Below, piece by piece: positions 1-64,000 of a stretch of DNA of 64,000 nucleotides (position 1 is the stretch's first letter; every line of letters starts with the position of its first letter). The notes under the pieces were generated by a model. That model ran no database searches and was not told where the DNA came from. It saw only the letters and a program-made list of their open reading frames with translations. The translations under genes were made by a program, and so were the position numbers. The DNA comes from Streptomyces griseiscabiei (GTDB taxonomy: Bacteria; Actinomycetota; Actinomycetes; Streptomycetales; Streptomycetaceae). Location of the stretch: contig NZ_JAGJBZ010000002.1 in assembly GCF_020010925.1 (NCBI RefSeq), forward strand, positions 3,658,001 through 3,722,000, in the 5' to 3' direction.

Positions 1-24
1 CACCGGATAGGGCATGCCGGTCAC
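1..24 (-). CDS. 5' end of the next operon gene, cut by the window edge
   Basis: A GTG at 24-22 overlaps the TGA stop of the ketosynthase gene (GTGA overlap) and opens a frame reading VTGMPYPV to the edge; an in-frame ATG follows at 15. The same coupling recurs through this operon, so the array very probably continues leftwards. Eight codons are too few to identify the product. Confidence 0.4.
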
Positions 25-1277
25 CGTGCTTCCTTGTCGTAACGGCCGAGGACGACCACGGAGTTGTTGCCGCCGAAGGCCAGGCCGTTGTTCTGTACGA
101 TCCGCAGGTCCGCCGCGACCGACTCGTTGGGCACGCAGTCGATCTCGCACTCCGGGTCGGTCTCGACGTGGTTGATCGTGGGCGGGATGAAGCCGTGGGT
201 GATCGCCAGTGAGCAGGCGATGGTGGCCAGCGCGCTCGCGGCGCCCATGGCGTGCCCCAGCATCGACTTCAGCGAGATGGTGCGGGGCGGCAGGTTGTCG
301 TAGACGTCGCGGATCGCGCGCGACTCGGTCGTGTCGTTGGCCTTGGTACCGGTGCCGTGGGCCGAGATCAGGTCGACCTCGTGGGGCGCCACGCCCGCGT
401 TCTCGAGCGCCGAGGTCATGCACCGGGAGACGCTGGACTGGTCGGGTACCGCGGGGTGGTGGGCGTCGCAGCTCAGCCCGTAGCCGAGGACCTCGGCGTA
501 GATGCGGGCACCGCGGGCGAGTGCCGACTCCAGGCTCTCCAGCATCACCACCCCGGCCCCCTCGCTGTTGACGAGGCCCCGCCGGTCCTTGTCGAACGGT
601 CGGCAGACGTCGGGGGCGACCGTGCCCAGCCGGTAGAACGAGACGAAGTTCTTCAGGCAGATGGCGTCCGCCCCGCCGCACAGGGCGAAGTCCGCGTCAC
701 CGACCCGGATCGCGTCGAAGCCGTTGCCCACGGAGTAGTTGCCCGCCGAGCAGGCGGTGCCCAGGGTGAGCGCCTCGACGTCCGTGAGGGCGAACTCCCG
801 GGCCACCGCGGCGGACAGGCCGTTCACGCCGAGCCGCCGCGCCAGCGCGCGGTCCATTCCCTGCGGACCGCCCGCGACCCGCTGCGCCACCAGGGTGTCG
901 GCGTCCCGCGACTCCCCGTCGGTGGTGCCGATGGAGATCTGGCCGCGCAGACCGCGCAGGTCCTCGTCGGTGAGACCGGCGTCCTCCACGGCCATCCGGG
1001 CGGCCGCCACCGAGAACTGGGTGGCCCGTCCCAGTTCCTTCACCGGAGTGTGGTGAATCCATTTCTCCGGTTCGAAGGCGGCCACTTCGCAGCCGTTGGC
1101 GTATTCGAAACCGGAGGTGTCGAACGCGGTGATCGGTGCGACGTTGCTGCGCCCGGTGCGCAACCCCTCGGTGAACTCAGCGACACCCGTGCCTATGCTG
1201 GAGAAAACCCCGAGCCCGGTGATGACAACGCGTTGGGACGCCGGCCTGCTGTCAGCTCGGGCAAGAGTTGAATTCAT
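21..1277 (-). CDS. Discrete beta-ketoacyl-ACP synthase (second KS of the cluster)
   Basis: A 418-residue KAS I/II-type condensing enzyme. The Cys-His-His triad is intact: Cys176 in TACSAG, His307 in AHGTGT and His342 in GHAMGA, so it should perform decarboxylative Claisen condensation on an ACP-bound chain. It is not the KS-alpha of the minimal PKS, which lies at 20242-21504 and has TGCTSG at its active site; no chain length factor accompanies it. The start ATG is preceded by GAGGGG. Directly upstream lies a second ACP, and further up a carboxyltransferase and a KASIII-like pair, so this KS probably belongs to a short-chain assembly line feeding or decorating the angucycline. Identity as a KS is certain; substrate is unknown. 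Confidence 0.9.
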   Translation of the reverse strand: MNSTLARADSRPASQRVVITGLGVFSSIGTGVAEFTEGLRTGRSNVAPITAFDTSGFEYANGCEVAAFEPEKWIHHTPVKELGRATQFSVAAARMAVEDAGLTDEDLRGLRGQISIGTTDGESRDADTLVAQRVAGGPQGMDRALARRLGVNGLSAAVAREFALTDVEALTLGTACSAGNYSVGNGFDAIRVGDADFALCGGADAICLKNFVSFYRLGTVAPDVCRPFDKDRRGLVNSEGAGVVMLESLESALARGARIYAEVLGYGLSCDAHHPAVPDQSSVSRCMTSALENAGVAPHEVDLISAHGTGTKANDTTESRAIRDVYDNLPPRTISLKSMLGHAMGAASALATIACSLAITHGFIPPTINHVETDPECEIDCVPNESVAADLRIVQNNGLAFGGNNSVVVLGRYDKEAR

Positions 1278-1327
1278 GAATACCCCTCATGGGTCGGTTC
1301 CGGTTCCTGCTGAATCCCTGCCGACCG

Positions 1328-1585
1328 CTACTTGGCCTTCGCCCTCGCCTCCTCCAGCACCTCGTAGATGCCTTCGAGGTTGATCATGCGCTTCATCTGG
1401 GCCTGCTCGATGGAGACCTGAAGGGAGACCTCGACGGAGGCGAGGATCTCGATGGAGCGCAGGGAGTCGGCGCCGTGCTCCTCGGCCAGCAGGCTGGTCT
1501 CGGTGACCTCTTCGGGCTCCACTTCGAGGATGTCGCAGACAATGCTCTTCACGTGCTTGCGGGTTGCTTCGTCGATGGTGGACAC
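1328..1585 (-). CDS. Acyl carrier protein (second ACP)
   Basis: An 85-residue acyl carrier protein with the phosphopantetheine site Ser41 in GADSLRS, followed by the usual acidic helix. The GTG start is chosen because AGGAGG lies four bases upstream; longer in-frame starts have no such site. It lies 50 bp upstream of the discrete KS and about 160 bp downstream of the carboxyltransferase gene, apart from the angucycline ACP at 18670-18939. Its DSL context is nearer fatty-acid and discrete-PKS ACPs than the DSLGYESL form of aromatic type II ACPs. It is the likely carrier for the KS/KASIII set next to it. Confidence 0.9.
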   Translation of the reverse strand: MSTIDEATRKHVKSIVCDILEVEPEEVTETSLLAEEHGADSLRSIEILASVEVSLQVSIEQAQMKRMINLEGIYEVLEEARAKAK

Positions 1586-1747
1586 AATGCCTCCTGTGAG
1601 GAATGAGGGGATGGAATCGGCGGCGCGGCGCAATAGCGGCAGACGGAGCCGCCCGTAATTCACCGTTCCAGCTTTCCGGTTCGGTGCCGGGCGGGCAAGA
1701 TGATGTTCTCTAAGATTGCGCGAAATTCGGCGGCCTGGATGGCTGGT

Positions 1748-3394
1748 TCACTGCGGCGGATTTCCGTGCTTGCGCGACGGAAGTTCGGAGTGCTTGTCCG
1801 CCAGCATCGTCAGCGAGCGAATCAGCACCTCGCGGGTGTCGGCCGGATCGATGACGTCGTCCACCAGCCCGCGCTCGGCCGCGTAGTAGGGATGCATGAG
1901 CTCGGACTTGTAGGCGGCGACCATCTCGGCCCGTACGGCGTCGGGGTCGTCGGCCTGGGCGATCTGCCGGCGGAAGATGACGTTGGCGGCACCCTCGGCG
2001 CCCATCACGGCGATCTCGTTGCTCGGCCAGGCGAAGGTGAGGTCGGCGCCGATGGACCGGGAGTCCATGACGATGTACGCGCCGCCGTAGGCCTTGCGCA
2101 AAATCAGGGAGATACGGGGCACGGTGGCGTTGCAGTAGGCGTACAGCAGCTTGGCGCCGCGCCGGATGATGCCGTTGTGCTCCTGGTCCACGCCCGGCAG
2201 GAAGCCCGGTACGTCGAGAAGGGTGACCAGCGGGATGTTGAAGGCGTCGCACATCTGAACGAAGCGTGCGCCCTTCTCCGAGGTGTCGATGTCCAGTACC
2301 CCGGCCATGGACTGGGGCTGGTTGGCCACGATCCCCACCACCTGGCCGCCCAGCCGGGCGAGTGCGCAGAGCAGGTTGCCCGCCCAGTGCTCGTGGACCT
2401 CGAAGTACTCGCCGTCGTCGACGATCTCCTTGATGACCCGCCGCATGTCGTAGGGCGTGCCGCCGTCGAGCGGGACCACCTCGGCCAAGGTCTCGCAGCG
2501 GCGGTCCGGCGGATCGGCGACGGGCAGGGCCGGCGGGTGCTCGCGGTTGTTCTGCGGCAACATCGACAGCAGGTAGCGCACGTCCTCCAGGCAGGACTGC
2601 TCGTCCGCGTGCGCGAAGTGGGCCACGCCCGAGGTGGTGCTGTGCACGTCGGCGCCGCCGAGCCCGTTCTGGGTGATCTCCTCGCCGGTGACCGCCTTGA
2701 CGACGTCGGGCCCGGTGATGAACATCTGCGAGGTCTCGCGGACCATGAACACGAAGTCCGTCAGGGCCGGGCTGTAGGCCGCGCCGCCCGCGCACGGGCC
2801 GAGCATCACGCTGATCTGCGGGATGACCCCGGAGGCCCGGGTGTTGCGCTGGAAGATGCCGCCGTAGCCCGCGAGGGCGCTGACGCCTTCCTGGATGCGG
2901 GCGCCGGCGCCGTCGTTGAGGGAGACCAGCGGTGCGCCCGCCGCGATGGCCATGTCCATGATTTTGTGGATCTTCGCCGCGTGCGCCTCGCCCAGCGCGC
3001 CGCCGAAGATCCGGAAGTCATGGGCGTACACGAAGACCGTGCGGCCGTTCACCGTGCCCCAGCCGGTCACCACGCCGTCCGTGTAGGGCCGTTTGGCCTC
3101 CAGGCCGAAGCTCGTCGAGCGGTGCCGCCGCAGGGCCTCCACCTCGGTGAACGAGCCCGGGTCGAGGAGCAGGTCGATGCGCTCGCGCACGGTCAGCTTG
3201 CCCTTGGCGCGCTGTGCGGCGGTGGCCCGTTCGCCCGGTCCGTCCAGCACCGACCGCCTGAGCTCGGTGAGTTCGGCGACCCGGTTGTGCATGGTGGCGG
3301 GTTCCTCGGCGAGGCGCTCGGCGACCTGCGGAGAGGCCGGAGCGGAGGCCGGAGCGGTGTAGGTCGCCCGCTCCGCCTCCGGGGGCGCGCTCAT
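1748..3394 (-). CDS. Acyl-CoA carboxylase carboxyltransferase (beta) subunit
   Basis: 548 residues, the normal length for AccB/PccB-type carboxyltransferases of actinobacteria, with both crotonase-like halves. Visible landmarks are the N-terminal LTVRERIDLLLDPGSF, the glycine-rich GPCAGGAAYSPA oxyanion region near the middle, DVPGFLPG and RKAYGGAYIVM in the C-terminal half. It would transfer carboxylate from biotin to acetyl- or propionyl-CoA, supplying extender units. No biotin carboxylase/BCCP alpha subunit is in the window, so a chromosomal one must serve; an epsilon-like subunit is encoded at 11720-12190 in the same array. The ATG overlaps the upstream stop (ATGA at 3391-3394), so translation is coupled. 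Confidence 0.92.
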   Translation of the reverse strand: MSAPPEAERATYTAPASAPASPQVAERLAEEPATMHNRVAELTELRRSVLDGPGERATAAQRAKGKLTVRERIDLLLDPGSFTEVEALRRHRSTSFGLEAKRPYTDGVVTGWGTVNGRTVFVYAHDFRIFGGALGEAHAAKIHKIMDMAIAAGAPLVSLNDGAGARIQEGVSALAGYGGIFQRNTRASGVIPQISVMLGPCAGGAAYSPALTDFVFMVRETSQMFITGPDVVKAVTGEEITQNGLGGADVHSTTSGVAHFAHADEQSCLEDVRYLLSMLPQNNREHPPALPVADPPDRRCETLAEVVPLDGGTPYDMRRVIKEIVDDGEYFEVHEHWAGNLLCALARLGGQVVGIVANQPQSMAGVLDIDTSEKGARFVQMCDAFNIPLVTLLDVPGFLPGVDQEHNGIIRRGAKLLYAYCNATVPRISLILRKAYGGAYIVMDSRSIGADLTFAWPSNEIAVMGAEGAANVIFRRQIAQADDPDAVRAEMVAAYKSELMHPYYAAERGLVDDVIDPADTREVLIRSLTMLADKHSELPSRKHGNPPQ

Positions 3395-4203
3395 CGGCCC
3401 CGTCCCAGGACGGCGATGTGCGCGGTGTCCGACCTCGGGTCGGTGTCGCACAGCACCACGGTGTCGTAGCGCTCGCGCCAGTGTGCCCAGTGCTCCGCCA
3501 GCGCCGCCCAGACGCTGGTGCAGTAGCCGCCGGGCGGCACACGGTGGACGTCGAGGCCGGGCGGCGCGGCCGCCTGGCCGGTCCAGGGGCCCATGACCAC
3601 CAGCGGGCGCGGCGCGTCCACGGTCAGCTCGGCCAGCCGCGGGCCCAGCTCGCTCGCGTCGGCCAGGCGCAGGACGTCGGAGACCTCGCCGAAGCCGGAG
3701 CCGCGCTCGAAGAGCAGGAGCACACCTGAGTCCCGTACCGAGACGCCGTCGTGGACCACGGGGTCGTGGGCGGGCAGTGTGGTCTGCTCCAGCACCGCCA
3801 GCGCGAACACCGTCGACCGGTCGGTCTTCTCGTGCGCGGCGCCGATGCGCAGCGCGGTGAACGCGGCGCCGAGCCCCTGCTCGGTCACCGAGAAGCACTG
3901 TTCGGCCTTGCCGCCGGTGATCAGCCCGAGATGGGCGGAGACCGCCCGGACCGGGTTGACGTCGGGCAGCGCGGCGGCCAGCACGACCAGGTCGGGGACC
4001 GCGACGTCGGCGGGGAGCCGCTGGACGAGGAGGTCCACCATCTGGGTGTGGCTGGCCTGGCCGCCCGAGCGCAGCAGGTCCTCGTCCATCTTGCCGCCGA
4101 AGAGCTCGACCAGGTCGCGGTTGTAGCGCAGGACCGTCTCGTCGGGTTCGTAGGTGTCGCCGGGCGGTGTCACCACGGCACCGGCGCTCAGTCGCAGAGG
4201 CAT
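3391..4203 (-). CDS. Degenerate KASIII-fold partner protein (PqsB-like architecture)
   Basis: 270 residues, shorter than the 337-residue KASIII encoded just upstream. The segment VTEQGLGAAFTAL (about 107-119) aligns by eye with LTQQNCAGTVSAV of that neighbour, which places Leu111 where the neighbour has its nucleophilic Cys118. A cysteine at 103 does not align. I see no equivalent of the catalytic His motif. The gene lies two bases downstream of the active KASIII and overlaps the carboxyltransferase start (ATGA), so the products are probably made in fixed ratio. An active/inactive FabH-like pair of about 340 and 280 residues is the layout of PqsC/PqsB. A heterodimer is inferred, not shown; a freestanding hypothetical protein remains possible. 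Confidence 0.6.
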   Translation of the reverse strand: MPLRLSAGAVVTPPGDTYEPDETVLRYNRDLVELFGGKMDEDLLRSGGQASHTQMVDLLVQRLPADVAVPDLVVLAAALPDVNPVRAVSAHLGLITGGKAEQCFSVTEQGLGAAFTALRIGAAHEKTDRSTVFALAVLEQTTLPAHDPVVHDGVSVRDSGVLLLFERGSGFGEVSDVLRLADASELGPRLAELTVDAPRPLVVMGPWTGQAAAPPGLDVHRVPPGGYCTSVWAALAEHWAHWRERYDTVVLCDTDPRSDTAHIAVLGRGR

Positions 4204-4205
4204 GG

Positions 4206-5219
4206 TCAGTGGCCTTCCGTTCCTGTAGTCGTGTCCGCCAGGACGCGGGAGCCGGTCGGCCCCGGCTCGTCCTGTTGCGCGGCGGTGAAGACCATGGCCG
4301 TGAACGTGGAGCCGATCCCGGTGGCCAGGAACAGGTAGTTGCGGCCGGGCACCAGACGGCCCTCCTCCCGCAGGGTCACGTAGTTCACCATCAGGTCCGC
4401 CGTCAGGCAGTGGCTGTAGCGGGCGAGGTTCTCCAGATAGAGCTTGTCGGGCGGCCACCCGAGGTCCTGGACGATCTGGCCCCAGAACGTCCGGTTGGGG
4501 TGGGTGGGGATCACGATGTCGATGTCGTCGAAGGTGCAGCCCGCCGCCGTCACCACCTCCTCGATGAGTTCGCCCATCACCCTCGGGCGGTCGGCGCCGG
4601 CCTCCCGGTGTTCCTCCGCCGTCATCTGGACGCCCGCGGCGTACTCGCCGAAGGTGCGCACCGCGAACGAGCGCACCGGATCGCCGGGGCCGTTCCACGA
4701 CAGCAGGCAGGCGCCCGCCGCCTCGCCGATGACACAAGAGTTGAAGATGATCTGGAGGTCGCGGGTGAAGATCTTCTCGCCCGTCAGGACCAGAGCTCGC
4801 GCCTCCGGATCGCCGTCGGCCTGCAGTAGCCGCCCGGCGACGTCGACGGCCGAGACCGTGCCCGCGCAGTTCTGCTGGGTGAGCGCGAACGCCGTGGCGT
4901 GCTCCAGGCCCAGCATCTTGAGCATCTCCTGCACCGGGTCCACCGTCGAGGGACCGGCGTGCGGGACGGCGTGCGGGTACACCACGTACTTGACCGAGCG
5001 GGGGTCGACGTCCGCGAGGATCTTCCGGGCGGGCGGCAGCACCAGGTCGTAGAGGCTGAGGTCGGGGTCGTAGCGGAGGGTGTCGAGGCCGTGGATGCTG
5101 CGGAACAGGTGGACCTGCGCCGGGCTCAGACCGAAGGCCTCGGCCCGCTCCTCGACGGTGGTTTCGCGTTCCGGCAGGAATATCTCGACGGCGTCCAGGG
5201 TGAGTGTGCCGCTCAGCAT
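4206..5219 (-). CDS. KASIII (FabH)-like condensing or acyl-transfer enzyme
   Basis: 337 residues with a thiolase fold of the FabH class. Cys118 in QQNCAG is the nucleophile and His240 in PTHPNRTFW the catalytic histidine. The third triad residue, Asn in typical FabH (GNTSAAS), appears as His270 in ARYSHCLTAD. Such Asn loss is known in FabH relatives that do non-canonical chemistry, including PqsC (Cys/His dyad) and some acyltransferases. It could prime the second ACP, condense two acyl partners, or transfer an acyl group to a sugar hydroxyl. It is followed after two bases by the degenerate partner gene. Fold and nucleophile are clear; the reaction is not. Confidence 0.85.
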   Translation of the reverse strand: MLSGTLTLDAVEIFLPERETTVEERAEAFGLSPAQVHLFRSIHGLDTLRYDPDLSLYDLVLPPARKILADVDPRSVKYVVYPHAVPHAGPSTVDPVQEMLKMLGLEHATAFALTQQNCAGTVSAVDVAGRLLQADGDPEARALVLTGEKIFTRDLQIIFNSCVIGEAAGACLLSWNGPGDPVRSFAVRTFGEYAAGVQMTAEEHREAGADRPRVMGELIEEVVTAAGCTFDDIDIVIPTHPNRTFWGQIVQDLGWPPDKLYLENLARYSHCLTADLMVNYVTLREEGRLVPGRNYLFLATGIGSTFTAMVFTAAQQDEPGPTGSRVLADTTTGTEGH

Positions 5220-5230
5220 GACGGTTCCTC

Positions 5231-6619
5231 TCAGGTTTCCATGGCGTACAGGCAGGCCAGCAGCGTGCGGGCCTGGACGTTGATGTAGTGGGCGTGCCGG
5301 ACCAGCCAGGTGAGCTGCCCCGCGCTCACCCACCGGTAGCCCTCCGGCGGGGTCAGCGGGGCCTCCTCCTCGTCCGCCTCCACCACCAGGTAGCGGCTCT
5401 CGGCGTTGAGGAAGCGGCCGCCCTCCTCCGAGTGCACGGCCTCGTAGCGGATCCGGTCCGGCTTCGCGGACAGCACCGTGGACAGGAAGGGCGGTTGCCG
5501 GTCGGGCGGCAGGTGGGCGAAGTTGCCCGGCACGCACTGCACGGTGGGCCCGAGTTCGACGGTGTCGAGGAAGCCGCCCTCCACCCGCGCGTGGACCAGG
5601 TAGTGCGGCACCCCGCCGATGCGCCGGGTCAGGAACGCGGTGATCCCCAGCCCCCGTGGTTCGAACAGCGGCTGCGTCCATGAGGTGACCTCGCGGCTGC
5701 CGGCCCGTACCTTGACCGCCACCACGTCGAAGTACCGCTCGTGCTCGTGCCGGATCCGGTGCTCCTCACGGATCCAGCCGCGCACCTGGGCCAGCGGCAC
5801 CAGCTCGGTGCGTACGTCGTGCCGGGAGCGCTCGCCGGTGATCCAGGACAGCACCTCGGTGTCCGCATGCAGGGCGCCCGGCGCGGAGTCCGGGAACGGC
5901 AGGCAGGACAACACGGTCCGGGCGTCCATGTTGACGACGTTGTCGCACCGCAGCAGGGCATGTATCTGACCCAGCGTCAGCCAGCGGAAGTCGTCGTGCG
6001 CCTCCACCTCGCGGTCGGTCTCGACGATGAGGTTGCGATTGGCCTTGCGGTAGAACCACGAGCCGTGCTCCGACTGGAGGGTGTCGGCGACCACCCGCTC
6101 GGGCCGGACGAAGTGCTCCAAGTACCGTACGGGCGCTCCCTGGTGGACCCGGGTGTAGTTGCTGCGGGTGGCCTGCACGGTCGGCGACAGCTGGAGCAGG
6201 TTGCGATTGCCCGGCTCCATCTTGGCCTGCATCAGGAAGTGCAGCACCCCGCCGAACTCCTTGGCGAGGATGCCCAGGATGCCCACCTCGGGCTGCTCGA
6301 TCACCGGCTGCTCCCACTCGGTGGCGGGGTCACCCTCGACCCGCGCCCGCAGCCCGCGCACCGTGAAGAACCGGCCGGTGCGGTGGCCCAGATCACCCGT
6401 GTCCGGGTGGAAGGACCAGGCGTCGAGACCGGCGAACGGGATCCGCTCCACCTCGAAGCGGTGCGCCCGGTCGCGGTCGGTGAGCCAGCCGTGGACGTCC
6501 TCGATCCGCAGATGTGCGCCCGCCGTGGTGGCCGCGGACAGGGCGAGCCGGCCGGACAGCCCGGCGTCGCCTCTCGGGCGCGGTGGTACGAGCACGGGGC
6601 TCGCGGCATGCCTGGTCAT
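5231..6619 (-). CDS. NDP-hexose 2,3-dehydratase
   Basis: 462 residues made of two similar halves, each with the family pattern of a substrate-binding segment (FGGVLHFLMQAKMEPGN in the first, IGGVPHYLVHARVEGG in the second) followed by LSPTVQATRSNY or LGPTVQCVPGNF. This duplicated architecture is characteristic of TDP-4-keto-6-deoxyglucose 2,3-dehydratases such as UrdS, LanS and MtmV. It removes the C2 hydroxyl, giving the unstable 3,4-diketo intermediate that the 3-ketoreductase (8394-9464) then reduces. It is the first committed 2-deoxygenation step and is encoded last of the five sugar genes in transcription order. Confidence 0.93.
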   Translation of the reverse strand: MTRHAASPVLVPPRPRGDAGLSGRLALSAATTAGAHLRIEDVHGWLTDRDRAHRFEVERIPFAGLDAWSFHPDTGDLGHRTGRFFTVRGLRARVEGDPATEWEQPVIEQPEVGILGILAKEFGGVLHFLMQAKMEPGNRNLLQLSPTVQATRSNYTRVHQGAPVRYLEHFVRPERVVADTLQSEHGSWFYRKANRNLIVETDREVEAHDDFRWLTLGQIHALLRCDNVVNMDARTVLSCLPFPDSAPGALHADTEVLSWITGERSRHDVRTELVPLAQVRGWIREEHRIRHEHERYFDVVAVKVRAGSREVTSWTQPLFEPRGLGITAFLTRRIGGVPHYLVHARVEGGFLDTVELGPTVQCVPGNFAHLPPDRQPPFLSTVLSAKPDRIRYEAVHSEEGGRFLNAESRYLVVEADEEEAPLTPPEGYRWVSAGQLTWLVRHAHYINVQARTLLACLYAMET

Positions 6620-6628
6620 GGGTGGTTG

Positions 6629-7417
6629 CTACCTCTCCGATCGGTGGGGCGACGGGGCCAGGGAGGCGGCGTACGCGTCCAGCACCCCGCGGTGGTAGCC
6701 GGGTCCGAAACCGAGCCCTGCCACCTCGGGCACCAGCGCGCGCAGCCGCTCGACGGAGACCGCGCAGCCCGAGCCGGTGTCCCGGAACTCCCGCCGGCAG
6801 TCCAGCCCGAGCACCCGCTCCAGGTGGTCGACGATGTCCGCGACGGGCACGGCCGCGCCGGAGGCCACGTTGACGACCGTGCCGGGCGGGTCCTGCGCGA
6901 GGAGCCGGTCCACGACCGTGACCACGTCGGCCACGGCGATCAGGTCCCGGGTGGCCCGCAGATGGATCTGGACCAGGCCCTCGCGCAGCTGGCGCACCAG
7001 GGTGGGCAGCAACTGGTGCGACGGCTGGCGAGGGCCCACGACATGGCTGAGCCGCAGGATCAGGTGCTCGGCGCCGGACGCGCGCAGCCGTTCCTCCAGA
7101 GCGAGCTTGTGCCGCGCGTAGGGCGTGCCCGGGACGACCTGGTCGTCCTCCCGGCCGGGGCCGGCGAGGCCGCCGTACATGCCGGTGGACGAGGTCGAGA
7201 AGAACAGCAGGCGCCGGCCGTCGGCCCGGCACGCCTCGATGGTGTCGTCCAGGAGCGCGGCCTCCCGGGCGAACGCCTCCGGTGCCGTCGTGCTCGCCAG
7301 GGAGACGCCGGCGGCCAGGATCACGGTGTCCGGGTGCCGTTCGGCGACCGGGGCCAGGCTGTGGGCCAGGAAGCCCCGGCCCACCACCGTGCCCGCGGTG
7401 GCCCGACGCGTACTCAT
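6629..7417 (-). CDS. NDP-hexose 4-ketoreductase (NAD-dependent epimerase/dehydratase family)
   Basis: 262 residues, short for the extended SDR family. The N-terminal Rossmann loop is compressed to TVVGRGFLAHSL, and STSSTGMYGG with PYARHK provides the Ser/Tyr-x3-Lys catalytic set. In context it should reduce the 4-keto group of the 2,6-dideoxy sugar nucleotide, the last step to an NDP-D-olivose-type donor, the role of UrdR/LanR-type reductases. The ATG overlaps the 4,6-dehydratase stop (ATGA at 7414-7417). C4 stereochemistry cannot be read from sequence, so the product could be D-olivose or its C4 epimer. Confidence 0.8.
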   Translation of the reverse strand: MSTRRATAGTVVGRGFLAHSLAPVAERHPDTVILAAGVSLASTTAPEAFAREAALLDDTIEACRADGRRLLFFSTSSTGMYGGLAGPGREDDQVVPGTPYARHKLALEERLRASGAEHLILRLSHVVGPRQPSHQLLPTLVRQLREGLVQIHLRATRDLIAVADVVTVVDRLLAQDPPGTVVNVASGAAVPVADIVDHLERVLGLDCRREFRDTGSGCAVSVERLRALVPEVAGLGFGPGYHRGVLDAYAASLAPSPHRSER

Positions 7418-8397
7418 GAGGTCTGCCTCGTGAGTTCCTTGGCGGCCTTCCACCAGTCCGGGTTGTCGCCGTACCAGGCGATGGTGGCGGCGAGGCCCTC
7501 GTCGAGACCGATGGCCGGCTCGAAACCCAACTCGTCGCGGATCTTGCCGGCGTCCAGCGAGTACCGCAGGTCGTGGCCCTTGCGGTCGGCGACCCGGGTG
7601 ATCATCGACCGGTCCGCGCCGCACAGGGCGAGCAGTCGCTCGGTGAGTTCCAGGTTGGTCAGCTCGTCGCCGCCGCCGATGTTGTAGACCTCACCGGCCC
7701 CGCCCTCGGTGAGCACCAGGTGCAGGGCCCGGCAGTGGTCCTCCACGTGCAGCCACTCGCGGACGTTGGCGCCGTCGCCGTACAGCGGGACCGGCCTGCC
7801 CTCCAGCAGGTTGGTCGCGAACAGCGGGATGACCTTCTCCGGGTGCTGGTGGGGGCCGTAGTTGTTGGAGCAGCGGGTGACGGACACCTGCAGCCCGTGG
7901 GTGCGCCAGGCGGCACGCGCCATCAGGTCGGAGGCAGCCTTGGACGCCGCGTAGGGGGAGTTGGGCAGTAGCGGGCTCCGCTCGGTCCAGGAGCCCTCGG
8001 CGACGGAGCCGTACACCTCGTCCGTGGAGACGTGCAGCAGCCGCGGCACCCCCGTGGCGCGGCAGGCGTCGAGGAGGTTCTGGGTGCCGATCACGTTCGT
8101 ACGGACGAACTCCGCGGCGGACACCAGCGAGCGGTCCACGTGCGACTCCGCGGCGAAGTGCGCCACCGCGTCATGGCCGGGCAGCACCTCCAGCAGGAGC
8201 GGCAGGTCGCAGATGTCGCCCTCGACGAAGTCCAGGCGGTCGTGGCGGGCCGGCAGGTTCGCGCGATTGCCCGCGTAGGTCAGGCTGTCGACGACCGTGA
8301 CACGCACGTCCGAGGTGCCCGGGTAGGCGCCGTCCAGCAGGGCGCGGACGTAGGCCGAGCCGATGAAGCCCGCCCCGCCCGTGACGAGGATCCTCAT
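7414..8397 (-). CDS. rmlB: dTDP-glucose 4,6-dehydratase
   Basis: 327 residues, normal RmlB length. The N-terminal MRILVTGGAGFIGSAYVR carries the NAD-binding GxxGxxG; HFAAESHVDRS, the catalytic STDEVYG (Thr-Asp-Glu) and YAASKAASD (Tyr-x3-Lys) follow in the expected order, then NNYGPHQHPEKVIP. It converts dTDP-glucose to dTDP-4-keto-6-deoxyglucose, the branch point for all 6-deoxyhexoses. It overlaps both neighbours by four bases (ATGA), tying it to the 3-ketoreductase and 4-ketoreductase. Confidence 0.96.
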   Translation of the reverse strand: MRILVTGGAGFIGSAYVRALLDGAYPGTSDVRVTVVDSLTYAGNRANLPARHDRLDFVEGDICDLPLLLEVLPGHDAVAHFAAESHVDRSLVSAAEFVRTNVIGTQNLLDACRATGVPRLLHVSTDEVYGSVAEGSWTERSPLLPNSPYAASKAASDLMARAAWRTHGLQVSVTRCSNNYGPHQHPEKVIPLFATNLLEGRPVPLYGDGANVREWLHVEDHCRALHLVLTEGGAGEVYNIGGGDELTNLELTERLLALCGADRSMITRVADRKGHDLRYSLDAGKIRDELGFEPAIGLDEGLAATIAWYGDNPDWWKAAKELTRQTS

Positions 8398-9464
8398 GAG
8401 TACTCCGTTGTGGATGGGGGCGTGAAGGTCCGCGCGAGGTCGCGGCCGGCGCCGCACAGCACGTCGGCGAGCAGGTCCGCCTGCCGCAGGCTCGCCTCCT
8501 CGGACCGGTCGACGGTGTCCGTACCGGCCGGGGCGGCCGGACCGGCTGTGCCGGACGGGCCGTCGGCGGCCGCCGCGCGCACGGCCCGGGCGAACGCACG
8601 GACCGTGGCCGCCACCTGGTCGTGCGCGCCGACGCCCACCTCGCGGGTGGTCGCCCCCCGGTCGAGGCGCAGTACCGCGGGGCGGTCGGCGGGCGGGGTG
8701 AAGGCGTGGTCGACCGTGATCCGCCCCTCGCTGCCCCGGAGTTCGTAGGACGAGCGGTAGGCGTGGTCCAGGCCGAAGTCCAGGTGGGCGCCGACCCCGT
8801 CCGGGGTGCGCACCAGCGCGCTGCCCGCGATGTGCACGCCTCGCCCGTCCCGTCCCTCGGTGAGAACGGCACCGGCCACGCGCAGGCCCGCGCCCAGGAA
8901 GTGGACGGCGGCCCGCACCGGGTACACGCCCACGTCCCACAACGCCCCGCCGCCCAGCGCCGGATCGAGCCTGATGTCACCATCGGGACGGCGCGGCACC
9001 GCGAACGACGCGTGGAACGAGCGCGGTTCGCCGATCGCGCCGTCGGCCAGCAGCCGCAGTACGGCCGCGTGCTGCGGGTGATGGACGAACATCACGTTCT
9101 CGCGCAGCACCAGTCCGCGGGCCCGGGCCAGCGCGAACAGTCGGCGACTGCGGTCCGGGTCGGTGGTCAGCGGCTTCTCCGCGAGCACGTGCTTGCCCGC
9201 GAGCAGCGCGGCCTCCACCCACTCGGCGTGCAGCGCCACGGGCAGCGGCACGTACACCGCCTCGACCTCGGGCAGCGCGAGCAGCGGCAGGTAACCGGCC
9301 ACCGCCCGGCAGCCGTACGGCAGGGCGGTGCGGGCCGCCTTGCCGGCGTCCCGGCTGGCGACCGCGGCGAGGACCGTGTCCCCGGCGGCCGCCAGGGCGG
9401 GCAGCATCCGGCGGCGCGCGATGTCGGCGCAGCCGAGGACGCCGATCCGGACGGGATCGAGCAC
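8394..9464 (-). CDS. NDP-hexose 3-ketoreductase (Gfo/Idh/MocA family)
   Basis: 356 residues. The N-terminal RIGVLGCADIARRRMLPAL is the Rossmann signature of sugar 3-ketoreductases, and the catalytic AEKPLTTD lies about 100 residues in. Homologues such as UrdT and LanT reduce the C3 ketone left by the 2,3-dehydratase. The GTG start is two bases after the TAG stop of the thymidylyltransferase gene, which fixes it closely. The stretch from about residue 295 (AAAADGPSGTAGPAAPAG) looks like an inserted low-complexity Ala/Gly/Pro loop before the C-terminal helix. Confidence 0.9.
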   Translation of the reverse strand: MLDPVRIGVLGCADIARRRMLPALAAAGDTVLAAVASRDAGKAARTALPYGCRAVAGYLPLLALPEVEAVYVPLPVALHAEWVEAALLAGKHVLAEKPLTTDPDRSRRLFALARARGLVLRENVMFVHHPQHAAVLRLLADGAIGEPRSFHASFAVPRRPDGDIRLDPALGGGALWDVGVYPVRAAVHFLGAGLRVAGAVLTEGRDGRGVHIAGSALVRTPDGVGAHLDFGLDHAYRSSYELRGSEGRITVDHAFTPPADRPAVLRLDRGATTREVGVGAHDQVAATVRAFARAVRAAAADGPSGTAGPAAPAGTDTVDRSEEASLRQADLLADVLCGAGRDLARTFTPPSTTEYS

Positions 9465-9466
9465 GG

Positions 9467-10534
9467 CTACCCCGCCACCTGTACGCGGCTGTGGTCGCCG
9501 ATCACCAGCCGCTGGCGGCCGCTGTCGTCGGTCACCGGGCCGACTACGGCGGAGCGCCCGATGACGGACCCGTGCAGCCGGCCGGCCCGGTGGATCTCCG
9601 CGCCGTCCAGCACGATCGAGTAGTCCAGGCGCGAGTCCCGCAGGCCGCACTCCCGGCCGACCGAGGTGTGCGGGCCGATCGTGCAGTCCTCGACCCTGGT
9701 GCCCGCCCCGATGATCACCGGGCCCTCGATCCGGGACCGCACCACCTGGGCGCCCGCCTCCACGACGACCGCGCCGCTCAGCGCGGCAGGATCGTCCACG
9801 TCGCCGTCGATCCGGCGAACCATGCCGTCCAGCAGCTTGCGGTTGCACTCCAGTACGTCGTCGATCCGGCCGGTGTCCTTCCAGTAGCCGTGGTACTGGC
9901 CGGCCCGGACCTCGGCGCCGTCCGTGACCAGCCACTGGATGGCGTCGGTGATCTCCAGCTCGCCGCGGGCGCTGGCCTCGATGGAGTCGATCGCGCGGTG
10001 GATCTCCGGGGTGAAGAAGTACACGCCGGTCAGGGCGAGTTCGCTGCGCGCGTCCGTCGGCTTCTCCACCAGCCGGCGCACGGTGCCGTCCGGGTCCATC
10101 TCCACCACGCCGAAGGCGGAGGGGTCCGCGACCTTGTGCACGATCACGTGCGCGGGGGGACGGGTGCGCGCGAACTCCTCGGCCGCCTCGGTGACCCCTT
10201 CGACCAGCATGCAGTCGCCGAGGTACATCACGAAGTCGTCGTCGCCGAGGAAGTCCCGGGCGACGGACACGCAGTGGGCGAGACCGAGCGGGGAGTCCTG
10301 CCGCAGATAGGTCAGACGGGCGCCCAGCCGGGAACCGTCACCGAGCACCGCGGTGATCTCGGACTCCCAGCCACCGACGATGACGCCGATGTCGGTGACT
10401 CCCATGGCGACGATGTTGTCCAGGACGTGTTCGAGCACCGGCTTGTTGGCGACCGGGATGAGCTGCTTGGGCATGGAGTGGCTGAACGGCCGCAGGCGGG
10501 TGCCCGCCCCGCCCGAGAGCACCAGGGCTTTCAT
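9467..10534 (-). CDS. rmlA: Glucose-1-phosphate thymidylyltransferase (long form)
   Basis: 355 residues beginning MKALVLSGGAGTRLRPFSHS, the nucleotide-binding signature of sugar-phosphate nucleotidylyltransferases, with MPKQLIPVANKPVL next to it. The C-terminal third (from about 245) has left-handed beta-helix hexapeptide repeats (GAVVVEAGAQV, GPVIIGAGTRV), which marks the long RmlA form common in antibiotic clusters (StrD, UrdG and LanG type). It makes dTDP-glucose to start deoxysugar synthesis. It follows the glycosyltransferase gene after a 43-bp gap. Confidence 0.95.
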   Translation of the reverse strand: MKALVLSGGAGTRLRPFSHSMPKQLIPVANKPVLEHVLDNIVAMGVTDIGVIVGGWESEITAVLGDGSRLGARLTYLRQDSPLGLAHCVSVARDFLGDDDFVMYLGDCMLVEGVTEAAEEFARTRPPAHVIVHKVADPSAFGVVEMDPDGTVRRLVEKPTDARSELALTGVYFFTPEIHRAIDSIEASARGELEITDAIQWLVTDGAEVRAGQYHGYWKDTGRIDDVLECNRKLLDGMVRRIDGDVDDPAALSGAVVVEAGAQVVRSRIEGPVIIGAGTRVEDCTIGPHTSVGRECGLRDSRLDYSIVLDGAEIHRAGRLHGSVIGRSAVVGPVTDDSGRQRLVIGDHSRVQVAG

Positions 10535-10577
10535 GGGAAAATGCCTCCTCGTGCGGCCGTGGATCCGGCCGTCGCGG

Positions 10578-11723
10578 TCACAACTTCTCGAGCACGCCCA
10601 CCAGTTCGGCCGGCGGCGGCATCGCTGAGATCTCCTGGGCGAGGGCCGTGGCCCGTGTGGTGTACGAAGGCCGCGTCAGCAGGGTTCGGCAGGACTCCGC
10701 GAGGCGTTCCCTGGTGGCCTCGGCGGGCGTCAGTGTGATCGCCGCGCCGTAGTCGGCCAGCCGCCGCGTCGGGGGGCCGAGGATGCCCCACTGGGGGAGC
10801 AGCAGCTGCGGTACCCCCGCGTGCATGGCGTTGAGGGTGGTGACACCGCCGGCGTGGCCCACCAGCAGGTCGCAGGTGCGCAGAACCACATCCAGCGGGA
10901 CCCAGCCCGCGTGCACGTCGCCGAGTTCGGCGCGCAGGTCGGCGGCCACGTTCTCGGGGGCGGCGATCACCACCTCCGCGTCGAGCGCGGCCACGTCCAG
11001 GGCCAGGGTGCGCAGGAACTCGTAGGCCTGGCGCAGGTATTCGGTGCCGTCGTCGTTGGCGACCCGGCTGCCGGCCGTGACGCACACCCGGGGGCGCTGG
11101 CCGCGGGTGTACATCCACGGCTGCAGCTCCCGCTGGGTATTGGCGGGCAGACAGGCCATCGGATGGGCGGGGGCCGCGTCGGCGGGCCGCAGACTGGGCG
11201 GGCAGACGTCGATGAACAGGTCGGGGGCGGGGAGCCCCGGAAGTCCGAACAGGTCCAGTTCCGGGCGGAGTTCGTCCTCCGCGGCCGGGTCGAGCAGGGT
11301 CGCCTCGACCGCGTCCCAGGCATGCCGTACGTAGGGCACGCCGAGACGCCTGGCGAGGAGACCGGCGGCGTACATCATGGTGCCGCCGACCACCACGTCC
11401 GGCCGCCAGTCATGCGCGAGGCGGGTGAGCGCGTCCAGCGTGGCGGCGGCCATCCGGCCGAACCAGCGGCCGGTGAACGCCGGTTGCTCGGCCGGGTCGG
11501 TGGGCGGCGTCAAGGTCGTGCCGTCCCGGTCCCGGTAGATGAAGTCGCTGATCGGGGAGGACGTCATCGACACGGCCGGCAGACCGACCCCGGCGACGAC
11601 CGGCACGATGTCCCCGACCGAGGCCATGATGACCTCGTGTCCGGCCCCGCGCGCGGCGGTGGCCAGCGGGGCCAGCGCGAACACGGTCGCCGCGCTGCCG
11701 CCGGCGACGAAGAGGATCTTCAC
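10578..11723 (-). CDS. UrdGT2-like glycosyltransferase, probable C-glycosyltransferase
   Basis: 381 residues, GT-B fold, GT1 family. Landmarks recalled as near-identical in UrdGT2 are VAGGSAATVFALAPLA at the N-terminus, PDLFIDVCPPSLRPA near residue 170, QPWMYTRGQRPRV, and the donor-binding HAGGVTTL with GVPQLLLP. UrdGT2 attaches D-olivose to C9 of the angucycline by a C-C bond. With a D-olivose-type sugar pathway alongside and no other glycosyltransferase in the window, a single C-olivosylation is the best prediction. The GTG start overlaps the TGA of the upstream gene (GTGA at 11720-11723). O-glycosylation cannot be ruled out from sequence alone. Confidence 0.85.
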   Translation of the reverse strand: MKILFVAGGSAATVFALAPLATAARGAGHEVIMASVGDIVPVVAGVGLPAVSMTSSPISDFIYRDRDGTTLTPPTDPAEQPAFTGRWFGRMAAATLDALTRLAHDWRPDVVVGGTMMYAAGLLARRLGVPYVRHAWDAVEATLLDPAAEDELRPELDLFGLPGLPAPDLFIDVCPPSLRPADAAPAHPMACLPANTQRELQPWMYTRGQRPRVCVTAGSRVANDDGTEYLRQAYEFLRTLALDVAALDAEVVIAAPENVAADLRAELGDVHAGWVPLDVVLRTCDLLVGHAGGVTTLNAMHAGVPQLLLPQWGILGPPTRRLADYGAAITLTPAEATRERLAESCRTLLTRPSYTTRATALAQEISAMPPPAELVGVLEKL

Positions 11724-12190
11724 AGCGCTCCCCGTACCGCGTGCCGGGGACGCCGGCCCGCCTGCCAGCTGTGGGCCGTGCGGTAACCGTGCCCGCGGCC
11801 GAACCGGCGCCAGCGGGGCGAGGGCCGCACCAGGTGGCCCCCTGCGGTGTCGTCGTCGGAGCCGGCCGCCGCACGGGCGAAAAGCACGGTGACCACGGCA
11901 GCCAGTTCCTCCGCGGTCGGGTTGCCCCGGTCCACCCGGATCAGTCCGGCGAACGCGAGGGCCGCCGGGCCGTCCCGGTCCACCGCGGTGCTCGCGCCCT
12001 CAGTGGCGGGTCCGGGGTCCGTGACCTCGTCCGCGGGTCGCGGGGGCGTCCCGGTCAGGCCCGCGGCACGCTGTCCGTCACCGGTCCCGGTGGCGCGCGC
12101 GGGCAGGACGCGGGGTACGTCGACGTCGGGTGCTGTCCCCTCCTCGGCGACGGTGTCGTAGGGATGCTGGAGCAGGCCGGTTGCCGGCAC
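11720..12190 (-). CDS. Acyl-CoA carboxylase epsilon subunit-like protein
   Basis: 156 residues; only the C-terminal half is recognisable. IRVDRGNPTAEELAAVVTVL (about 84-103) is the hallmark of actinobacterial acyl-CoA carboxylase epsilon subunits, followed by the usual variable region and a C-terminal W. The first 80 residues are Pro/Thr/Gly-rich and likely disordered, longer than in typical epsilon subunits. The GTG start has AAGGGGG just upstream. It would stabilise the carboxyltransferase encoded about 8 kb downstream in the same array (1748-3394) with a shared biotinylated alpha subunit, raising malonyl-CoA supply. Its separation from the beta gene is unusual. Confidence 0.75.
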   Translation of the reverse strand: MPATGLLQHPYDTVAEEGTAPDVDVPRVLPARATGTGDGQRAAGLTGTPPRPADEVTDPGPATEGASTAVDRDGPAALAFAGLIRVDRGNPTAEELAAVVTVLFARAAAGSDDDTAGGHLVRPSPRWRRFGRGHGYRTAHSWQAGRRPRHAVRGAL

Positions 12191-12235
12191 GGTGGCCCCC
12201 TTGTCGTAGGTGTGGTGGTGCGGTCGGGCTGCCGG

Positions 12236-12811
12236 TCAGACGCTGTACGGGTCCTCGGTGCGGCCGGTGCGCAGGGTGCGCGCCCACCACACGAGCTGGT
12301 CGAACATGGTCTTGGCGGCGGCGTCGCAGCCGGCGGGGTCGACGGGGAACTCGCCCTCGTCGCCGATCTGCTCCCAGACGTTGTGGAAGCTCACCGTGTC
12401 GCGTACACCCACGGTGTGGGTCTCGGCGAACACCTGGCGTAGCTGTTCCACGGCGCGCAGCCCGCCGGCCATGCCGCCGTAGGAGACGAAGCCCACCGGC
12501 TTGGCCTGCCACTCCGTGCGGAAGCAGTCGATCGCGGTCTTCAGAGGAGCGGGGAAGCTGTGGTTGTACTCGGGCGTGACCACCACGAAGGCGTCGGCCG
12601 CCGCGAGCCGCGGCGCCAGCGCGGTCACCTGCGGGGAGCTGCCGTCGAGGTCGTCGGGGAGAGCGGCCTCGGCCAGGTCGACGAGGTCGACGTCCAGGCC
12701 GCCGTGGCGGTCGGCCCGGTCGGCCACCCAGGCCGCCACGAGGGGCGCGATGCGCCCCGAACGGGTGCTTCCCACGATGACGGCCAGCTTCAGCGGAGCG
12801 ATCTCGGACAC
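12236..12811 (-). CDS. NAD(P)H-dependent FMN reductase / quinone reductase
   Basis: 191 residues of the flavodoxin-like FMN-reductase fold. The FMN phosphate loop is VGSTRSGRIAPLVA near the N-terminus and TPEYNHSFPAPLKTAID near residue 85 is the family signature; SYGGMAGG follows. The GTG at 12811 is chosen over longer starts because GAGAGGAAG sits immediately upstream. In angucycline clusters such enzymes supply reduced flavin to oxygenases or keep quinones reduced; which applies here is not decided by sequence. It lies between the exporter gene and the epsilon-like gene in the operon. Confidence 0.88.
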   Translation of the reverse strand: MSEIAPLKLAVIVGSTRSGRIAPLVAAWVADRADRHGGLDVDLVDLAEAALPDDLDGSSPQVTALAPRLAAADAFVVVTPEYNHSFPAPLKTAIDCFRTEWQAKPVGFVSYGGMAGGLRAVEQLRQVFAETHTVGVRDTVSFHNVWEQIGDEGEFPVDPAGCDAAAKTMFDQLVWWARTLRTGRTEDPYSV

Positions 12812-12917
12812 GGGCTTCCTCTCGGGTGGTGCGGTGACAGGGTGTGGGTGGTGCGGGAACGGGTGTCGGGCCGGGCGGAGGGGGCGCATCGGGCCGAGAG
12901 GCGCGGCGGTGTCGCCG

Positions 12918-14426
12918 TCAGCCGTCCCGGTGCGCCGGTACGGCGGTCGGGCGCGAGCGGCGCGGCGGCAGCAGCCCCATGAGGGCGACCGCCGTGCCGG
13001 CCGCGCCGACCACGGTGACGAGCACCAGGGCGGTGTGGCGCGCGTCGTCGGCCCCGGCGCCCAGGAGCGCTGCGACCAGCGCGGTCACCAGGGCGCCCGC
13101 CAACTGCACCGAGGTCTGGTAGATGCCGCCCGCCGCGCCGCGGTCCGCGTCCGGGACAGCGGACATGGCCTGGGTGTTGAGCGCGGCGAACTGGAGCACG
13201 AAGCCCAGCCCCACGAGCAGCAGGGCGGGCAGGGTCGCGGACGGATAGGAAGGGTGGTCCCCGGCCAGCAGGTACCACAGGTAGCCGGCCGGGGGTGCCC
13301 AGGTCCCCGTCGCGATCAGCCGGGTCGTGCCGTAGCGGCCCGCCAGCCGCGCCGAGAACCCCGCCGCCACCGCCACCGCCAGCGGCAGGGCCGCCGGCAG
13401 CAACGCCGCACCGGTCCGCAGCGGCGGCCAGCCCCGCGCCTCCTGGAGATCGAGGGTCACCACGAACAGGAAGCCGAGATACGAGCCGTTGAGCGCGGCC
13501 GCACCCGACGCGGAGCGCACCAGCAGCCTGTCGGTGAACAGCCGGGTACGCGTCAGTGGCCGGGGCGCGGCCCGCTCGACGTGGGCGAAGGCGGCCCCCA
13601 GAGCCGCTGCGAGCAGCAGCCCGGTGAGGGTGAGGGGGTCCGCCCAGCCCGCTTCCGGCCCTCTGGTGAGAGTCCATGCCAGGGCCGCGAGCGCGCCGAT
13701 GGAGGTGACGGCGCCCGGCAGGTCGTACCGGTCGGAGACGCCGGCCCCGGCGGACAGCGCGTCGGCGGGCGTGTGCGTCGCGGCCTTGGGCCGGCCCGCC
13801 GGCCGGGCGGGCGCGGTGGCCGGCTCGCCCGGTGCACGGCCCGGGACGAGGCGCAGCCCGAACAGGAACAGCACCAGGGCGACCGGCGCCGGGAACAGGA
13901 ACGTCCAGCGCCAACTCACCTCGGTCAGCAGCCCCGACAGCAGCAGCCCGGCCGAGAAGCCGCCCGCCCCGAACAGGGAGTACACCGAGACCGCCTTGTC
14001 GCGTGCCGACCCCGCCGGGTAGGCCGCCGCAATGATGGCCAGTCCGGTGGGCGCGGTGAGCGCCGCGCACACGCCCTTGACGAACCGTCCGCCGATCAGC
14101 AGCGGCCCGCTCGTCGCCAGCCCGCCCAGCAGGGAGGCCACCGCGAACACCAGCAGCGCCGCGAGGTACACCCGGCGGCGGCCCAGCAGTTCGACCACGC
14201 GTCCCGCGAGGAGCAGGGAACCGCCGAAGCCGAGGGCGAAGCCGCTCACCACCCAGCCGAGAGCGGTCCGGGACAGACCGAGATCGGAGCCGATCGACGG
14301 CAGGGCGACGACGGCAACCGACACCTCCAGGGCATCGATGAGCATGTTCGCGGACAGCACGCACAGCAGGCCCCACCCGAAGGCGGTCCTCGCGGAGTCG
14401 GCCGTCGCGGCCCTGTCGGTGGTCAT
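12918..14426 (-). CDS. MFS drug exporter (DHA2 / EmrB-QacA type, about 14 TM)
   Basis: 502 residues with many hydrophobic segments, consistent with 14 transmembrane helices. Motif C (GLAIIAAAYPAGSARDKA region) and the early DALEVSVAVVALPSIGSDL helix with GWVVSGFALGFGG are typical of the DHA2 family of proton-coupled exporters. A long polar loop lies at about residues 205-230. Set between core PKS tailoring genes and sugar genes in the same orientation, it most likely exports the finished glycoside and gives self-resistance. Confidence 0.9.
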   Translation of the reverse strand: MTTDRAATADSARTAFGWGLLCVLSANMLIDALEVSVAVVALPSIGSDLGLSRTALGWVVSGFALGFGGSLLLAGRVVELLGRRRVYLAALLVFAVASLLGGLATSGPLLIGGRFVKGVCAALTAPTGLAIIAAAYPAGSARDKAVSVYSLFGAGGFSAGLLLSGLLTEVSWRWTFLFPAPVALVLFLFGLRLVPGRAPGEPATAPARPAGRPKAATHTPADALSAGAGVSDRYDLPGAVTSIGALAALAWTLTRGPEAGWADPLTLTGLLLAAALGAAFAHVERAAPRPLTRTRLFTDRLLVRSASGAAALNGSYLGFLFVVTLDLQEARGWPPLRTGAALLPAALPLAVAVAAGFSARLAGRYGTTRLIATGTWAPPAGYLWYLLAGDHPSYPSATLPALLLVGLGFVLQFAALNTQAMSAVPDADRGAAGGIYQTSVQLAGALVTALVAALLGAGADDARHTALVLVTVVGAAGTAVALMGLLPPRRSRPTAVPAHRDG

Positions 14427-14518
14427 GCGCCTGGCTCCTCGCCCTTCGTCCCGTCCGTCGGCCCGGCCGACCTCGTCCGGCCGGACCGCGGGTGTACGTG
14501 TTCGCGGCTGTCCGTGTG

Positions 14519-15280
14519 TCAGCCGCCGAGCAGGGTGCCGCCGCTGGCGTCGATGAACCCGCCGGTGATCCAGCGGGCGTCGTCGGAGGCCAGGAAGGCG
14601 ACCACGTCGGCGATGTCACGGGTCTCGCCGACCCGGTTGAAGGCGGACAGGGCCGCCATCTGCTCGACGACCTCCGGGATGTCGAAGACCGGGGTGCCGT
14701 TGTTGGTGATGCCGGGGGCCACCGAGTTGACCGTGATGCCCCGGCCGCTCAGGTGCTTGGCGAAGTGCAGGGTGAGCTGTTCCACCGCGCCCTTCGTCAT
14801 CGCGTACGCCACTTCCTGCGGGTTGGCGAAGCGGGTCAGCCCGGAGGAGATGTTGATGATGCGCCCGCCGTCCTGGAGGATGCCGAGCATCCGCTGGACG
14901 ATGAAGAACGGCGCCTTGGCGTTGACCGCGACCAGCCGGTCGAAGATCTCCGGAGTGACCTCCTCGGGGGCCACGCCGCCCATGACGCCCGCGTTGTTCA
15001 CCAGGATGTCGAGCCCGGTCGCGCCGTGCTCCTTGAGGCCCGCCTCCAGTGCCTCGAACAGCGCGTCCACGTCACCGGGGACACCCAGTTCGGCCCTGAC
15101 GGAGAACGCCTTGCCGCCCGCCTCCGCGATACCGGCGACGACCCTCCCGGCCGCGTCGGCGTCGGTGTTGTAGTGCACCGCGACCAGTGCGCCGTCCTGT
15201 GCGAGACGCTCGGCGGTCGCCCGGCCGATTCCTCGGCTCGAACCCGTGACGAGCGCGGTATTGCCGGCGAGCCTGCTCAT
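14519..15280 (-). CDS. SDR reductase acting with the adjacent angucycline oxygenase (LanV / UrdMred type)
   Basis: 253 residues of the classical SDR fold: TGSSRGIGRATA for NADP binding, NNAGVMGG, catalytic Ser in NISSG, and YAMTKGAV giving Tyr-x3-Lys. In angucycline pathways this reductase works on the oxygenated tetracycle, as in LanV, GilR-independent routes and the reductase half of PgaM/UrdM. In PgaM and UrdM the oxygenase and reductase are encoded as one fusion; here they are separate genes sharing ATGA at 15277-15280, so coupling may keep them stoichiometric. Confidence 0.88.
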   Translation of the reverse strand: MSRLAGNTALVTGSSRGIGRATAERLAQDGALVAVHYNTDADAAGRVVAGIAEAGGKAFSVRAELGVPGDVDALFEALEAGLKEHGATGLDILVNNAGVMGGVAPEEVTPEIFDRLVAVNAKAPFFIVQRMLGILQDGGRIINISSGLTRFANPQEVAYAMTKGAVEQLTLHFAKHLSGRGITVNSVAPGITNNGTPVFDIPEVVEQMAALSAFNRVGETRDIADVVAFLASDDARWITGGFIDASGGTLLGG

Positions 15281-16809
15281 GAAAGTCCTCCAGAGATGGG
15301 GTGTTCGTTGTGGGGCAACCCGAGCCAGCGATGCAGCGCCGCCTCGGGACTCGTTCCGTCGGACCCGGTCCAGACGACATAGCCGTCCGGCCGTACGAGC
15401 ACGGCGTCCAGGTCCGACAGGAGACCGCCGTCCGTGACGGTGGCGGCCACGGTGTGCACGCGGTCGCGCCAGGGCGCGGCCACGGCGGCCGGCTCCGACG
15501 TGCGGCCGCCGTCGCCGGAGAGGTCGAGCAGCAGTCCGCGGCCGCCGCGCAGCAGCTCCGCGGTGCTCGTCGGCCTCCCGTCCGCGGTCTCCAGCGCGGA
15601 CGGCGGGAGACGCCTGCCGAGCAGGGGATGGTCGCCGGGGCCGACGTCGTAACGGATGTCCAGGCCGCTGATGGTGGCTGCGAGATGCCGACGGGTGTCG
15701 TCGGAGCGGATCAGTTCGCCGAGGACCGCCCGCAGGGGGTTCACCTCCGGGCCGCGGAGCAGCAGCAGCGCCTGCGCCCGGATCCCGGAGAGCACCCGTT
15801 CGCCCACGGCGTGCCGTTCGGCGTGGTAGCTGTCCAGCAGCCCCTGCGAGCCCTTGCGGGCCACCTGCACGGCCAGCTTCCAGCCCAGGTTGGCGGCGTC
15901 CTGAAGGCCGAGGTTCAGCGCCTGGCCGCCGATCGGCATCTGGGCGTGGGCGGCGTCGCCGGCCAGCAGCACCCGTCCGTCGCGATAGCGCGCGGCCTGC
16001 CGCGAGACGTCGCCGAAGGCGTTGATCCACAGCGGGGTGCCGCCGCTGACGTCCTCGCCGGTGACCCGCTTCCAGGCGGTGGCCAGCTCGGCGAAGTCCG
16101 GGGGAGAGGTCCTCGGCACGGCGGTGCGTCCGAACTCGTGCACCATGATCCGGGTCACGCCGTCCCCGCGCCGGGCCGCGATCGCGAGCCCGGCGTCCAG
16201 CCGCTCGAAACGCCGGTTGGGCACCTCGATGCCCGCCACGTCCGCCCGGATCAGCTCCCGGGCCGCGTTGGCACCGGGGAAGTCCAGCCCGGCGAGGCGG
16301 CGGACCGTGCTGTGCTCGCCGTCGCAGCCGACCACACACAGGGCCCGTACCGTCAGCGGACCGGACGGTCCCACGGCCTCGACGTCGACATGGTCCTCGG
16401 TCACCGTCAGCGCGGTCACCTCGTGACCGCGCCGGACGTCGGCGCCGAGCCCGCCCGCCCAGGCACCGAGCAGTGCCTCGGTGCGGTCCTGCGGCACCTT
16501 CCACTGGCCGGGGTGGCTGGTGGGCAGCGTGAGGTCGAGGGGGATCCCGCCGAAGTGGCCCCGGATGTCACCCGGCGCGGTGCCCAGCGCGTCCAGCAGG
16601 CCCCGGCTGTCGAACAGCTCCATCGTCCGGGCGTGCAGGGTGGACGCCCTCGACTCCGAGGTGGGCGCGAGCAGTCGCTCCAGCACGATGACGTCCGCGC
16701 CGCCCAGGCGCAGCTCGGCGGCGAGCATGAGCCCGACCGGCCCCGCTCCGACGACGACCACCTGGGTGTCCACCCGGTTCCCGGCCCTGGTCCGCTGGTC
16801 CTCTGCCAT
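15277..16809 (-). CDS. FAD-dependent aromatic monooxygenase (PgaM / JadF oxygenase type)
   Basis: 510 residues, class A flavoprotein hydroxylase. The GxGxxG of VVVGAGPVGLMLAAELRL sits at the N-terminus, the DG motif in VGCDGEHSTVRRLAG, and the GD motif in RVLLAGDAAHAQMP. The C-terminal thioredoxin-like region (LVRPDGYVVW) is present. It is a paralogue of the oxygenase at 21984-23438, and the pair matches the two hydroxylases that carry out C12 oxygenation and later ring B oxidation in angucycline assembly. The start is the first ATG after the aromatase stop, two bases away. Confidence 0.93.
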   Translation of the reverse strand: MAEDQRTRAGNRVDTQVVVVGAGPVGLMLAAELRLGGADVIVLERLLAPTSESRASTLHARTMELFDSRGLLDALGTAPGDIRGHFGGIPLDLTLPTSHPGQWKVPQDRTEALLGAWAGGLGADVRRGHEVTALTVTEDHVDVEAVGPSGPLTVRALCVVGCDGEHSTVRRLAGLDFPGANAARELIRADVAGIEVPNRRFERLDAGLAIAARRGDGVTRIMVHEFGRTAVPRTSPPDFAELATAWKRVTGEDVSGGTPLWINAFGDVSRQAARYRDGRVLLAGDAAHAQMPIGGQALNLGLQDAANLGWKLAVQVARKGSQGLLDSYHAERHAVGERVLSGIRAQALLLLRGPEVNPLRAVLGELIRSDDTRRHLAATISGLDIRYDVGPGDHPLLGRRLPPSALETADGRPTSTAELLRGGRGLLLDLSGDGGRTSEPAAVAAPWRDRVHTVAATVTDGGLLSDLDAVLVRPDGYVVWTGSDGTSPEAALHRWLGLPHNEHPISGGLS

Positions 16810-16811
16810 GG

Positions 16812-17756
16812 TCAGCGCCGCCGCTCCGCGTGGTCCTTGGCGTGGCCCAGCGTCGCCCGGCTGTTGGTGCTCAGCGCCGAGCGCACGTACTCCCGGGCGT
16901 CGGCGACGGTGGCCTCGTCGCCGAGGATCTTCGCGATGTTGGCGGTGTTGAGCACCACCGTGTGCTGCGAGGTGGCCCGGACACCGCCGTCGTTCTCGGT
17001 GAAGGTCCAGATCCCGGTGTGCAGCGTCATCAGCGCGGGCAGGGTGACCTGCTTGTACGCGATCTTCCGGTGCGGGAAGGCCACCCGGTACGACTTGGTG
17101 GTGTGCGTCGAACCGTCCTTGGCGCGGGTGTCCATCTCCAGGACCTGCAGTCCCGGGGTGTCCTCGGAGAATCGCACGGACGCCACGTGCGGCAGCCGCT
17201 CGACCCACAGGTCGGCCTCGTCGATGAAGTCGTACGCGTCCTTCGCGGAGCCGGCGATCTGCACGGTGTCCTCGAAGGAGAACGTCAACTCCTCTGTGCC
17301 ATAAGCGAGTTCGACGTTCGACTTCAGTGCGGCCAGCTCGGAGCGGGAGTTGCGGTCGACGGCCTCGTCGATCCACTTCAGCCCCTCGGGGTCGTCGTCC
17401 ACCGCCCGGTAGTCGTGCAGCAGCCGCACCCGCGAGGAGGAGTCCGACAGCGGCTCGATGATCCAGGTGCCGCCCATCGCCGCGACCGGCGGCGTGGAGA
17501 CCTCCTGGCGGAAGGTGATGCGCAGCGCCCGCGGATCCAGGGTGCGGCGCGAGGTCCAGTTCTTCGCCTCGCCGTTGGCGGTGGCCCAGATCCGGATGCG
17601 CTCCTGGCCCTCGCCGCGCTCCACGTGGTCGACGTAGATGGTCGGCGGGAAGATCCGCGGCCAGTTCTCCACCTCGGCGACAAGCCGGTAGACGGCGTCC
17701 GCCGGGGCGTCGATCGTGATGTCGTGCTCGACCTCGCGGAGGCCCTCCTGCGACAT
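16812..17756 (-). CDS. Didomain aromatase/cyclase (SRPBCC fold)
   Basis: 314 residues with two START/Bet v1-like halves. The first contains EHDITIDAPADAVYRLVAEVENWPRIF and the second TVQIAGSAKDAYDFIDEADLWVERLP, the usual duplication of type II PKS first-ring aromatases (ActVII, JadD and LanL type). It dehydrates and aromatises the first ring after C9 ketoreduction. It lies between the ketoreductase and the second oxygenase, the standard angucycline order. Confidence 0.93.
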   Translation of the reverse strand: MSQEGLREVEHDITIDAPADAVYRLVAEVENWPRIFPPTIYVDHVERGEGQERIRIWATANGEAKNWTSRRTLDPRALRITFRQEVSTPPVAAMGGTWIIEPLSDSSSRVRLLHDYRAVDDDPEGLKWIDEAVDRNSRSELAALKSNVELAYGTEELTFSFEDTVQIAGSAKDAYDFIDEADLWVERLPHVASVRFSEDTPGLQVLEMDTRAKDGSTHTTKSYRVAFPHRKIAYKQVTLPALMTLHTGIWTFTENDGGVRATSQHTVVLNTANIAKILGDEATVADAREYVRSALSTNSRATLGHAKDHAERRR

Positions 17757-17818
17757 GTCCTTACTCCTTGCTGGTCGATGCCGGTGGTGCCGGACGCGGT
17801 ACGCGTCCGGCGGGCGGG

Positions 17819-18604
17819 TCAGAAGTTGCCCAGGCCGCCGCAGACGTTGAGGGCCTGCGCGGTGATGGAGGCGGCGGTGTCGGTGGCCAGGTAGCCGATC
17901 AGCCCGGCGACCTCCTCCGGTGTGGAGTAGCGGCCGAGCGGGATCTTGGCCTGGAACTTCTCGAGGATGGCGTCCTCGCTGGTGTCGTAGGCCGCCGCGT
18001 AGCCCTGCCGGACCCGCTGGGCCATGGGCGTCTCGACATACCCGGGGCAGACCGCGTTGACGGTGATGCCGGTCGGCGCCAGCTCGTTGCCCAGTGCCTT
18101 GGTGAAGCCGACCACGCCGTGCTTGGACGCCGAGTAGGGGGCGCCCAGGACCACACCCTGCTTGCCGGCGGTGGAGGCGATGTTGATGATCCGGCCGCGG
18201 GCCTTCTCACGCATGCCCCCGGTGGTGAGCACCTCTCGGGTCATGAGGAAGACGCTGTTGAGGTTGGTGTCGATGACGTCGAACCACACGTCGTCGGCGA
18301 GGTCGGCGGTGACTCCGCCGCCGCTCCGACCCGCATTGTTGACCAGCACGTCCACCGGCCCGAACGTGTCCACGACCGCCCGCACCAGCGCCTGGATCTC
18401 GTCCCGCGAACGGACGTCGCAGGCGGCGCCGCTCGCGTTGATGCCCTCCTCGCGCAACTGCTTGACCGTCGAGTCGACCTTCTGGGCGTCCCGGGCACAG
18501 ATGAACACCCGGTGTCCGGACCCGCCCAGGGCCCGCGCGGCGGCCAGCCCGATTCCGCTGGTGGCCCCGGAGATCAGGGCCACCCGCTCGCCTTGCTGTG
18601 ACAT
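17819..18604 (-). CDS. Type II polyketide C9 ketoreductase
   Basis: 261 residues, SDR fold, close in length to ActKR. TSGIGLAAARAL binds NADPH, NNAGRSGGG includes the glycine-rich loop typical of type II PKS ketoreductases, NIASTAGKQG gives the Ser, and YSASKHGVVG the Tyr-x3-Lys. GNELAPTGITVNAVCPGYVETPMA is strongly conserved in the family. It reduces the C9 carbonyl of the nascent decaketide and so directs first-ring closure. It lies 66 bp downstream of the ACP gene. Confidence 0.95.
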   Translation of the reverse strand: MSQQGERVALISGATSGIGLAAARALGGSGHRVFICARDAQKVDSTVKQLREEGINASGAACDVRSRDEIQALVRAVVDTFGPVDVLVNNAGRSGGGVTADLADDVWFDVIDTNLNSVFLMTREVLTTGGMREKARGRIINIASTAGKQGVVLGAPYSASKHGVVGFTKALGNELAPTGITVNAVCPGYVETPMAQRVRQGYAAAYDTSEDAILEKFQAKIPLGRYSTPEEVAGLIGYLATDTAASITAQALNVCGGLGNF

Positions 18605-18669
18605 GTGCTCCCCTTTGTGGATCGGTGGCGCGGCCCGGCGAGGCGAGACCGCGGTGGTGGCTGCGTCGG

Positions 18670-18939
18670 TCAGGTCGTGCTGGGCACCACGAGCTGCTCG
18701 TTGACAAGCCGGAGGAGGGTACGCGGGGTGTCGGTGATGCCCAGCGCGTCGTCGTCGAGGCTGATCCCGAACTCGCGCTCGATGCTCCCGCAGGTCTCCA
18801 GCAGCGCCAGCGACTCGTAACCGAGGCTGTCGAAGGCGATGTCGAGGATGTCGGCCCCGGAGTCGACCCCCTCGGGGACACCGGCGGACGTGTGCAGGAT
18901 CCGCTTGAGATCGTCGATGGTGAACTCGTGCTTGCTCAT
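18670..18939 (-). CDS. Type II PKS acyl carrier protein (angucycline)
   Basis: 89 residues with the phosphopantetheine Ser38 in FDSLGYESLALLE, the form typical of aromatic polyketide ACPs. The ATG at 18939 is preferred because GGGAG lies 11 bases upstream; an in-frame GTG at 18951 would sit on that site. It carries the decaketide on KS-alpha/CLF, encoded just upstream. Position between CLF and ketoreductase is invariant in this class. Confidence 0.95.
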   Translation of the reverse strand: MSKHEFTIDDLKRILHTSAGVPEGVDSGADILDIAFDSLGYESLALLETCGSIEREFGISLDDDALGITDTPRTLLRLVNEQLVVPSTT

Positions 18940-18994
18940 CGTGTGGGTCACTCCCTGTCGTGTGGGGCGTCCGTCGCGGGCGCTGTGGCCCGGC

Positions 18995-20209
18995 TCAGCC
19001 GGCCCGTCGTACGACGACGGCCGAGTTGAATCCGCCGTGTCCGCGGGCCACGACCAGAGCGGTGTGGACGTCCGCGGAGCGGGGCCGGTCGGTCACCAGG
19101 TCGAGTTCGTACGCCTCGTCCGGCGACACGTTGACCGTCGGTGGGATGGTGCGGTCGCGGATGGACAGCAGGGCCGCCACGACGTCCAGCGGCGCGGCAC
19201 CCGAGTGCAGTCGGCCGGTCATCGTCTTGGGCGCGGTCACCGGCACTCCGCCGGGGCCGAACACCGCCTTGAGGGCGTCCGCCTCGATACGGTCCAGCTC
19301 GGGGACGGCCGCCGCGTCCGTGAAGACGACGTCGATGTCGCCCGGCGCCGATCGGGCGTCGTCCAGGGCCAGTTCGATCGCTCGGCGCAGACCGGGCGGT
19401 CGCCCGGTGGAGGGTGCGGGATCGAAGGTGGCCGCGTACCCGGCGAGTTCGCCGTACACCCGCGCCCCGCGCCGACTGGCCGCCTCGGCGTCCTCCAGGA
19501 CGACGATCGCGCCGCCCTCGCCCGGTACGTGCCCGGCCGCCGCGGTGTCGAAGGGCAGATAGGCCCGGTCCGGGTCGTCCGAGGGGCTCAGCCTGCCGCC
19601 CGCAAGCTGGGCGACCCAGCCCCACGAGCAGATCGAGGCGTCCACCCCGCCGGAGACGATGACACGGGAACCCTTGCGGATCTGCCGCCGTGCCTGGGCG
19701 AGGGCGTCGAGGCCGCCCGCCTGGTCGCTGACGACGACCCCGCTCGGCCCGCGCATCCCGTGCCGGATGGAGATCTGGCCGGTGTTGACCGCGTAGAACC
19801 AGGCGAAGGACTGGTACGCGCTGACGTGCGCGCCGCCCTTGCTCCACAGGTTGCGCAGCTCGCGCTCGCCGAACTCGAACCCGCCGGACGAACTCGCGGT
19901 GATGACACCCGCGTCGAACTCCGGCAGCTCGTCCGGCTTGATGCCCGCGTCCTCCAGTGCCCAGTCCGCGGCCAGCAGCGCCAGCCGCGTCATGTGGTCG
20001 GTCTGGGCGATCAGCCGGCTCGGCAGATGCTCCTCCGCCACGAACCCGGGTACTTCGCCCGCCAGCCGGGACGGGTAGCTGTCCGGGGTGAAACGGGTGA
20101 CGGGCCCGATACCGCTGCGCCCCTCGCAGGTCGCCGTCCAGTAGTCCTCGACGCCCAGCCCGTTGGGGGCCGTGACGCCCACTCCGGTGACCACCGCTGC
20201 GTGTGTCAC
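18995..20209 (-). CDS. Chain length factor (KS-beta)
   Basis: 404 residues with the KAS fold but with Gln163 (SDQAGGLDA) where KS-alpha has its active cysteine, the diagnostic change of CLFs. It pairs with KS-alpha to set chain length, most probably decaketide given the angucycline setting, and supports decarboxylative priming of malonyl-ACP. The GTG start has AAAGGAG six bases upstream. KS-alpha ends 32 bp before it. Confidence 0.95.
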   Translation of the reverse strand: MTHAAVVTGVGVTAPNGLGVEDYWTATCEGRSGIGPVTRFTPDSYPSRLAGEVPGFVAEEHLPSRLIAQTDHMTRLALLAADWALEDAGIKPDELPEFDAGVITASSSGGFEFGERELRNLWSKGGAHVSAYQSFAWFYAVNTGQISIRHGMRGPSGVVVSDQAGGLDALAQARRQIRKGSRVIVSGGVDASICSWGWVAQLAGGRLSPSDDPDRAYLPFDTAAAGHVPGEGGAIVVLEDAEAASRRGARVYGELAGYAATFDPAPSTGRPPGLRRAIELALDDARSAPGDIDVVFTDAAAVPELDRIEADALKAVFGPGGVPVTAPKTMTGRLHSGAAPLDVVAALLSIRDRTIPPTVNVSPDEAYELDLVTDRPRSADVHTALVVARGHGGFNSAVVVRRAG

Positions 20210-20241
20210 GCCATGCTCCTTTCCACCTGTGCGGTCGGCTG

Positions 20242-21504
20242 TCAGCCGCGGTCGGCCGTGGTCAGAACCATGGCGCTCTGGAATCCGCCGAATCCGCTGC
20301 CGACGGTCAGGACGGTGTCGGTGCGCCACTCGCGGGCGGTCAGCGGCACGTAGTCCAGGTCGCACTCCGGGTCCGGGGTGTGCAGGTTGGCGGTCGGCGG
20401 CACCAGGTCGTTCTCGATGGCGAGAGCCGACGCCGCGATCTCGATGGAGCCGATCGCGCCCAGCGAGTGGCCGACCATGGACTTGATGGAGCTGACCGGC
20501 ACGCGCCGGGCATGCTCGCCGAGACTCTGCTTGAACGCGGCGGTCTCGTGCCGGTCGTTCTGCTTGGTGCCGGAGCCGTGCGCGTTGATGTAGTGGATGT
20601 CCTCGGGGTTGAGCCGGGACTCGTGCAGGGCCATCCGGATCGCCTCGGCCATCTCGCGGCCGTCCGGCCGGAGCCCGGTCATGTGGAAGGCGTTGCACCG
20701 TGAGGCGTACCCGGCGATCTCGGCGTACACATGGGCGCCGCGCTTGAGGGCGGCCTCCCGCTCCTCCAGCACGAAGACGGCGGAGCCCTCACCGAGGACG
20801 AATCCGTTACGGGTCCCGTCGAAGGGCCGGGACGCGTGCTCGGGGTCGTCGTTGCGCGACGTGGTCGCCTTGATGGCGTCGAAGCACGCCACGGTGATGG
20901 GCGAGATCGGGGCGTCGGTTGCTCCCGCGATCATCACGTCGACCGAGCCCTCCCGGATCAGGTCGACCGCGTGGCCGACCGCGTCGAGACCGGAGGTGCA
21001 GCCCGTGGAGACCACCGTGGAGGGCCCCTCGGCGCCCACCGCCCACGCCACCTCGGCGGCGAACGAGCTAGGCACGAAGTGGTCGTAGAGGTGGGGGACG
21101 GCGTAGTTGTGGTCGACCGGGTCCAGCCGGCCGCCGTCGCTGACCACCTTGTATTCCTGGTCGAGGCTCATGGTGGCGCCGACCGCGCTGCCGATGGTGA
21201 CACCCGTGCGGCACGGGTCGAGATCGGTGATCTCCAGCCCGCTGTCGGCCAGTGCCTCGCGGGTGGCGACGGTGACGAACTGGGCAGCCCGGTCCATCCG
21301 TCTGATCTCCTGCGGAGTCAGACCGTGTGCCTCGGGCGAGAAGTCGATCTCGGCGGCTACCCGTGAGCGGAACTGCGACGGGTCGAAGAAGGTGATGCCG
21401 CGGGTCGCGGTGCGGCCCTCGCTCAACAGGCTCCAGAAGTCCTTGACGCCGACTCCTCCGGGAGCCAGGACCCCTATTCCGGTGATGACTATGCGACGGC
21501 CCAC
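20242..21504 (-). CDS. Type II PKS ketosynthase alpha
   Basis: 420 residues. The active site is Cys169 in [16 protein letters not shown], with His309 in [11 protein letters not shown] and His346 in [11 protein letters not shown], all canonical for aromatic KS-alpha. It elongates the polyketide by decarboxylative condensation as a dimer with the CLF. It lies between the small cyclase and the CLF as in jad, urd, lan and pga clusters. Confidence 0.96.
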
Positions 21505-21583
21505 GGGACGTGATCTCCGTTTCCCACCTCGTCGGGTGCTCGGTTCGCCGGTTCGGACGGCGCGGCTGTTGCTGCGGGCGCGC

Positions 21584-21913
21584 TCATGTGGCCGAGTCCC
21601 AGTGGTAGAAGCGGGTGGCCATCGCGTCGGCCGGTGATCGCCAGGTCGCCGGGTCGTAGGCGTTGATGAACGGCTTCAGGTCCTCGCTGATCCCCACGAA
21701 GGCGGGGTGGTGCCTGGCCTCCTGGATGGCGGCGCCGCCGTCGTCGGTGTCGAAGTCCTGGAGGTGGAGGTACAGGCCGCGGTAGGAGAAGAGCTGCCGC
21801 CGCCGGGTGCCCATCAGGTGCGGCATCTCGGTGGTGTCGAACTCGCCGAACAACCGGGCCACGTCGCCGCTGGAACCGGGTTCCATCCGGGCGACGATCA
21901 GGGTGCTGTGCAT
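21584..21913 (-). CDS. Small polyketide cyclase (TcmI / PgaF-type)
   Basis: 109 residues of the ferredoxin-like cyclase family, starting [15 protein letters not shown], with [24 protein letters not shown] and the C-terminal ATRFYHWDS, close to my recollection of JadI, LanF and PgaF. These catalyse later ring closures that give the bent benz[a]anthracene skeleton. AAAGGAG lies upstream of the ATG. A small cyclase directly before KS-alpha is a hallmark of angucycline operons. Confidence 0.93.
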
Positions 21914-21983
21914 GAGGTGCGTCTCCTTTGCCTGCGCTTCGGCCGGGGCGTGGTGGCCCGCCGTGGATTCCTCGAGTGGTGTC

Positions 21984-23438
21984 TCAGGCAGGGCCGAACC
22001 AGCGCTCCAGGACGGGCGCGAGGTCCTCCGGGCGGGTCGCCGTCCACGCCACGTGGCCATCCGGGCGGACCAGTACGGCGGTCGTGCCGGCCAGCGGGCC
22101 GGGCTCGTGCGGGGCGGCCGTGACGACGTCCACCCGGTCCGCCCAGGGCGCCGCCGCCTCACGTAGCGGAGCGTCGTCCGCCAGGTCCAGCAGTACGCCC
22201 CGCGCGGGGTGCAGCAGCTGCGTGGTGCTGGTCTTGGCTTCGCCGCCGACCAGTTCCACGTGCGGCAGCCGGCGACCGAGCAGCGGGTGGTCGCCCGGAC
22301 CGACGTCGTAGCGGATCTCCAGACCGCTCACCATGCGGGCCAGGTGCACGGTCACGTCCGGATGGGCGGTCAGCTCGCGCAGCACGTCACGCAGCGGCTG
22401 CATCTCCGAGCCGCTCAGGAACAGCAGTCCCTGGGCCCGGGTGTTCATCATCAGGCGCTCGCCGACGGGGTGGCGCTCCGAGTGGTAGGTGTCGAGCAGC
22501 GACTGCGGTGCGGTACCGCGCACCACCGCGGCGAGCTTCCAGCCGAGGTTCACCGAGTCCTGGAGGCTGGTGTTCATCCCCTGGCCGCCGGCCGGCAGAT
22601 GGATGTGGGCGGAGTCACCGGCCAGCAGCACCCGGCCCCTGCGGTACTCGGTGACCTGCCGGGTGGCGTCCCCGAAGGAGCTGATCCAGACCGGCTCGCC
22701 GTGGGAGATGTCCTCGCCGGTCAGCCGCTGCCAGGCCGCCGCCACATCCGTGTAGGGGACGGGCTCGGTGCGCTTCTTCGGCGGGGTGCCGTTCTCGCAC
22801 ACGATCAGACGGGTGATGCCGTCGTCGAGGTGACCGACCATCACCATGCCGCCGGGCAGCGTCTCGCCGATCATGCGCTGCCGCAGGTCGAGACCGCGCA
22901 CGTCGGCCAGGTACATCTCCAGGGTGGCGGCCGTGCCGGGGAAGTCGAAGCCGGCCATCCTGCGTACGGTGCTGCGCCCGCCGTCGCAGCCGACCAGGTA
23001 GGCGGCGCTCAGCGACAGCGCCCCCTCGGGACCGCGGACCTCGACCTCGACGTGGTCCGTGTGCTCGGTGAACGAGACCAGCTCGTGTCCGCGCCTGAGG
23101 TCGGCGCCCAGTTCGACGGCCCATTCCTCCAGTACGCCTTCGGTGCGCGACTGGGGGATCGTCTTGTTGGGAAGGTGCGCGCCGTCGAGAACGGACAGGT
23201 CCAGCGGTACGCCGCCGAAGTGGCCCTGTGCGCTGGTCTCCAGTTCGCCGAAGCGGGGCAGCAGCCCCCGCTGGTCGAACACCTCCATGGCGCGTGTGGT
23301 GAAGCCCAGTCCGCGGGACTCGCCGGTGGACTCCGGAAGCCGTTCGAGCACCGTCACCCGGATGCCCGCCAGGCGTAGCTCACCCGCCAGCATGAGCCCT
23401 GCCGGACCGGCTCCTACAACTATCACCTCGGTGTCCAT
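21984..23438 (-). CDS. FAD-dependent aromatic monooxygenase (PgaE / JadH type), first gene of the operon
   Basis: 484 residues from the ATG at 23438, chosen because GAGGAGGGG lies just upstream and the protein then starts MDTEVIVVGAGPAGLMLAGEL; a longer start at 23480 adds a non-conserved tail. DG motif: LVGCDGGRSTVRRM. GD motif: RVLLAGDSAHIHLP. C-terminal thioredoxin-like domain ends LVRPDGHVAW. It is the expected C12 hydroxylase acting first after cyclisation. It is the most upstream gene of the minus-strand array, so the main promoter should lie in the 1.3 kb to its right. Confidence 0.93.
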   Translation of the reverse strand: MDTEVIVVGAGPAGLMLAGELRLAGIRVTVLERLPESTGESRGLGFTTRAMEVFDQRGLLPRFGELETSAQGHFGGVPLDLSVLDGAHLPNKTIPQSRTEGVLEEWAVELGADLRRGHELVSFTEHTDHVEVEVRGPEGALSLSAAYLVGCDGGRSTVRRMAGFDFPGTAATLEMYLADVRGLDLRQRMIGETLPGGMVMVGHLDDGITRLIVCENGTPPKKRTEPVPYTDVAAAWQRLTGEDISHGEPVWISSFGDATRQVTEYRRGRVLLAGDSAHIHLPAGGQGMNTSLQDSVNLGWKLAAVVRGTAPQSLLDTYHSERHPVGERLMMNTRAQGLLFLSGSEMQPLRDVLRELTAHPDVTVHLARMVSGLEIRYDVGPGDHPLLGRRLPHVELVGGEAKTSTTQLLHPARGVLLDLADDAPLREAAAPWADRVDVVTAAPHEPGPLAGTTAVLVRPDGHVAWTATRPEDLAPVLERWFGPA

Positions 23439-24724
23439 GAACCCCTCCTCGCCCGAACTGCTCGGTGCTGCTTTTGGCATCGTGAAACCGTGGATCGCCT
23501 AATCGTTGAAACTCGGGAGACACCGGTCCGGACACACCGAATCCACAGGCGAACCTGCGTCGGTAAAGCGGGTGGGGAATTCCGGTCCGTTTCAGGGATC
23601 GCTGCGATGAGTGGTCCGTCGCAATACGGCGATCGGTTGTCTTTCCGTGGCCGTCGGCGAAAGTCCGCCAGGCGCTGTCCTTAGCTTCGTTGTTCGATGG
23701 AGGAAGGGTCAAGGACCTTCCTCTAAGCCAGGATGAAGTTTTCGCTAGGCATTGCCAGGTGATCGTTTAGTGCCATATGTACGCTCTATCGCTGAGTGTG
23801 AACTTAGTGACCTGATTGTCGGGCTGTGGCCGCCGGGCGTCGAGGCGCCCGGGATCGCAGGGCCCCGGCGTCTGCCCGGTTCGTCCGATGCGGTCATGTG
23901 ACGCTGTGGAGGGTGAGAGCGCGTGGACGTTCGGTGTGTTCTCGGCGTCCGGCGGCGAGTACGGCAGGTGTGCTACGGCCCGAGCTCGTCTGCTCGGCGG
24001 GCGGGGAACGCGGCGGTTCGGTGCGGGTGGCGGCCCGGTGGCCCCGGGGCTGTTCGCGCTCGGTCGTGCCGTCGGGCATGAGCGGTTCCGGCAGGCGGGA
24101 GGGCGCGGACGGCGACTCCGCCGCCGCGGTGAGGGAGTCTTGGCCCGCCGGCGTCATCGCGCCGCGCAGACCACCGGGGCCGGCGGCGAGGAGAGCCGGT
24201 GGCGCACCCCGCTCACCTCGCGCGGAGTAGGTGACCGACTCGAACCGGCCGACCGGACCCCGGACTCGGTCCCGTACGGCGTGCGAGCCGAGGGCTTCCC
24301 GGCCGGGCACCGGAGTTGCCGGAGTGACGGCGGAGGATGACGGGGAACGAACACGGCCGGGGAGAGCCGGGCACTCGCCGGGCCTGGCCGGGATTCTATG
24401 TGTATATATGGCCGACATCTTTCCGCGCGCCGTTGCTGATTTCGGCTCCCCGCCCGGTGTAATTGCCAGGTGAATAGGGGTCCAGGGCGTCGGTTGCGCG
24501 GTGCCGGAGTGATGGGTATTACGTGTCGCATCCGCCCCGTTGTCGACCAGGACATTTCCGGCAGGTGACGGTTGGGTGAGGGGAGCACGCATGGCGGTTG
24601 TACTTTTCGGCAAAGCGCGACCGATGAATGTTACGCCGTTGTTAATTTTTTGGGTGGATCTGCTGTGCTGGGTTAGGGTCGGCCGAGGTTGCTGGAATTC
24701 GCATGGAGCTTTGGGGGGAGCATG
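23439..24724 (+). other. Long gene-poor region between divergent angucycline operon and ImmA gene
   Basis: About 1.3 kb without a gene I can support. It separates the minus-strand PKS array from the plus-strand ImmA gene and must hold both promoters. It has local AT-rich spots unusual for the window (around 23680-23820 and 24620-24660) and an 8-bp inverted repeat at 23700-23723. A minus-strand open frame at 23894-24613 is Pro/Arg/Ala-rich without recognisable motifs and I do not call it. Confidence 0.6.
23700..23723. promoter_or_regulatory. Inverted repeat upstream of the angucycline operon
   Basis: GAGGAAGG and CCTTCCTC form perfect 8-bp arms around an 8-base spacer, about 260-285 bp upstream of the first PKS gene start. 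On the minus strand it overlaps a TTGACC hexamer. It may be an operator or the early leader of the long transcript; no known regulator site was recognised. Confidence 0.35.
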
Positions 24725-25234
24725 ATGAATCGCAGGGTGCGGCGGCGATGCCGCAATCTCTTACGTGACCTTGAAGTCGGGTATCCGCTCGATGTGCACG
24801 ACTTATGTGCCCGACTGGGCGCCCGCCGGAATCGAGAAATTCGGTTGATCCCGTACCCTCTGGAGTCGCCCGGGCCGTTGGGTGTCTGCGTCGCGACCGA
24901 GACGGCCGACGTGATTTTCTATCAGCAGGACACCACCCGTCCGCACCAGGACCACATCATTCTCCACGAGGTGGGCCACATTCTGGTCGGGCATCTCTCG
25001 GTCCCCGCGGCCGAACCTCTCGGTGACGGACCGGGGGCCGACGGAGAGCACGTGCGCATGCGAACGGTCTACGACTCCGAGGAGGAGTTGGAGGCCGAAC
25101 TGATCGCCACGATCATCCTGGAACGGTCCGCCATGCGCGGTGCCTGCCGGGGCATGGACAGCACCGCCGGGGCCGAGGACCCCGTACTCGAACGCATGGG
25201 ACAGGCACTCATGAGCCGGACCTCCTGGCTGTGA
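24725..25234 (+). CDS. ImmA/IrrE family metallopeptidase
   Basis: 169 residues. The zinc motif HEVGH lies at about 81-85 (ILHEVGHILVGH), the signature of ImmA/IrrE peptidases, which cleave XRE-type repressors. Two adjacent ATGs (24722, 24725) follow a GGGGGGAG; the second has better spacing. The C-terminal helix EELEAELIATIILER is usual for the family. It heads a set with a MAB_1171c-like membrane protein and an XRE protein, a combination recurrent in Streptomyces. The probable role is relieving repression by the XRE protein in response to a signal; the target is inferred. Confidence 0.88.
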   Translation: MNRRVRRRCRNLLRDLEVGYPLDVHDLCARLGARRNREIRLIPYPLESPGPLGVCVATETADVIFYQQDTTRPHQDHIILHEVGHILVGHLSVPAAEPLGDGPGADGEHVRMRTVYDSEEELEAELIATIILERSAMRGACRGMDSTAGAEDPVLERMGQALMSRTSWL

Positions 25235-25315
25235 CCTGTGTGACGGCTTCCGGGGGACGGCTCTCCCGGCGGTCGGATCACCGGACGTGACCACACTCTC
25301 GGTACGGGGTGAGCA

Positions 25316-26548
25316 GTGCACATCAAGATCTTCATCTGCACCTACATCGACGTCATGGTCTGTCTCTGCGCGGCGATCCGGGTGGTCCATGTCCGGCGGT
25401 CGCCGGCCGACCTGCCCCTCAAGGCCATCACCAGGTGCACCGTCTGCATCGCGCTCGCGCTGGTGCTCTTCCATCCCTACGTCTACGCCTGGTTGTTGAC
25501 CGCGACCAGAGGCGTCAACGTGCTCGTGACAAGTGTGGTCTGCATGACCGCGGCCTTCTGGCTGTTGAGGTTCTTCCACCTCTCGGCCGCGGGACCCGAG
25601 GGGGACCGCTCCCAGCTGGCCTCGGTCCTGTGCCTGCTGCTGTTCGCGTCGGCGGCCACCGCGGTGTGGGCGGCCTCGCCGGGGGCGCTGCGCGCCTCGC
25701 CCTCCGAGTGGCTGAACCGCGACGACGGCAGCGCGGCCGGGTTCGTCCTGGTCGTGTCCGGCTACATCGGCGGTGTCGCCGCCATGGCGATGCGCTGGTC
25801 CCTGGTGTACTCCGTCGTCACGATCCGCAGGAACCTTCGCATGGCGCTGCGCATCCTCTCGGTCGCGCTGGTGGCCGAGTTGTGCGCCAGTGTCTTCAAA
25901 GTCCTGTCCTTGGCCGCCCAGTTCGCGTTCACCGTGGACTCGGAGGTACTGAACGGCATCTGGTACGTGACCACCCTGTTCGGCGTGTGGACGCTGGTCG
26001 CCGGCGTGACCCACCCCGTCACGGTCGAGGTCGTCGCCCGTATCGCGTCCGCGTTCGTGCGACGTACCAGGTTCCGTGAACTCGGCCCGCTCTGGCGTGC
26101 GTTGCACGACACCTTCCCCGAACTGGCCCTGCCCCAGGTCTCCGAGTGGTGGTGGACCCGCGGCTCCTATGTCTGGCCCTGGCGGGCACGCGCCTACTAC
26201 CGGCGGGTGATCGAGATACGGGACGGCCTGGTGCGCCTCACGCCGTACTGCGCCCTCGGTGACGAACGCGCGGCGCGGGCCGCCGGGGAGGCGAAGGGCC
26301 TGACGGGCCGCGACCTCGAACTGTATGCCGGGGCCGCGGTGGTGGCCGCGGCACTGGCGCGCAGAGCCAGGGGCGCCCCGGTCGACGAACCCTGTGCGGT
26401 CCCGGACGGCGGCGGCCACGACCTGGACTCGGACGCGCGCTGGCTGGTGAGTCTGTCCAGGGCGTTGACAACGATCGAGGCTTCCGGCAGTGTGCCCGCG
26501 GACCAAGCGGGCTCGTACACCGAGACGGCCGGGTCCGTACGGGACTGA
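25316..26548 (+). CDS. MAB_1171c-like integral membrane protein
   Basis: 410 residues from a GTG with GGGGTGAG upstream. The first 240 residues contain about seven hydrophobic helices; the C-terminal part is cytosolic and begins FRELGPLWRALHDTFPEL, the conserved start of the soluble domain of MAB_1171c-type proteins. These are annotated as putative transporters, but the architecture (7 TM plus soluble tail) also suits a sensor. It lies 81 bp after the ImmA gene and is followed by a strong stem-loop. A role in signal perception for the peptidase/XRE pair is my inference. Confidence 0.8.
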   Translation: MHIKIFICTYIDVMVCLCAAIRVVHVRRSPADLPLKAITRCTVCIALALVLFHPYVYAWLLTATRGVNVLVTSVVCMTAAFWLLRFFHLSAAGPEGDRSQLASVLCLLLFASAATAVWAASPGALRASPSEWLNRDDGSAAGFVLVVSGYIGGVAAMAMRWSLVYSVVTIRRNLRMALRILSVALVAELCASVFKVLSLAAQFAFTVDSEVLNGIWYVTTLFGVWTLVAGVTHPVTVEVVARIASAFVRRTRFRELGPLWRALHDTFPELALPQVSEWWWTRGSYVWPWRARAYYRRVIEIRDGLVRLTPYCALGDERAARAAGEAKGLTGRDLELYAGAAVVAAALARRARGAPVDEPCAVPDGGGHDLDSDARWLVSLSRALTTIEASGSVPADQAGSYTETAGSVRD

Positions 26549-26571
26549 CACCGCGCGCCGGACGATGCAGC

Positions 26572-26611
26572 GGCCGGCCGGGGACGCCCGCTGCGGCGTG
26601 TCCGGCCGGCC
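26572..26611 (+). terminator. Stem-loop terminator after the MAB_1171c-like gene
   Basis: Arms of 17 bases (26572-26588 and 26595-26611) pair with two mismatches around a 6-base CGCTGC loop, rich in GGCCGGCC. It begins 24 bp after the stop codon. It lacks a T-run, as is common in Streptomyces. Confidence 0.65.
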
Positions 26612-26837
26612 GTCGGCATCAGCCGCCGCGTGCCGTCGGCCGTGCCGCACGCTCGGGCGCTGCTCCACGGCAGCCCCACTCTTCGCTCGCGTTACCGTGC
26701 CGTGACCCCGTACGCCGTACGCTGCAGGGGTCCGGCACCGTCCGTACCGGAGCGGGCCGACGCCGTGCAACACGGTGTCTGTCTCCGCTAAAGTCTGAGG
26801 GCACATCACTTCGACCACGCACGGAAGGGAGCGTCCT

Positions 26838-27326
26838 GTGCCGGGTGGCGAGAGCGGGGCCGCGAACCGGCATCAGCCCGCCGGTGACTTCACCCAGTGC
26901 CTGAACGATCTCTTTGCGTCCGTGACGTACCAGAGTGACAAAGGCCGCACGCAGTCGTACTCCACGCCGTACGTGGCCCGGAAGATCACCGAGGACCCCT
27001 CCCACGACACGACGGTCTCCCGCGTCTATCTGGCGGGGCTGCGCTCCGGGCGCAACACCAATCCGACCATCGCGGTGGTCAAGGCCCTCGCCAAGTTCTT
27101 CGACGAGCGCCGTACGCCGGACATGCCGCCCATCACGGCGGCCTACCTGCTCGGTGTCGAGGAGGTCGAGGAGGTCGAGGAACTGGAGCGCAAGCTCACC
27201 GACCGCCAGGTGCGCACCATCGCGATGCGGGCGGGTGAGATGACCCCCGCGATGCGCCGTCAGCTCCTGCGGATGCTCGACGCGCTCGACGAGCAGGCCC
27301 TCCCCGCCGCGACGGACCGGGACTGA
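26838..27326 (+). CDS. XRE-family DNA-binding regulator
   Basis: 162 residues from a GTG with GGGAG seven bases upstream. The helix-turn-helix region is about residues 43-90 (TPYVARKITED ... VSRVYLAGLRSGRNTNPTIAVVKALAKFF), with the degenerate Streptomyces form in which the recognition helix is followed by RSGRNTNPT. A short acidic repeat EEVEEVEELE precedes the C-terminal helices. It is the likely repressor or activator cleaved by the ImmA peptidase at 24725-25234. A TAAAGT hexamer about 45 bases before the start could be a -10 element. Confidence 0.85.
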   Translation: MPGGESGAANRHQPAGDFTQCLNDLFASVTYQSDKGRTQSYSTPYVARKITEDPSHDTTVSRVYLAGLRSGRNTNPTIAVVKALAKFFDERRTPDMPPITAAYLLGVEEVEEVEELERKLTDRQVRTIAMRAGEMTPAMRRQLLRMLDALDEQALPAATDRD

Positions 27327-27532
27327 CGCCGACCGCACCCCACGCATGGCGTGACGCACGGTTGTTGCGAGCGAAACCATTGCGAACCTGCCCCAGGGTA
27401 GGGCTTGTTGCGCTGTCCCAAGGGTAACTGCCGTACCTCTCCCGTCAGTGCCCCCTGCTTACGGCCAACCCCCCGTGTTTTCCGGTCTGTTGCCGGGCGT
27501 AGGGGGGCCGTGTGTGGCCGTCGCGATCCCGC

Positions 27533-27548
27533 GTAAAGTATAGTTTAC
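27533..27548. promoter_or_regulatory. 16-bp near-palindrome in the enoyl-reductase promoter
   Basis: GTAAAGTATAGTTTAC is symmetric except for one base pair in each half. It lies about 120 bp upstream of the enoyl reductase start in a 340-bp gene-free stretch that is otherwise GC-rich, and its TATAGT could be the -10 hexamer, so a bound dimer would block transcription. The binding protein is unknown. Confidence 0.5.
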
Positions 27549-27665
27549 GAGCAGGCCGGGCGATGAATGCCGTGCGCCTTCATGAACCGCAGCCTCACAC
27601 ACCGCTACCACTGGAGCCGTCCTGTCCTGACGGGGCGGCGGATTGGGTATGGGTCACTGAGCACC

Positions 27666-28445
27666 ATGAGTGGAATCCTCGCAGGCAAGCGCATCCTGGT
27701 CACCGGCGTCCTGACCGACTTCTCCATCGCCTTCCATGTGGCACGCCTCGCCCAGGAGGAGGGCGCCGAGGTCGTCCTGACCGGCTTCGGTCACCTCCCG
27801 GTCGTCCAGCGGGCGGCCCGTCGGCTGCCGAAGCCGGCCCCCGTCATCGAGCTGGACGTCCAGAACCAGCGGCACCTGGACGAGCTCCCCGCCCGCGTCG
27901 CCGAGCACCTCGGTGAAGGAGTCGGCCTCGACGGGCTCGTGCACTCCATCGGCTTCGCCCCCCAGGACGCCCTCGGCGGCAACTTCCTCAACGCGCCCTG
28001 GTCGTCGGTCGCCACGGCCGTCGAAATCTCGGCGTTCTCCCTGAAATCCCTCACCACGGCCGTGCTGCCCCTCATGGAGCGGCGCGGCGGATCCGTGGTC
28101 GGAATGAGCCTCGACTCGCAGGTCACCTGGCCGATGTACGACTGGATGGGCGTGGCCAAGGCCGCCCTCGAATCGGCGTCGCGCTACCTCGCCCGTGATC
28201 TGGCCGACAGGAACATCCGCGTCAACCTGGTCTCCGCCGGCCCCGTCAAGACGGTCGCCGCCCGCTCCATCCCCGGCTTCGCCCATCTCGTCAAGGTGTG
28301 GGACGACCGCTCCCCGATGGAGTGGGACATCAACGACCCCGAGCCCGCGGCCCGCGGCGTGGTCGGCCTGTTGTCCGACTGGTTCCCGAAGACCACCGGC
28401 GAGGTCCTCCACGTCGACGGGGGACTGCACGCCATCGGCGGATAG
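27666..28445 (+). CDS. fabI: Enoyl-[acyl-carrier-protein] reductase (NADH), InhA/FabI type
   Basis: 259 residues starting MSGILAGKRILVTGVLTDFS. Tyr158 and Lys165 in YDWMGVAK fall at the same numbers as in mycobacterial InhA, and VHSIGFAPQDALGGNFLN and DPEPAARGVVGLLSDWFPKTTGE are strongly conserved. It reduces trans-2-enoyl-ACP in fatty acid elongation. Streptomyces normally keep a chromosomal fabI beside fabG; this copy stands alone between a regulator and an exporter. It may be a target-duplicate resistance gene, or may supply reduction for the second ACP/KS set. Both roles are inference. Confidence 0.93.
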   Translation: MSGILAGKRILVTGVLTDFSIAFHVARLAQEEGAEVVLTGFGHLPVVQRAARRLPKPAPVIELDVQNQRHLDELPARVAEHLGEGVGLDGLVHSIGFAPQDALGGNFLNAPWSSVATAVEISAFSLKSLTTAVLPLMERRGGSVVGMSLDSQVTWPMYDWMGVAKAALESASRYLARDLADRNIRVNLVSAGPVKTVAARSIPGFAHLVKVWDDRSPMEWDINDPEPAARGVVGLLSDWFPKTTGEVLHVDGGLHAIGG

Positions 28446-28510
28446 CGCCGCCGAGGCGCGCCGGCCGGACCACGGTCACCGCCCACCCACTCCACTCCTG
28501 AAGGAGCGTC

Positions 28511-29938
28511 ATGCAAGAGGGACCGGCAGCCCGTCGCGACACCGCGTCGTGGGCGCTGATCATCGCCAGTGCCGCGGGCTTCATGGCCGCACTCGACAAC
28601 CTTGTCGTCACCACCGCCCTGCCCTCGATCCGTGCGGACCTGGGCGGCGGACTCGGCGATCTGGAGTGGACGGTGAGTGCCTACACACTCACCTTCGCCG
28701 TGCTCCTGATGCTGGGCGCCGCCCTCGGCGACCGGTTCGGGCGCCGGCGGCTCTTCGCCGTCGGCCTCGGGATCTTCACCGTCGCCTCCGCCGGTGCGGC
28801 GCTGGCACCCGGGATGGAGGCACTCATCGCGGCGCGGGCCGTGCAGGGGCTCGGCGCGGCGATCATGATGCCGCTGACACTCACCCTGCTGTCCGCCGCC
28901 GTCCCGCCGGAGCGGCGGGGATTCGCCTTCGGTGTGTGGGGCGCGGTCAACGGCCTCGCCGTGGCGGCCGGCCCGCTGATCGGCGGCACCCTCACCGAGC
29001 ACATCTCCTGGCAGTGGATCTTCTGGATCAACGTCCCGCTGGGAGCCGTACTCCTCCCGCTGGCCCTGCTGCGGCTGAACGAGAGCCGCGGACCCTACCC
29101 ACGGCTCGACCTGGTCGGCACCGCCCTCGCCAGCGTCGGCATGTTCGGCATCGTCTACGCCCTCATCCGCGGCAACAGCGACGGCTGGTCCAGCTCCGCC
29201 GTCCTGGCCGGACTGATCGGCGGCGCGGCCCTGATCGTCGTGTTCATCGCCTACGAGAGGCGGGCGGCGACCCCGATGCTGCCGATGCGCCTCTTCCGCA
29301 GCCGCGCCTTCAGCGCCGTGAACGCCGCGAGCCTGTTCATGTTCGTCGGCATGTTCGGGTCCATCTTCCTGCTCAGCCAGTTCCTCCAGGACGTCGGCGG
29401 CTACTCACCCATGGAGGCCGGGGTGCGGATGCTGCCGTGGACCGCCATGCCGATGATCGCCGCGCCCATCGCGGGCGCTCTCTCCGACCGCTTCGGCGGA
29501 CAGCCCGTAGTGGTCACGGGCCTGGTGTGCCAGGCCACCGGAGTCGGGCTCCTCGCCCTGGCGGTCTCCACCGACGTGTCGTATCCGCAACTCGTACCGT
29601 CCCTCGTGATCAGTGGCATCGGCATGGGCTTCTTCTTCGCCCCGACGGCCAACCTCGTCATGAGCAGCGTCCGCCCTGAGGAACAGGGCATCGCCTCCGG
29701 TGCCAACAACGCGCTGCGCGAGGTCGGCGGCGCACTGGGCGTCGCGACCATGTCGGCCGTCTTCTCCGCCCAGGGCGGCTACCTGTCGGCCCGGCAGTTC
29801 GTCGACGGACTCACCCCCGCGCTGTGGGTCGGCACCGGGTCCGTCCTGCTCGCCGCCGTCGCCGCCGCGCTGGTACCCCGTCAGACGGGACGGATCCGCG
29901 ACAAGGGCGTCGAGCGCCCGGACCCCGTCACGGCCTGA
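28511..29938 (+). CDS. MFS exporter (DHA2 family, about 14 TM)
   Basis: 475 residues. The first helix LIIASAAGFMAALDNLVVTTALPSI with LEWTVSAYTLTFA and GDRFGRRRLFAVG (motif A) and ARAVQGLGAAIMMPLTLTLL (motif C) define the DHA2 drug/proton antiporters. AAGGAGCGTC precedes the ATG. It starts 65 bp after the enoyl reductase and probably shares its transcript, supporting a resistance pairing. It is distinct from the exporter at 12918-14426. Confidence 0.92.
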   Translation: MQEGPAARRDTASWALIIASAAGFMAALDNLVVTTALPSIRADLGGGLGDLEWTVSAYTLTFAVLLMLGAALGDRFGRRRLFAVGLGIFTVASAGAALAPGMEALIAARAVQGLGAAIMMPLTLTLLSAAVPPERRGFAFGVWGAVNGLAVAAGPLIGGTLTEHISWQWIFWINVPLGAVLLPLALLRLNESRGPYPRLDLVGTALASVGMFGIVYALIRGNSDGWSSSAVLAGLIGGAALIVVFIAYERRAATPMLPMRLFRSRAFSAVNAASLFMFVGMFGSIFLLSQFLQDVGGYSPMEAGVRMLPWTAMPMIAAPIAGALSDRFGGQPVVVTGLVCQATGVGLLALAVSTDVSYPQLVPSLVISGIGMGFFFAPTANLVMSSVRPEEQGIASGANNALREVGGALGVATMSAVFSAQGGYLSARQFVDGLTPALWVGTGSVLLAAVAAALVPRQTGRIRDKGVERPDPVTA

Positions 29939-30092
29939 CAAGCCCTCGTTCTCTCCCGCCCCGGACGCCCCGGTGACCCTGCGAACCACCTGGGGTCCCC
30001 GCCGTCACGTCCGGGAGGCGGGGGTGCCGTACGGAGCCGGTGGCGCCCCCCGCGCGCCGGTTCCCTTTTCCGACAGCGCAGAGGAGCGCAAT

Positions 30093-30620
30093 ATGGCCAT
30101 TCATGGCAACGCCGTGCACCACAGGCCCGAGGTGGGCACGTACGTCATCGACCCCGCACAGTCGGCCGTCCGTTTCCGTATCCGCAACTTCTTCGGACTG
30201 GTCGTCGTCCGCGGCACCTTCGCCGTCTCACGGGGCGAGGTGGTGGTGGCGGACCCCGCGACGTCCTCGACCGTCGAGGCCGTGATCTCCGCGGCGAGCA
30301 TCGACACCGGCAACGAGAAGCGGGACACCCATGTCCGCGAGGCGGCGTTCCTCGATGTCGCCACCCACGCCGAGATGCACTTCCGCGGCGAGCGCGTAGA
30401 GGCCGGTGACGAGGCCCATCTGTTGCACGGGCGTCTCACGGTGCGCGGGATCAGCAAGCCGGCCGCCCTGACGCTCGACACCGTCTCGGGCGACGAACGA
30501 CGACTGGTGGTCCACGCGGTCACCACCGTCGACCGGTACGCCTTCGGTGTCACCAAGGGGAAGGGGTCCATGGGCCGTCACCTCACCCTGGACCTCGACG
30601 TGGTCGCCGAGCGCCGCTGA
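30093..30620 (+). CDS. YceI family lipid-binding protein
   Basis: 175 residues starting after GAGGAG. GTYVIDPAQSAVRFRIRNFFGLVVVRGTF and the central SIDTGNEKRDTHVREAAFLDV are diagnostic of YceI lipocalin-like barrels, which bind isoprenoid or amphiphilic molecules; no signal peptide is visible, so it is cytoplasmic. YceI proteins recur in Streptomyces gene clusters without an agreed role. Confidence 0.88.
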   Translation: MAIHGNAVHHRPEVGTYVIDPAQSAVRFRIRNFFGLVVVRGTFAVSRGEVVVADPATSSTVEAVISAASIDTGNEKRDTHVREAAFLDVATHAEMHFRGERVEAGDEAHLLHGRLTVRGISKPAALTLDTVSGDERRLVVHAVTTVDRYAFGVTKGKGSMGRHLTLDLDVVAERR

Positions 30621-30683
30621 CCGCGTCGGCTCCCTCGGTCGACAACTTCGCGGAATCTTAGAAGAAAGTTCCTTGCCCGTCGG

Positions 30684-30721
30684 ATTCCCGGACTGTGAAA
30701 CTGAAGCCCGAATTCCCGGAC
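30684..30721 (+). repeat. Direct repeat ATTCCCGGAC x2 upstream of NmrA-type gene
   Basis: ATTCCCGGAC occurs at 30684-30693 and 30712-30721, 28 bp apart, in the 250-bp gap before the NmrA-type gene. The spacing is not the 22 bp of typical SARP sites. It could be an activator site; nothing more can be said. Confidence 0.35.
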
Positions 30722-30869
30722 AATAACAACGGCGAATAACGGTCGCGGCGCCGCACGTCCTGTGCGTGCGCGCACCGCTATTCGTCCTGGCCGGATAAAA
30801 GTCGCTCGGCCGAGGGCCCCCAGCGGGACCCCACGGGAATCCAACGGAGTCAAGGGAAAGGAAAGAGTC

Positions 30870-31739
30870 ATGGGAGCGGACAATACGGCTCTGGTCATCG
30901 GAGCCACCGGAAACGTGGGCCCCATCGTCGTCCGACAACTGATCGACGAGGGTGTCACCACGCGAGCCCTGCTCCTGGCGGACGACCCCAGGGCGGGACG
31001 CCTGCCGGACGAGGGGTTCGAGGTCTTCCACGGCGACCTGGCCGACCCCGACAGTCTGCTGCCCGCCCTCGACGGAGTCGAGTCGGTCCTGCTGATGTGG
31101 CCGTTCTTCACCCTGAACGTCGACACGGCGCCGGCGGTCCTGGAGCGCATCGCACGACAGGCCAAGCGCATCGTCTTCGTCTCCTCGATCGGCGTGCACA
31201 TCGGCTACGAGCACACGGACAACAACTGCCACGCCTACCTCGAGGAGCTGATCGAGAAGACCGGTCTGGAGTGGACCTTCCTGCAGACCACCGGGTTCGC
31301 GGCCAACGCCCGGCTCTCCTACGCCCAGCAGATCAAGGCCACCGGAATCGTGCGGTCCCCCTACGGCGCCGCCGCCCGCTCCTCCATCCACGAAGGCGAT
31401 GTCGCCGCGGTCGCGGTACAGGCCCTGCAGAGCAGTGAACTCGCCGGCCGGCGCCTGGTCGTCACCGGGCCCGAGGTCCTCACCCAGATCGAGCAGGTGA
31501 AGATCATCGGCGAGATCATCGGGACCGAGCCGACCTGGCAGGACGTACCGGCCGAGGCCGCGCTGAAGGCCATGGTGTCCGCGGGCTGGCCGCCCGCGTA
31601 CGCCAGCGGCGCGCTCGAGTACTTCGAGATGCTCACCAAGGAGCCCGAGCTGATCACCACGACCGTCGAGGAGGTCCTCGGCCGTCCGCCGCGCACCTTC
31701 CGCGAGTGGGCGGTGGAGTTCGCCGATGACTTCCGCTGA
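30870..31739 (+). CDS. NmrA-type NAD(P)-binding reductase
   Basis: 289 residues of the atypical SDR / NmrA group. ALVIGATGNVGPIVVRQLI carries GxxGxxG; the SDR Tyr-x3-Lys is absent, as usual in this group. Homologous proteins act as NADPH-dependent quinone or imine reductases or as redox sensors. It shares 14 bases with the next gene, so the two are co-translated. Confidence 0.82.
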   Translation: MGADNTALVIGATGNVGPIVVRQLIDEGVTTRALLLADDPRAGRLPDEGFEVFHGDLADPDSLLPALDGVESVLLMWPFFTLNVDTAPAVLERIARQAKRIVFVSSIGVHIGYEHTDNNCHAYLEELIEKTGLEWTFLQTTGFAANARLSYAQQIKATGIVRSPYGAAARSSIHEGDVAAVAVQALQSSELAGRRLVVTGPEVLTQIEQVKIIGEIIGTEPTWQDVPAEAALKAMVSAGWPPAYASGALEYFEMLTKEPELITTTVEEVLGRPPRTFREWAVEFADDFR

Positions 31740-32376
31740 CGCGGCACGCGAGGGCTTCCGCACCTTCCTGGTCCTGCGCACGGACGGGACCGGGGTGGCC
31801 CAGGAGGCCGTGCGGGCGCTGGTGGAACAGACCTCGGACCCGAGCCGCCCCGACGGATTCCTCTCCTCCCGGATCCACCTCGGTCTCGACGGGGACGTCG
31901 TCGTGCACTCCGTCGCCTGGCGCGACGAGACGAGCGCCCGCGACGGCTACCCGGCCCGCGTCGAAGAGGCACTGCTGGACCGGCTCGGCAGGAAAGCCCT
32001 GCTCCGCACCGACCTGGTCGGCGGCACGCCGGAACCGGGTGTACGGGGCCCGTCGGCGAACAGCCCTCCCGGTCTGGTCTGCGTCGCGGTCCGGCACGTC
32101 GCCGACCGGGCGGCCGCCGAGGCCATGGCGGACCTGCTGCGCCGCAGCGGGGACTGGAAGAAGGACTTCCCCGGGTTCGTCTCGGCGACGCCGTACATCG
32201 GCACCGACGGCCGGACCTATGTCAACTACCCGCAGTGGACGGACCGCGGCGCGTTCGACGCGTACATGAGTGATCGGCGCAACGTGGACGGGCAGCAGGG
32301 CATCAGCGCCCTGGAGGTCGCGCCGCCGGACCTGTTCCTGTGCACCCTGGTCGCCGAGACCGTCGCGGCCGGCTGA
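31726..32376 (+). CDS. Tandem ABM-like (antibiotic biosynthesis monooxygenase-type) protein
   Basis: 216 residues with two weakly similar ferredoxin-like halves, the first ending near residue 105 and the second from VCVAVRHVADRAAAEAMADLL. Such dimeric alpha-beta barrels include cofactor-free monooxygenases and cyclases acting on polyketides, but no catalytic residues can be assigned here. It starts within the NmrA-type gene (14-base overlap), suggesting joint action on one substrate. Confidence 0.55.
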   Translation: MTSADAAREGFRTFLVLRTDGTGVAQEAVRALVEQTSDPSRPDGFLSSRIHLGLDGDVVVHSVAWRDETSARDGYPARVEEALLDRLGRKALLRTDLVGGTPEPGVRGPSANSPPGLVCVAVRHVADRAAAEAMADLLRRSGDWKKDFPGFVSATPYIGTDGRTYVNYPQWTDRGAFDAYMSDRRNVDGQQGISALEVAPPDLFLCTLVAETVAAG

Positions 32377-32504
32377 CCGAATGACCGGACGACCGGATGA
32401 GGGGAGCGGCCCTCCAACCGGGAGCGGCGCGCTCCCCGGCCCTCCGCGTCCTCCCAGGTCCCGCCCACCGCCGCATCCGTATTCGCCCGGAGGAAGAGAC
32501 AGGC

Positions 32505-33305
32505 ATGACAACGGACGCACGGTCCACCCGAAGCACCGGATCACTGACCCAGGGACACCTCTCCCCGCTCGACCAGATCCGGCTGTTCGAGAAGAAGTAC
32601 GACGTGGTGAGCACCTCCATCGTCGACCGGTTGGACCCCGCCCCGACGTGGCGCTGTCTCGACCTCGGAGCCGGCGCCGGATCCATGTCGTACTGGCTGG
32701 CGGAACGGGTCCGCGAGGGCTCGGTGCTCGCGCTGGACACCGACACCGGGTACCTGGAGCCCGACCGGGCGGCCAACCTGAGCGTCCTTCAGGCGGACCT
32801 GACCACGGCGGAGTTCCCGGACGGCTCGTTCGACCTGATCCTCGCCCGAGCCGTCCTCGAGCACGTGCGGGAGCCGCAGAAGGCGCTCGGCCGCATCACC
32901 CGCTGGCTGGCGCCGGGCGGCTGGCTGGTGGCCGAGGACTTCTACTACCTGCCCGCGGATCACGCCCCCACCCCCGTCGGCCGGGCCCTCGTCGGCGGCT
33001 ATGTGCGCCGGATGGAGGCCCAGGGCGCCGACATGCGGTGGGCCAGGGCTCTGCCGGCCGCCCTCGGCCGGGCGGGCCTCACGGACGTCGAGTCCAGGGT
33101 GACGCCCGCCGGTCCCGGCCAGTCGCCCGCCGACGACGAGCTGATCGGCACCCGGCTGCGCCAGGAGGGCCACACCCTGGTGGAGAGCGGCCTGGTCACG
33201 GCCGAGCAGCTCACCGACTTCCTCGACGCCCTCGGCACGCCCCGCGGCCAGGACATGACCACGCTGCTGGTCTCCGCGTGGGGACGCCGGCCGACGGAGG
33301 GCTGA
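32505..33305 (+). CDS. SAM-dependent methyltransferase (class I)
   Basis: 266 residues. Motif I is CLDLGAGAGSMSYWLAERV, the acidic residue after strand 2 is LALDTD, and FDLILARAVLEHVREPQKAL matches the UbiE/Methyltransf_11 core. AGGAAGAG precedes the ATG. It probably O- or C-methylates a small molecule made by this gene group; the acceptor is unknown. Confidence 0.85.
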   Translation: MTTDARSTRSTGSLTQGHLSPLDQIRLFEKKYDVVSTSIVDRLDPAPTWRCLDLGAGAGSMSYWLAERVREGSVLALDTDTGYLEPDRAANLSVLQADLTTAEFPDGSFDLILARAVLEHVREPQKALGRITRWLAPGGWLVAEDFYYLPADHAPTPVGRALVGGYVRRMEAQGADMRWARALPAALGRAGLTDVESRVTPAGPGQSPADDELIGTRLRQEGHTLVESGLVTAEQLTDFLDALGTPRGQDMTTLLVSAWGRRPTEG

Positions 33306-33439
33306 CCCGCCGGCCCTCAGCGGGTCGGCCACCCCCGGTGCCGACAGAGCCGGGCGCCGCCTCGTCACGCCGTTCTTCTCGTCCGGCGTCCGCAGCGCGT
33401 GAGAATTCCGTGACATCCGGTAGGGAGAGGAAAAGAGCT

Positions 33440-34162
33440 ATGCCCTCCAGCCGTAACAATTCGGTGCCGCACCGAAAAGCCTCGAATGCGCTGAACGACA
33501 CAGGGAACGAAGACAATTGCCGGGACGATTCCGTCCCTCGGTTCTTCGTCCTTCTCGGGCCGGACTACGCGGGAAAGTCCTCGGTGCTCACCGAATTGCG
33601 GCGCTCGGCCGCACCCTGGCGGCTCGTCTCCCTCGACGAGACCTTCCTGGCCCCGGAACACGCCCTCATCGCCCGGCTGCGCAGGGACGTTGTGCAGGAC
33701 GTCGCCCCGCACGAGACCCGGTGGTCCCCGGACTTCCTCGCCGCGATGGTGCACACGGCGGTCGTGCATCTGCGGGACCAGCTCCTGAACGGCGATCCCC
33801 GCATCCCCGCGGTCGTCGACTCCTACTACTACAAGTTCCTCGCCAAGTGCCGGCTGGCCGGTGTGCCCGACGACCCCCTCCTCACCTGGTGGCGGTCCTT
33901 CCCCCGGCCGGGCCGGGTCATCTACCTCGACGTCACCCCCGAGAGCGCCTGGACCCGCTCGCGCGAGGGCGCCGACCTCAACCCACTGGAGCACTACGGC
34001 CCGCTGCCCGGCCCGTACGGCTTCAAGCGCTACCAGACCGACCTCGACCGGCTCGTGCGCGAGGAGATACGGGACCTGCCCATGACCGTCCTCACGGAGC
34101 AGAGCGACGCCGCGCGGACCGCGGCCACCGTACGGGAGCTGATCACCAATGAACTCGGCTGA
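33440..34162 (+). CDS. P-loop kinase-like protein (thymidylate-kinase-like fold)
   Basis: 240 residues with a hydrophilic 30-residue N-terminal tail, then Walker A at 40-48 (GPDYAGKSS). A lid-like stretch TPESAWTRSREGADLNPLEHYGP resembles the LID region of dTMP kinases, where arginines contact the phosphates. It could phosphorylate a nucleotide, sugar or small alcohol. It opens a five-gene unit with the GH3 ligase, overlapping it by 14 bases; a housekeeping role is therefore unlikely. Confidence 0.65.
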   Translation: MPSSRNNSVPHRKASNALNDTGNEDNCRDDSVPRFFVLLGPDYAGKSSVLTELRRSAAPWRLVSLDETFLAPEHALIARLRRDVVQDVAPHETRWSPDFLAAMVHTAVVHLRDQLLNGDPRIPAVVDSYYYKFLAKCRLAGVPDDPLLTWWRSFPRPGRVIYLDVTPESAWTRSREGADLNPLEHYGPLPGPYGFKRYQTDLDRLVREEIRDLPMTVLTEQSDAARTAATVRELITNELG

Positions 34163-35867
34163 CCCAGGGACGATCACGGACCGCGCGGCACGCTACACCG
34201 CGCGTGTGCAGGCGGAACGGGCACAGCTGAGCTCCGCCCTCGACGACCTGGCCGGACACCAGCGTCACGTCCTCACCGACCTCCTGCGGTTCAACGCCGG
34301 AACCGACTACGGCACCGCGCACGGCTTCGGCCGTGTCCGCACCCTCGACGAGTACCGCCGGGCGGTGCCCATCCAGACGTACGCCGATCTGGAACCCTGG
34401 ATCGAGCGGAGTGCGGCCGGTGAGGCGAACGTCCTCACCGCCGACCGGCCCGCCGTCTTCTTCACCAGCAGCGGAAGCACCGGCGCCCACAAGAAGATCC
34501 CGGTCACCCCCCGGTTCATGCGCACCACCTTCTTCCCCTTCTACTACGCGGCCTGGGCACCGCTGCTCACCCACTTCCCCGAGGTGCTCCAGCGCTCGGA
34601 CGCGGTGCTCAACCTCAAGCACGACCCGCTGTCCGCCCCGCCCACCACCAGCTCCGGCAAGCCCCATGTCGGCGCGAGCCAGGTGAATTTCGGGGACACC
34701 TTCGGTGAGCCCCTGTCCGCCGAGCCCGGCACGGTCGACACGGCCTGGGCGGAACTGCCCGTACCCGTCGACGCGCGGGACCACCTGGAGAAGGCGTATC
34801 TGCGGCTGCGCATGGCGGTGACGGGCGACGTCCGCTGCGTCATCGGGATCAACCCCGCGATGGTCGCCGCCCTGCCCCACCAACTGCGGCTGTGGTGGCC
34901 GCGGATCGTCAAGGAGATCCGCGACGGCACCCTCGGCGGTCACCCGCACGGCAGCCCCGACCCGCTCCGGGCAGCCGAACTGGAGGCCCTCGCCGACCGG
35001 TTCGGGACGATACGCCCCGCTCATGTGTGGCCCCGGCTGCGGGCCCTGTTCTGCTGGACCACCGGCCTCGCCACCCTCTATCTGCCCCGGCTGCGCGAGG
35101 AGTTCGGCGCCGGCGTCAGCGTGCTGCCCGCCCCGGTCGCGGCCTCCGAGGGCCCGGTGGCGGTCGCCCTGGACCGCCACGGCAGCGCGGGAAGCCCCGT
35201 CGCCACCGCCTCCGTGTACGAGTTCGTCGACGCGGACGACGACCCGACGCCCGACGCCGAGACCCTCTCGCCCGAGGACCTCGAACCGGGGCGCGACTAC
35301 CACGTCGTCTTCAGCCACGTCGGAGGCCTCTACCGCTACGCCGTCGGCGATGTCGTCCGGGTCGTCGACCGGACCGGCGGAGTACCCCGCCTGGCCTACG
35401 CGGGCCGCGCCACCCGCAGCGACCACGCGGGGGAGCGGCTGCGCGACGCCCAGGTCACCCGGGCCGTGGCCCGTGCCCTCGACGCGAGCGGACTCGAATT
35501 GCGCAACGTCTCCGCCCGGGTGGACACCACCGACGGAACCGGCCGGTACGTCTTCGCGGTTTCCCCCGCGGGCACCCCGTGGCACGACGACGAGACCGCC
35601 GCGTTCGATGCGCGGCTCGACGACGGACTGGCCCGCGAGTCGGCGGGCTACCGCGCGGCCCGGGCCGACGGCCGACTCGCCGCGCCCACCACGCTCAGGC
35701 TGCCCGCCGACGCCTTCCTGCGCGACTGGCAGGACACCGTCGCCGGCGGTGTCAGGCCCACCCAGGTCAAGGACCGGCTCTTCCGACAGGATCCCGGCCA
35801 GTGGGAGCGGCTCGTCGGCCGCTACGGCGTGGCACCGGACCCGCTGCCCCAGAAGGAGCGCGCATGA
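34149..35867 (+). CDS. GH3-family acyl-acid amido synthetase
   Basis: 572 residues, the usual GH3 length. The P-loop-like ATP motif TSSGSTG lies at about 106-112 followed by HKKIPVT, and YRYAVGDVVRVV near residue 395 is the conserved hinge motif. GH3 enzymes adenylate a carboxylic acid and transfer the acyl to an amino acid; plant members conjugate auxin and jasmonate, and bacterial ones are scattered and mostly uncharacterised. Here it is locked by overlaps between a kinase and a methyltransferase gene, with an aminoacyl-tRNA-synthetase-like protein downstream, so an amide-forming step in a small-molecule pathway is likely. Confidence 0.88.
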   Translation: MNSADPGTITDRAARYTARVQAERAQLSSALDDLAGHQRHVLTDLLRFNAGTDYGTAHGFGRVRTLDEYRRAVPIQTYADLEPWIERSAAGEANVLTADRPAVFFTSSGSTGAHKKIPVTPRFMRTTFFPFYYAAWAPLLTHFPEVLQRSDAVLNLKHDPLSAPPTTSSGKPHVGASQVNFGDTFGEPLSAEPGTVDTAWAELPVPVDARDHLEKAYLRLRMAVTGDVRCVIGINPAMVAALPHQLRLWWPRIVKEIRDGTLGGHPHGSPDPLRAAELEALADRFGTIRPAHVWPRLRALFCWTTGLATLYLPRLREEFGAGVSVLPAPVAASEGPVAVALDRHGSAGSPVATASVYEFVDADDDPTPDAETLSPEDLEPGRDYHVVFSHVGGLYRYAVGDVVRVVDRTGGVPRLAYAGRATRSDHAGERLRDAQVTRAVARALDASGLELRNVSARVDTTDGTGRYVFAVSPAGTPWHDDETAAFDARLDDGLARESAGYRAARADGRLAAPTTLRLPADAFLRDWQDTVAGGVRPTQVKDRLFRQDPGQWERLVGRYGVAPDPLPQKERA

Positions 35868-36760
35868 CCATGCACGAGACCCCGACCGTCACGGACGCGG
35901 TGCCCCTGGGCCCGCTGGAACGCACCGCGCTGCTGACCGCGGCGCTGCGCGCCGCCGAGACGAGCCGTTCGGACCGCCTCTACACGGACCCGTACGCCGC
36001 CGGTCTGGCCGGCGCCGCGGGCTGGGCACTGCTCGCCGAGATCGCCGCGGTCACCGGCCGCCGCACCGACGAGTCCGACGTGCCGAGTACCCCCGACTTC
36101 AACGCCATCCGCACCCGCTTCCTCGACGACCACCTGCGCCGCCTCACCTTCGAGGGCGGCATACGCCAGGTCGTGATGGCGCCCGCCGGCCTCGACACCC
36201 GGGCCTGGCGGCTGCGCTGGCCGGCCGGCACCCGCTGGTTCGAGATCGACCAACCGGCTCTGCTCGCCCGCAAACGGCAGCGGATGGCCGAGGCCAGGCC
36301 CTGCGCGGACCTCCGTACCGTCCCGGCCGATCTCACCGGTCTCGACTGGGAGACGACACTGCGGGAGCGCGGCTACGACCCGGCCCGCCCCTCGGTGTGG
36401 GTGCTGGAGGGACTGCTGTACTACCTGCCGTCGGACGAGGTGCGCCGACTGCTGACCCGCATCGCCGCCTGCTCCGCCCCCGGCAGCAGGATCGCCGCCG
36501 ACATGGTGAACACCGCCGCCCTGACGCTGCCCGAGATGGAGCCGCTGCTCTCCGTGTTCGAAGGCTGGGGCACTCCCTGGGTGTCCGGCTGCGATGTCCC
36601 CGAGCGTCTCTTCGACCAGTGCGGCTACACGGTGAGGGCCGTGCAGCCCGGCCAGCCCGGGGCCGACTTCGCCCGCTGGCCCGACCCGGTGCCGCCCCGC
36701 AGCGCACGAGGAGCACGCCGGGTGTTCTTCGTCCACGGCGCCCTCCGGATCCCGCGGTGA
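35864..36760 (+). CDS. LCM-family SAM-dependent O-methyltransferase
   Basis: 298 residues of the leucine carboxyl methyltransferase-like family. FNAIRTRFLDDHL near residue 85, the motif I variant QVVMAPAGLDTRAWRL and WFEIDQPALLARKR are family signatures. Members methylate carboxylates or hydroxyls of polyketides and peptides. ATGA overlap with the GH3 gene (35864-35867) and GTGA with the next gene. A carboxyl methylation of the GH3 product, or of its acid substrate, would fit. Confidence 0.88.
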   Translation: MTMHETPTVTDAVPLGPLERTALLTAALRAAETSRSDRLYTDPYAAGLAGAAGWALLAEIAAVTGRRTDESDVPSTPDFNAIRTRFLDDHLRRLTFEGGIRQVVMAPAGLDTRAWRLRWPAGTRWFEIDQPALLARKRQRMAEARPCADLRTVPADLTGLDWETTLRERGYDPARPSVWVLEGLLYYLPSDEVRRLLTRIAACSAPGSRIAADMVNTAALTLPEMEPLLSVFEGWGTPWVSGCDVPERLFDQCGYTVRAVQPGQPGADFARWPDPVPPRSARGARRVFFVHGALRIPR

Positions 36761-37935
36761 GCGAGGCAGCCACCGCCGTCACGACCGTGCCGCGGCCCCG
36801 GACCGGGACCGGGAGCCGATCGGCCCGGCACCGGGTCCTGCTGGCCCCCGTCACCGTCACGCCGTCCAAGCCGCTCACCCCGAGTCACCTCAAGGGACTG
36901 CTGTGGTCGGACGTGATGTACCGCGCCACCCGCCAGGTGGCCGAGGTGAGCCTCCGCTACAGCCACACCACCTACCACCCCACCGAACAGACCCTCGGCT
37001 TCTGGGAGTTCCTGGACCGCCGCTACGGCGACATCGACTACGCCTCCCTCGACGAGTGCGGCATCGGGGAGCTGTACGTGGCCTTCCGCGCCGCCGGCGA
37101 TACCGTCCCCGCGGCCGCCCTGCGTCCCTACGCGGACGCAGTCGAGCAGGGCTGGACGCATCCCGCCGCCACCCGGGTCCTCGGCATCTGGACCCGGCAG
37201 TACGAGGCGCTCGGCCTGACCGACCCCGGACTGCTCGCCCACCAGCCGCCGGGGCTGGGCCTGACCGAGATGATCGACAGGCTCGGAGCCCTCGGGATGT
37301 GCCTTGACCACCGGCCGCTCGGAGGCCCCGTCTTCCTCGACCTCACACGCCACGGGCTGCCGCTGCGCCCCCTGGTCGGTTCCGACGGCCGGCCCAACTA
37401 CCTGGCCTGCGCCCTGCGTGAACTCATGCCGCTGGCAGCCGAGTACGACGAGGTCGTCCTGCTCTACGACAGTCAGCTGGACCCCGACTACCAGCGCCTC
37501 GCCCGGGTCCTCACGGCGCTCGGGCCCTGTGTGGTCCGGGTGCCCGTCGGACGGGTCCCGATCGACGGCACGATCCGCTCCGCACGCGAGGGCGGCTGGC
37601 GCGATCACCACGCCGGCGCCCTGCTCGACGCGGCCGGATCCGGGCACAGTCCGGCCGCCGTACGGCTCGGTATGCGGCTGTACTTCATCGCCGTACTCGG
37701 TCCCGGGCACGCCGAGGGCTACCGGTCGGAGCTGCTGCGCCAGTATCTCGGCCGCGCCGAACGTCTCATCGCCGCGGCGCTCACGGATCCGCGGTCACCG
37801 GAGCGGTCCCTCGCCGAGCGGGTGGACGGGCACAGAAGGGTTCGACTGCACGTCGATCCCTATAAGTTGACCTCGTCCCTCCTCGGCCGACGCCACCGGC
37901 CGGCGGGCGACCTCCTGACAGAGGTGTATCTGTGA
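36757..37935 (+). CDS. Degenerate class I aminoacyl-tRNA synthetase-like protein (arginyl-type)
   Basis: 392 residues from a GTG overlapping the methyltransferase stop. The N-terminal part, PSKPLTPSHLKGLLWSDVM (36-54), lines up by eye with the HIGH region of arginyl-tRNA synthetases, with HIGH changed to TPSH. SDGRPNYLACALRELMPLA (209-227) and DEVVLLYDSQLDPDYQRL resemble the ArgRS segment where the chain runs ...DGTPtYLtRDiAyh..., and DGTIRSAREG (270-279) sits where KMSKS is expected. No anticodon-binding domain of normal size follows. It may activate an amino acid without tRNA, or bind aminoacyl-tRNA for amide synthesis. The fold assignment comes from pattern reading and is the key uncertainty. 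Confidence 0.55.
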   Translation: MSEAATAVTTVPRPRTGTGSRSARHRVLLAPVTVTPSKPLTPSHLKGLLWSDVMYRATRQVAEVSLRYSHTTYHPTEQTLGFWEFLDRRYGDIDYASLDECGIGELYVAFRAAGDTVPAAALRPYADAVEQGWTHPAATRVLGIWTRQYEALGLTDPGLLAHQPPGLGLTEMIDRLGALGMCLDHRPLGGPVFLDLTRHGLPLRPLVGSDGRPNYLACALRELMPLAAEYDEVVLLYDSQLDPDYQRLARVLTALGPCVVRVPVGRVPIDGTIRSAREGGWRDHHAGALLDAAGSGHSPAAVRLGMRLYFIAVLGPGHAEGYRSELLRQYLGRAERLIAAALTDPRSPERSLAERVDGHRRVRLHVDPYKLTSSLLGRRHRPAGDLLTEVYL

Positions 37936-38825
37936 CCTCGGACCACGACCCATACGGGGACACGACCGCGCCGGTATCCGCAGCCGCAGCCGGAGACATC
38001 GACGCCGGTACCGACACGGTGCAGCGAGCCCTGCGGACCGCCCTGCGGGAACGATTCAGCCGCGCGCATCCCGAGCTGACCTCACGGCACGACCTCTCGA
38101 CGACGGAGGGACTGGCCTCGGTGGGCGCCGCGTCCGCCGAGGCCGACACCACTCTGGTCGCCGTGGTGGTGCGGGACCTGGACCTCGCAGCCTGGGCCGG
38201 GCAGACCTGCGCGTTCGCCCTGGGCCTCGACGCGGCGCAGGGCGCCGCCTGGCGGCGGGCCTTCACCCGGACCGTGTTCCTCGCGGGTAACCCGGCGGAA
38301 CTCAGGGCCCGGTTCCCGTTCGCCCGGATGACCCGGGACGCGTCGGTCGCCTGGACCGCGCCCGGGCCACCCGCGGCCACCGCCGCGCTGCGCCGCCTGC
38401 TGAAACTGCTGCATGCTCCGGCGGAGGTCCCGAACGGCGGGGACATCGCCTTCGACGTGCCCCACCCGAAGCTCCAGGTGCTCCATCCGGTGCTCCGGGT
38501 GCCAGGGCCGGCGTCCGGCGGCGCTCCGGCGCCGTCCTGTCCGCCTGTCGGCGGAGTGGTCCACCTCGCCACTGCCGACTGCACGATGTCGGCCGCCCTG
38601 GTCCACCTGAACCACCTGCTGACCGAGGCCGTTCTGGACGGACTGGTCGCACCGGGAGACCGCTTCGTGCTGCGCGGGGTTCCCCGCCTCACAGCAGGAC
38701 CGGAACCCTTCGACGCCGTACGTGTCGTCCCGGACGAACGCCTCCCCGACCGGCTGCGACTGGCCGCCGCGCTGACCGCGACCACGCGCCGGACTCCGGC
38801 TCGATCGAGGACGGGGCGGTTCTGA
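37932..38825 (+). CDS. Uncharacterised protein, last gene of the kinase-GH3 unit
   Basis: 297 residues, GTG start overlapping the stop of the synthetase-like gene (GTGA at 37932-37935). No catalytic motif was recognised. There is a short N-terminal Ala/Asp-rich segment, then an alpha/beta region (TTLVAVVVRDLDLAAWAGQ) and a C-terminal basic tail. From memory it may belong to a Streptomyces family catalogued as DUF6182, which I cannot verify. Its constant coupling to the upstream gene suggests a complex with it. Confidence 0.65.
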   Translation: MTSDHDPYGDTTAPVSAAAAGDIDAGTDTVQRALRTALRERFSRAHPELTSRHDLSTTEGLASVGAASAEADTTLVAVVVRDLDLAAWAGQTCAFALGLDAAQGAAWRRAFTRTVFLAGNPAELRARFPFARMTRDASVAWTAPGPPAATAALRRLLKLLHAPAEVPNGGDIAFDVPHPKLQVLHPVLRVPGPASGGAPAPSCPPVGGVVHLATADCTMSAALVHLNHLLTEAVLDGLVAPGDRFVLRGVPRLTAGPEPFDAVRVVPDERLPDRLRLAAALTATTRRTPARSRTGRF

Positions 38826-38834
38826 CGCTCCTCG

Positions 38835-38857
38835 GAGTCACTCGCACCGGGTGACTC
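38835..38857 (+). terminator. Short stem-loop after the five-gene unit
   Basis: GAGTCAC and GTGACTC form perfect 7-bp arms around a 9-base loop, beginning ten bases after the stop codon. It could terminate the plus-strand unit; it might instead be a scar of the neighbouring insertion element. Confidence 0.4.
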
Positions 38858-39007
38858 GGCCTCCGGCGAGGACGTCCGGCCGGGTCGATGCCTCGCCGTT
38901 CTCGACGCGGTACACCTTTCGGCGCTGCGGCTCGACCTCGGCAACCGCCACCGTCGGCACAACCGCGCGCCCGGCGGCGTTCGCCGCCGACCGTGCGGCC
39001 GCCGGCA

Positions 39008-39500
39008 TTCGACTGTCTGCCGGCCCGTGCGGACGCGTACTTCGAGCCGGCCGACGCGCTGTTGTGCGCGGACGGTCCGGTGAAGAAGCCGGTGGAGCTG
39101 TCGCTGAGGCCGAGCATCGCCGGGGCTACGGCTCGCTGCACGGTGCTTTGGACCACGGCCGTCCGGAGACGGACCGGCTGCGGGATCTGCTGGCATCGAT
39201 GCCGCTGCCGCGTTGCGACGGACGGCTCGTGCTCACGGTAGACGTCTCCCCGTGGCTGCGCTCGGACGCGGCGTGTTCGCCGGAGCGGTGGTTCTGCCAC
39301 GTCCGGGGCCGCTTCAAGGAGACCGCGCAGATCATTCCTGGCTGGCCGTACTCGTTCGTCGCCGCGCTGACGCCGGACCGCACCTCGTGGACCAGGGTGC
39401 TGGACGCGATCCGTCTCGGCGCCGACGACGACGCTGCGGCCGTAACGGCCGACCGGCTCCGGCAGGTGACGCGGCGACTGATCACGGTCGGGCCGCGGCG
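39008..39500 (+). pseudogene. Frameshifted 5' fragment of an IS701-like DDE transposase
   Basis: Two plus-strand frames join to a typical transposase N-terminal region: FDCLPARADAYFEPADALL ... VELSL in one frame to about 39108, then EHRRGYGSL, LTVDVSPWLRSDA, ERWFCHVRGR and IIPGWPYSFVAAL in another. The first catalytic Asp region (TVDVSPWL) is present, but reading stops being homologous near 39495 and the rest of the gene is absent, replaced by the P450 gene end. It is a dead remnant marking a junction between two gene blocks. No terminal repeats were recognised. The 38858-39007 stretch before it holds nothing I can assign. Confidence 0.7.
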
Positions 39501-39522
39501 AGGCGTGCTCCGGGGACCTGGC

Positions 39523-40734
39523 TCAGGAGAGGCGGACAGGCAGTTTGTCGAAGGCGACCAGGCGGTCCGTGCGGACCTCCAGCGGATCGCCTACGAGTTC
39601 GACCGAGGAGTGGCGTTCGGCGACGAGGCCGAGGATCACTCTGGTCTCGGCCCGCGCCAGCAGCTGTCCGGCACAGGCGTGGGTACCGAGCCCGAACGTC
39701 AGGTTCCGGCTCGCCTCCGGCGGCCGGGCGTGGTCGAACTCGTCCGGGTTCTCGAACACCGCCGGGTCCCGGTTCGCGGCGCCGATCGGGTACTTGACGC
39801 AGGACCCGGCGGGGATGCGCACGCCCTGGATCTCGACGTCCTCGTCGGGGAAGCGGGTGACGATGAGTTCCACGGGGTTCAGCCGGGCCAGTTCGTTGAT
39901 GAACGCGTCCCGGATCTCCGGCCTTTCCCTGAACTCCGCCATCAGGTCCGGTCGTTCGGCGAACAGCTTGAAGCCGGCGCCGATGAGGTAGGCGGGGTTC
40001 GGGCCGCCCGACATGTACAGCAGCACCGTGGTCTCCAGGACCTCGCGCCAGGTCAGCTCACCGCGCCCGTGGGCGGCGAGGAGCTCGTCGACCAGACCGT
40101 TCCCGGGCTCGTCGGCGCTCTGCTTCTCCCGTACGTACCGCTCGGTCTCGGCGAACATGAAGGTCATCCCGGCCAGCGACCTCGCGTGGATGTCCTCACC
40201 CGGTGCGGTCGCGTTGATGAGCATCGCGTCCCACAGCGCCCAGAACATCCCCTCCACATCACCCACGGGCATGTCGAGGATGCGGCACATCGTCAGATGG
40301 GTCGGCATCACGCCCAGGTCGAAGTGGGCGTCCACCACATCGCCGGGGCCGAGCCGGTCGAGTGCCTCGACGGTGAAGTCGTGCGTCAGCCGGGCCCAGG
40401 TGCCGATCATCTTCGGTGTCAGCCAGCGGTTGGTCAGCCGCCGCATCCGGGTGTGCTCCGGTGCGTCCTTCGACAGGACCGTGTTGTCGAACGCGGTCCA
40501 CGGGTGCGGCGGCGCACCGGGGACGGCGAAGGACGGCGGCTCCGCGATCCGCATGCACGGACGTTTCGCGTGGTGCATGGTGTCCGCGTGGTTCAGCACC
40601 ACGTAGGTGTTCTCCCTGGTCCGGTGCACCGGCGCGATCGCCCGTGCCCGCTCGTACGCCGGGTACGGGTCGGCCCGGAACCGCTCGTCGTTCCACGGGA
40701 ACAGGGCCGAGGCGTCCTCGATGGTCAGGCTCAT
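39523..40734 (-). CDS. Cytochrome P450 with atypical oxygen-activation site
   Basis: 403 residues. Haem ligand Cys354 in FGLGTHACAG; ExxR is E281-R284 (NELARL). In the I helix the usual acid-alcohol pair (as in AGHETT) is replaced: SGGPNPAYL puts Pro245 and Asn246 at those positions. Loss of the Thr is rare; P450cin (CYP176A), which oxidises 1,8-cineole, has Asn there too and also uses a flavodoxin, as encoded immediately upstream here. The overall sequence is otherwise not close to P450cin. Hydroxylation of a small oxygenated substrate at the head of a degradation route is inferred from the Baeyer-Villiger and hydrolase genes nearby. Confidence 0.92.
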   Translation of the reverse strand: MSLTIEDASALFPWNDERFRADPYPAYERARAIAPVHRTRENTYVVLNHADTMHHAKRPCMRIAEPPSFAVPGAPPHPWTAFDNTVLSKDAPEHTRMRRLTNRWLTPKMIGTWARLTHDFTVEALDRLGPGDVVDAHFDLGVMPTHLTMCRILDMPVGDVEGMFWALWDAMLINATAPGEDIHARSLAGMTFMFAETERYVREKQSADEPGNGLVDELLAAHGRGELTWREVLETTVLLYMSGGPNPAYLIGAGFKLFAERPDLMAEFRERPEIRDAFINELARLNPVELIVTRFPDEDVEIQGVRIPAGSCVKYPIGAANRDPAVFENPDEFDHARPPEASRNLTFGLGTHACAGQLLARAETRVILGLVAERHSSVELVGDPLEVRTDRLVAFDKLPVRLS

Positions 40735-40755
40735 CTACCGGTCACTCCTTCTGAT

Positions 40756-40775
40756 CGGGGCGGGGCGGGGCGGGG
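40756..40775. repeat. CGGGG tandem repeat (4 units)
   Basis: Four perfect CGGGG units fill the gap between the P450 start and the flavodoxin stop. On the coding strand it reads as C-runs ahead of the P450 gene; it may be slippage-prone. No other function is suggested. Confidence 0.5.
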
Positions 40776-41228
40776 TCAGACGGTCACGAGGGCCAGGAGG
40801 TCACGGGCCCACGCGGCGGCGAGGTCCGTGGCGGGGGTCGTCGACGCGGCGTCGTGCCTGGCCGTGGTCCCGAGCTGCTCCGCGCCGAGCTCCAGGAGGG
40901 CCGTACGGAGGGTCTCGATCGCGTTGTTGAACGTCTCGTAGACGCTGTCGCCGAGCCCGAACGCCGCGAACCGCACACCGGTCAGATCGGGGCGCTCCGC
41001 CATGAGGGCCTCGTAGAACGGCGCCGCCGTCTCCGGCAGTCCGCCCTCCCCGTAGGTGGAACTCACGAACACGGCGATCTCCATGGCCGGAAGATCGGAC
41101 ACCTCGATGTCGGTCAGCTCCGTGGTGACGGTCTCGAATCCCTGGCCACCGAACGCGGCGGCGATGTCGTCGGCGGCCATCTCCGCGTTGCCCGACTCGG
41201 TCCCGAACAGGACGTGTACGACGGTCAT
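40776..41228 (-). CDS. Flavodoxin, electron donor to the P450
   Basis: 150 residues starting MTVVHVLFGTESGNAEMAADDI, with the FMN phosphate loop FGTESGNAE, the STYGEGGLPETA loop and FAAFGLGDSVYETF ring-stacking region of flavodoxin/CysJ-type domains. P450s usually take electrons from a ferredoxin; flavodoxin partners such as cindoxin are uncommon. Gene order reductase-flavodoxin-P450, with gaps of 1 and 41 bp, shows a complete electron chain. Confidence 0.92.
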   Translation of the reverse strand: MTVVHVLFGTESGNAEMAADDIAAAFGGQGFETVTTELTDIEVSDLPAMEIAVFVSSTYGEGGLPETAAPFYEALMAERPDLTGVRFAAFGLGDSVYETFNNAIETLRTALLELGAEQLGTTARHDAASTTPATDLAAAWARDLLALVTV

Positions 41229-41229
41229 C

Positions 41230-42531
41230 TCATGTCTCCTGGGTTGCGGACGGTCCGGTCGTGGCCGTCGGGGTGGGGAGCAGGGCATCGGGTCCCGTCG
41301 CCGCGGCGAGGAGCTCGTCCCTGGTGGTGAACTTCGTCCGGCATCTGTCGGGACGGGCACGTCGTCGCTCCGCCTCGTCGATGCGCTGCCACGCCTCGAA
41401 GCCCACCGCCGAGGCGGGCAGCCGGTCACGCAGCCCGGCCAGGCCCGCACGGCGGCGTGGTTCCTGGCCGCGAAGGAACGCGAGGATGTCCTTCGCCGTC
41501 TCCGCCGCCAGCTTGCGGTTCTCCGCCAGATTGCCCAGCCGGCCGGTGGCGGGCCCGCCCACGCGGAACACGTTCGGCGCCTCAGGACCGTTCGACCGGG
41601 CCAGATGTGCGGCCGGGGCGTCGAAGCCGATCGCCGTGATGACGGTGTCGGCGTCGAGGTGGTCGACCGGGCCGCCGCCCGCGCGGCGCGTCGTCACGCG
41701 GACGCGGCCGTCGTGCCGCCGGATCGAGGTCGGAACCCGCTCGAACCGCACGTCCACCGTCGTGCGCGGGGGCACCGAGTCCTCGTCGACCAAGGGGGTT
41801 CCGTCCACGCGTACCTGGACACCCACGACGTGCGCGAGTTCCTTCACCATCGACGCGTCCCACTTCGCCAGCCGCGACGGACATCGCCCCAGGATGTGGA
41901 TGGTCCGCACCGGGTCGGGTGCCACCGTGCGCAGGGCGTCGTCGTCGACGTCGGACGCGATGAAGTCCAGGTCGGACTTCGACAGCAGCCGCGCGACGTC
42001 CACCGCGACGTTCCCGGTGCCTAGGATGACGACCTCCGAACCGAGCCCCCGGAGACCGTCCCGCCGGTGCCGCAAGCGGGCGTCCGGGTCCGAGTTCAGA
42101 AGCCGGACCAGGTCTCCGGCGCCGACGATCCGGGCGTCCGGGTCCTGGTCGATGTCCAGTGGCCGGTCCGCCCCCAGCCCGGTCGCGAGGACGACCGCGT
42201 GGAAGTTCTCCAGCAGCGTGTCGAAGCCGAGGTCGGTCCCGACGGACACGTTCCCGACGAACTCCACTCCCGGCTGGGCGAAGAGCCGCTCGAACTGACG
42301 CGACACCGCCTTCGCGCCCTGGTGGTCCGGGGCGATGCCGTACCGCACCAGCCCGAAGGGCGTCGGCAGCGAGTCGAGGACGGCGACCTCGATGTCCGGT
42401 TGTCCCTTGCGCAGGGCCTGGGCCGCGTAACACCCGCTGGGGCCGGCGCCGACGACCGCCACCCGGAACGGGGACCCGTCGCCGGTGGGGGAGGCCGCGC
42501 GGCTCGGCGCTGTCTCTGCCGGAGTTCTCAT
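41230..42531 (-). CDS. FAD-dependent NADPH:flavodoxin/ferredoxin reductase (adrenodoxin-reductase/FprA type)
   Basis: 433 residues. FAD motif VAVVGAGPSGCYAAQALRK, LPTPFGLVRYGIAPDH, NADPH motif VILGTGNVAVDVARLL and ITAIGFDA are FprA/adrenodoxin-reductase landmarks. It passes electrons from NADPH to the flavodoxin encoded one base downstream. Its start is about 50 bp from the 19-bp operator at 42582-42600, so it is the first gene of the P450 operon. Confidence 0.92.
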   Translation of the reverse strand: MRTPAETAPSRAASPTGDGSPFRVAVVGAGPSGCYAAQALRKGQPDIEVAVLDSLPTPFGLVRYGIAPDHQGAKAVSRQFERLFAQPGVEFVGNVSVGTDLGFDTLLENFHAVVLATGLGADRPLDIDQDPDARIVGAGDLVRLLNSDPDARLRHRRDGLRGLGSEVVILGTGNVAVDVARLLSKSDLDFIASDVDDDALRTVAPDPVRTIHILGRCPSRLAKWDASMVKELAHVVGVQVRVDGTPLVDEDSVPPRTTVDVRFERVPTSIRRHDGRVRVTTRRAGGGPVDHLDADTVITAIGFDAPAAHLARSNGPEAPNVFRVGGPATGRLGNLAENRKLAAETAKDILAFLRGQEPRRRAGLAGLRDRLPASAVGFEAWQRIDEAERRRARPDRCRTKFTTRDELLAAATGPDALLPTPTATTGPSATQET

Positions 42532-42581
42532 GGCTACCTCGGTTGCTGCGGAAGGGTCTCTACGGGTGCGATGAACGGTAG

Positions 42582-42600
42582 CTAACTAACGATAGTTAGC
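42582..42600. promoter_or_regulatory. Operator copy 1 of a shared 19-bp motif
   Basis: CTAACTAACGATAGTTAGC, almost wholly symmetric (arms CTAACTA/TAGTTAG). It lies 51 bp upstream of the reductase-flavodoxin-P450 operon and matches three other sites at 45485, 53621 and 53665. Two of those flank the TetR start, so TetR is the probable binder. Confidence 0.75.
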
Positions 42601-42682
42601 ATGGGGCGCCGACCTCGCTCGTGCGAAGGACGTGAACGGCGTGATCGCTCGATCGAGGTCGGCCGCCGTCAGCGGAGGGCCG

Positions 42683-44155
42683 TCACAGTTCCTGGCGGCC
42701 GATGCGCTGGTAGACCTCGGGACGCCGGCTGCGCAGCACCCGCGCGTGGACCATCCCGACGGCGAACAGGGCGAAGGTGAAGAAGAGGAAGAACGACGTG
42801 ACGAAGCCGGAGCCGCCGAGCAGGTCCGCGTAGTTCGTCACCGCGAGGTACGCCACCACACCGACCCCGGCGGCCGACACGAGCGGTGCCACCGTGGTCT
42901 TCCACACGGGCTCGGAGGACGGATTGCGGCGGAAGTAGCAGAACACCGCCACGCTCGCCGCGAACAGGAGCAGCAGGATCGCGAGGGACCCGATGCCGGA
43001 CGCACGCGCGTACAGGACGTTCGGGTCGCTGCCCAGTGCCACGAACAGCACCACGCCGATCGCCCACAGCACACCGATGAGGGACGCGGCCACGTACGGC
43101 GACCCGTGCCTGACATGCACCTTGCCCAGCGCCGTCGGCACCACGCCGTCGGTGCCGAGGGAGTGCAGGTACCGCGCCGCGACATTGTGGATGGACAGCA
43201 TCGACGCCAGGATCGAGGTCATCAGCAGCACGGTGACGACGTCCATGACGGTCTTGCCGACCATCGCGGTCATCGAGTCGGTGAACAGCCCGCCGAGGTT
43301 GGCCGTGGCGACCGCCTGTGCCTCGTCGGCGCCGGTGAAGGCGAGGTACGCCCACGCGGCCAAGGCGTAGAAGACGCCGATGCCGGCCACGGACAGATAG
43401 GTGGCCCGGGGGATCGTCCGGTCGGGGTCCTTGACCTCCTCGCGGAAGATGACGGTGGCCTCGAAGCCGAAGAAGTTGCCGACCACGAACAGCAGGGCGA
43501 GACCGATGTTGGGGTCGGTGACCCAGGGCAGGGCCAGCGAGGCACCTCCGGTGCCGGCGGGGGCCCCGTGCGTGAAGGACGCGATGTCGAAGACGACGAC
43601 CACCACGACTTCGAGCACCATGACGACGGTCAGCACCTTCGCCGAGAGGTCGATGCGCCGGTAGGCCAGCGCGGTGGTCACCGCGACGATCGCCACGGCG
43701 TACCAGCCCCACGCGATGTGGGGACCGCCGAGGTTCTTCTCCACATAGCTCTGGACGGTGATGGCGAAGAACGGCGGGGCGAAGAACCCGATCATGAAGT
43801 AGCCGAACGTCGCCAGGAACGCGCCGCCCAGACCGGCCGGGCGGCCGAGGCCCTGGGTGACGAAGGCGTAGAAGCCGCCGGGGTTCGCCACCGTGCGGCC
43901 CATCAGGGTGAAGCCGACGCAGAAGGCCAGGAGCACGACCGTCGCCACGATGTAGATCGCCGGCCCCGTCTTGCCGCCGAACATCAGCAGCACCGGGATG
44001 AACCCGGCCACCGTGGTCAGCGGCGCGGAGAACGCGAGCACGCTCATGGCGAGCTCTCCGACGCCCATGTTGCCCTGCAGTCGTCGCGGCTGATCCACGA
44101 CTTCCGCCTTTCCTCTCGCACCACTCACGGTGGGGACCTGCTCGTGTCTTGCCAT
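42683..44155 (-). CDS. APC-superfamily permease
   Basis: 490 residues with about 12 hydrophobic helices. LAMSVLAFSAPLTTVAGFIPVLL, GGFYAFVTQGLGRPAG and FFGFEATVIFREEVKDPDRTIPRATYLS are APC (amino acid/polyamine/organocation) signatures. GGAAGAG precedes the ATG. In this setting it probably imports the carboxylate or amine substrate of the catabolic island. It lies 185 bp downstream of the D-2-hydroxyacid dehydrogenase gene and may share its promoter. Confidence 0.9.
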   Translation of the reverse strand: MARHEQVPTVSGARGKAEVVDQPRRLQGNMGVGELAMSVLAFSAPLTTVAGFIPVLLMFGGKTGPAIYIVATVVLLAFCVGFTLMGRTVANPGGFYAFVTQGLGRPAGLGGAFLATFGYFMIGFFAPPFFAITVQSYVEKNLGGPHIAWGWYAVAIVAVTTALAYRRIDLSAKVLTVVMVLEVVVVVVFDIASFTHGAPAGTGGASLALPWVTDPNIGLALLFVVGNFFGFEATVIFREEVKDPDRTIPRATYLSVAGIGVFYALAAWAYLAFTGADEAQAVATANLGGLFTDSMTAMVGKTVMDVVTVLLMTSILASMLSIHNVAARYLHSLGTDGVVPTALGKVHVRHGSPYVAASLIGVLWAIGVVLFVALGSDPNVLYARASGIGSLAILLLLFAASVAVFCYFRRNPSSEPVWKTTVAPLVSAAGVGVVAYLAVTNYADLLGGSGFVTSFFLFFTFALFAVGMVHARVLRSRRPEVYQRIGRQEL

Positions 44156-44340
44156 GAGTTTCTCTTCCTGGTGGGGCCCACCCGTACAAGCGCCGGGCTG
44201 GTCGGGGTTGGTGTCGCCTCCCCGGGGATGCCGTCCTGTTCAGGAACGTGCTCACCGCGTGGAGCTCGCTGCGCCGGGGCTGGTGCCCGCGCAGACGTTC
44301 TGGTGTGGGGGGAGGTGGCCGCGCCGGGACGCCGGTCCGG

Positions 44341-45324
44341 TCAGGTGACCAGGTCCGACAGCGGCAGGCCCGTCAGGGCCTGGCGGGCACGCAGGACGAC
44401 GGCCTCCTGGAGCGCGTCCATCGCCAGGTCGGACCGCCATGCGACATGCGGGGTCATCACCAGGTTCGGCACGCCGCGCAGTACGTGGTCCGCCGGCAGC
44501 GGCTCGGTCGTGAAGGTGTCCAGACCCGCGCCCGCCAGATGGCCGGAGCGCAGGGCGTCCGCCAGCGCGGCCTCGTCGACGAGCCCGCCGCGCGAGACGT
44601 TGACGAGCACCGAGCGGGGCCGCATCCGGCCGATGACCTGCGCCGACACCAGGTTCCTCGTCGTGGCCGACAGCGGCAGGTGCAGCGACACCACATCGGA
44701 CTGTTCGAGCAGTTCCCCCAGCGGCGCGGCCGGCACCGAGTCGAAGGTCGAGAACGGGTCGTAGGCGCGGACGTTCGTGCCCAGCGCCGCGTACCACCGG
44801 GCGACCTGGCGGCCGATCCGGCCCATGCCCACGACCGCGACGTCCAGCTGGGAGAACCGTGGTGTGTCCATCCCGACGCTGCCGGCCCACTGGCCCGCCT
44901 CGATGGCCGACTGCCCGGCCGGGATGCGCCGTGCCAGCAGCAGCCCCATGGTCAGCGCGTGCGACGCGACCTCCTCCGTCGCCGCACCCGGCACGATCGC
45001 GACCGGCACCCCTTTCGTCCGGGCCGCCGCCACGTCGATGTTGTCGTAGCCGATGCCGTACCGCACCACGGCGACGCACTTCTTCATCGCCTCGAAGTCC
45101 TGGGCCTCCACGGGGGCGTACGGGGTCACCATCACCACGGTCGCCTCCGGGATCGTGGCGCGGAACGCGTGCCGGTCCGGTGCGATCACGAACTCCAGAC
45201 CGAACTCCTCGGCCAGTGCCCGCTCCCGCTCCAGACTCGGGTATTGCTGCGGACCGACAAGGAGCAGACCCCCCGTATGACCGGCGGCGCCGGCCGGAAT
45301 TTCGGTGCTGCTTGCAAGAGACAT
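44341..45324 (-). CDS. D-isomer-specific 2-hydroxyacid dehydrogenase
   Basis: 327 residues from the ATG at 45324; a longer frame to 45462 adds a non-conserved tail. NAD motif VVGMGRIGRQVARW, then NVSRGGLVDEAAL with the catalytic Arg, and the His of TPHVAWRS. It interconverts a 2-oxoacid and a D-2-hydroxyacid. Divergent from the LysR gene across operator copy 2. It could work with the membrane-independent FAD/Fe-S oxidase at 50820-53612, which oxidises D-2-hydroxyacids. Confidence 0.9.
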   Translation of the reverse strand: MSLASSTEIPAGAAGHTGGLLLVGPQQYPSLERERALAEEFGLEFVIAPDRHAFRATIPEATVVMVTPYAPVEAQDFEAMKKCVAVVRYGIGYDNIDVAAARTKGVPVAIVPGAATEEVASHALTMGLLLARRIPAGQSAIEAGQWAGSVGMDTPRFSQLDVAVVGMGRIGRQVARWYAALGTNVRAYDPFSTFDSVPAAPLGELLEQSDVVSLHLPLSATTRNLVSAQVIGRMRPRSVLVNVSRGGLVDEAALADALRSGHLAGAGLDTFTTEPLPADHVLRGVPNLVMTPHVAWRSDLAMDALQEAVVLRARQALTGLPLSDLVT

Positions 45325-45484
45325 TTCAACAGCCGCCTCAACCTGTTCGTGGGGAAAGTGAAATGAAACGTAAGGACCGGCGAACAGCCCGTCAACGGGT
45401 CCGGTGCCGTGAAATCGGAATACGCCCGAACTGGAAATGGTGTGTTGTCGGAACCGGATCAATCTCGTTGCGCAGAGACTCTAG

Positions 45485-45503
45485 CTAACTAACGGACGTT
45501 AGC
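45485..45503. promoter_or_regulatory. Operator copy 2 of the shared 19-bp motif
   Basis: CTAACTAACGGACGTTAGC lies in the divergent promoter region between the dehydrogenase/permease genes (minus) and the LysR gene (plus), 42 bp before the LysR start. It shares 15 or more of 19 positions with the copies near TetR. Confidence 0.75.
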
Positions 45504-45544
45504 CTATGGTGGGTGCCGAGCATCACAAGCGGAGGTGTACGACC

Positions 45545-46471
45545 GTGAACGTCCGACAACTTCAGGCTTTCCTCGCGGTCGCCGAACACCTGCACTTCGG
45601 CCGTGCCGCGGAGCAGCTCTTCATGGCCCAGGCTCCCCTGAGCCGGACCATCCAGGCGCTCGAGAGCGACCTCGGCGGCCGCCTGTTCGAGCGCAACACG
45701 CGCTCGGTCTCCCTCACGCCCGCCGGCAAGGCCCTCATGGGGCCCGCCCGCGAAGTGCTCGCGGCGGTCGCCGTCGCCGAAGCCGCCGTCGGCGCCGCCG
45801 TCTCCGGCGAGTCCGGGACCGTCCGGGTCGAGTTCTGCGGCGTCGCGGCCCACCCGCTGGTGGCCGCCCTCTCCCGCGGTATGCGCGCCGACAACCCCGG
45901 TGTCCGCCTCGATCTGACCTCGCAGGCCGTCTCCCGGCCGACGATCCGCCGCCTGCTGGACCAGGAGGTGGATGTCGGGCTCGGCCGCTTCGACAACCTG
46001 CCCCCCGGCCTCGACAGCGAGGTCCTGATCAACGATTCCCTCGTGGTCGCGGTGCCCCGGACCCATCGGCTCGCCGCCTGCCAGGTCGTCTCCTTCCAGG
46101 ACGTGGCCGCCGAGCCGTTCGTCTCCCTGCCCTATGCCACCGGGTCGGTCACCACCGACCGGCTGTGGCGCCTCGGCTACGCGCACGGCGCCGGCGGGGT
46201 CAACAACGTGCAGTTCGCCCCCGACACCCCCTCGTGTCTGGCCCTGGTCGGAGCCGAGGTCGGCTGTCACCTCGCCCTGCGGTCCGTCGCCCGATCGACG
46301 GCCAACCCCAACGTCGTCTTCATTCCACTCGCCCATCGCGAATGCGAACTCGTGCCCGATGTCCACCTGCGTGCGGCCTGGCGATCCGGATGCGTGGACC
46401 CCCCGGTCGAGGCAGCCCTCGGGCATCTGCGTCGCTGTCTGCCGCACGGTCGCCCGGCCGCCGTCGCCTGA
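45545..46471 (+). CDS. LysR-family transcriptional regulator
   Basis: 308 residues from a GTG with GGAGG eight bases upstream. VNVRQLQAFLAVAEHLHFGRAAEQLFMAQAPLSRTIQALE is the LysR winged HTH; the remainder is the usual two-lobed effector domain (RVEFCGVAAHPLVAAL and on). It sits between divergent catabolic genes and upstream of the monooxygenase operon, and probably activates one or both with a pathway intermediate as inducer. Confidence 0.92.
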   Translation: MNVRQLQAFLAVAEHLHFGRAAEQLFMAQAPLSRTIQALESDLGGRLFERNTRSVSLTPAGKALMGPAREVLAAVAVAEAAVGAAVSGESGTVRVEFCGVAAHPLVAALSRGMRADNPGVRLDLTSQAVSRPTIRRLLDQEVDVGLGRFDNLPPGLDSEVLINDSLVVAVPRTHRLAACQVVSFQDVAAEPFVSLPYATGSVTTDRLWRLGYAHGAGGVNNVQFAPDTPSCLALVGAEVGCHLALRSVARSTANPNVVFIPLAHRECELVPDVHLRAAWRSGCVDPPVEAALGHLRRCLPHGRPAAVA

Positions 46472-46704
46472 GGCTCCCCTGTGGCCGCATTGATCATTTC
46501 AGTTCCGGAAACAATCGGCCGTCACCTTCGCATCAATAGCATCTGGCGATCATTATTTCCTGGACGTAACGTCGCGTTGTCGAAATCGCACGCGACTCCC
46601 GTTCGGATATCTCGGCGAAATGAATGACCGTATGCAGGAGCATGCTGTCCGCCTCTCCGACCGAGTCGCTTTTCCGTGCGCGAGACCCCGCAAAGGAGCC
46701 ATAA

Positions 46705-48327
46705 ATGGGCAGCGAAGAAACCGTGCGTGAGATCGACGCACTCGTCGTGGGAACCGGCATGGGCGGCGTCATGGCACTGCGCACCCTCACCGCCGACGCC
46801 GGTCTCGACGCGATCGCCATCGACAAGGCGCCGAAGGTCGGCGGCACTTGGTACTGGAACCGCTATCCCGGGGCCCTCTCCGACACACAGAGCTTCATGT
46901 ACCAGCTGCCCTACGACCGGGAACTGTTCCAGCGGACCGACTGGCGCACCCGCTACGTCCCCGGCCCCGAGATCCGCCGGTACGTCGAGGACGCCGTCGA
47001 CTTCTGGGACCTGCGCTCCCGCATCCGGCTGGAGACCACCCTGGTCGGCGCCGCCTTCGACGAGGAGAGCGCGCGCTGGCACGTGGTCACCGACAGGGGC
47101 GAGTTCCATGCCCGCTTCCTCGTCACCGCCGCCGGTCTGCTCTCCCGGATCAACGTCCCCGACTTCCCGGGCATCGACCGGTTCGAGGGCCGTGTCGTCC
47201 ACACCGCCGACTGGCCGGACGACCTCGACATCACCGGCCTGCGTATCGGCGTCATCGGCAACGGCTCCACCGGCATCCAGTTCATGACCGAGGCCGCCAA
47301 GACCGTCTTCCACCTGACCTCGTTCCAGCGCACCGCGCAGTACACCGTCCCGGCCGGCAACCGCGAGTGGTCCGAGGCCGAGCTGGAGCAGTTCAAGGCC
47401 ACCTGCGAGGACCGCTGGGAGGAGTTCCGCACCTCCAAGATCGGCTTCGGCATCGACGAGACCACGCGCAGCATCTGGAGCGTCTCCGAGGAGGAGCGCG
47501 AGGCCATCTTCGAGTGGGCCTGGCGCAAGGGCGGGAACTACACCTTCGCCAACGAGACCTTCTGCGACGTCACCAGCGACCGCGCCGCCAACGAACTGGC
47601 CGCCGACTTCATCAAGCGGAAGATCAAGGAGATCGTCAAGGACCCGGAGACCGCGCGCAAGCTCACCCCGACCGAGCTGTTCGCCCGGCGCCCCATCTGC
47701 GACTCCGGTTACTTCGAGATCTTCAACCAGCCCCATGTGACCCTGGTCAGCACCCGGGAGAACCCCGTCGAGGAGTTCGTGGCCGAGGGCATCGTCACGC
47801 GGGACGGCACGCTTCACGAGCTCGACGTCCTGGTGCTGGCCACCGGCTTCGACGCCGTCGAGGGCAGCTACCGGAACATGGACATCCGCGGCACCGGCGG
47901 CAGGACCCTCAAGGAACACTGGGCCGACGCCCCCCGCAGCCACATGGGCATGACCGTGTCCGGTTTCCCGAACCTGTTCATGGTCCTCGGACCCAACGGC
48001 CCGTTCGTCAACAACCCCTCCGGCATCGGCGTCCAGGCCAAGTGGATCGCCCGGGCCGTCGAGAGCGTCAAGGACACCCCCGGCGCCTCCATCCGGCTGC
48101 GCGCGGAGGCCGAGGAGAACTGGCTCCAGACCTGCCTCGACGCGCTCAAGGGCTCCCTGTTCCTGGAGACCGGCTCGTGGATCTTCGGCAACAACATCCC
48201 CGGCAAGCGCAAGGCCCGCACCGCCAACTTCTACGTCGGCGGCCTCGACAGGTTCATCGCGCTCACCGAGGCCGAGGCGGCCCAGGGATACCCCAGCTAC
48301 GAGGTCCGCGTCCCGTCCGCGGTCTGA
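46705..48327 (+). CDS. Type I Baeyer-Villiger monooxygenase
   Basis: 540 residues. The fingerprint FxGxxxHxxxWP is FEGRVVHTADWP (160-171), lying between the N-terminal GTGMGG (FAD) and the second GNGSTG (NADPH) motif; GGTWYWNRYPGALSD is the cyclohexanone monooxygenase signature. It inserts oxygen beside a ketone to give an ester or lactone. GGAG lies upstream of the ATG. It heads a three-gene operon with an aldehyde dehydrogenase and an FAH-type hydrolase, a set suited to stepwise ring opening of an alicyclic ketone. The 233-bp gap before it contains no 19-bp operator. Confidence 0.94.
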   Translation: MGSEETVREIDALVVGTGMGGVMALRTLTADAGLDAIAIDKAPKVGGTWYWNRYPGALSDTQSFMYQLPYDRELFQRTDWRTRYVPGPEIRRYVEDAVDFWDLRSRIRLETTLVGAAFDEESARWHVVTDRGEFHARFLVTAAGLLSRINVPDFPGIDRFEGRVVHTADWPDDLDITGLRIGVIGNGSTGIQFMTEAAKTVFHLTSFQRTAQYTVPAGNREWSEAELEQFKATCEDRWEEFRTSKIGFGIDETTRSIWSVSEEEREAIFEWAWRKGGNYTFANETFCDVTSDRAANELAADFIKRKIKEIVKDPETARKLTPTELFARRPICDSGYFEIFNQPHVTLVSTRENPVEEFVAEGIVTRDGTLHELDVLVLATGFDAVEGSYRNMDIRGTGGRTLKEHWADAPRSHMGMTVSGFPNLFMVLGPNGPFVNNPSGIGVQAKWIARAVESVKDTPGASIRLRAEAEENWLQTCLDALKGSLFLETGSWIFGNNIPGKRKARTANFYVGGLDRFIALTEAEAAQGYPSYEVRVPSAV

Positions 48328-48363
48328 CCCCCCACCCCCGCAAGCGGTTTGGAGAAACCAGCC

Positions 48364-49734
48364 ATGCCCACGTACCAGACCATCTCGCCGCTCGACGGCG
48401 AGGTGCTTGCCGAGTACACGATGATGACCGACGCGGAGGCCGCCGAGGCGCTCGCCCGTGCCACCGACGCCTACCGCGACTGGGCCCGGACCGGCGTCGA
48501 GGACCGGGTCGCCCTGCTGGCCCGTATCGCCGGGCTGCACCGCGAGCGCGGCGCCGAACTCGCCGAGGCGATGGCGACCGAGATGGGCAAGCCGCTCGCC
48601 CAGGCCGAGGGCGAGGTCGACCTCGCGGCGTCGATCTACGAGTACTACGCCACCGCCGGCGCCCGGCTGCTGGCCGACGAGGTGATCGAGGTCGCGGCCG
48701 GGGGACGGGCCGTCGTCCGGACGGCTCCCACCGGCCCGGTGCTCGGGATCATGCCGTGGAACTTCCCGCTCTACCAGGTCGCGCGGTTCGTCGCCCCCAA
48801 CCTGCTGCTCGGCAACACGGTCCTCCTCAAGCACGCCCGCTCCTGCACCCGCACCGCGCTCCTCATCGACGCCGTCGTCGCCGACGCCCGTGCCCCGAAG
48901 GGCGTCTACGAGAACCTCATCGTGTCCTCCTCGCAGATCGGCGCCCTCATCGCCGACGTACGGCTGCGGGGCGTCTCGCTGACCGGCTCCGAGGAAGCAG
49001 GCCGGATCGTGGCCGAACAGGCCGGCCGCCATCTCAAGAAGTGCGTCCTCGAACTCGGCGGCTCGGACCCGTTCATCGTCCTGCCCGACGCCGACCTCGA
49101 CCTCGCGCTCGACCTGGCCGCGACCGGCCGGTTCGGCAACGCCGGCCAGTCCTGCACGTCCTCCAAGCGCCTGATCGTCCACGGCGACGTCTACGACCGC
49201 TTCCTCGAAGGGTTCGTCGAGCGGGCGAAGCAGTGGAACACCGGCGATCCGCTCGCCCCGGGGACCCGTATCGGCCCGATGGCGTCCGAGGCGGGCCGCC
49301 AGGAGATCGCCGAGCAGGTCGAGGACGCCGTGGTCAAGGGCGCCCACCTGCACCTGGGAGGCGTGCTCCCCGACGGCCCCGGCGCGTTCTACCCGGCCAC
49401 TGTCATCACCGGGGTCACCCCGGACATGCGCGCCCACAGCGAGGAACTCTTCGGACCCGTCGCCGTCCTGTACCGGGTCGACTCCGTGGAGGAGGCCGTC
49501 GAGCTGGCGAACGACTCCCGGTTCGGCCTCGGGTCCGCCGTGTTCACCCGCGACGAGGACCTCGCCGCGGACATCGCCGAGCGCCTGGAGGTCGGCATGG
49601 TCGGCCTCAACACCCTCATCCGCAGCCGGCCCGACCTGCCGTTCGGCGGCGTCAAGGCGTCCGGGATCGGCCGCGAGCTGGGCCGCCTGGGCCTCGACGA
49701 GTTCGCCAACAAGAAGATGATCCGCCTCTCCTGA
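48364..49734 (+). CDS. NAD(P)-dependent aldehyde dehydrogenase (succinate-semialdehyde type)
   Basis: 456 residues. GIMPWNFPLYQVARF, the catalytic Glu in LELGGSDPF, and the catalytic Cys in GQSCTSSKR are all present. The ATG is preferred over an in-frame TTG at 48349 because GGAG lies ten bases before it. It would oxidise an aldehyde, perhaps a semialdehyde from lactone opening, to the acid. It follows the monooxygenase by 36 bp. Confidence 0.93.
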   Translation: MPTYQTISPLDGEVLAEYTMMTDAEAAEALARATDAYRDWARTGVEDRVALLARIAGLHRERGAELAEAMATEMGKPLAQAEGEVDLAASIYEYYATAGARLLADEVIEVAAGGRAVVRTAPTGPVLGIMPWNFPLYQVARFVAPNLLLGNTVLLKHARSCTRTALLIDAVVADARAPKGVYENLIVSSSQIGALIADVRLRGVSLTGSEEAGRIVAEQAGRHLKKCVLELGGSDPFIVLPDADLDLALDLAATGRFGNAGQSCTSSKRLIVHGDVYDRFLEGFVERAKQWNTGDPLAPGTRIGPMASEAGRQEIAEQVEDAVVKGAHLHLGGVLPDGPGAFYPATVITGVTPDMRAHSEELFGPVAVLYRVDSVEEAVELANDSRFGLGSAVFTRDEDLAADIAERLEVGMVGLNTLIRSRPDLPFGGVKASGIGRELGRLGLDEFANKKMIRLS

Positions 49735-49841
49735 CGCCTCCTCGGCCCTCACACGGCGCCCTGCCCGCGACCCTCCCCGGCGGGCAGGGCGCAGCCATGA
49801 ACGGCACACACCGCCCTACGACCCACCCCGAAGGACATGAC

Positions 49842-50729
49842 GTGAAGCTCGTCTCCTACGCATCCCGCACCGGCTGGAAGCCCGGCCTTCTCGACAGCGA
49901 CCAGGTGTTCGACCTCAACTCCGCGCTCCGGGCCGCCGGTCACCGGCCCTCCCCGGACCTGCCGTCCGTCCGTGCCTTCCTCCAGGCGCACGGCGACCGG
50001 CTGGCCCGGATCGCCGCCGCCGTCGGACCGGTCCTCGACGGCGGAGCCCTGGAGCCCGTGGGGAGCCTCGACTCCGTGGTGCTCGGGCCACCGGTCACCG
50101 ACCCGCTCAAGGTCCTGTGCGTGGGCCTGAACTACGCGGACCACGTCGGTGAGACCGGCCGCGCCCTGCCGGCCCACCCCGATCTGTTCGCCAAGTTCGC
50201 CAGCAGCCTGATCGGCCCCTACGACGCCATCGACCGGTCCGACGTCACCGACAACCTCGACTTCGAGGGCGAACTCGCCGTCGTCATCGGCAGGGAGTGC
50301 GCCCGCGTGGAAGAGGGCGACGCCCTGTCGTACGTGGCCGGCCTGTCCGTCCTCGACGACATCACCGCCCGCGACCTCCAGTACCGCGGCACCCAGTGGC
50401 TCGCGGGCAAGGCCGTGGACCGGGCGACGCCGTTCGGGCCGGCGATCGTCACCCTGGACGAGATCGGCGACCCACAGAACCTGGACATCGAGACCTTCGT
50501 CAACGGCACCCGGGTCCAGGGCTCCAACACCAAGAACATGATCTTCCCGATCGCCCGGATCATCGCCTACATCAGCTGGTTCCTCACCCTCAGCCCCGGC
50601 GACGTGATCGCCACCGGTACCCCCGAGGGCATCGGCGCGAAGCGGAACCCGCCCCTGTGGCTGCGCCCCGGCGACAAGGTCGAGGTCGTCCTGGAGCAGG
50701 TCGGAACCCTGCGCAACGAGATCCACTGA
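49842..50729 (+). CDS. Fumarylacetoacetate hydrolase (FAH) family protein
   Basis: 295 residues from a GTG with AAGGA seven bases upstream, giving the homolog-like start VKLVSYASR; an ATG at 49797 would add 15 residues. VLCVGLNYADHVGE, the metal-binding DFEGELAVVIG and SVLDDITARDLQ, WLAGKAVD, and GTPEGIGAKRNPPLWLRPGDKV are the FAH core. Family members hydrolyse C-C bonds of 3-oxoacids or decarboxylate or hydrate ring-cleavage products. It closes the monooxygenase operon, ahead of a strong terminator. Confidence 0.92.
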   Translation: MKLVSYASRTGWKPGLLDSDQVFDLNSALRAAGHRPSPDLPSVRAFLQAHGDRLARIAAAVGPVLDGGALEPVGSLDSVVLGPPVTDPLKVLCVGLNYADHVGETGRALPAHPDLFAKFASSLIGPYDAIDRSDVTDNLDFEGELAVVIGRECARVEEGDALSYVAGLSVLDDITARDLQYRGTQWLAGKAVDRATPFGPAIVTLDEIGDPQNLDIETFVNGTRVQGSNTKNMIFPIARIIAYISWFLTLSPGDVIATGTPEGIGAKRNPPLWLRPGDKVEVVLEQVGTLRNEIH

Positions 50730-50745
50730 ACCGTCCCTCCCCGGG

Positions 50746-50799
50746 GGTGACACGTCTGCGGAGCCGGACCCTCGGGCCCGGCTCCGCAGACGTGTCACC
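50746..50799. terminator. Perfect bidirectional stem-loop terminator
   Basis: Two 22-base arms (50746-50767 and 50778-50799) are perfectly complementary around a 10-base loop. It lies between the converging FAH-family and FAD/Fe-S oxidase genes and can terminate both transcripts. Confidence 0.92.
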
Positions 50800-50819
50800 A
50801 GGGGGCGGCGGAGGCGGGC

Positions 50820-53612
50820 TCAGACACGGGACGCGAACAGTTCGGCCAGATGCAGCGTCGGCACCTGGGCCAGGTCGTCGAGCTGGATCCGGCAGGACAT
50901 GCCGTCCGCCAGGAACACCGCGTCCGCGTGGGCCCGCACCGCCGGTAGCAGATGCGTCTCGGCGACCGCGACGCTCACCTCGTAATGCCCCTTCTCCACA
51001 CCGAAGTTGCCGGCCAGACCGCAGCACCCCGGCACCTTGGTGACCGTCGCGCCCGCCCTCTCCAGCAGCCGCCGGTCGGTGTCCCAGCCGATGACCGCGC
51101 TGTGGTGGCAGTGCGGCTGCGCCACGACCTCCACCCCGGCCAGGTCGGGCAGCGGCAGGCCGAGGCGCTCGACGAGCTCGGCGAAGCTGAGCAGTCCCGA
51201 CGCCACCACGTCCGTCTCCTCGGCGTCGGACAGTTCGCTCGCGTCGCTGCGCAACGACGCGAGACATGAGGGCTCCAATGCCATGACGGGGACCCCGCCC
51301 CGGACGTAGGGCGCGAGCGTCCGCACGGTCCGGTCGACGATGGTCCGGGCCCGGTCGAGCTGACCGGTCGTGATCCAGGTCAGGCCGCAGCAGGCGTCCT
51401 CCCCGATGACGCGGACCGTGAGGCCGTGCGCCTCCAGGAACCGGATCGCCGCCAGGCCGGACTCCGGGAAGAAGTGGTCGGTGAAGGAGTCGGCCCAGAT
51501 CCACACGTCGGGCGACGCGTCTCCCGCGCGCGACGCGGCTGACGCGGCCGTCGCCCTTCGCAGCGTGGGGGAGGCGAACTCCGGTACGGACCGCCGGTGG
51601 TCGATGCCCGCGGCCCACTTGGCCAGCGCGGCGAACGGTCGGACCCGCAGCAGCAGGTTGGCGGGCCGCGCCAGCGGCGCCGTGAGCCGCGCCCATTTCG
51701 GCAGCCGTCCGAGGAACAGATGCGAGCGCGGCCGGCGCAGCCCGGCGACGTCGTGCCGCTGGTGCAGTACCTCGCTCTTGTAGGTGGCCATGTCGACGCC
51801 ACTGGGACAGTCGCTCGAACACCCCTTGCACGCGAGACACAGATCGAGCGCGTCGGCGACGGCCGGGTCCTTCAGACCACCGCGCAGCAGACCGCCGTCG
51901 AGGGCCTCCTGCAGCACCCGGGCACGCCCGCGGGTCGAGTCCCGCTCGTCGCTCGTGGCGAGATACGACGGACACATCACCCCCGCCGTCTTCGGGGCCA
52001 CGCACTTCCCGACGCCCGTGCAGCGGTGCACGGCGGCACCGAGGTCCCCGGCGTCGTGCACCAGCCGCAGCCCGGGACGCACCGGCGACCGGGGGCGCAC
52101 GGGGCGCAGGTCGTCGGTGATCGGGACCGGTTCGGCGATGATGCCGGGGTTGAGGATGCCGTCGGGGTCGCACACGGCCTTCACCTGCCGGAACAGGGCG
52201 AGGGAGGTCTCGTCGTACATCAGCGGCAGCAGTTCGCCGCGGGCCCGGCCGTCGCCGTGCTCGCCCGACAGGGTGCCGCGGTAGTCGCGCAGCCGTGTCG
52301 CACAGGCGGTCATGAACGCACGGAAGACCCCGGCCGAGGCCGGGTCACCGGGCCGGAACGGGAAGTCGATCCGGCAGTGCACACAGCCGTCGCCGAAGTG
52401 CCCGTACGGGACGCCCTGGAGGTTGTGCGCACGCAACAGTTCCTCGAAGTCGCGCAGCCACGCCCCGAGATGCTCCGGCGGAACGGCGGCGTCCTCCCAG
52501 CCGCCGTACGCCGGGGTCGGCAGCGACCGGCCCGCGAGCCCGGCGCCGTCCTCACGGATGCGCCACAGCGCCGCCGCCTCACGCGCGTCGACGACCAGCC
52601 GCGTGTCCAGCGCGGCGCCGGCGGCGACGAGGCGCCGTACCGCGTCCGCCGCGTCCTCGCCCGCCACCTCCGCGAACAGCCAGCCGTTTCCCCGCGGCAG
52701 GTCGGGTACCGCAGAGCCCTTCTCGCGCACCAGGTCCACGATGCGCGAGTCCATGCCCTCGCACGCGACGAGACGGCCCGGCGCGGCGGCGAGCAGCGCC
52801 GGTACGGCATCGGCCGCGTCGGCCATCGTCGGGTAGCCGAGCACCAGCATCCGGCGTTCGACCCGGTCGTCGACCAGCCGGACGGTGGCCTCCAGGACCG
52901 TGGCCAGTGATCCTTCGCTGCCGACCAGGAACCGTTCGACGCGGCGCCGCTCCGGGAGCAGGTGTTCCAGGCCGTAGCCGCTGACCTGGCGGCCGAAACG
53001 GCCGAACTCGGTGCGCAGATGGGCCAGGTTGGCGTCGCCGACGGCCGCCAGCCGCCTCGCGGTCTCGCCGGCGGCCGGGCCGCCCCGCTCCACGGCGAGT
53101 TCGCCGTTCCCGTACAGCACCCGCAGCGACTCGACGTTGTCCACCGTCCGCCCGTAGCCCAACGCCCGTGACCCGCAGGCGTTGTTGCCGATCATTCCGC
53201 CGACCGTGCAGCGGCTGTGCGAGGACGGGTCCGGCCCGAACCGCAGACCGTAGAGAGCCGCCTCGCGCTGCAGATCCGCGTGCACCACGCCCGGTTCCAC
53301 CCGCGCCGTGCGCGCGACCGGGTCGATGCCGAGCACCCGGTTGAAACGACGGGTGTCGACCACGATGCCGCTTCCGACCGCGTTGCCGGCGATGCTGGTG
53401 CCCGCGCCGCGCATCGTCACCGGTACCCGAAGCTCGCGCGCCACCTCGTGGGCCGCGATCACGTCGTCCTCGCCACGCGCCTTCACGACCGCGGACGGGA
53501 CGACGCGGTAGAGGCTCGCGTCCGAGGAGTACAGGGCTCGGGTCGCAGGAGTGTCGTCGCACTCGACTCCCGCGGAGCGAAGAGCGGCGGCGAGGTCTGT
53601 CTGAACGGGCAT
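50820..53612 (-). CDS. FAD/Fe-S D-2-hydroxyacid (D-lactate / D-2-hydroxyglutarate-type) dehydrogenase
   Basis: 930 residues. The N-terminal half is a vanillyl-alcohol-oxidase-type FAD domain (TMRGAGTSIAGNAVG near 67-81, GGMIGNNACGSRALGYGRT). The C-terminal half has two Fe-S motifs (GVGKCVAPKTAGVMCPSY and CLACKGCSSDCPSGVD) and cysteine-rich CCG repeats (DACCGLTW and PGCCGLAG). This fused arrangement is that of large soluble or peripheral D-lactate dehydrogenases, passing electrons to the respiratory chain. It is divergent from the TetR gene with two operator copies between them. Confidence 0.92.
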   Translation of the reverse strand: MPVQTDLAAALRSAGVECDDTPATRALYSSDASLYRVVPSAVVKARGEDDVIAAHEVARELRVPVTMRGAGTSIAGNAVGSGIVVDTRRFNRVLGIDPVARTARVEPGVVHADLQREAALYGLRFGPDPSSHSRCTVGGMIGNNACGSRALGYGRTVDNVESLRVLYGNGELAVERGGPAAGETARRLAAVGDANLAHLRTEFGRFGRQVSGYGLEHLLPERRRVERFLVGSEGSLATVLEATVRLVDDRVERRMLVLGYPTMADAADAVPALLAAAPGRLVACEGMDSRIVDLVREKGSAVPDLPRGNGWLFAEVAGEDAADAVRRLVAAGAALDTRLVVDAREAAALWRIREDGAGLAGRSLPTPAYGGWEDAAVPPEHLGAWLRDFEELLRAHNLQGVPYGHFGDGCVHCRIDFPFRPGDPASAGVFRAFMTACATRLRDYRGTLSGEHGDGRARGELLPLMYDETSLALFRQVKAVCDPDGILNPGIIAEPVPITDDLRPVRPRSPVRPGLRLVHDAGDLGAAVHRCTGVGKCVAPKTAGVMCPSYLATSDERDSTRGRARVLQEALDGGLLRGGLKDPAVADALDLCLACKGCSSDCPSGVDMATYKSEVLHQRHDVAGLRRPRSHLFLGRLPKWARLTAPLARPANLLLRVRPFAALAKWAAGIDHRRSVPEFASPTLRRATAASAASRAGDASPDVWIWADSFTDHFFPESGLAAIRFLEAHGLTVRVIGEDACCGLTWITTGQLDRARTIVDRTVRTLAPYVRGGVPVMALEPSCLASLRSDASELSDAEETDVVASGLLSFAELVERLGLPLPDLAGVEVVAQPHCHHSAVIGWDTDRRLLERAGATVTKVPGCCGLAGNFGVEKGHYEVSVAVAETHLLPAVRAHADAVFLADGMSCRIQLDDLAQVPTLHLAELFASRV

Positions 53613-53620
53613 GCCTCAGG

Positions 53621-53639
53621 CTAACTAACGTACGGTAGT
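53621..53639. promoter_or_regulatory. Operator copy 3 of the shared 19-bp motif
   Basis: CTAACTAACGTACGGTAGT lies nine bases before the FAD/Fe-S gene start, where bound repressor would block transcription. It matches copies 1, 2 and 4. Confidence 0.78.
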
Positions 53640-53664
53640 TTCGCTAGTGCGGGGTTGCCGGAGA

Positions 53665-53683
53665 CTGACTAACGTAAGGTAGT
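53665..53683. promoter_or_regulatory. Operator copy 4 of the shared 19-bp motif
   Basis: CTGACTAACGTAAGGTAGT lies 51 bp before the TetR start and 44 bp from copy 3. Two sites at the TetR promoter suggest autoregulation. Confidence 0.75.
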
Positions 53684-53733
53684 TTCCCGCGTTGCAGGCA
53701 GGTGAAGGTTGCGGGCAGGCGAAGGAGGAGTCG

Positions 53734-54384
53734 GTGAGCGAGGAGCGGTGGCCTCGTGCCGTCGAGGAGTTCGACAAGCACCTCGGGGAGCTCGACTGGA
53801 GTCGCCAGAGCGCCTCCCGCAGGGCGATCCTGGAGGCGTTCCTCCGGCTGGCCACCGAGAACGGCTTCAACTCGGTCACCATGCGGATGATCGCCAAGGA
53901 GATGTCGATCAAGGCCCCGAGCCTGTACAACCACTTCCCGGAAGGCCGCGACGAGATCGTGGCCGAGTCCCTCCGCTGGCACTTCTACAAGTTCGGCATC
54001 GCCCTGCTCGACGAGGTGCGGGGTGTCCCGGACCCCGGGGAGGGCTGGCGCCGGATGGTGCGGGTGCATCTGACACGGCAGATCGAGCTTCCCGAGAGCA
54101 ACCTGTGGGACCTGCTGGTGGCCACCGACCAGGTCGTCCACTTCCTCCCGCCGGCGCTCCGCGAGGAGGTCGACGCCTGGGTGGACCTGTACGAGGCGCT
54201 CTACCGCGCGGCGGCCGAGGACATGGGCTTCGGGCCGTCCGTCCAGCAGGTCAAGCTGGTGATGACCGTCCTCGAAGGCGCGAACCGCTGGGCCATGTGG
54301 GACGGGAAGAAGCGGTCGCTCGCACCCCTGGCCGAGAAGGCGAACAGCGCGACGCTCGCCCTGCTGGAACTCGCGAAGGGCTGA
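53734..54384 (+). CDS. TetR-family regulator of the catabolic island
   Basis: 216 residues from a GTG with GAAGGAGGAG upstream. The HTH is SRRAILEAFLRLATENGFNSVTMRMIAKEMSIKAPSLYNHFP (about 28-70), of the form usual in TetR proteins; the ligand domain follows. The same 19-bp near-palindrome lies twice before this gene and also before the P450 operon and in the LysR/dehydrogenase region. It is the natural candidate for repressing all of them, with a pathway metabolite as inducer. Confidence 0.9.
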   Translation: MSEERWPRAVEEFDKHLGELDWSRQSASRRAILEAFLRLATENGFNSVTMRMIAKEMSIKAPSLYNHFPEGRDEIVAESLRWHFYKFGIALLDEVRGVPDPGEGWRRMVRVHLTRQIELPESNLWDLLVATDQVVHFLPPALREEVDAWVDLYEALYRAAAEDMGFGPSVQQVKLVMTVLEGANRWAMWDGKKRSLAPLAEKANSATLALLELAKG

Positions 54385-54411
54385 AGGACTGAGGGACTGA
54401 AGGGACGAACG

Positions 54412-54807
54412 ATGGCACCGCGGAGATATCCGGCCGGCCCCCTCGTCAGCAGGGAGGGACGGCCGAAAGGCCACGCCTTCGTGCCGCCGGGCGAGGGCCG
54501 ACGGCCGGGAGTCGCCCTCATGGAGTGGGAACTGCGGGGCGAGTCATGGACGGACGAGCACCCGCACGACGAGTTCAACTACGTCGTGGAGGGCCGTCTG
54601 TTCGTCGCGTGCGACGGTGAGACCGTCGAGGCCGTCACGGGCGACGTCGTCCAGGTGCCGGCCGGAAGCGTCGGTCGCTACTGGGCGCCGGAGTACGCCC
54701 GTATGGTCGCCGTCTACGCCCCGAACCCCCAGGGGCTGGAGAGCCGCGTACACGCCTACGAGCGTCTGGAGCCGTCCACGGAGGAATCCGGCGGGTCCGC
54801 CTCATAG
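54412..54807 (+). CDS. Small cupin-domain protein
   Basis: 131 residues with one cupin barrel: the first metal motif is DEHPHDEFNYVVEGRLFV (about 45-62) and the second GDVVQVPAGSVGRYW lacks the expected histidine. His48, His50 and Glu52 could bind metal. It starts 27 bp after the TetR gene, so is co-transcribed. It may be an isomerase or dioxygenase of the same pathway, or a ligand-binding partner. Confidence 0.78.
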   Translation: MAPRRYPAGPLVSREGRPKGHAFVPPGEGRRPGVALMEWELRGESWTDEHPHDEFNYVVEGRLFVACDGETVEAVTGDVVQVPAGSVGRYWAPEYARMVAVYAPNPQGLESRVHAYERLEPSTEESGGSAS

Positions 54808-54940
54808 GGTTCCGCGCATCGGTCCAGCGATCTGAAAGCGCTCTCTGCCGCGGGTGAAATGGCATGTACATTTATCCGAGCCGGGCGGGGTGACGAGGCC
54901 CGGCCGCGAGCCGCCCCACTCCGGACGGAGAAGTGTTCTG

Positions 54941-56188
54941 ATGGACGAGGCCGTGCGTCGGCGGCGTCACGCGCTGTTCCTGCTCTTCCTGCTGGCCGGG
55001 ATCACGATGTCCTCCTGGGTGACACGCACACCCGCGATCCGGGACCGGCTGGAACTCTCCACCGCGCAGATGGGGCTGGTGCTGTTCGGGCTGTCGCTCG
55101 GCTCGATGGCGGGCATCTCGTGTTCGGGACGGCTGGTGTCCAGGTTCGGGACGCGGCCCGTCATCGTCTGGGGGACCTGGCTCCTCGTCGCGGGGATGGC
55201 CACGATCTCCTGGGGGAGCGGTTCCGCCTCGGTGCCGATGGTGACCGCGGGCCTGTGCGCCTTCGGCGCCGGGATGGGCGTCGGTGACGTGGCCGTCAAC
55301 GTCGACGGCACGGATGTCGAGCGGATCGGGGGCAGGACCACCCTGCCCGCGCTGCACGGCTGCTTCAGCCTGGGCACCGTGCTGGGAGCCGGGGCGGGCA
55401 TGGCGGCGACGGCGGCGGGCGTACCGGTGTCCTGGCACCTCGCGGCGATCGTCCTGCTCGCCGCCGCCCTCCTCCTTCACGCGATGCGTGCCGTCCCCGA
55501 GGGCACCGGCCGCGCCGCGCCCTCGGGGCATGATGATGCGGGCGTCGGGAGGCGTCGCCCGGCGGTGTGGAAGGACGGACGGCTGCTGCTCATCGGCGCG
55601 ATCGTGCTGGCGATGGCGTTGGCCGAGGGGGCGGCCAACGACTGGCTGCCGCTGTTGATGGTCGACGGCCACGGCATGGACGCCACCGCGGGGTCCCTGG
55701 TGTACGCGGGTTTCGCCGCCGCGATGACACTGGGCCGTTTCGGCGGCACCTACTTCCTCGACCGCTTCGGCCGCACCGTCGTCGTACGCGCCAGCGCCCT
55801 CTCCGGAGCCCTCGGCCTGCTCGTCGTCATCGTGTCCGACAACGCTGCCATGGCCGGGGCGGCCGTACTGCTGTGGGGACTGGGCGCCTCGCTCGGCTTC
55901 CCCCTCGCGCTCTCGGCCGCCGGGGAGTCCGGCCCCGACCAGACGGCCCGGGTCAGTCTCGTCGCCGTCATCGGCTACATCGCCTTCCTCGTCGGACCAC
56001 CCGGACTCGGTTTTCTCGGCGACCAGGTCGGCCTGCGCCCCGCCATGCTCGTCGTCCTGGCCTGTGTGGTGTGCGCCGCCTTCCTGGCCCCGGCGGTCGA
56101 GACCGGGGCCCGTACCGGGGGTCCGGCCGCGGGCCGCGCCACCGATACCGACGTTCCCGCCACCGCCGACGACGCGGGCTCGCTGTAG
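54941..56188 (+). CDS. MFS transporter (12 TM)
   Basis: 415 residues from an ATG with GGAG upstream. About 12 hydrophobic segments; GITMSSWVTRTPAIRDRLELSTAQMG and GDVAVNVDGTDVER resemble YbjJ/FucP-like MFS permeases. The tail from about 390 is Ala/Thr/Gly-rich. It may take up or export an intermediate of the nearby catabolic genes; a 130-bp gap after the cupin leaves that open. Confidence 0.85.
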   Translation: MDEAVRRRRHALFLLFLLAGITMSSWVTRTPAIRDRLELSTAQMGLVLFGLSLGSMAGISCSGRLVSRFGTRPVIVWGTWLLVAGMATISWGSGSASVPMVTAGLCAFGAGMGVGDVAVNVDGTDVERIGGRTTLPALHGCFSLGTVLGAGAGMAATAAGVPVSWHLAAIVLLAAALLLHAMRAVPEGTGRAAPSGHDDAGVGRRRPAVWKDGRLLLIGAIVLAMALAEGAANDWLPLLMVDGHGMDATAGSLVYAGFAAAMTLGRFGGTYFLDRFGRTVVVRASALSGALGLLVVIVSDNAAMAGAAVLLWGLGASLGFPLALSAAGESGPDQTARVSLVAVIGYIAFLVGPPGLGFLGDQVGLRPAMLVVLACVVCAAFLAPAVETGARTGGPAAGRATDTDVPATADDAGSL

Positions 56189-56848
56189 CGCGCGTCCCGC
56201 ACGGTGCTTGCGGGTCGGCATGCGTGAGCGGCGGCGTACGTCGCCCCCGTCACCAGGCGCGCGACAGCAACCCTGCCGCCAGGATGACCTGCCGGGGCTG
56301 ATGCGGCCGGGCTGATCGTCTGGGAGGTCGATGTCGACTCCACCATCTGCCGGGCACACCAGCATGCCGCCGGTCTCTCAAGGCCGGTAACCCCGTTGTG
56401 GGGCTACGAAGTCGGTAACGGGCGGGGACCACGAACGGCGGGCTGCCACCGGGAGCCAGACGAACGAACCGCCCCGCGTCGGCGGGGACCACATCCATGG
56501 AGACCCCGGGGGCGGGCCACTGACCGGGGCTTCCGGCGCCCATTGAGTCTCTTGCCTGCCGGAACGTGTATGTCGGTGTCTTTCGCAGGGGGACCGGTTT
56601 GTGTCGCTCCAACTCCCCAGAGCCTCCCCGAGCGACGAGAAACTCCCCAGCAACTCCTCAGAGGAACCGCTGGGAAGGCCCCGGCCGATTGTCGGCCGCC
56701 TGTGCTTCTGGGGTGCGGAGGAAAGGTTCCATGGTGGGCTCCATGGCGATTGCAGCCTCCGGGTGGGCATGGCTGGCTCCGCAAACAGCTAGGGAGCAAG
56801 CGGCCGTTTCGTCGTCCACAGACCAACCACAGCGCGGTGGACCCGGGC
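56189..56848. other. Gene-free stretch with a transposase scrap
   Basis: 660 bp between the MFS and response-regulator genes, which converge here. It holds an IS5-type transposase fragment (56300-56386) and two GGCGGGGACCAC copies exactly 60 bp apart (56421 and 56481). No intact gene seen. Confidence 0.6.
56300..56386 (+). pseudogene. Remnant of an IS5-family transposase
   Basis: The frame reads DAAGLIVWEVDVDSTICRA followed by HQHAAG, matching the catalytic DDE segment of many IS5-type transposases (VSVDST.. RAHQHAAG). It has no start or continuing homology, so only a scrap is left. No inverted repeats could be assigned. Confidence 0.6.
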
Positions 56849-57505
56849 TCAGGCACCCACCCGGCCGGTGTCGTACGCCCACATCGCGATCTCGACCCTG
56901 TTGCGGGCGCCGATCTTGGCCAGCAGGCTGGCGACGTGGGTCTTGGCGGTCGTCAGGCCGATGAACAGCTCGGCGGCGATCTCGGCGTTCGTGCGGCCAC
57001 GGGCGACCAGCGTCAGCACCTCCTCCTCGCGTTCGGTGAGCGGCTCGATCGGTTGGGTCCGTCGGCTCGACGGTTCCCTGGCGGCGAGGGTGGCCAGCAG
57101 CCGTCGGGTGATGTTCGGTGCGATCAGGGCATCGCCGACGGCGGCCGCATGGACGGCCTGGACGAGCAGCGCCGGCCCGGCGTCCTTGAGCAGAAAACCC
57201 CGGGCGCCGGCCCGAAGCGCGCCATGGACGTATTCGTCGAGGTCGAATGTCGTGATCACCACTACCGCGATCGGGTCCGGGACGCCGCGCCCTGCGAGGA
57301 GCCTGGTCACCTCGATGCCGTCGAGGCCGGGCATCTGGATGTCGACCAGGCACACGTCGGGGCGGAGCCGATGCGCCAGCTCGACGGCGGCGTGGCCGTC
57401 GGCGGCCTGGCCGACGACCTCGATGTCGGGCTGCGCTTCAAGGATCATCGACAGGCCGGTGCGCACCAGATCCTGGTCGTCGGCCACCAGCACGCGCACC
57501 GTCAT
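56849..57505 (-). CDS. Response regulator (NarL/LuxR type)
   Basis: 218 residues. Receiver domain: VLVADDQDLVR and the phospho-Asp in VCLVDIQMPG (about residue 54), then TTFD and LLKDA. C-terminal LuxR HTH: LTEREEEVLTLVARGRTNAEIAAELFI. The ATG overlaps the histidine kinase stop (ATGA at 57502-57505). Confidence 0.94.
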   Translation of the reverse strand: MTVRVLVADDQDLVRTGLSMILEAQPDIEVVGQAADGHAAVELAHRLRPDVCLVDIQMPGLDGIEVTRLLAGRGVPDPIAVVVITTFDLDEYVHGALRAGARGFLLKDAGPALLVQAVHAAAVGDALIAPNITRRLLATLAAREPSSRRTQPIEPLTEREEEVLTLVARGRTNAEIAAELFIGLTTAKTHVASLLAKIGARNRVEIAMWAYDTGRVGA

Positions 57506-58641
57506 CGCCGTACCTTCGTCGGCATCTCGGCGTCGACCGTCCACCCGCCCTCGGGCCCCGGCCCGGCACGCAGCGTGCCGCCGAGCAGCTGCGCGCGCTC
57601 GGTCATCCCCAGCAGCCCGAAGCCGTGGTTCACCGACCGTGCCCGGTCGATCTGTCCGTCGTCGCTCACGCGCAGTCGCAGCCTTCCCGCGCCCTCCACG
57701 ACCCGGATCTCCACACGCGAGGCGTTGCGGGCGTGCCGCAGGGCGTTGGTCAGCGCCTCCTGCGCCAGCCGGTAGACCGCCGCGTCGATCTGGGGCGGAA
57801 GTTCGCCCATGTCGTCCGGCAACTCTACGTCGACGACCGGGACCGGGGCGCGTCGGGCGAGGGACGTCAGGTCGGCGACGCCGGGCTGGGGGGCGCACTC
57901 CGCCGGCGCTCCGTCGCGCAGCACCCGGACCATCGCCCGCATCTCCGCGAGCGTCCGAGACGCTTCCCCTTCGATGACCTCCAGCGCCTCGAGCGCCGCT
58001 CCAGGTCGCTGCCCGGCCATCGCCCGGCCCGCCTGCGCCTGCACAGCGATCGCCGAGACGTGGTGGGCGACGATGTCGTGCAACTCGCGCGCGAGGCCGA
58101 CCCGCTCCTGGGTGCGGCTCTGGTCCAACGCCCGGCGCCAGCTCTCGGCGCGGTAGCGGAACGCCGCTCCGTTTGCCGCCGCGGCCAGGACGGCGAACAC
58201 GCCGATGACGTCGGTCGGCCCGGTGTAGTCGGCGACCGTACCGATTCCCGCGGCGACCGCCACCACCGCCAGCCCGGTCACGATCTCACGCCCTGAGCCC
58301 CAGCGGACCAGCGCGTAGACGAGCACCAGGACGTAGATCATCGTGTCGAGGCCCACGCTCGGGGCCCCGCCCAGCAGGCTCGCCAGTCCCAACGCCATCG
58401 CGGTGCCGAAGGCCACCACGACACAGGCCAACGGGTGGGTACGCCGCCACAACAGCAGCGGCGCAAGTCCGACCGCCACGATCGTCGCGAACGGCCGCCA
58501 GGCGACGTCGTCCCGGAGGACTCCTTCGAGCAGCGCCGTCACCATCACCACCCCGACCAGCACCCAGTCGCGGGACACCCGTTCGGGAGCGTCCGCGGCG
58601 CGGGGCTCGGCCCACAGCGGGCTCAGGGCATTGGTGGTCAC
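57502..58641 (-). CDS. Sensor histidine kinase (HisKA_3 type)
   Basis: 379 residues from a GTG. Four or five N-terminal TM helices, the H-box ARELHDIVAHHVSAI with the phospho-His, and a short HATPase domain (QEALTNALRHA, then HGFGLLGMTERAQLLGG). It senses via its membrane part and phosphorylates the response regulator encoded next. Divergent from the small membrane protein at 58805, its likely target. Confidence 0.93.
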   Translation of the reverse strand: MTTNALSPLWAEPRAADAPERVSRDWVLVGVVMVTALLEGVLRDDVAWRPFATIVAVGLAPLLLWRRTHPLACVVVAFGTAMALGLASLLGGAPSVGLDTMIYVLVLVYALVRWGSGREIVTGLAVVAVAAGIGTVADYTGPTDVIGVFAVLAAAANGAAFRYRAESWRRALDQSRTQERVGLARELHDIVAHHVSAIAVQAQAGRAMAGQRPGAALEALEVIEGEASRTLAEMRAMVRVLRDGAPAECAPQPGVADLTSLARRAPVPVVDVELPDDMGELPPQIDAAVYRLAQEALTNALRHARNASRVEIRVVEGAGRLRLRVSDDGQIDRARSVNHGFGLLGMTERAQLLGGTLRAGPGPEGGWTVDAEMPTKVRR

Positions 58642-58804
58642 GCACCCAGCCTAGGGGCCACCGAGGCGTCCCGGACCGACCGAAAGAACGAGACGCCACT
58701 CCTCTCAACGGCCGAGGCGGGTCCGGCCTCGACGCCGATGTGCCCGCCGCCCGGACCCAGTGATCGTGGGCCTACCAGTCCTCACCACGACAACGGAGCC
58801 CACG

Positions 58805-59296
58805 ATGAGAACGCGTCAACCCACCACGACCGCACTGGAGAACCAGCGGATCCCGGTGAGAGCCAAGCTCGCCGCGGCGTGGACAAGCTTCATGTTCCTG
58901 TACGTCTACGTGGACATCCTCGCCTTCTTCAAGCCCGGTGTCATCGATGACATCCAGGCCGGCGTCGTCTGGGAGTTCAGCATCAGCCAGACGTTGTTGA
59001 CCACCTTCCTCGTGCTCATGGCGATCCCGATCCTCATGATCGTGCTGTCGGCGGCGCTGCCCGCCCGGGCGAACCGCATCACGAACCTCGTCGTGGCCTC
59101 GGTACAGGTCCCCTTCGCGGCCTTCAACGCGGTGGGCGAGTCCTGGACGTACTTCTACGGCCTCGGCGTCGCACTGGAAGTGATCGTTCTCGCCCTCATC
59201 CTGCGGTACGCCTGGACCTGGCCCCGCACCACACCGTCGGCGACCCCGGCGACCGGTCCGGACCGTGAAGCCGTTCGCGCCAAGCAGCAAGCGTGA
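58805..59296 (+). CDS. Small four-TM membrane protein (DUF6326-like)
   Basis: 163 residues. PVRAKLAAAWTSFMFLYVYVDILAFFKPGVIDDI opens a four-helix membrane protein, and the last hydrophobic segment ends near residue 140. I recall this as the DUF6326 family, unverified. It starts 163 bp from the divergent histidine kinase and may respond to that system. Function unknown. Confidence 0.75.
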   Translation: MRTRQPTTTALENQRIPVRAKLAAAWTSFMFLYVYVDILAFFKPGVIDDIQAGVVWEFSISQTLLTTFLVLMAIPILMIVLSAALPARANRITNLVVASVQVPFAAFNAVGESWTYFYGLGVALEVIVLALILRYAWTWPRTTPSATPATGPDREAVRAKQQA

Positions 59297-59493
59297 AAGG
59301 GCGAGAAGCAACGTCACGGTATGAACGGGCAAGTCCTCGCCGACCCCTTCGTCCGCCCGCTGGGGGCCTCGCCCGCGCTCCCCATGCGCCACCCACGATC
59401 TGACCGTGGCACGTGAGCACCGCATTCTGGATGCGCTCGGCACCGGCGAAGTCGATACTGCCGGTCGGGGCGCGTCGATGAGGAACACCGTGA

Positions 59494-60480
59494 TCAGCGG
59501 AGGGACTCCGGACTCTTGAGTGGCCGGTTGCCGTGCGGGAGGGGGGCGTTGCCGGTCCGGGCGAGGGCGGTGTAAGCGGCCCAGGCGTCCAGGAAGGGTG
59601 GGACGACCGTGCGGCGGGGGCCGACGGCGGTGAGCAGGAGGGCGGACCGGACGTCGGCGGGTGGGGCGGTGGGGAAGGCCGACAGCAGCAGTGCGACGGC
59701 GCCGGCCACGAACGGGGCGGCCGCGCTCGTGCCGGTGACCGCCAGCGGGCGGCCGTCGACGCCGAGGCCGACGACTCCCTCGCCCGGAGCACCGAGGCCG
59801 CGTGCGCCGATCGAACCTCCCAGATTGGAGAGGTTCATCGGCCGACCTCGCTGGTCGTACGCGACCACGGGGACGGTCCACGGGTGGCGGGTGAGGACGG
59901 AGGTGCCGACCGTGCCCTGGTTCCCGGCGGCCACGATCGTGATCACGCCCCGGTTGGCCGCGTGGTCGAGCGCCCACTCCAGCTCGCGGTGGTCCGTGCT
60001 GGAGGGACGGTCGGGCGCGACGCTCAGGTTCAGCACCCGGGCGCCGGCGTCGACGCACTCGACGATGGCGGCGGCGAGGTCCTCCGGCCGCGCGGCCGGG
60101 GTGGCCGGGACGGCGGGCGTGGCAGGCATGGCGGGCGCGGAGGGGCGGCCGGTGACGTGGCCCGCCGCGAAGATGGGGCGCAGCAGGAAGGTGCAGCCCG
60201 GGCAGATGCCGGGCGGCCGCGAGGTCCGGTCGGCGCCGAGGAGTCCGACGACGTAGGTGCCGTGGCGGCAGGACGCGTCGTTGCCTGTCGGGCGGCAGGC
60301 AACGTCACCTTGCCCGCCCCGGTCGCCGGTCCCGCCGGGCAGCACGCGCAGGTGTCGGCCGGCGAGTCCCGGGTGGCCGAGGGCGACGAGGCCGTCGACC
60401 ACCGCCACGACGATCTCCGGCCGGCCGGCGCCGCGCGCCATCAGGCGCGCGAGCCCGGTCTGTTCCAGCGGTTCCGCCAT
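59494..60480 (-). CDS. Subtilisin-like S8 peptidase (PatA/PatG-type)
   Basis: 328 residues with the S8 triad: Asp29 in VAVVDG, His73 in CRHGTYV and Ser252 in TGTSAAAPFVAGA; Asn187 in AAGNQGT is the oxyanion residue. No signal peptide or propeptide is visible, so it acts in the cytoplasm, as cyanobactin PatA/PatG peptidases do. An Ala/Pro repeat loop lies near 115-130. It lies next to a cysteine-rich peptide gene and a PatG-domain gene, so a leader-cleaving role is likely. Confidence 0.88.
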   Translation of the reverse strand: MAEPLEQTGLARLMARGAGRPEIVVAVVDGLVALGHPGLAGRHLRVLPGGTGDRGGQGDVACRPTGNDASCRHGTYVVGLLGADRTSRPPGICPGCTFLLRPIFAAGHVTGRPSAPAMPATPAVPATPAARPEDLAAAIVECVDAGARVLNLSVAPDRPSSTDHRELEWALDHAANRGVITIVAAGNQGTVGTSVLTRHPWTVPVVAYDQRGRPMNLSNLGGSIGARGLGAPGEGVVGLGVDGRPLAVTGTSAAAPFVAGAVALLLSAFPTAPPADVRSALLLTAVGPRRTVVPPFLDAWAAYTALARTGNAPLPHGNRPLKSPESLR

Positions 60481-60527
60481 CGCACCGTCCTCGGTGTGTC
60501 GTCATCCTCGGGCCGTTCGGGGCATCC

Positions 60528-60812
60528 TCACCAGACGTTCACGGCGACGCGACGCGCGGACGTTCCGTCGGAGCCGGGGTTGGTGCACCCGTGACGGCAC
60601 TCCTTCAGGCACTGCTGGCACCGGAATCCGTAGGGGTTGCCACGGCACGCCGAGCGGCAGACGGCGGGGCACTCCACCACGCTGCAGAATCCCGCCGCAT
60701 CGTCCTGCGGGATGACGGCGGACAGGCGGCCGGCACGGCCACCGCCGGACGTCCGATAGTGTCCGCCGGTCCGCTGGAGCGCCGATTCGGCGGTGAAGCC
60801 CGGAACACTCAT
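60528..60812 (-). CDS. Cysteine-rich peptide A with PGFxAExA leader (94 residues)
   Basis: Starts MSVPGFTAESALQRTGGHYR with AAGGAGG upstream. The leader shares its pattern (PGFxAExA, then R, G and Y) with peptide B at 62447-62731, which is also 94 residues. The core has eight cysteines spaced 4-3-3-8-2-3-3, including several CX3C pairs such as CPAVC and CLKEC, so a disulfide helical hairpin is plausible. It lies between the S8 peptidase and the PatG-domain gene. No match to a known RiPP class; mature product unknown. Confidence 0.75.
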   Translation of the reverse strand: MSVPGFTAESALQRTGGHYRTSGGGRAGRLSAVIPQDDAAGFCSVVECPAVCRSACRGNPYGFRCQQCLKECRHGCTNPGSDGTSARRVAVNVW

Positions 60813-60854
60813 CTCTCACACCTCCTTGCTCCCGCGCCGGTCGGGCGGCGCGCA

Positions 60855-61856
60855 TCAACGGTCGTAGTAGGGAGCCAGCTTGTTCACCAGGAACGGGAAG
60901 ACTTCGGTCACGTCCACCCGGACGAAGAACTTCTCGGTCACGTCCGTCTGGCGGCCCGTGTAGGAGAGCACGACGTCGAGGATCCTGCGGGCACCGCTCA
61001 GCCGGGACTCGCGGAAGACGACCCCGCTGAGGCTCGCGTCGGCGGCGAACGCCTCCACGGTCTTCTCATAGATGCGGGGGTACCGGACCGCGAGGTAGTT
61101 GATGGCGCGATGCTCGTCGGTGTCGCCCGCGTTGTCCCCCAACTGCAGGACACGGCGCAACAGTTCGTTGGACGAGCGGGTGAACCACTTGTCGCTCGTC
61201 CCCTCCGGCTTGCCGATCCCCGCGATCAACTCGTCGCTTGTGAAGGAGTAGACCTGCTCGAAGGCCACGACCGGGAGGGTCAGACCGTTGCAGAGCGACG
61301 GCGGGGCGAGCGGCCCCCGGTGTCCGATGACCACATCCAGGTCGGTGCCCTTGGGTTCGGGGCGGACGGCTTCCACGAGCCTGTCGAAGTCCACGGGATC
61401 CCGGGGCCGGAGGAGGTACGTCTCCATGCCCTGGACGCTCAGCACGTAGCACAACTGCCGTGCGAGGTAACGGTTCTCCGGCCGCGCGATGGCCGCGCAG
61501 ACCGCCTGGCGGTCCGTCAGGTTCGCGTTCGCGGACCGGGCCACCGCCTGGGCGACCTCCTTCTCGACCGCCAGGCTCGGGGCCCGGAAATCGATCTGGC
61601 CGAGCACGTACACGTAGTTGTTGGCGGTGTCCGAGGCGACCTGCTCCGCCCGCGCGGCCCCGCATTCGGCACAGGTCGGGACGATGGCGGCGTCGGCGGC
61701 GGCCGGCGCGAGGAGCGGGTCCGGATGCACGGGGTGTCCCTCGGTGATCGGCGAGTCCGTCGCGGGACCGGTCCCGCGACCGGTCGGGAGGTCTGCCGGG
61801 AGATCCGTCGGGGGACCGGTCGGGAGGTCCGCCGCGGGTTCCGTCGGGTGGTCCAT
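60855..61856 (-). CDS. PatG-domain-like protein
   Basis: 333 residues from an ATG after AAGGAG. After a PT/DLP-rich disordered head and a CAEC pair (62-65), NNYVYVLGQIDFRAPSLAVEKE (about 79-100) and RYLARQLCYVLSVQGMETYLL match the C-terminal domain found in PatG cyanobactin proteases, which lacks peptidase activity. Here that domain is free, with the peptidase encoded separately at 59494-60480. Role unknown even in cyanobactins; in this locus it may present the cysteine-rich substrates. Confidence 0.72.
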   Translation of the reverse strand: MDHPTEPAADLPTGPPTDLPADLPTGRGTGPATDSPITEGHPVHPDPLLAPAAADAAIVPTCAECGAARAEQVASDTANNYVYVLGQIDFRAPSLAVEKEVAQAVARSANANLTDRQAVCAAIARPENRYLARQLCYVLSVQGMETYLLRPRDPVDFDRLVEAVRPEPKGTDLDVVIGHRGPLAPPSLCNGLTLPVVAFEQVYSFTSDELIAGIGKPEGTSDKWFTRSSNELLRRVLQLGDNAGDTDEHRAINYLAVRYPRIYEKTVEAFAADASLSGVVFRESRLSGARRILDVVLSYTGRQTDVTEKFFVRVDVTEVFPFLVNKLAPYYDR

Positions 61857-61905
61857 GGGTGACTCCTTGTGCCTTGCGGAGCTCGTGCCGTACGGACCGT
61901 CGTCC

Positions 61906-62133
61906 TCACGATCGGTGACCGCGGCCCGTCGAGAACACCAGCCATCGGTTGAGCGCGGCCGCGCGTTGTTCGCAGCCGCCGCAGGGCTTCCTCACCCCCA
62001 TCGTGCTCGTCACGCGCTTGACGGCGTCACCGAGGCCGATGGACTCGTCCGTGACGAAGCCGGGAAGGCGCACCCGGTGCGGGCGGTGTTCACCGGCCCG
62101 GGCGGTGCCGTTCTGCTTTTCACCCTCGGTCAT
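61906..62133 (-). CDS. Small CGGC protein (75 residues)
   Basis: Reads MTEGEKQNG at the start, then LPGFVTDESIGLGDAVKRVTS and RKPCGGCEQRAAALNRWLVF. The CGGC centre and the basic C-terminal helix recur, as I recall, in small proteins next to PGFxAE peptides in other bacteria. A thiol exchange or metal role is possible. The ATG has GAGGGG upstream. It is divergent from peptide B across 313 bp. Confidence 0.75.
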   Translation of the reverse strand: MTEGEKQNGTARAGEHRPHRVRLPGFVTDESIGLGDAVKRVTSTMGVRKPCGGCEQRAAALNRWLVFSTGRGHRS

Positions 62134-62446
62134 CCTTCTCACCCCTCGGGTGGCGGGCGGTCGCGGTCCGCGGCGGCCCGGCCGGGAGAACCGGCGGAAA
62201 CGACCGGATAGCAACCGGAGATCCGGGAACGGACAGTGACGAACGGTGGTGGGGGATGGGCAGTTGGGCACGAGGACTCGCACACACTTGCGCTGATTCC
62301 AGACTGCGCCGGCCTGCTCCGTCGTGCACCTCGGAGCGCGCACCCTGCGCGTAACCTGGACGGTGAGGGCTGCTCGCTCGGGGGCGTCGGCCGACCTACG
62401 GTCGGCGCGGCCTGCTCGTCCGGATCACCCTGACGGGAGCGACACC
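62134..62446. promoter_or_regulatory. Divergent promoter region of the RiPP-like cassette
   Basis: 313 bp between the CGGC gene (minus) and peptide B (plus). It must drive both sides. No palindrome or consensus promoter stood out; a GGGAG ribosome site serves peptide B. Confidence 0.5.
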
Positions 62447-62731
62447 ATGACCATCCCCGGTTTCCACGCCGAGGCGGCCGTCCGCCGGAGCTCCGGCCGG
62501 TACACGACGGGCCGGCCCACCCGGAGCAGGCGCCGCGCCGCCGCCGAGCGGATCGTGCCCAGCTTCACCGAGGAGGAGCGTCAACAGCTGATCTTCTGCA
62601 ACCAGGGCGTGGACAACTGCCTGCGCGACTGCGAACCCCTGGCGGACGACTTCTACGAGTGGCAGCGGTGCAGCCAGACATGCTGGGGGTACTACGACCA
62701 GTGCGTCGCCGATCCACCGCTCGAATGGTAG
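62447..62731 (+). CDS. Cysteine-rich peptide B with PGFxAExA leader and symmetric CX3C framework
   Basis: 94 residues starting MTIPGFHAEAAVRRSSGRYT after GGGAG. The core has six cysteines spaced 6-3-12-3-6: a perfectly symmetric arrangement with two CX3C motifs (CLRDC and CSQTC), as in helical-hairpin disulfide peptides. Between them is an acidic/aromatic linker, and WGYYDQ follows. It differs from peptide A in cysteine number and spacing but shares the leader, so one machinery may process both. Confidence 0.78.
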   Translation: MTIPGFHAEAAVRRSSGRYTTGRPTRSRRRAAAERIVPSFTEEERQQLIFCNQGVDNCLRDCEPLADDFYEWQRCSQTCWGYYDQCVADPPLEW

Positions 62732-63230
62732 GCGCCCGTCGCACCCGCGTCATGGCGGGCCGGCACTCCGGCCGCGGCCCTGGTGATGGTGTTCAAGCTG
62801 GTGGAGTCCGCGCACATGCGCCGGACCCGCCGCTGCAGGCCGCACCGTCGGACACCGGCCCGGGTCGGCGCGACACCCTCACCCGGCTCGCTGCGGGTCG
62901 CGGCATCGTCCGTGCAAACCGTCCGTGCCGGCGGGGGTACAGGGACGGAGGCACTCGGCAGTGAGCCGATGGGCGCGTGAGGCAGGCCGAACGTGCGCCG
63001 CCTTGCCCGGCCCGGTGGCGTGTGCCTCGACGGTTGTGCGAAGCCGATGCCCGGCCGCCGCCCGAACGCGTGACAGGCTCCCACGGCTGAAGACGATCGA
63101 CGCCCCGGCAACGGCGCCAGGGCGCCACGTGACGGGTCAGCCGCAGGAGCTGTGGTGATCCACCGCGACGGGCGCCAGGGGCGCCACGAGACTCGGCGGC
63201 GCCCGTGATGGGAAGGGCGGCGCGGTTCGG
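62732..63230. other. Gene-free stretch before the LuxR gene
   Basis: About 500 bp with no supportable gene. A palindromic GGCGCCAGGGCGCCACG block at 63113-63129 recurs with one extra G at 63171-63188. Peptide B and the LuxR gene converge here, so terminator function is possible. Confidence 0.5.
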
Positions 63231-64000
63231 TCAGATGGATCCTACGGCCAGGGTTTTGAACTCACTGGGCAGATCCGCGCGCCTGGTCACGTTGAGCTTG
63301 CGGTAGACGCGGGTCAGATGCTGTTCCACCGTGCTGATGGTGACGCACAGTTGGTCGGCGATCTCACGGTTGGAGTTGCCCAGGGAGGCCAGGGACGCGA
63401 CCCGTCGCTCCGCGGCGCTGAGGGGATCGCGTGGAACGGTGCCCGGGGCGGGCGGTGTCTCCTCCCTGCAGCGCGGCGGCAGGGAGAGCTGCAGAGGTCC
63501 GGCGCCGCACACATCGGCCAGGTGCAGCGCCTGGTATAACGCTCGCCGTGCCTGTTCCGCCTCACCGATCGCGCGCTGCGCGGAACTCAACGCGGCCAGG
63601 GCCCGGGCCAGTTCGAGCCTGTCCCCGGTGAGCCGCAGGACACCGACCGCCTCCAGCAGCAGGCTCGCCCGGCGCCGCGGTTCGGCGATCTCGGCGAGCA
63701 GGCACATGGCGACACCGCGGCTGCGGGATTTGGCGCTGCCGGGGCGGGCCAGCTCCGCGTCCGCGAGTCGGCGGACCTGGTCCCGCTGCCCGAGGCGCAG
63801 ATGTGCGGCCGCCGCGCCGCTGCGCCAGGGCAGGAAGGCGGGCAGATCCATGTCCCAGGCGCGGGCCTGGTCGCCGCAGCGCAGAAAGTCGTCCAGGGCC
63901 GCGTGCACCCGGCCCGCGGCAAGGTGGTGATGGCCCCGGGCGTAGAGATACTGCAGGCCGTACCGTGACTCGAAAATCGCCTCCGGCACCGAGTGCCGCA
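63231..64000 (-). CDS. LuxR-family regulator, C-terminal part (large LAL type), cut by the window edge
   Basis: At least 256 codons open to the edge; a GTG at 63989 is internal rather than a start. Helical TPR-like repeats (LDDFLRCGDQARAW, LELARALAALSSAQRAI) precede the C-terminal LuxR HTH: LSAAERRVASLASLGNSNREIADQLCVTISTVEQHL. This is the end of a LAL regulator, whose N-terminal AAA ATPase lies outside. It may control the RiPP-like cassette or a neighbour. Confidence 0.9.
   Translation of the reverse strand, partial: RHSVPEAIFESRYGLQYLYARGHHHLAAGRVHAALDDFLRCGDQARAWDMDLPAFLPWRSGAAAAHLRLGQRDQVRRLADAELARPGSAKSRSRGVAMCLLAEIAEPRRRASLLLEAVGVLRLTGDRLELARALAALSSAQRAIGEAEQARRALYQALHLADVCGAGPLQLSLPPRCREETPPAPGTVPRDPLSAAERRVASLASLGNSNREIADQLCVTISTVEQHLTRVYRKLNVTRRADLPSEFKTLAVGSI

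Follow-up and report, generated by a model that had tools for sequence, protein, structure and literature searches.

The window, by which we mean the whole 64-kb stretch of DNA that was analysed (from a 10.6-Mb genome whose sampled relatives, going by protein names, are Streptomyces), carries five overlapping genes in which a GH3 ligase adjoins a protein homologous to arginyl-tRNA synthetase (ArgRS) and a DUF6182 protein. The ArgRS-like and DUF6182 genes are a constant pair; GH3 and a thymidylate-kinase (TMK)-like kinase usually accompany them, and the LCM gene and the rest are accessory. We give about an even chance to reading the five-gene unit as the short form of an actinobacterial natural-product cassette that would build a small conjugate through ATP activation of two acids.

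Gene layout and conservation of the cassette

We found that all five frames are open on inspection (start codons ATG, ATG, ATG, GTG and GTG in gene order) and that successive genes overlap by 14, 4, 4 and 4 bases, in agreement with the first-pass annotation (Table 1). Alignment A1, used for the HIGH equivalent in the table, comprises 31 of 120 listed relatives and 6 loci.

Table 1. Positions in the window of the five-gene unit, two motifs of the ArgRS-like gene and the genes upstream
Feature	Positions	Strand	Basis
P-loop kinase, thymidylate-kinase-like, 240 aa	33440..34162	+	Walker A, profile match, kept beside GH3
GH3 acyl-acid amido synthetase, 572 aa	34149..35867	+	Pfam GH3, GH3_M, GH3_C
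LCM-family SAM methyltransferase, 298 aa	35864..36760	+	Pfam LCM, TIGR00027
ArgRS-like class I synthetase homologue, shortened C-terminal part, 392 aa	36757..37935	+	Fold, profile-profile comparison
HIGH equivalent SKPLTPSHLK, codons 37-46 of ArgRS-like gene	36865..36894	+	Alignment A1, conservation
DGTIRSAREGG, codons 270-280 of ArgRS-like gene, equivalent to ArgRS loop DGKPFKTR(A/E)G	37564..37596	+	Alignment
DUF6182 protein, 297 aa, partner of ArgRS-like protein	37932..38825	+	Pfam, predicted fold, conservation
NmrA-like, ABM monooxygenase-like and methyltransferase genes upstream of the unit	30762..33305	+	Pfam, synteny

Loci were sampled by scanning one genome per species for relatives of the ArgRS-like protein. 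Forty-three loci encode such a relative (57-83% identity), and they belong to Streptomyces, Kitasatospora, Wenjunlia, Saccharothrix, Actinomadura and Protofrankia. The protein is present in 20 of 295 Streptomyces species genomes; a phylum-wide search found the family in 2 of 296 genomes, so it is not general, and a plasmid search gave one match among 72,556 records (40.6% identity).

The first-pass annotation had described a unit of five genes. Exactly these five are found at nine of the 43 loci, but 20 loci have a long form of nine genes (kinase, GH3, LCM, FAD, ArgRS-like, DUF6182, LysR domain, hydrolase and methyltransferase) and distant relatives have fewer; the long form without the kinase accounts for four loci and other or cut forms for ten, where both forms and overlaps rest on gene starts from a simple gene caller. 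By tblastn, GH3 and DUF6182 were each found in 41 of the 43 loci, the misses lying at contig starts for GH3 and at contig ends for DUF6182. LCM was found in 40 (two misses are contig starts; in L007, which has no LCM, the GH3 and ArgRS-like genes overlap by 4 bases) and the kinase in 37 (four misses are contig starts; L006 and L038 have no kinase near the ArgRS-like gene). In L006 the GH3 gene is also reduced to its last part (7305-7649, ~105 residues), and the long form is otherwise complete there.

Across the 43 named loci, 17 of 37 kinase/GH3 junctions have an overlap of precisely 14 bases, and 32 of 40 ArgRS-like/DUF6182 junctions one of precisely 4. Since the frames represent families conserved across many genomes and their overlaps are seen repeatedly, the five-gene layout is beyond chance; a chance overlap of unrelated ORFs was rejected on the recurrence of both gene orders and overlaps. 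The additional long-form proteins of L044 match weak FAD/halogenase-type models, LysR_substrate (1.4e-19), Abhydrolase_1 (2.7e-26) and Methyltransf_25 (2.8e-24). Short forms are scattered on the tree of the ArgRS-like protein (trees and distances took in no weak or partial genes), with 12 changes of the 'no FAD' label, at least seven of them forced by well-supported branches; the count is inflated because some loci are cut at contig ends. Among the matches listed, every named relative is annotated as hypothetical or uncharacterised.

The genes directly upstream of the unit have synteny only in the nearest relative, L002, which has four upstream genes in common with the window (YceI, NmrA, ABM and methyltransferase); the last three are possibly an operon extension outside the core. 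Type II polyketide genes on the minus strand (15277-21504, in a cluster of about 21-23393) lie ~10 kb upstream of the unit and encode two ketosynthase-type proteins, a polyketide cyclase and an aromatic-ring hydroxylase. Facing the unit, also on the minus strand, are adjoining cytochrome P450, flavodoxin and pyridine-nucleotide oxidoreductase genes (39523-42531), which may encode a P450 and its dedicated redox partners. Scans for Rfam families and tRNAs gave no match in the unit or window, and the tRNA scan found no tRNA gene in the 64 kb.

The ArgRS-like protein

Searches with the single ArgRS-like sequence gave no Pfam match, no NCBIfam match and no PDB match of weight. A profile of the protein reached ArgRS 2zue in the PDB at E 0.45 only; PTKPLHMGHAR of 2zue aligns to its HIGH equivalent. 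When profiles were compared by hhalign, a first alignment from 38 close relatives gave 4.8e-5 against ArgRS over 125 columns only, and the family against an ArgRS template (17 of 25 loci) gave E 3.1e-7, or 5.2e-7 once L099, a wrong-frame reading among the 17, was removed. The class I catalytic core is present and ArgRS is the closest fold. The ArgRS-like protein is thus homologous to ArgRS over the core, on the strength of fold and profile-profile comparison, single-sequence searches being weak. As the first-pass annotation had proposed, the protein resembles class I ArgRS and the genes travel together; since the core was found and the genes co-occur across the 43 loci, neither an absent synthetase core nor a scattering of the five genes, the two outcomes that it named as counting against it, occurred. 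The possibility that the gene is the housekeeping ArgRS was rejected, as the genome has one elsewhere.

At the ArgRS HIGH position the protein reads VTPSKPLTPSH. In the alignment, every one of the 176 rows that have a residue at the site keeps the second His of HIGH, and none of 176 keeps the first; adenylation by the protein is therefore putative. At the position after a conserved Tyr (Tyr in 177 of 179 rows), where ArgRS has an Asp that we take to be the arginine-recognising residue, Asp occurs in 0 of 179 rows. The core is homologous to that of ArgRS, but the arginine-binding Asp and the first HIGH His have been lost. K38, D52 and a basic residue at 277 have no exceptions across rows. A putative amino-acid pocket is placed at N214, C218 and A219.

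The first-pass annotation had read HIGH as changed to TPSH and KMSKS as changed to IRSAR, and both motifs are present as it stated, DGTIRSAREGG being the loop equivalent to KMSKS. However, the departure from KMSKS is not degeneration, because the same genome's ArgRS and those of E. coli and Neisseria have no KMSKS and read DGKPFKTR instead; we therefore rejected its loss as a sign of decay. Some actinobacterial ArgRSs do have a KMSKS-type motif (for example, RMSKRTG). The protein has 392 residues as compared to 562-628 in solved ArgRSs; its alignment reaches the ArgRS C-terminus, yet the part after residue 281 is only ~110 residues long, shorter than in ArgRS.

The DUF6182 partner

The fifth gene had been called an orphan, but its product belongs to a named Pfam family, DUF6182 (5.7e-86), which is found almost nowhere outside the ArgRS-like setting and is a near-obligate partner of the ArgRS-like protein. 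Alignment A2 holds 32 of 40 called DUF6182 genes. The gene called in L040 (11191-13377) runs to 728 aa, which may reflect a fusion or a frame that reads on.

A Pth2-like domain is predicted at residues 72-161, together with a further alpha/beta domain that has invariant H228, E232 and R264. The likeness to Pth2 peptidyl-tRNA hydrolase lies in the predicted fold of residues 72-161 (Foldseek E 0.22, with no match at 0.001 or better), and no sequence-level relation was found: none of 33 DUF6182 members matches the Pth2 family (PF01981), hhalign against nine actinobacterial Pth2 sequences gave E 0.096 over 4 columns (controls 0.064 to 0.3), and DUF6182, as we read the sequences, has nothing that corresponds to the Lys, Gln and His of the Pth2 motif. 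A relation to Pth2 by sequence was rejected, as hhalign did no better than the controls.

GH3, LCM and kinase proteins

The GH3 and LCM assignments of the first-pass annotation stand. The GH3 protein has the TSSGSTG motif and matches Pfam GH3 at 6.3e-46, with the central and C-terminal domains also matched (157.4, 55.9 and 36.8 bits, all above the Pfam cut-off of 23.6 each), and it matches plant GH3 structures at 2.9e-19. Its ATP motifs are intact; across 47 rows, S108, G109, T111, G112, K115, E334, R396 and D401 are invariant and S333 is kept in at least 90%. The OlsH NCBIfam model scores 88.1 bits, below its cut-off of 620. The LCM protein, which probably does carboxyl O-methylation, is above cut-off for both Pfam LCM (5e-51) and TIGR00027 (215 bits; cut-off 93.55). 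The kinase has the Walker A motif GPDYAGKS and a weak Pfam match only (AAA_16, 0.0069); a profile of 19 relatives matches thymidylate kinase 1e9f at E 0.0019 and the dTMP kinase model TIGR00041 scores 13.7 bits, not reaching its cut-off of 83.25, so that by sequence the likeness to dTMP kinase appears to be at superfamily level only.

Distant variants

It is the gene content of the variant loci L069-L076 that marks ArgRS-like and DUF6182 as the constant pair. L072-L076 have ArgRS-like, DUF6182 and GH3 genes followed by a ~780-790 aa protein and a further P-loop kinase. In L073 (12902-16115), the first is an HMG-CoA reductase (9.5e-102) carrying a fused APH-type phosphotransferase domain (2.1e-7) and the second a dNK/TMK-like protein of 288 aa; the equivalents in L072 and L074-L076 were assigned by BLAST clustering. 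An HSP90 gene comes next in L073. Directly upstream of the ArgRS-like, DUF6182 and GH3 genes of L072, on the minus strand (10117-13511), are genes for TauD, transglutaminase-like, PqqD and asparagine-synthase proteins, a lasso-peptide cluster set, and L075 resembles L072 there by gene sizes only.

L069 has GH3, kinase, DUF6182 and ArgRS-like genes adjoining an NRPS. L070/L071 have the order PPDK-like, unknown, kinase, DUF6182, unknown, ArgRS-like, AfsA, KAS III, ACP, KS, HAD and AKR, with no GH3 (L070 scanned). In L070 (3601-15952) genes for a PEP-synthase-like protein, AfsA, KAS III, ACP, KS, HAD and an aldo-keto reductase surround the kinase, DUF6182 and ArgRS-like genes, and proteins of 302 and 284 aa belong to no family. 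ArgRS-like, LCM and GH3 genes are present without DUF6182 in one genome, G150. As G150 has no DUF6182 and L070/L071 no GH3, GH3 and the ArgRS-like/DUF6182 pair need not share a step.

Relation to described systems

The first-pass annotation knew of no described pathway with this combination. No function has been described, but the nine-gene block had already been tabulated, in the part of the paper available, as rubM2-rubP4 in the rubiginone cluster of Streptomyces sp. CB02414 (PMC8487521), where insertion is thought likely and no role is assigned. It corresponds to L013 (the long form in the same order, with sizes within 3 residues); it has nine genes as compared to five in the window, and its ArgRS-like, DUF6182 and kinase products are named hypothetical. 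Apart from that paper, one open-access literature collection held nothing on DUF6182, nor on GH3 joined with an aminoacyl- or arginyl-tRNA synthetase in such a cluster.

GH3 enzymes form acyl-AMP and then an amide, and LCM enzymes form methyl esters. Class I synthetase paralogues outside translation pass aminoacyl-AMP to small acceptors; MshC, a CysRS-derived cysteine ligase (Cys:GlcN-Ins) of mycothiol synthesis, is one, and we know of no GH3 or DUF6182 association for it. According to the available part of PMC8664883, PyrN is tRNA-independent and its synthetase-like domain serves a small acceptor; the PyrN/Spb40/Tri28 hydrazine synthases are MetRS-derived with a cupin partner, whereas the window's protein is ArgRS-derived with a DUF6182 partner, and Pfam found no cupin in the five window proteins. 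OlsH and plant GH3 amido synthetases have GH3 fold domains and ATP motifs in common with the window GH3, but the gene context of OlsH differs, as far as the accessible text goes (PMC12493201). The portion available of a review of aa-tRNA-dependent enzymes (PMC12945691) does not mention GH3 or arginyl. As far as our searches reach, ArgRS ancestry and a DUF6182 partner are new among synthetase-derived ligases of natural-product synthesis.

Discussion

Like the first-pass annotation, we infer an amide-building pathway in which the ArgRS-like protein would donate or select the amino acid. With two enzymes that activate acids, a methyltransferase for carboxyl groups and a kinase, the unit fits the step-by-step construction of a small amide or ester conjugate, for which we infer every substrate, reaction and step order. 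GH3 would form an amide by converting an acyl acid to an acyl adenylate and transferring this to an amine. The ArgRS-like enzyme would convert a non-arginine amino acid to an aminoacyl adenylate and pass it to a small acceptor, not tRNA, as in the MetRS-like domain of PyrN and in MshC. DUF6182 would work only with the ArgRS-like enzyme, finishing or freeing its product (compare the cupin beside PyrN), LCM would cap a carboxylate by methyl esterification, and the kinase may phosphorylate a hydroxyl or acid on an intermediate.

Unlikely, in our view, is a tRNA-dependent route in which the ArgRS-like protein loads an amino acid other than arginine onto a tRNA or acceptor stem, GH3 N-acylates that amino acid, a Pth2-like DUF6182 releases the N-acyl amino acid and LCM then methylates the freed carboxylate. 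The Pth2-like fold predicted for DUF6182 might hint at tRNA or leave room for a tRNA-bound intermediate; however, the Foldseek likeness is weak and the profile comparison at control level, Pth2 family matches and motif residues are absent, the C-terminal part of the ArgRS-like protein is short and the window has no tRNA gene. We also know of no precedent for GH3 acting on aminoacyl-tRNA.

That the ArgRS-like protein is non-catalytic, and instead senses an amino acid or regulates one of the unit's other enzymes as a subunit, seems distinctly unlikely. HisZ, the regulatory partner of HisG, is a precedent, and loss of the first HIGH His and the arginine-binding Asp, with no anticodon-reading part evident, is consistent with such a role, but the second His, K38, D52 and basic 277 are kept without exception and ArgRS itself can do without KMSKS. 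It is quite improbable that the ArgRS paralogue and a Pth2-like DUF6182 are a pair devoted to charge and release, in which a non-arginine amino acid on a tRNA or tRNA-like acceptor would be N-acylated by GH3 and freed by DUF6182 as N-acyl amino acid. Least probable is that the unit makes no molecule of its own and tailors the product of an adjoining cluster, in this case the type II polyketide encoded at window positions 1-23393: the long form does lie inside the rubiginone angucycline cluster (in the available part of PMC8487521) and distant relatives adjoin NRPS (L069), type I PKS (L073), AfsA/KAS (L070) and AsnB/PqqD/transglutaminase (L072) genes, but neighbours vary by locus (the commonest outside the nine families, SDR, is at 9 loci), the same nine-gene block in S. 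hundungensis is in no recognisable cluster (same source), and the window's polyketide genes are on the opposite strand ~10 kb off.

Taken together, these data suggest that the cassette, as the short form of a conjugate-building system, probably builds a small molecule in actinobacteria. The synthetase-derived ligases PyrN and MshC are valued for the new type of bond formation that each made accessible. Here, an ArgRS-derived protein under strong conservation adjoins a GH3 ligase in Streptomyces and other actinobacterial genera. If active, the ArgRS-like/DUF6182 pair would supply a new aminoacylation enzyme, would give DUF6182 a function and would be a marker for an unseen compound class; if charge and release on tRNA were true, many clusters would be reusing a previously undescribed kind of small-molecule synthesis templated by tRNA.
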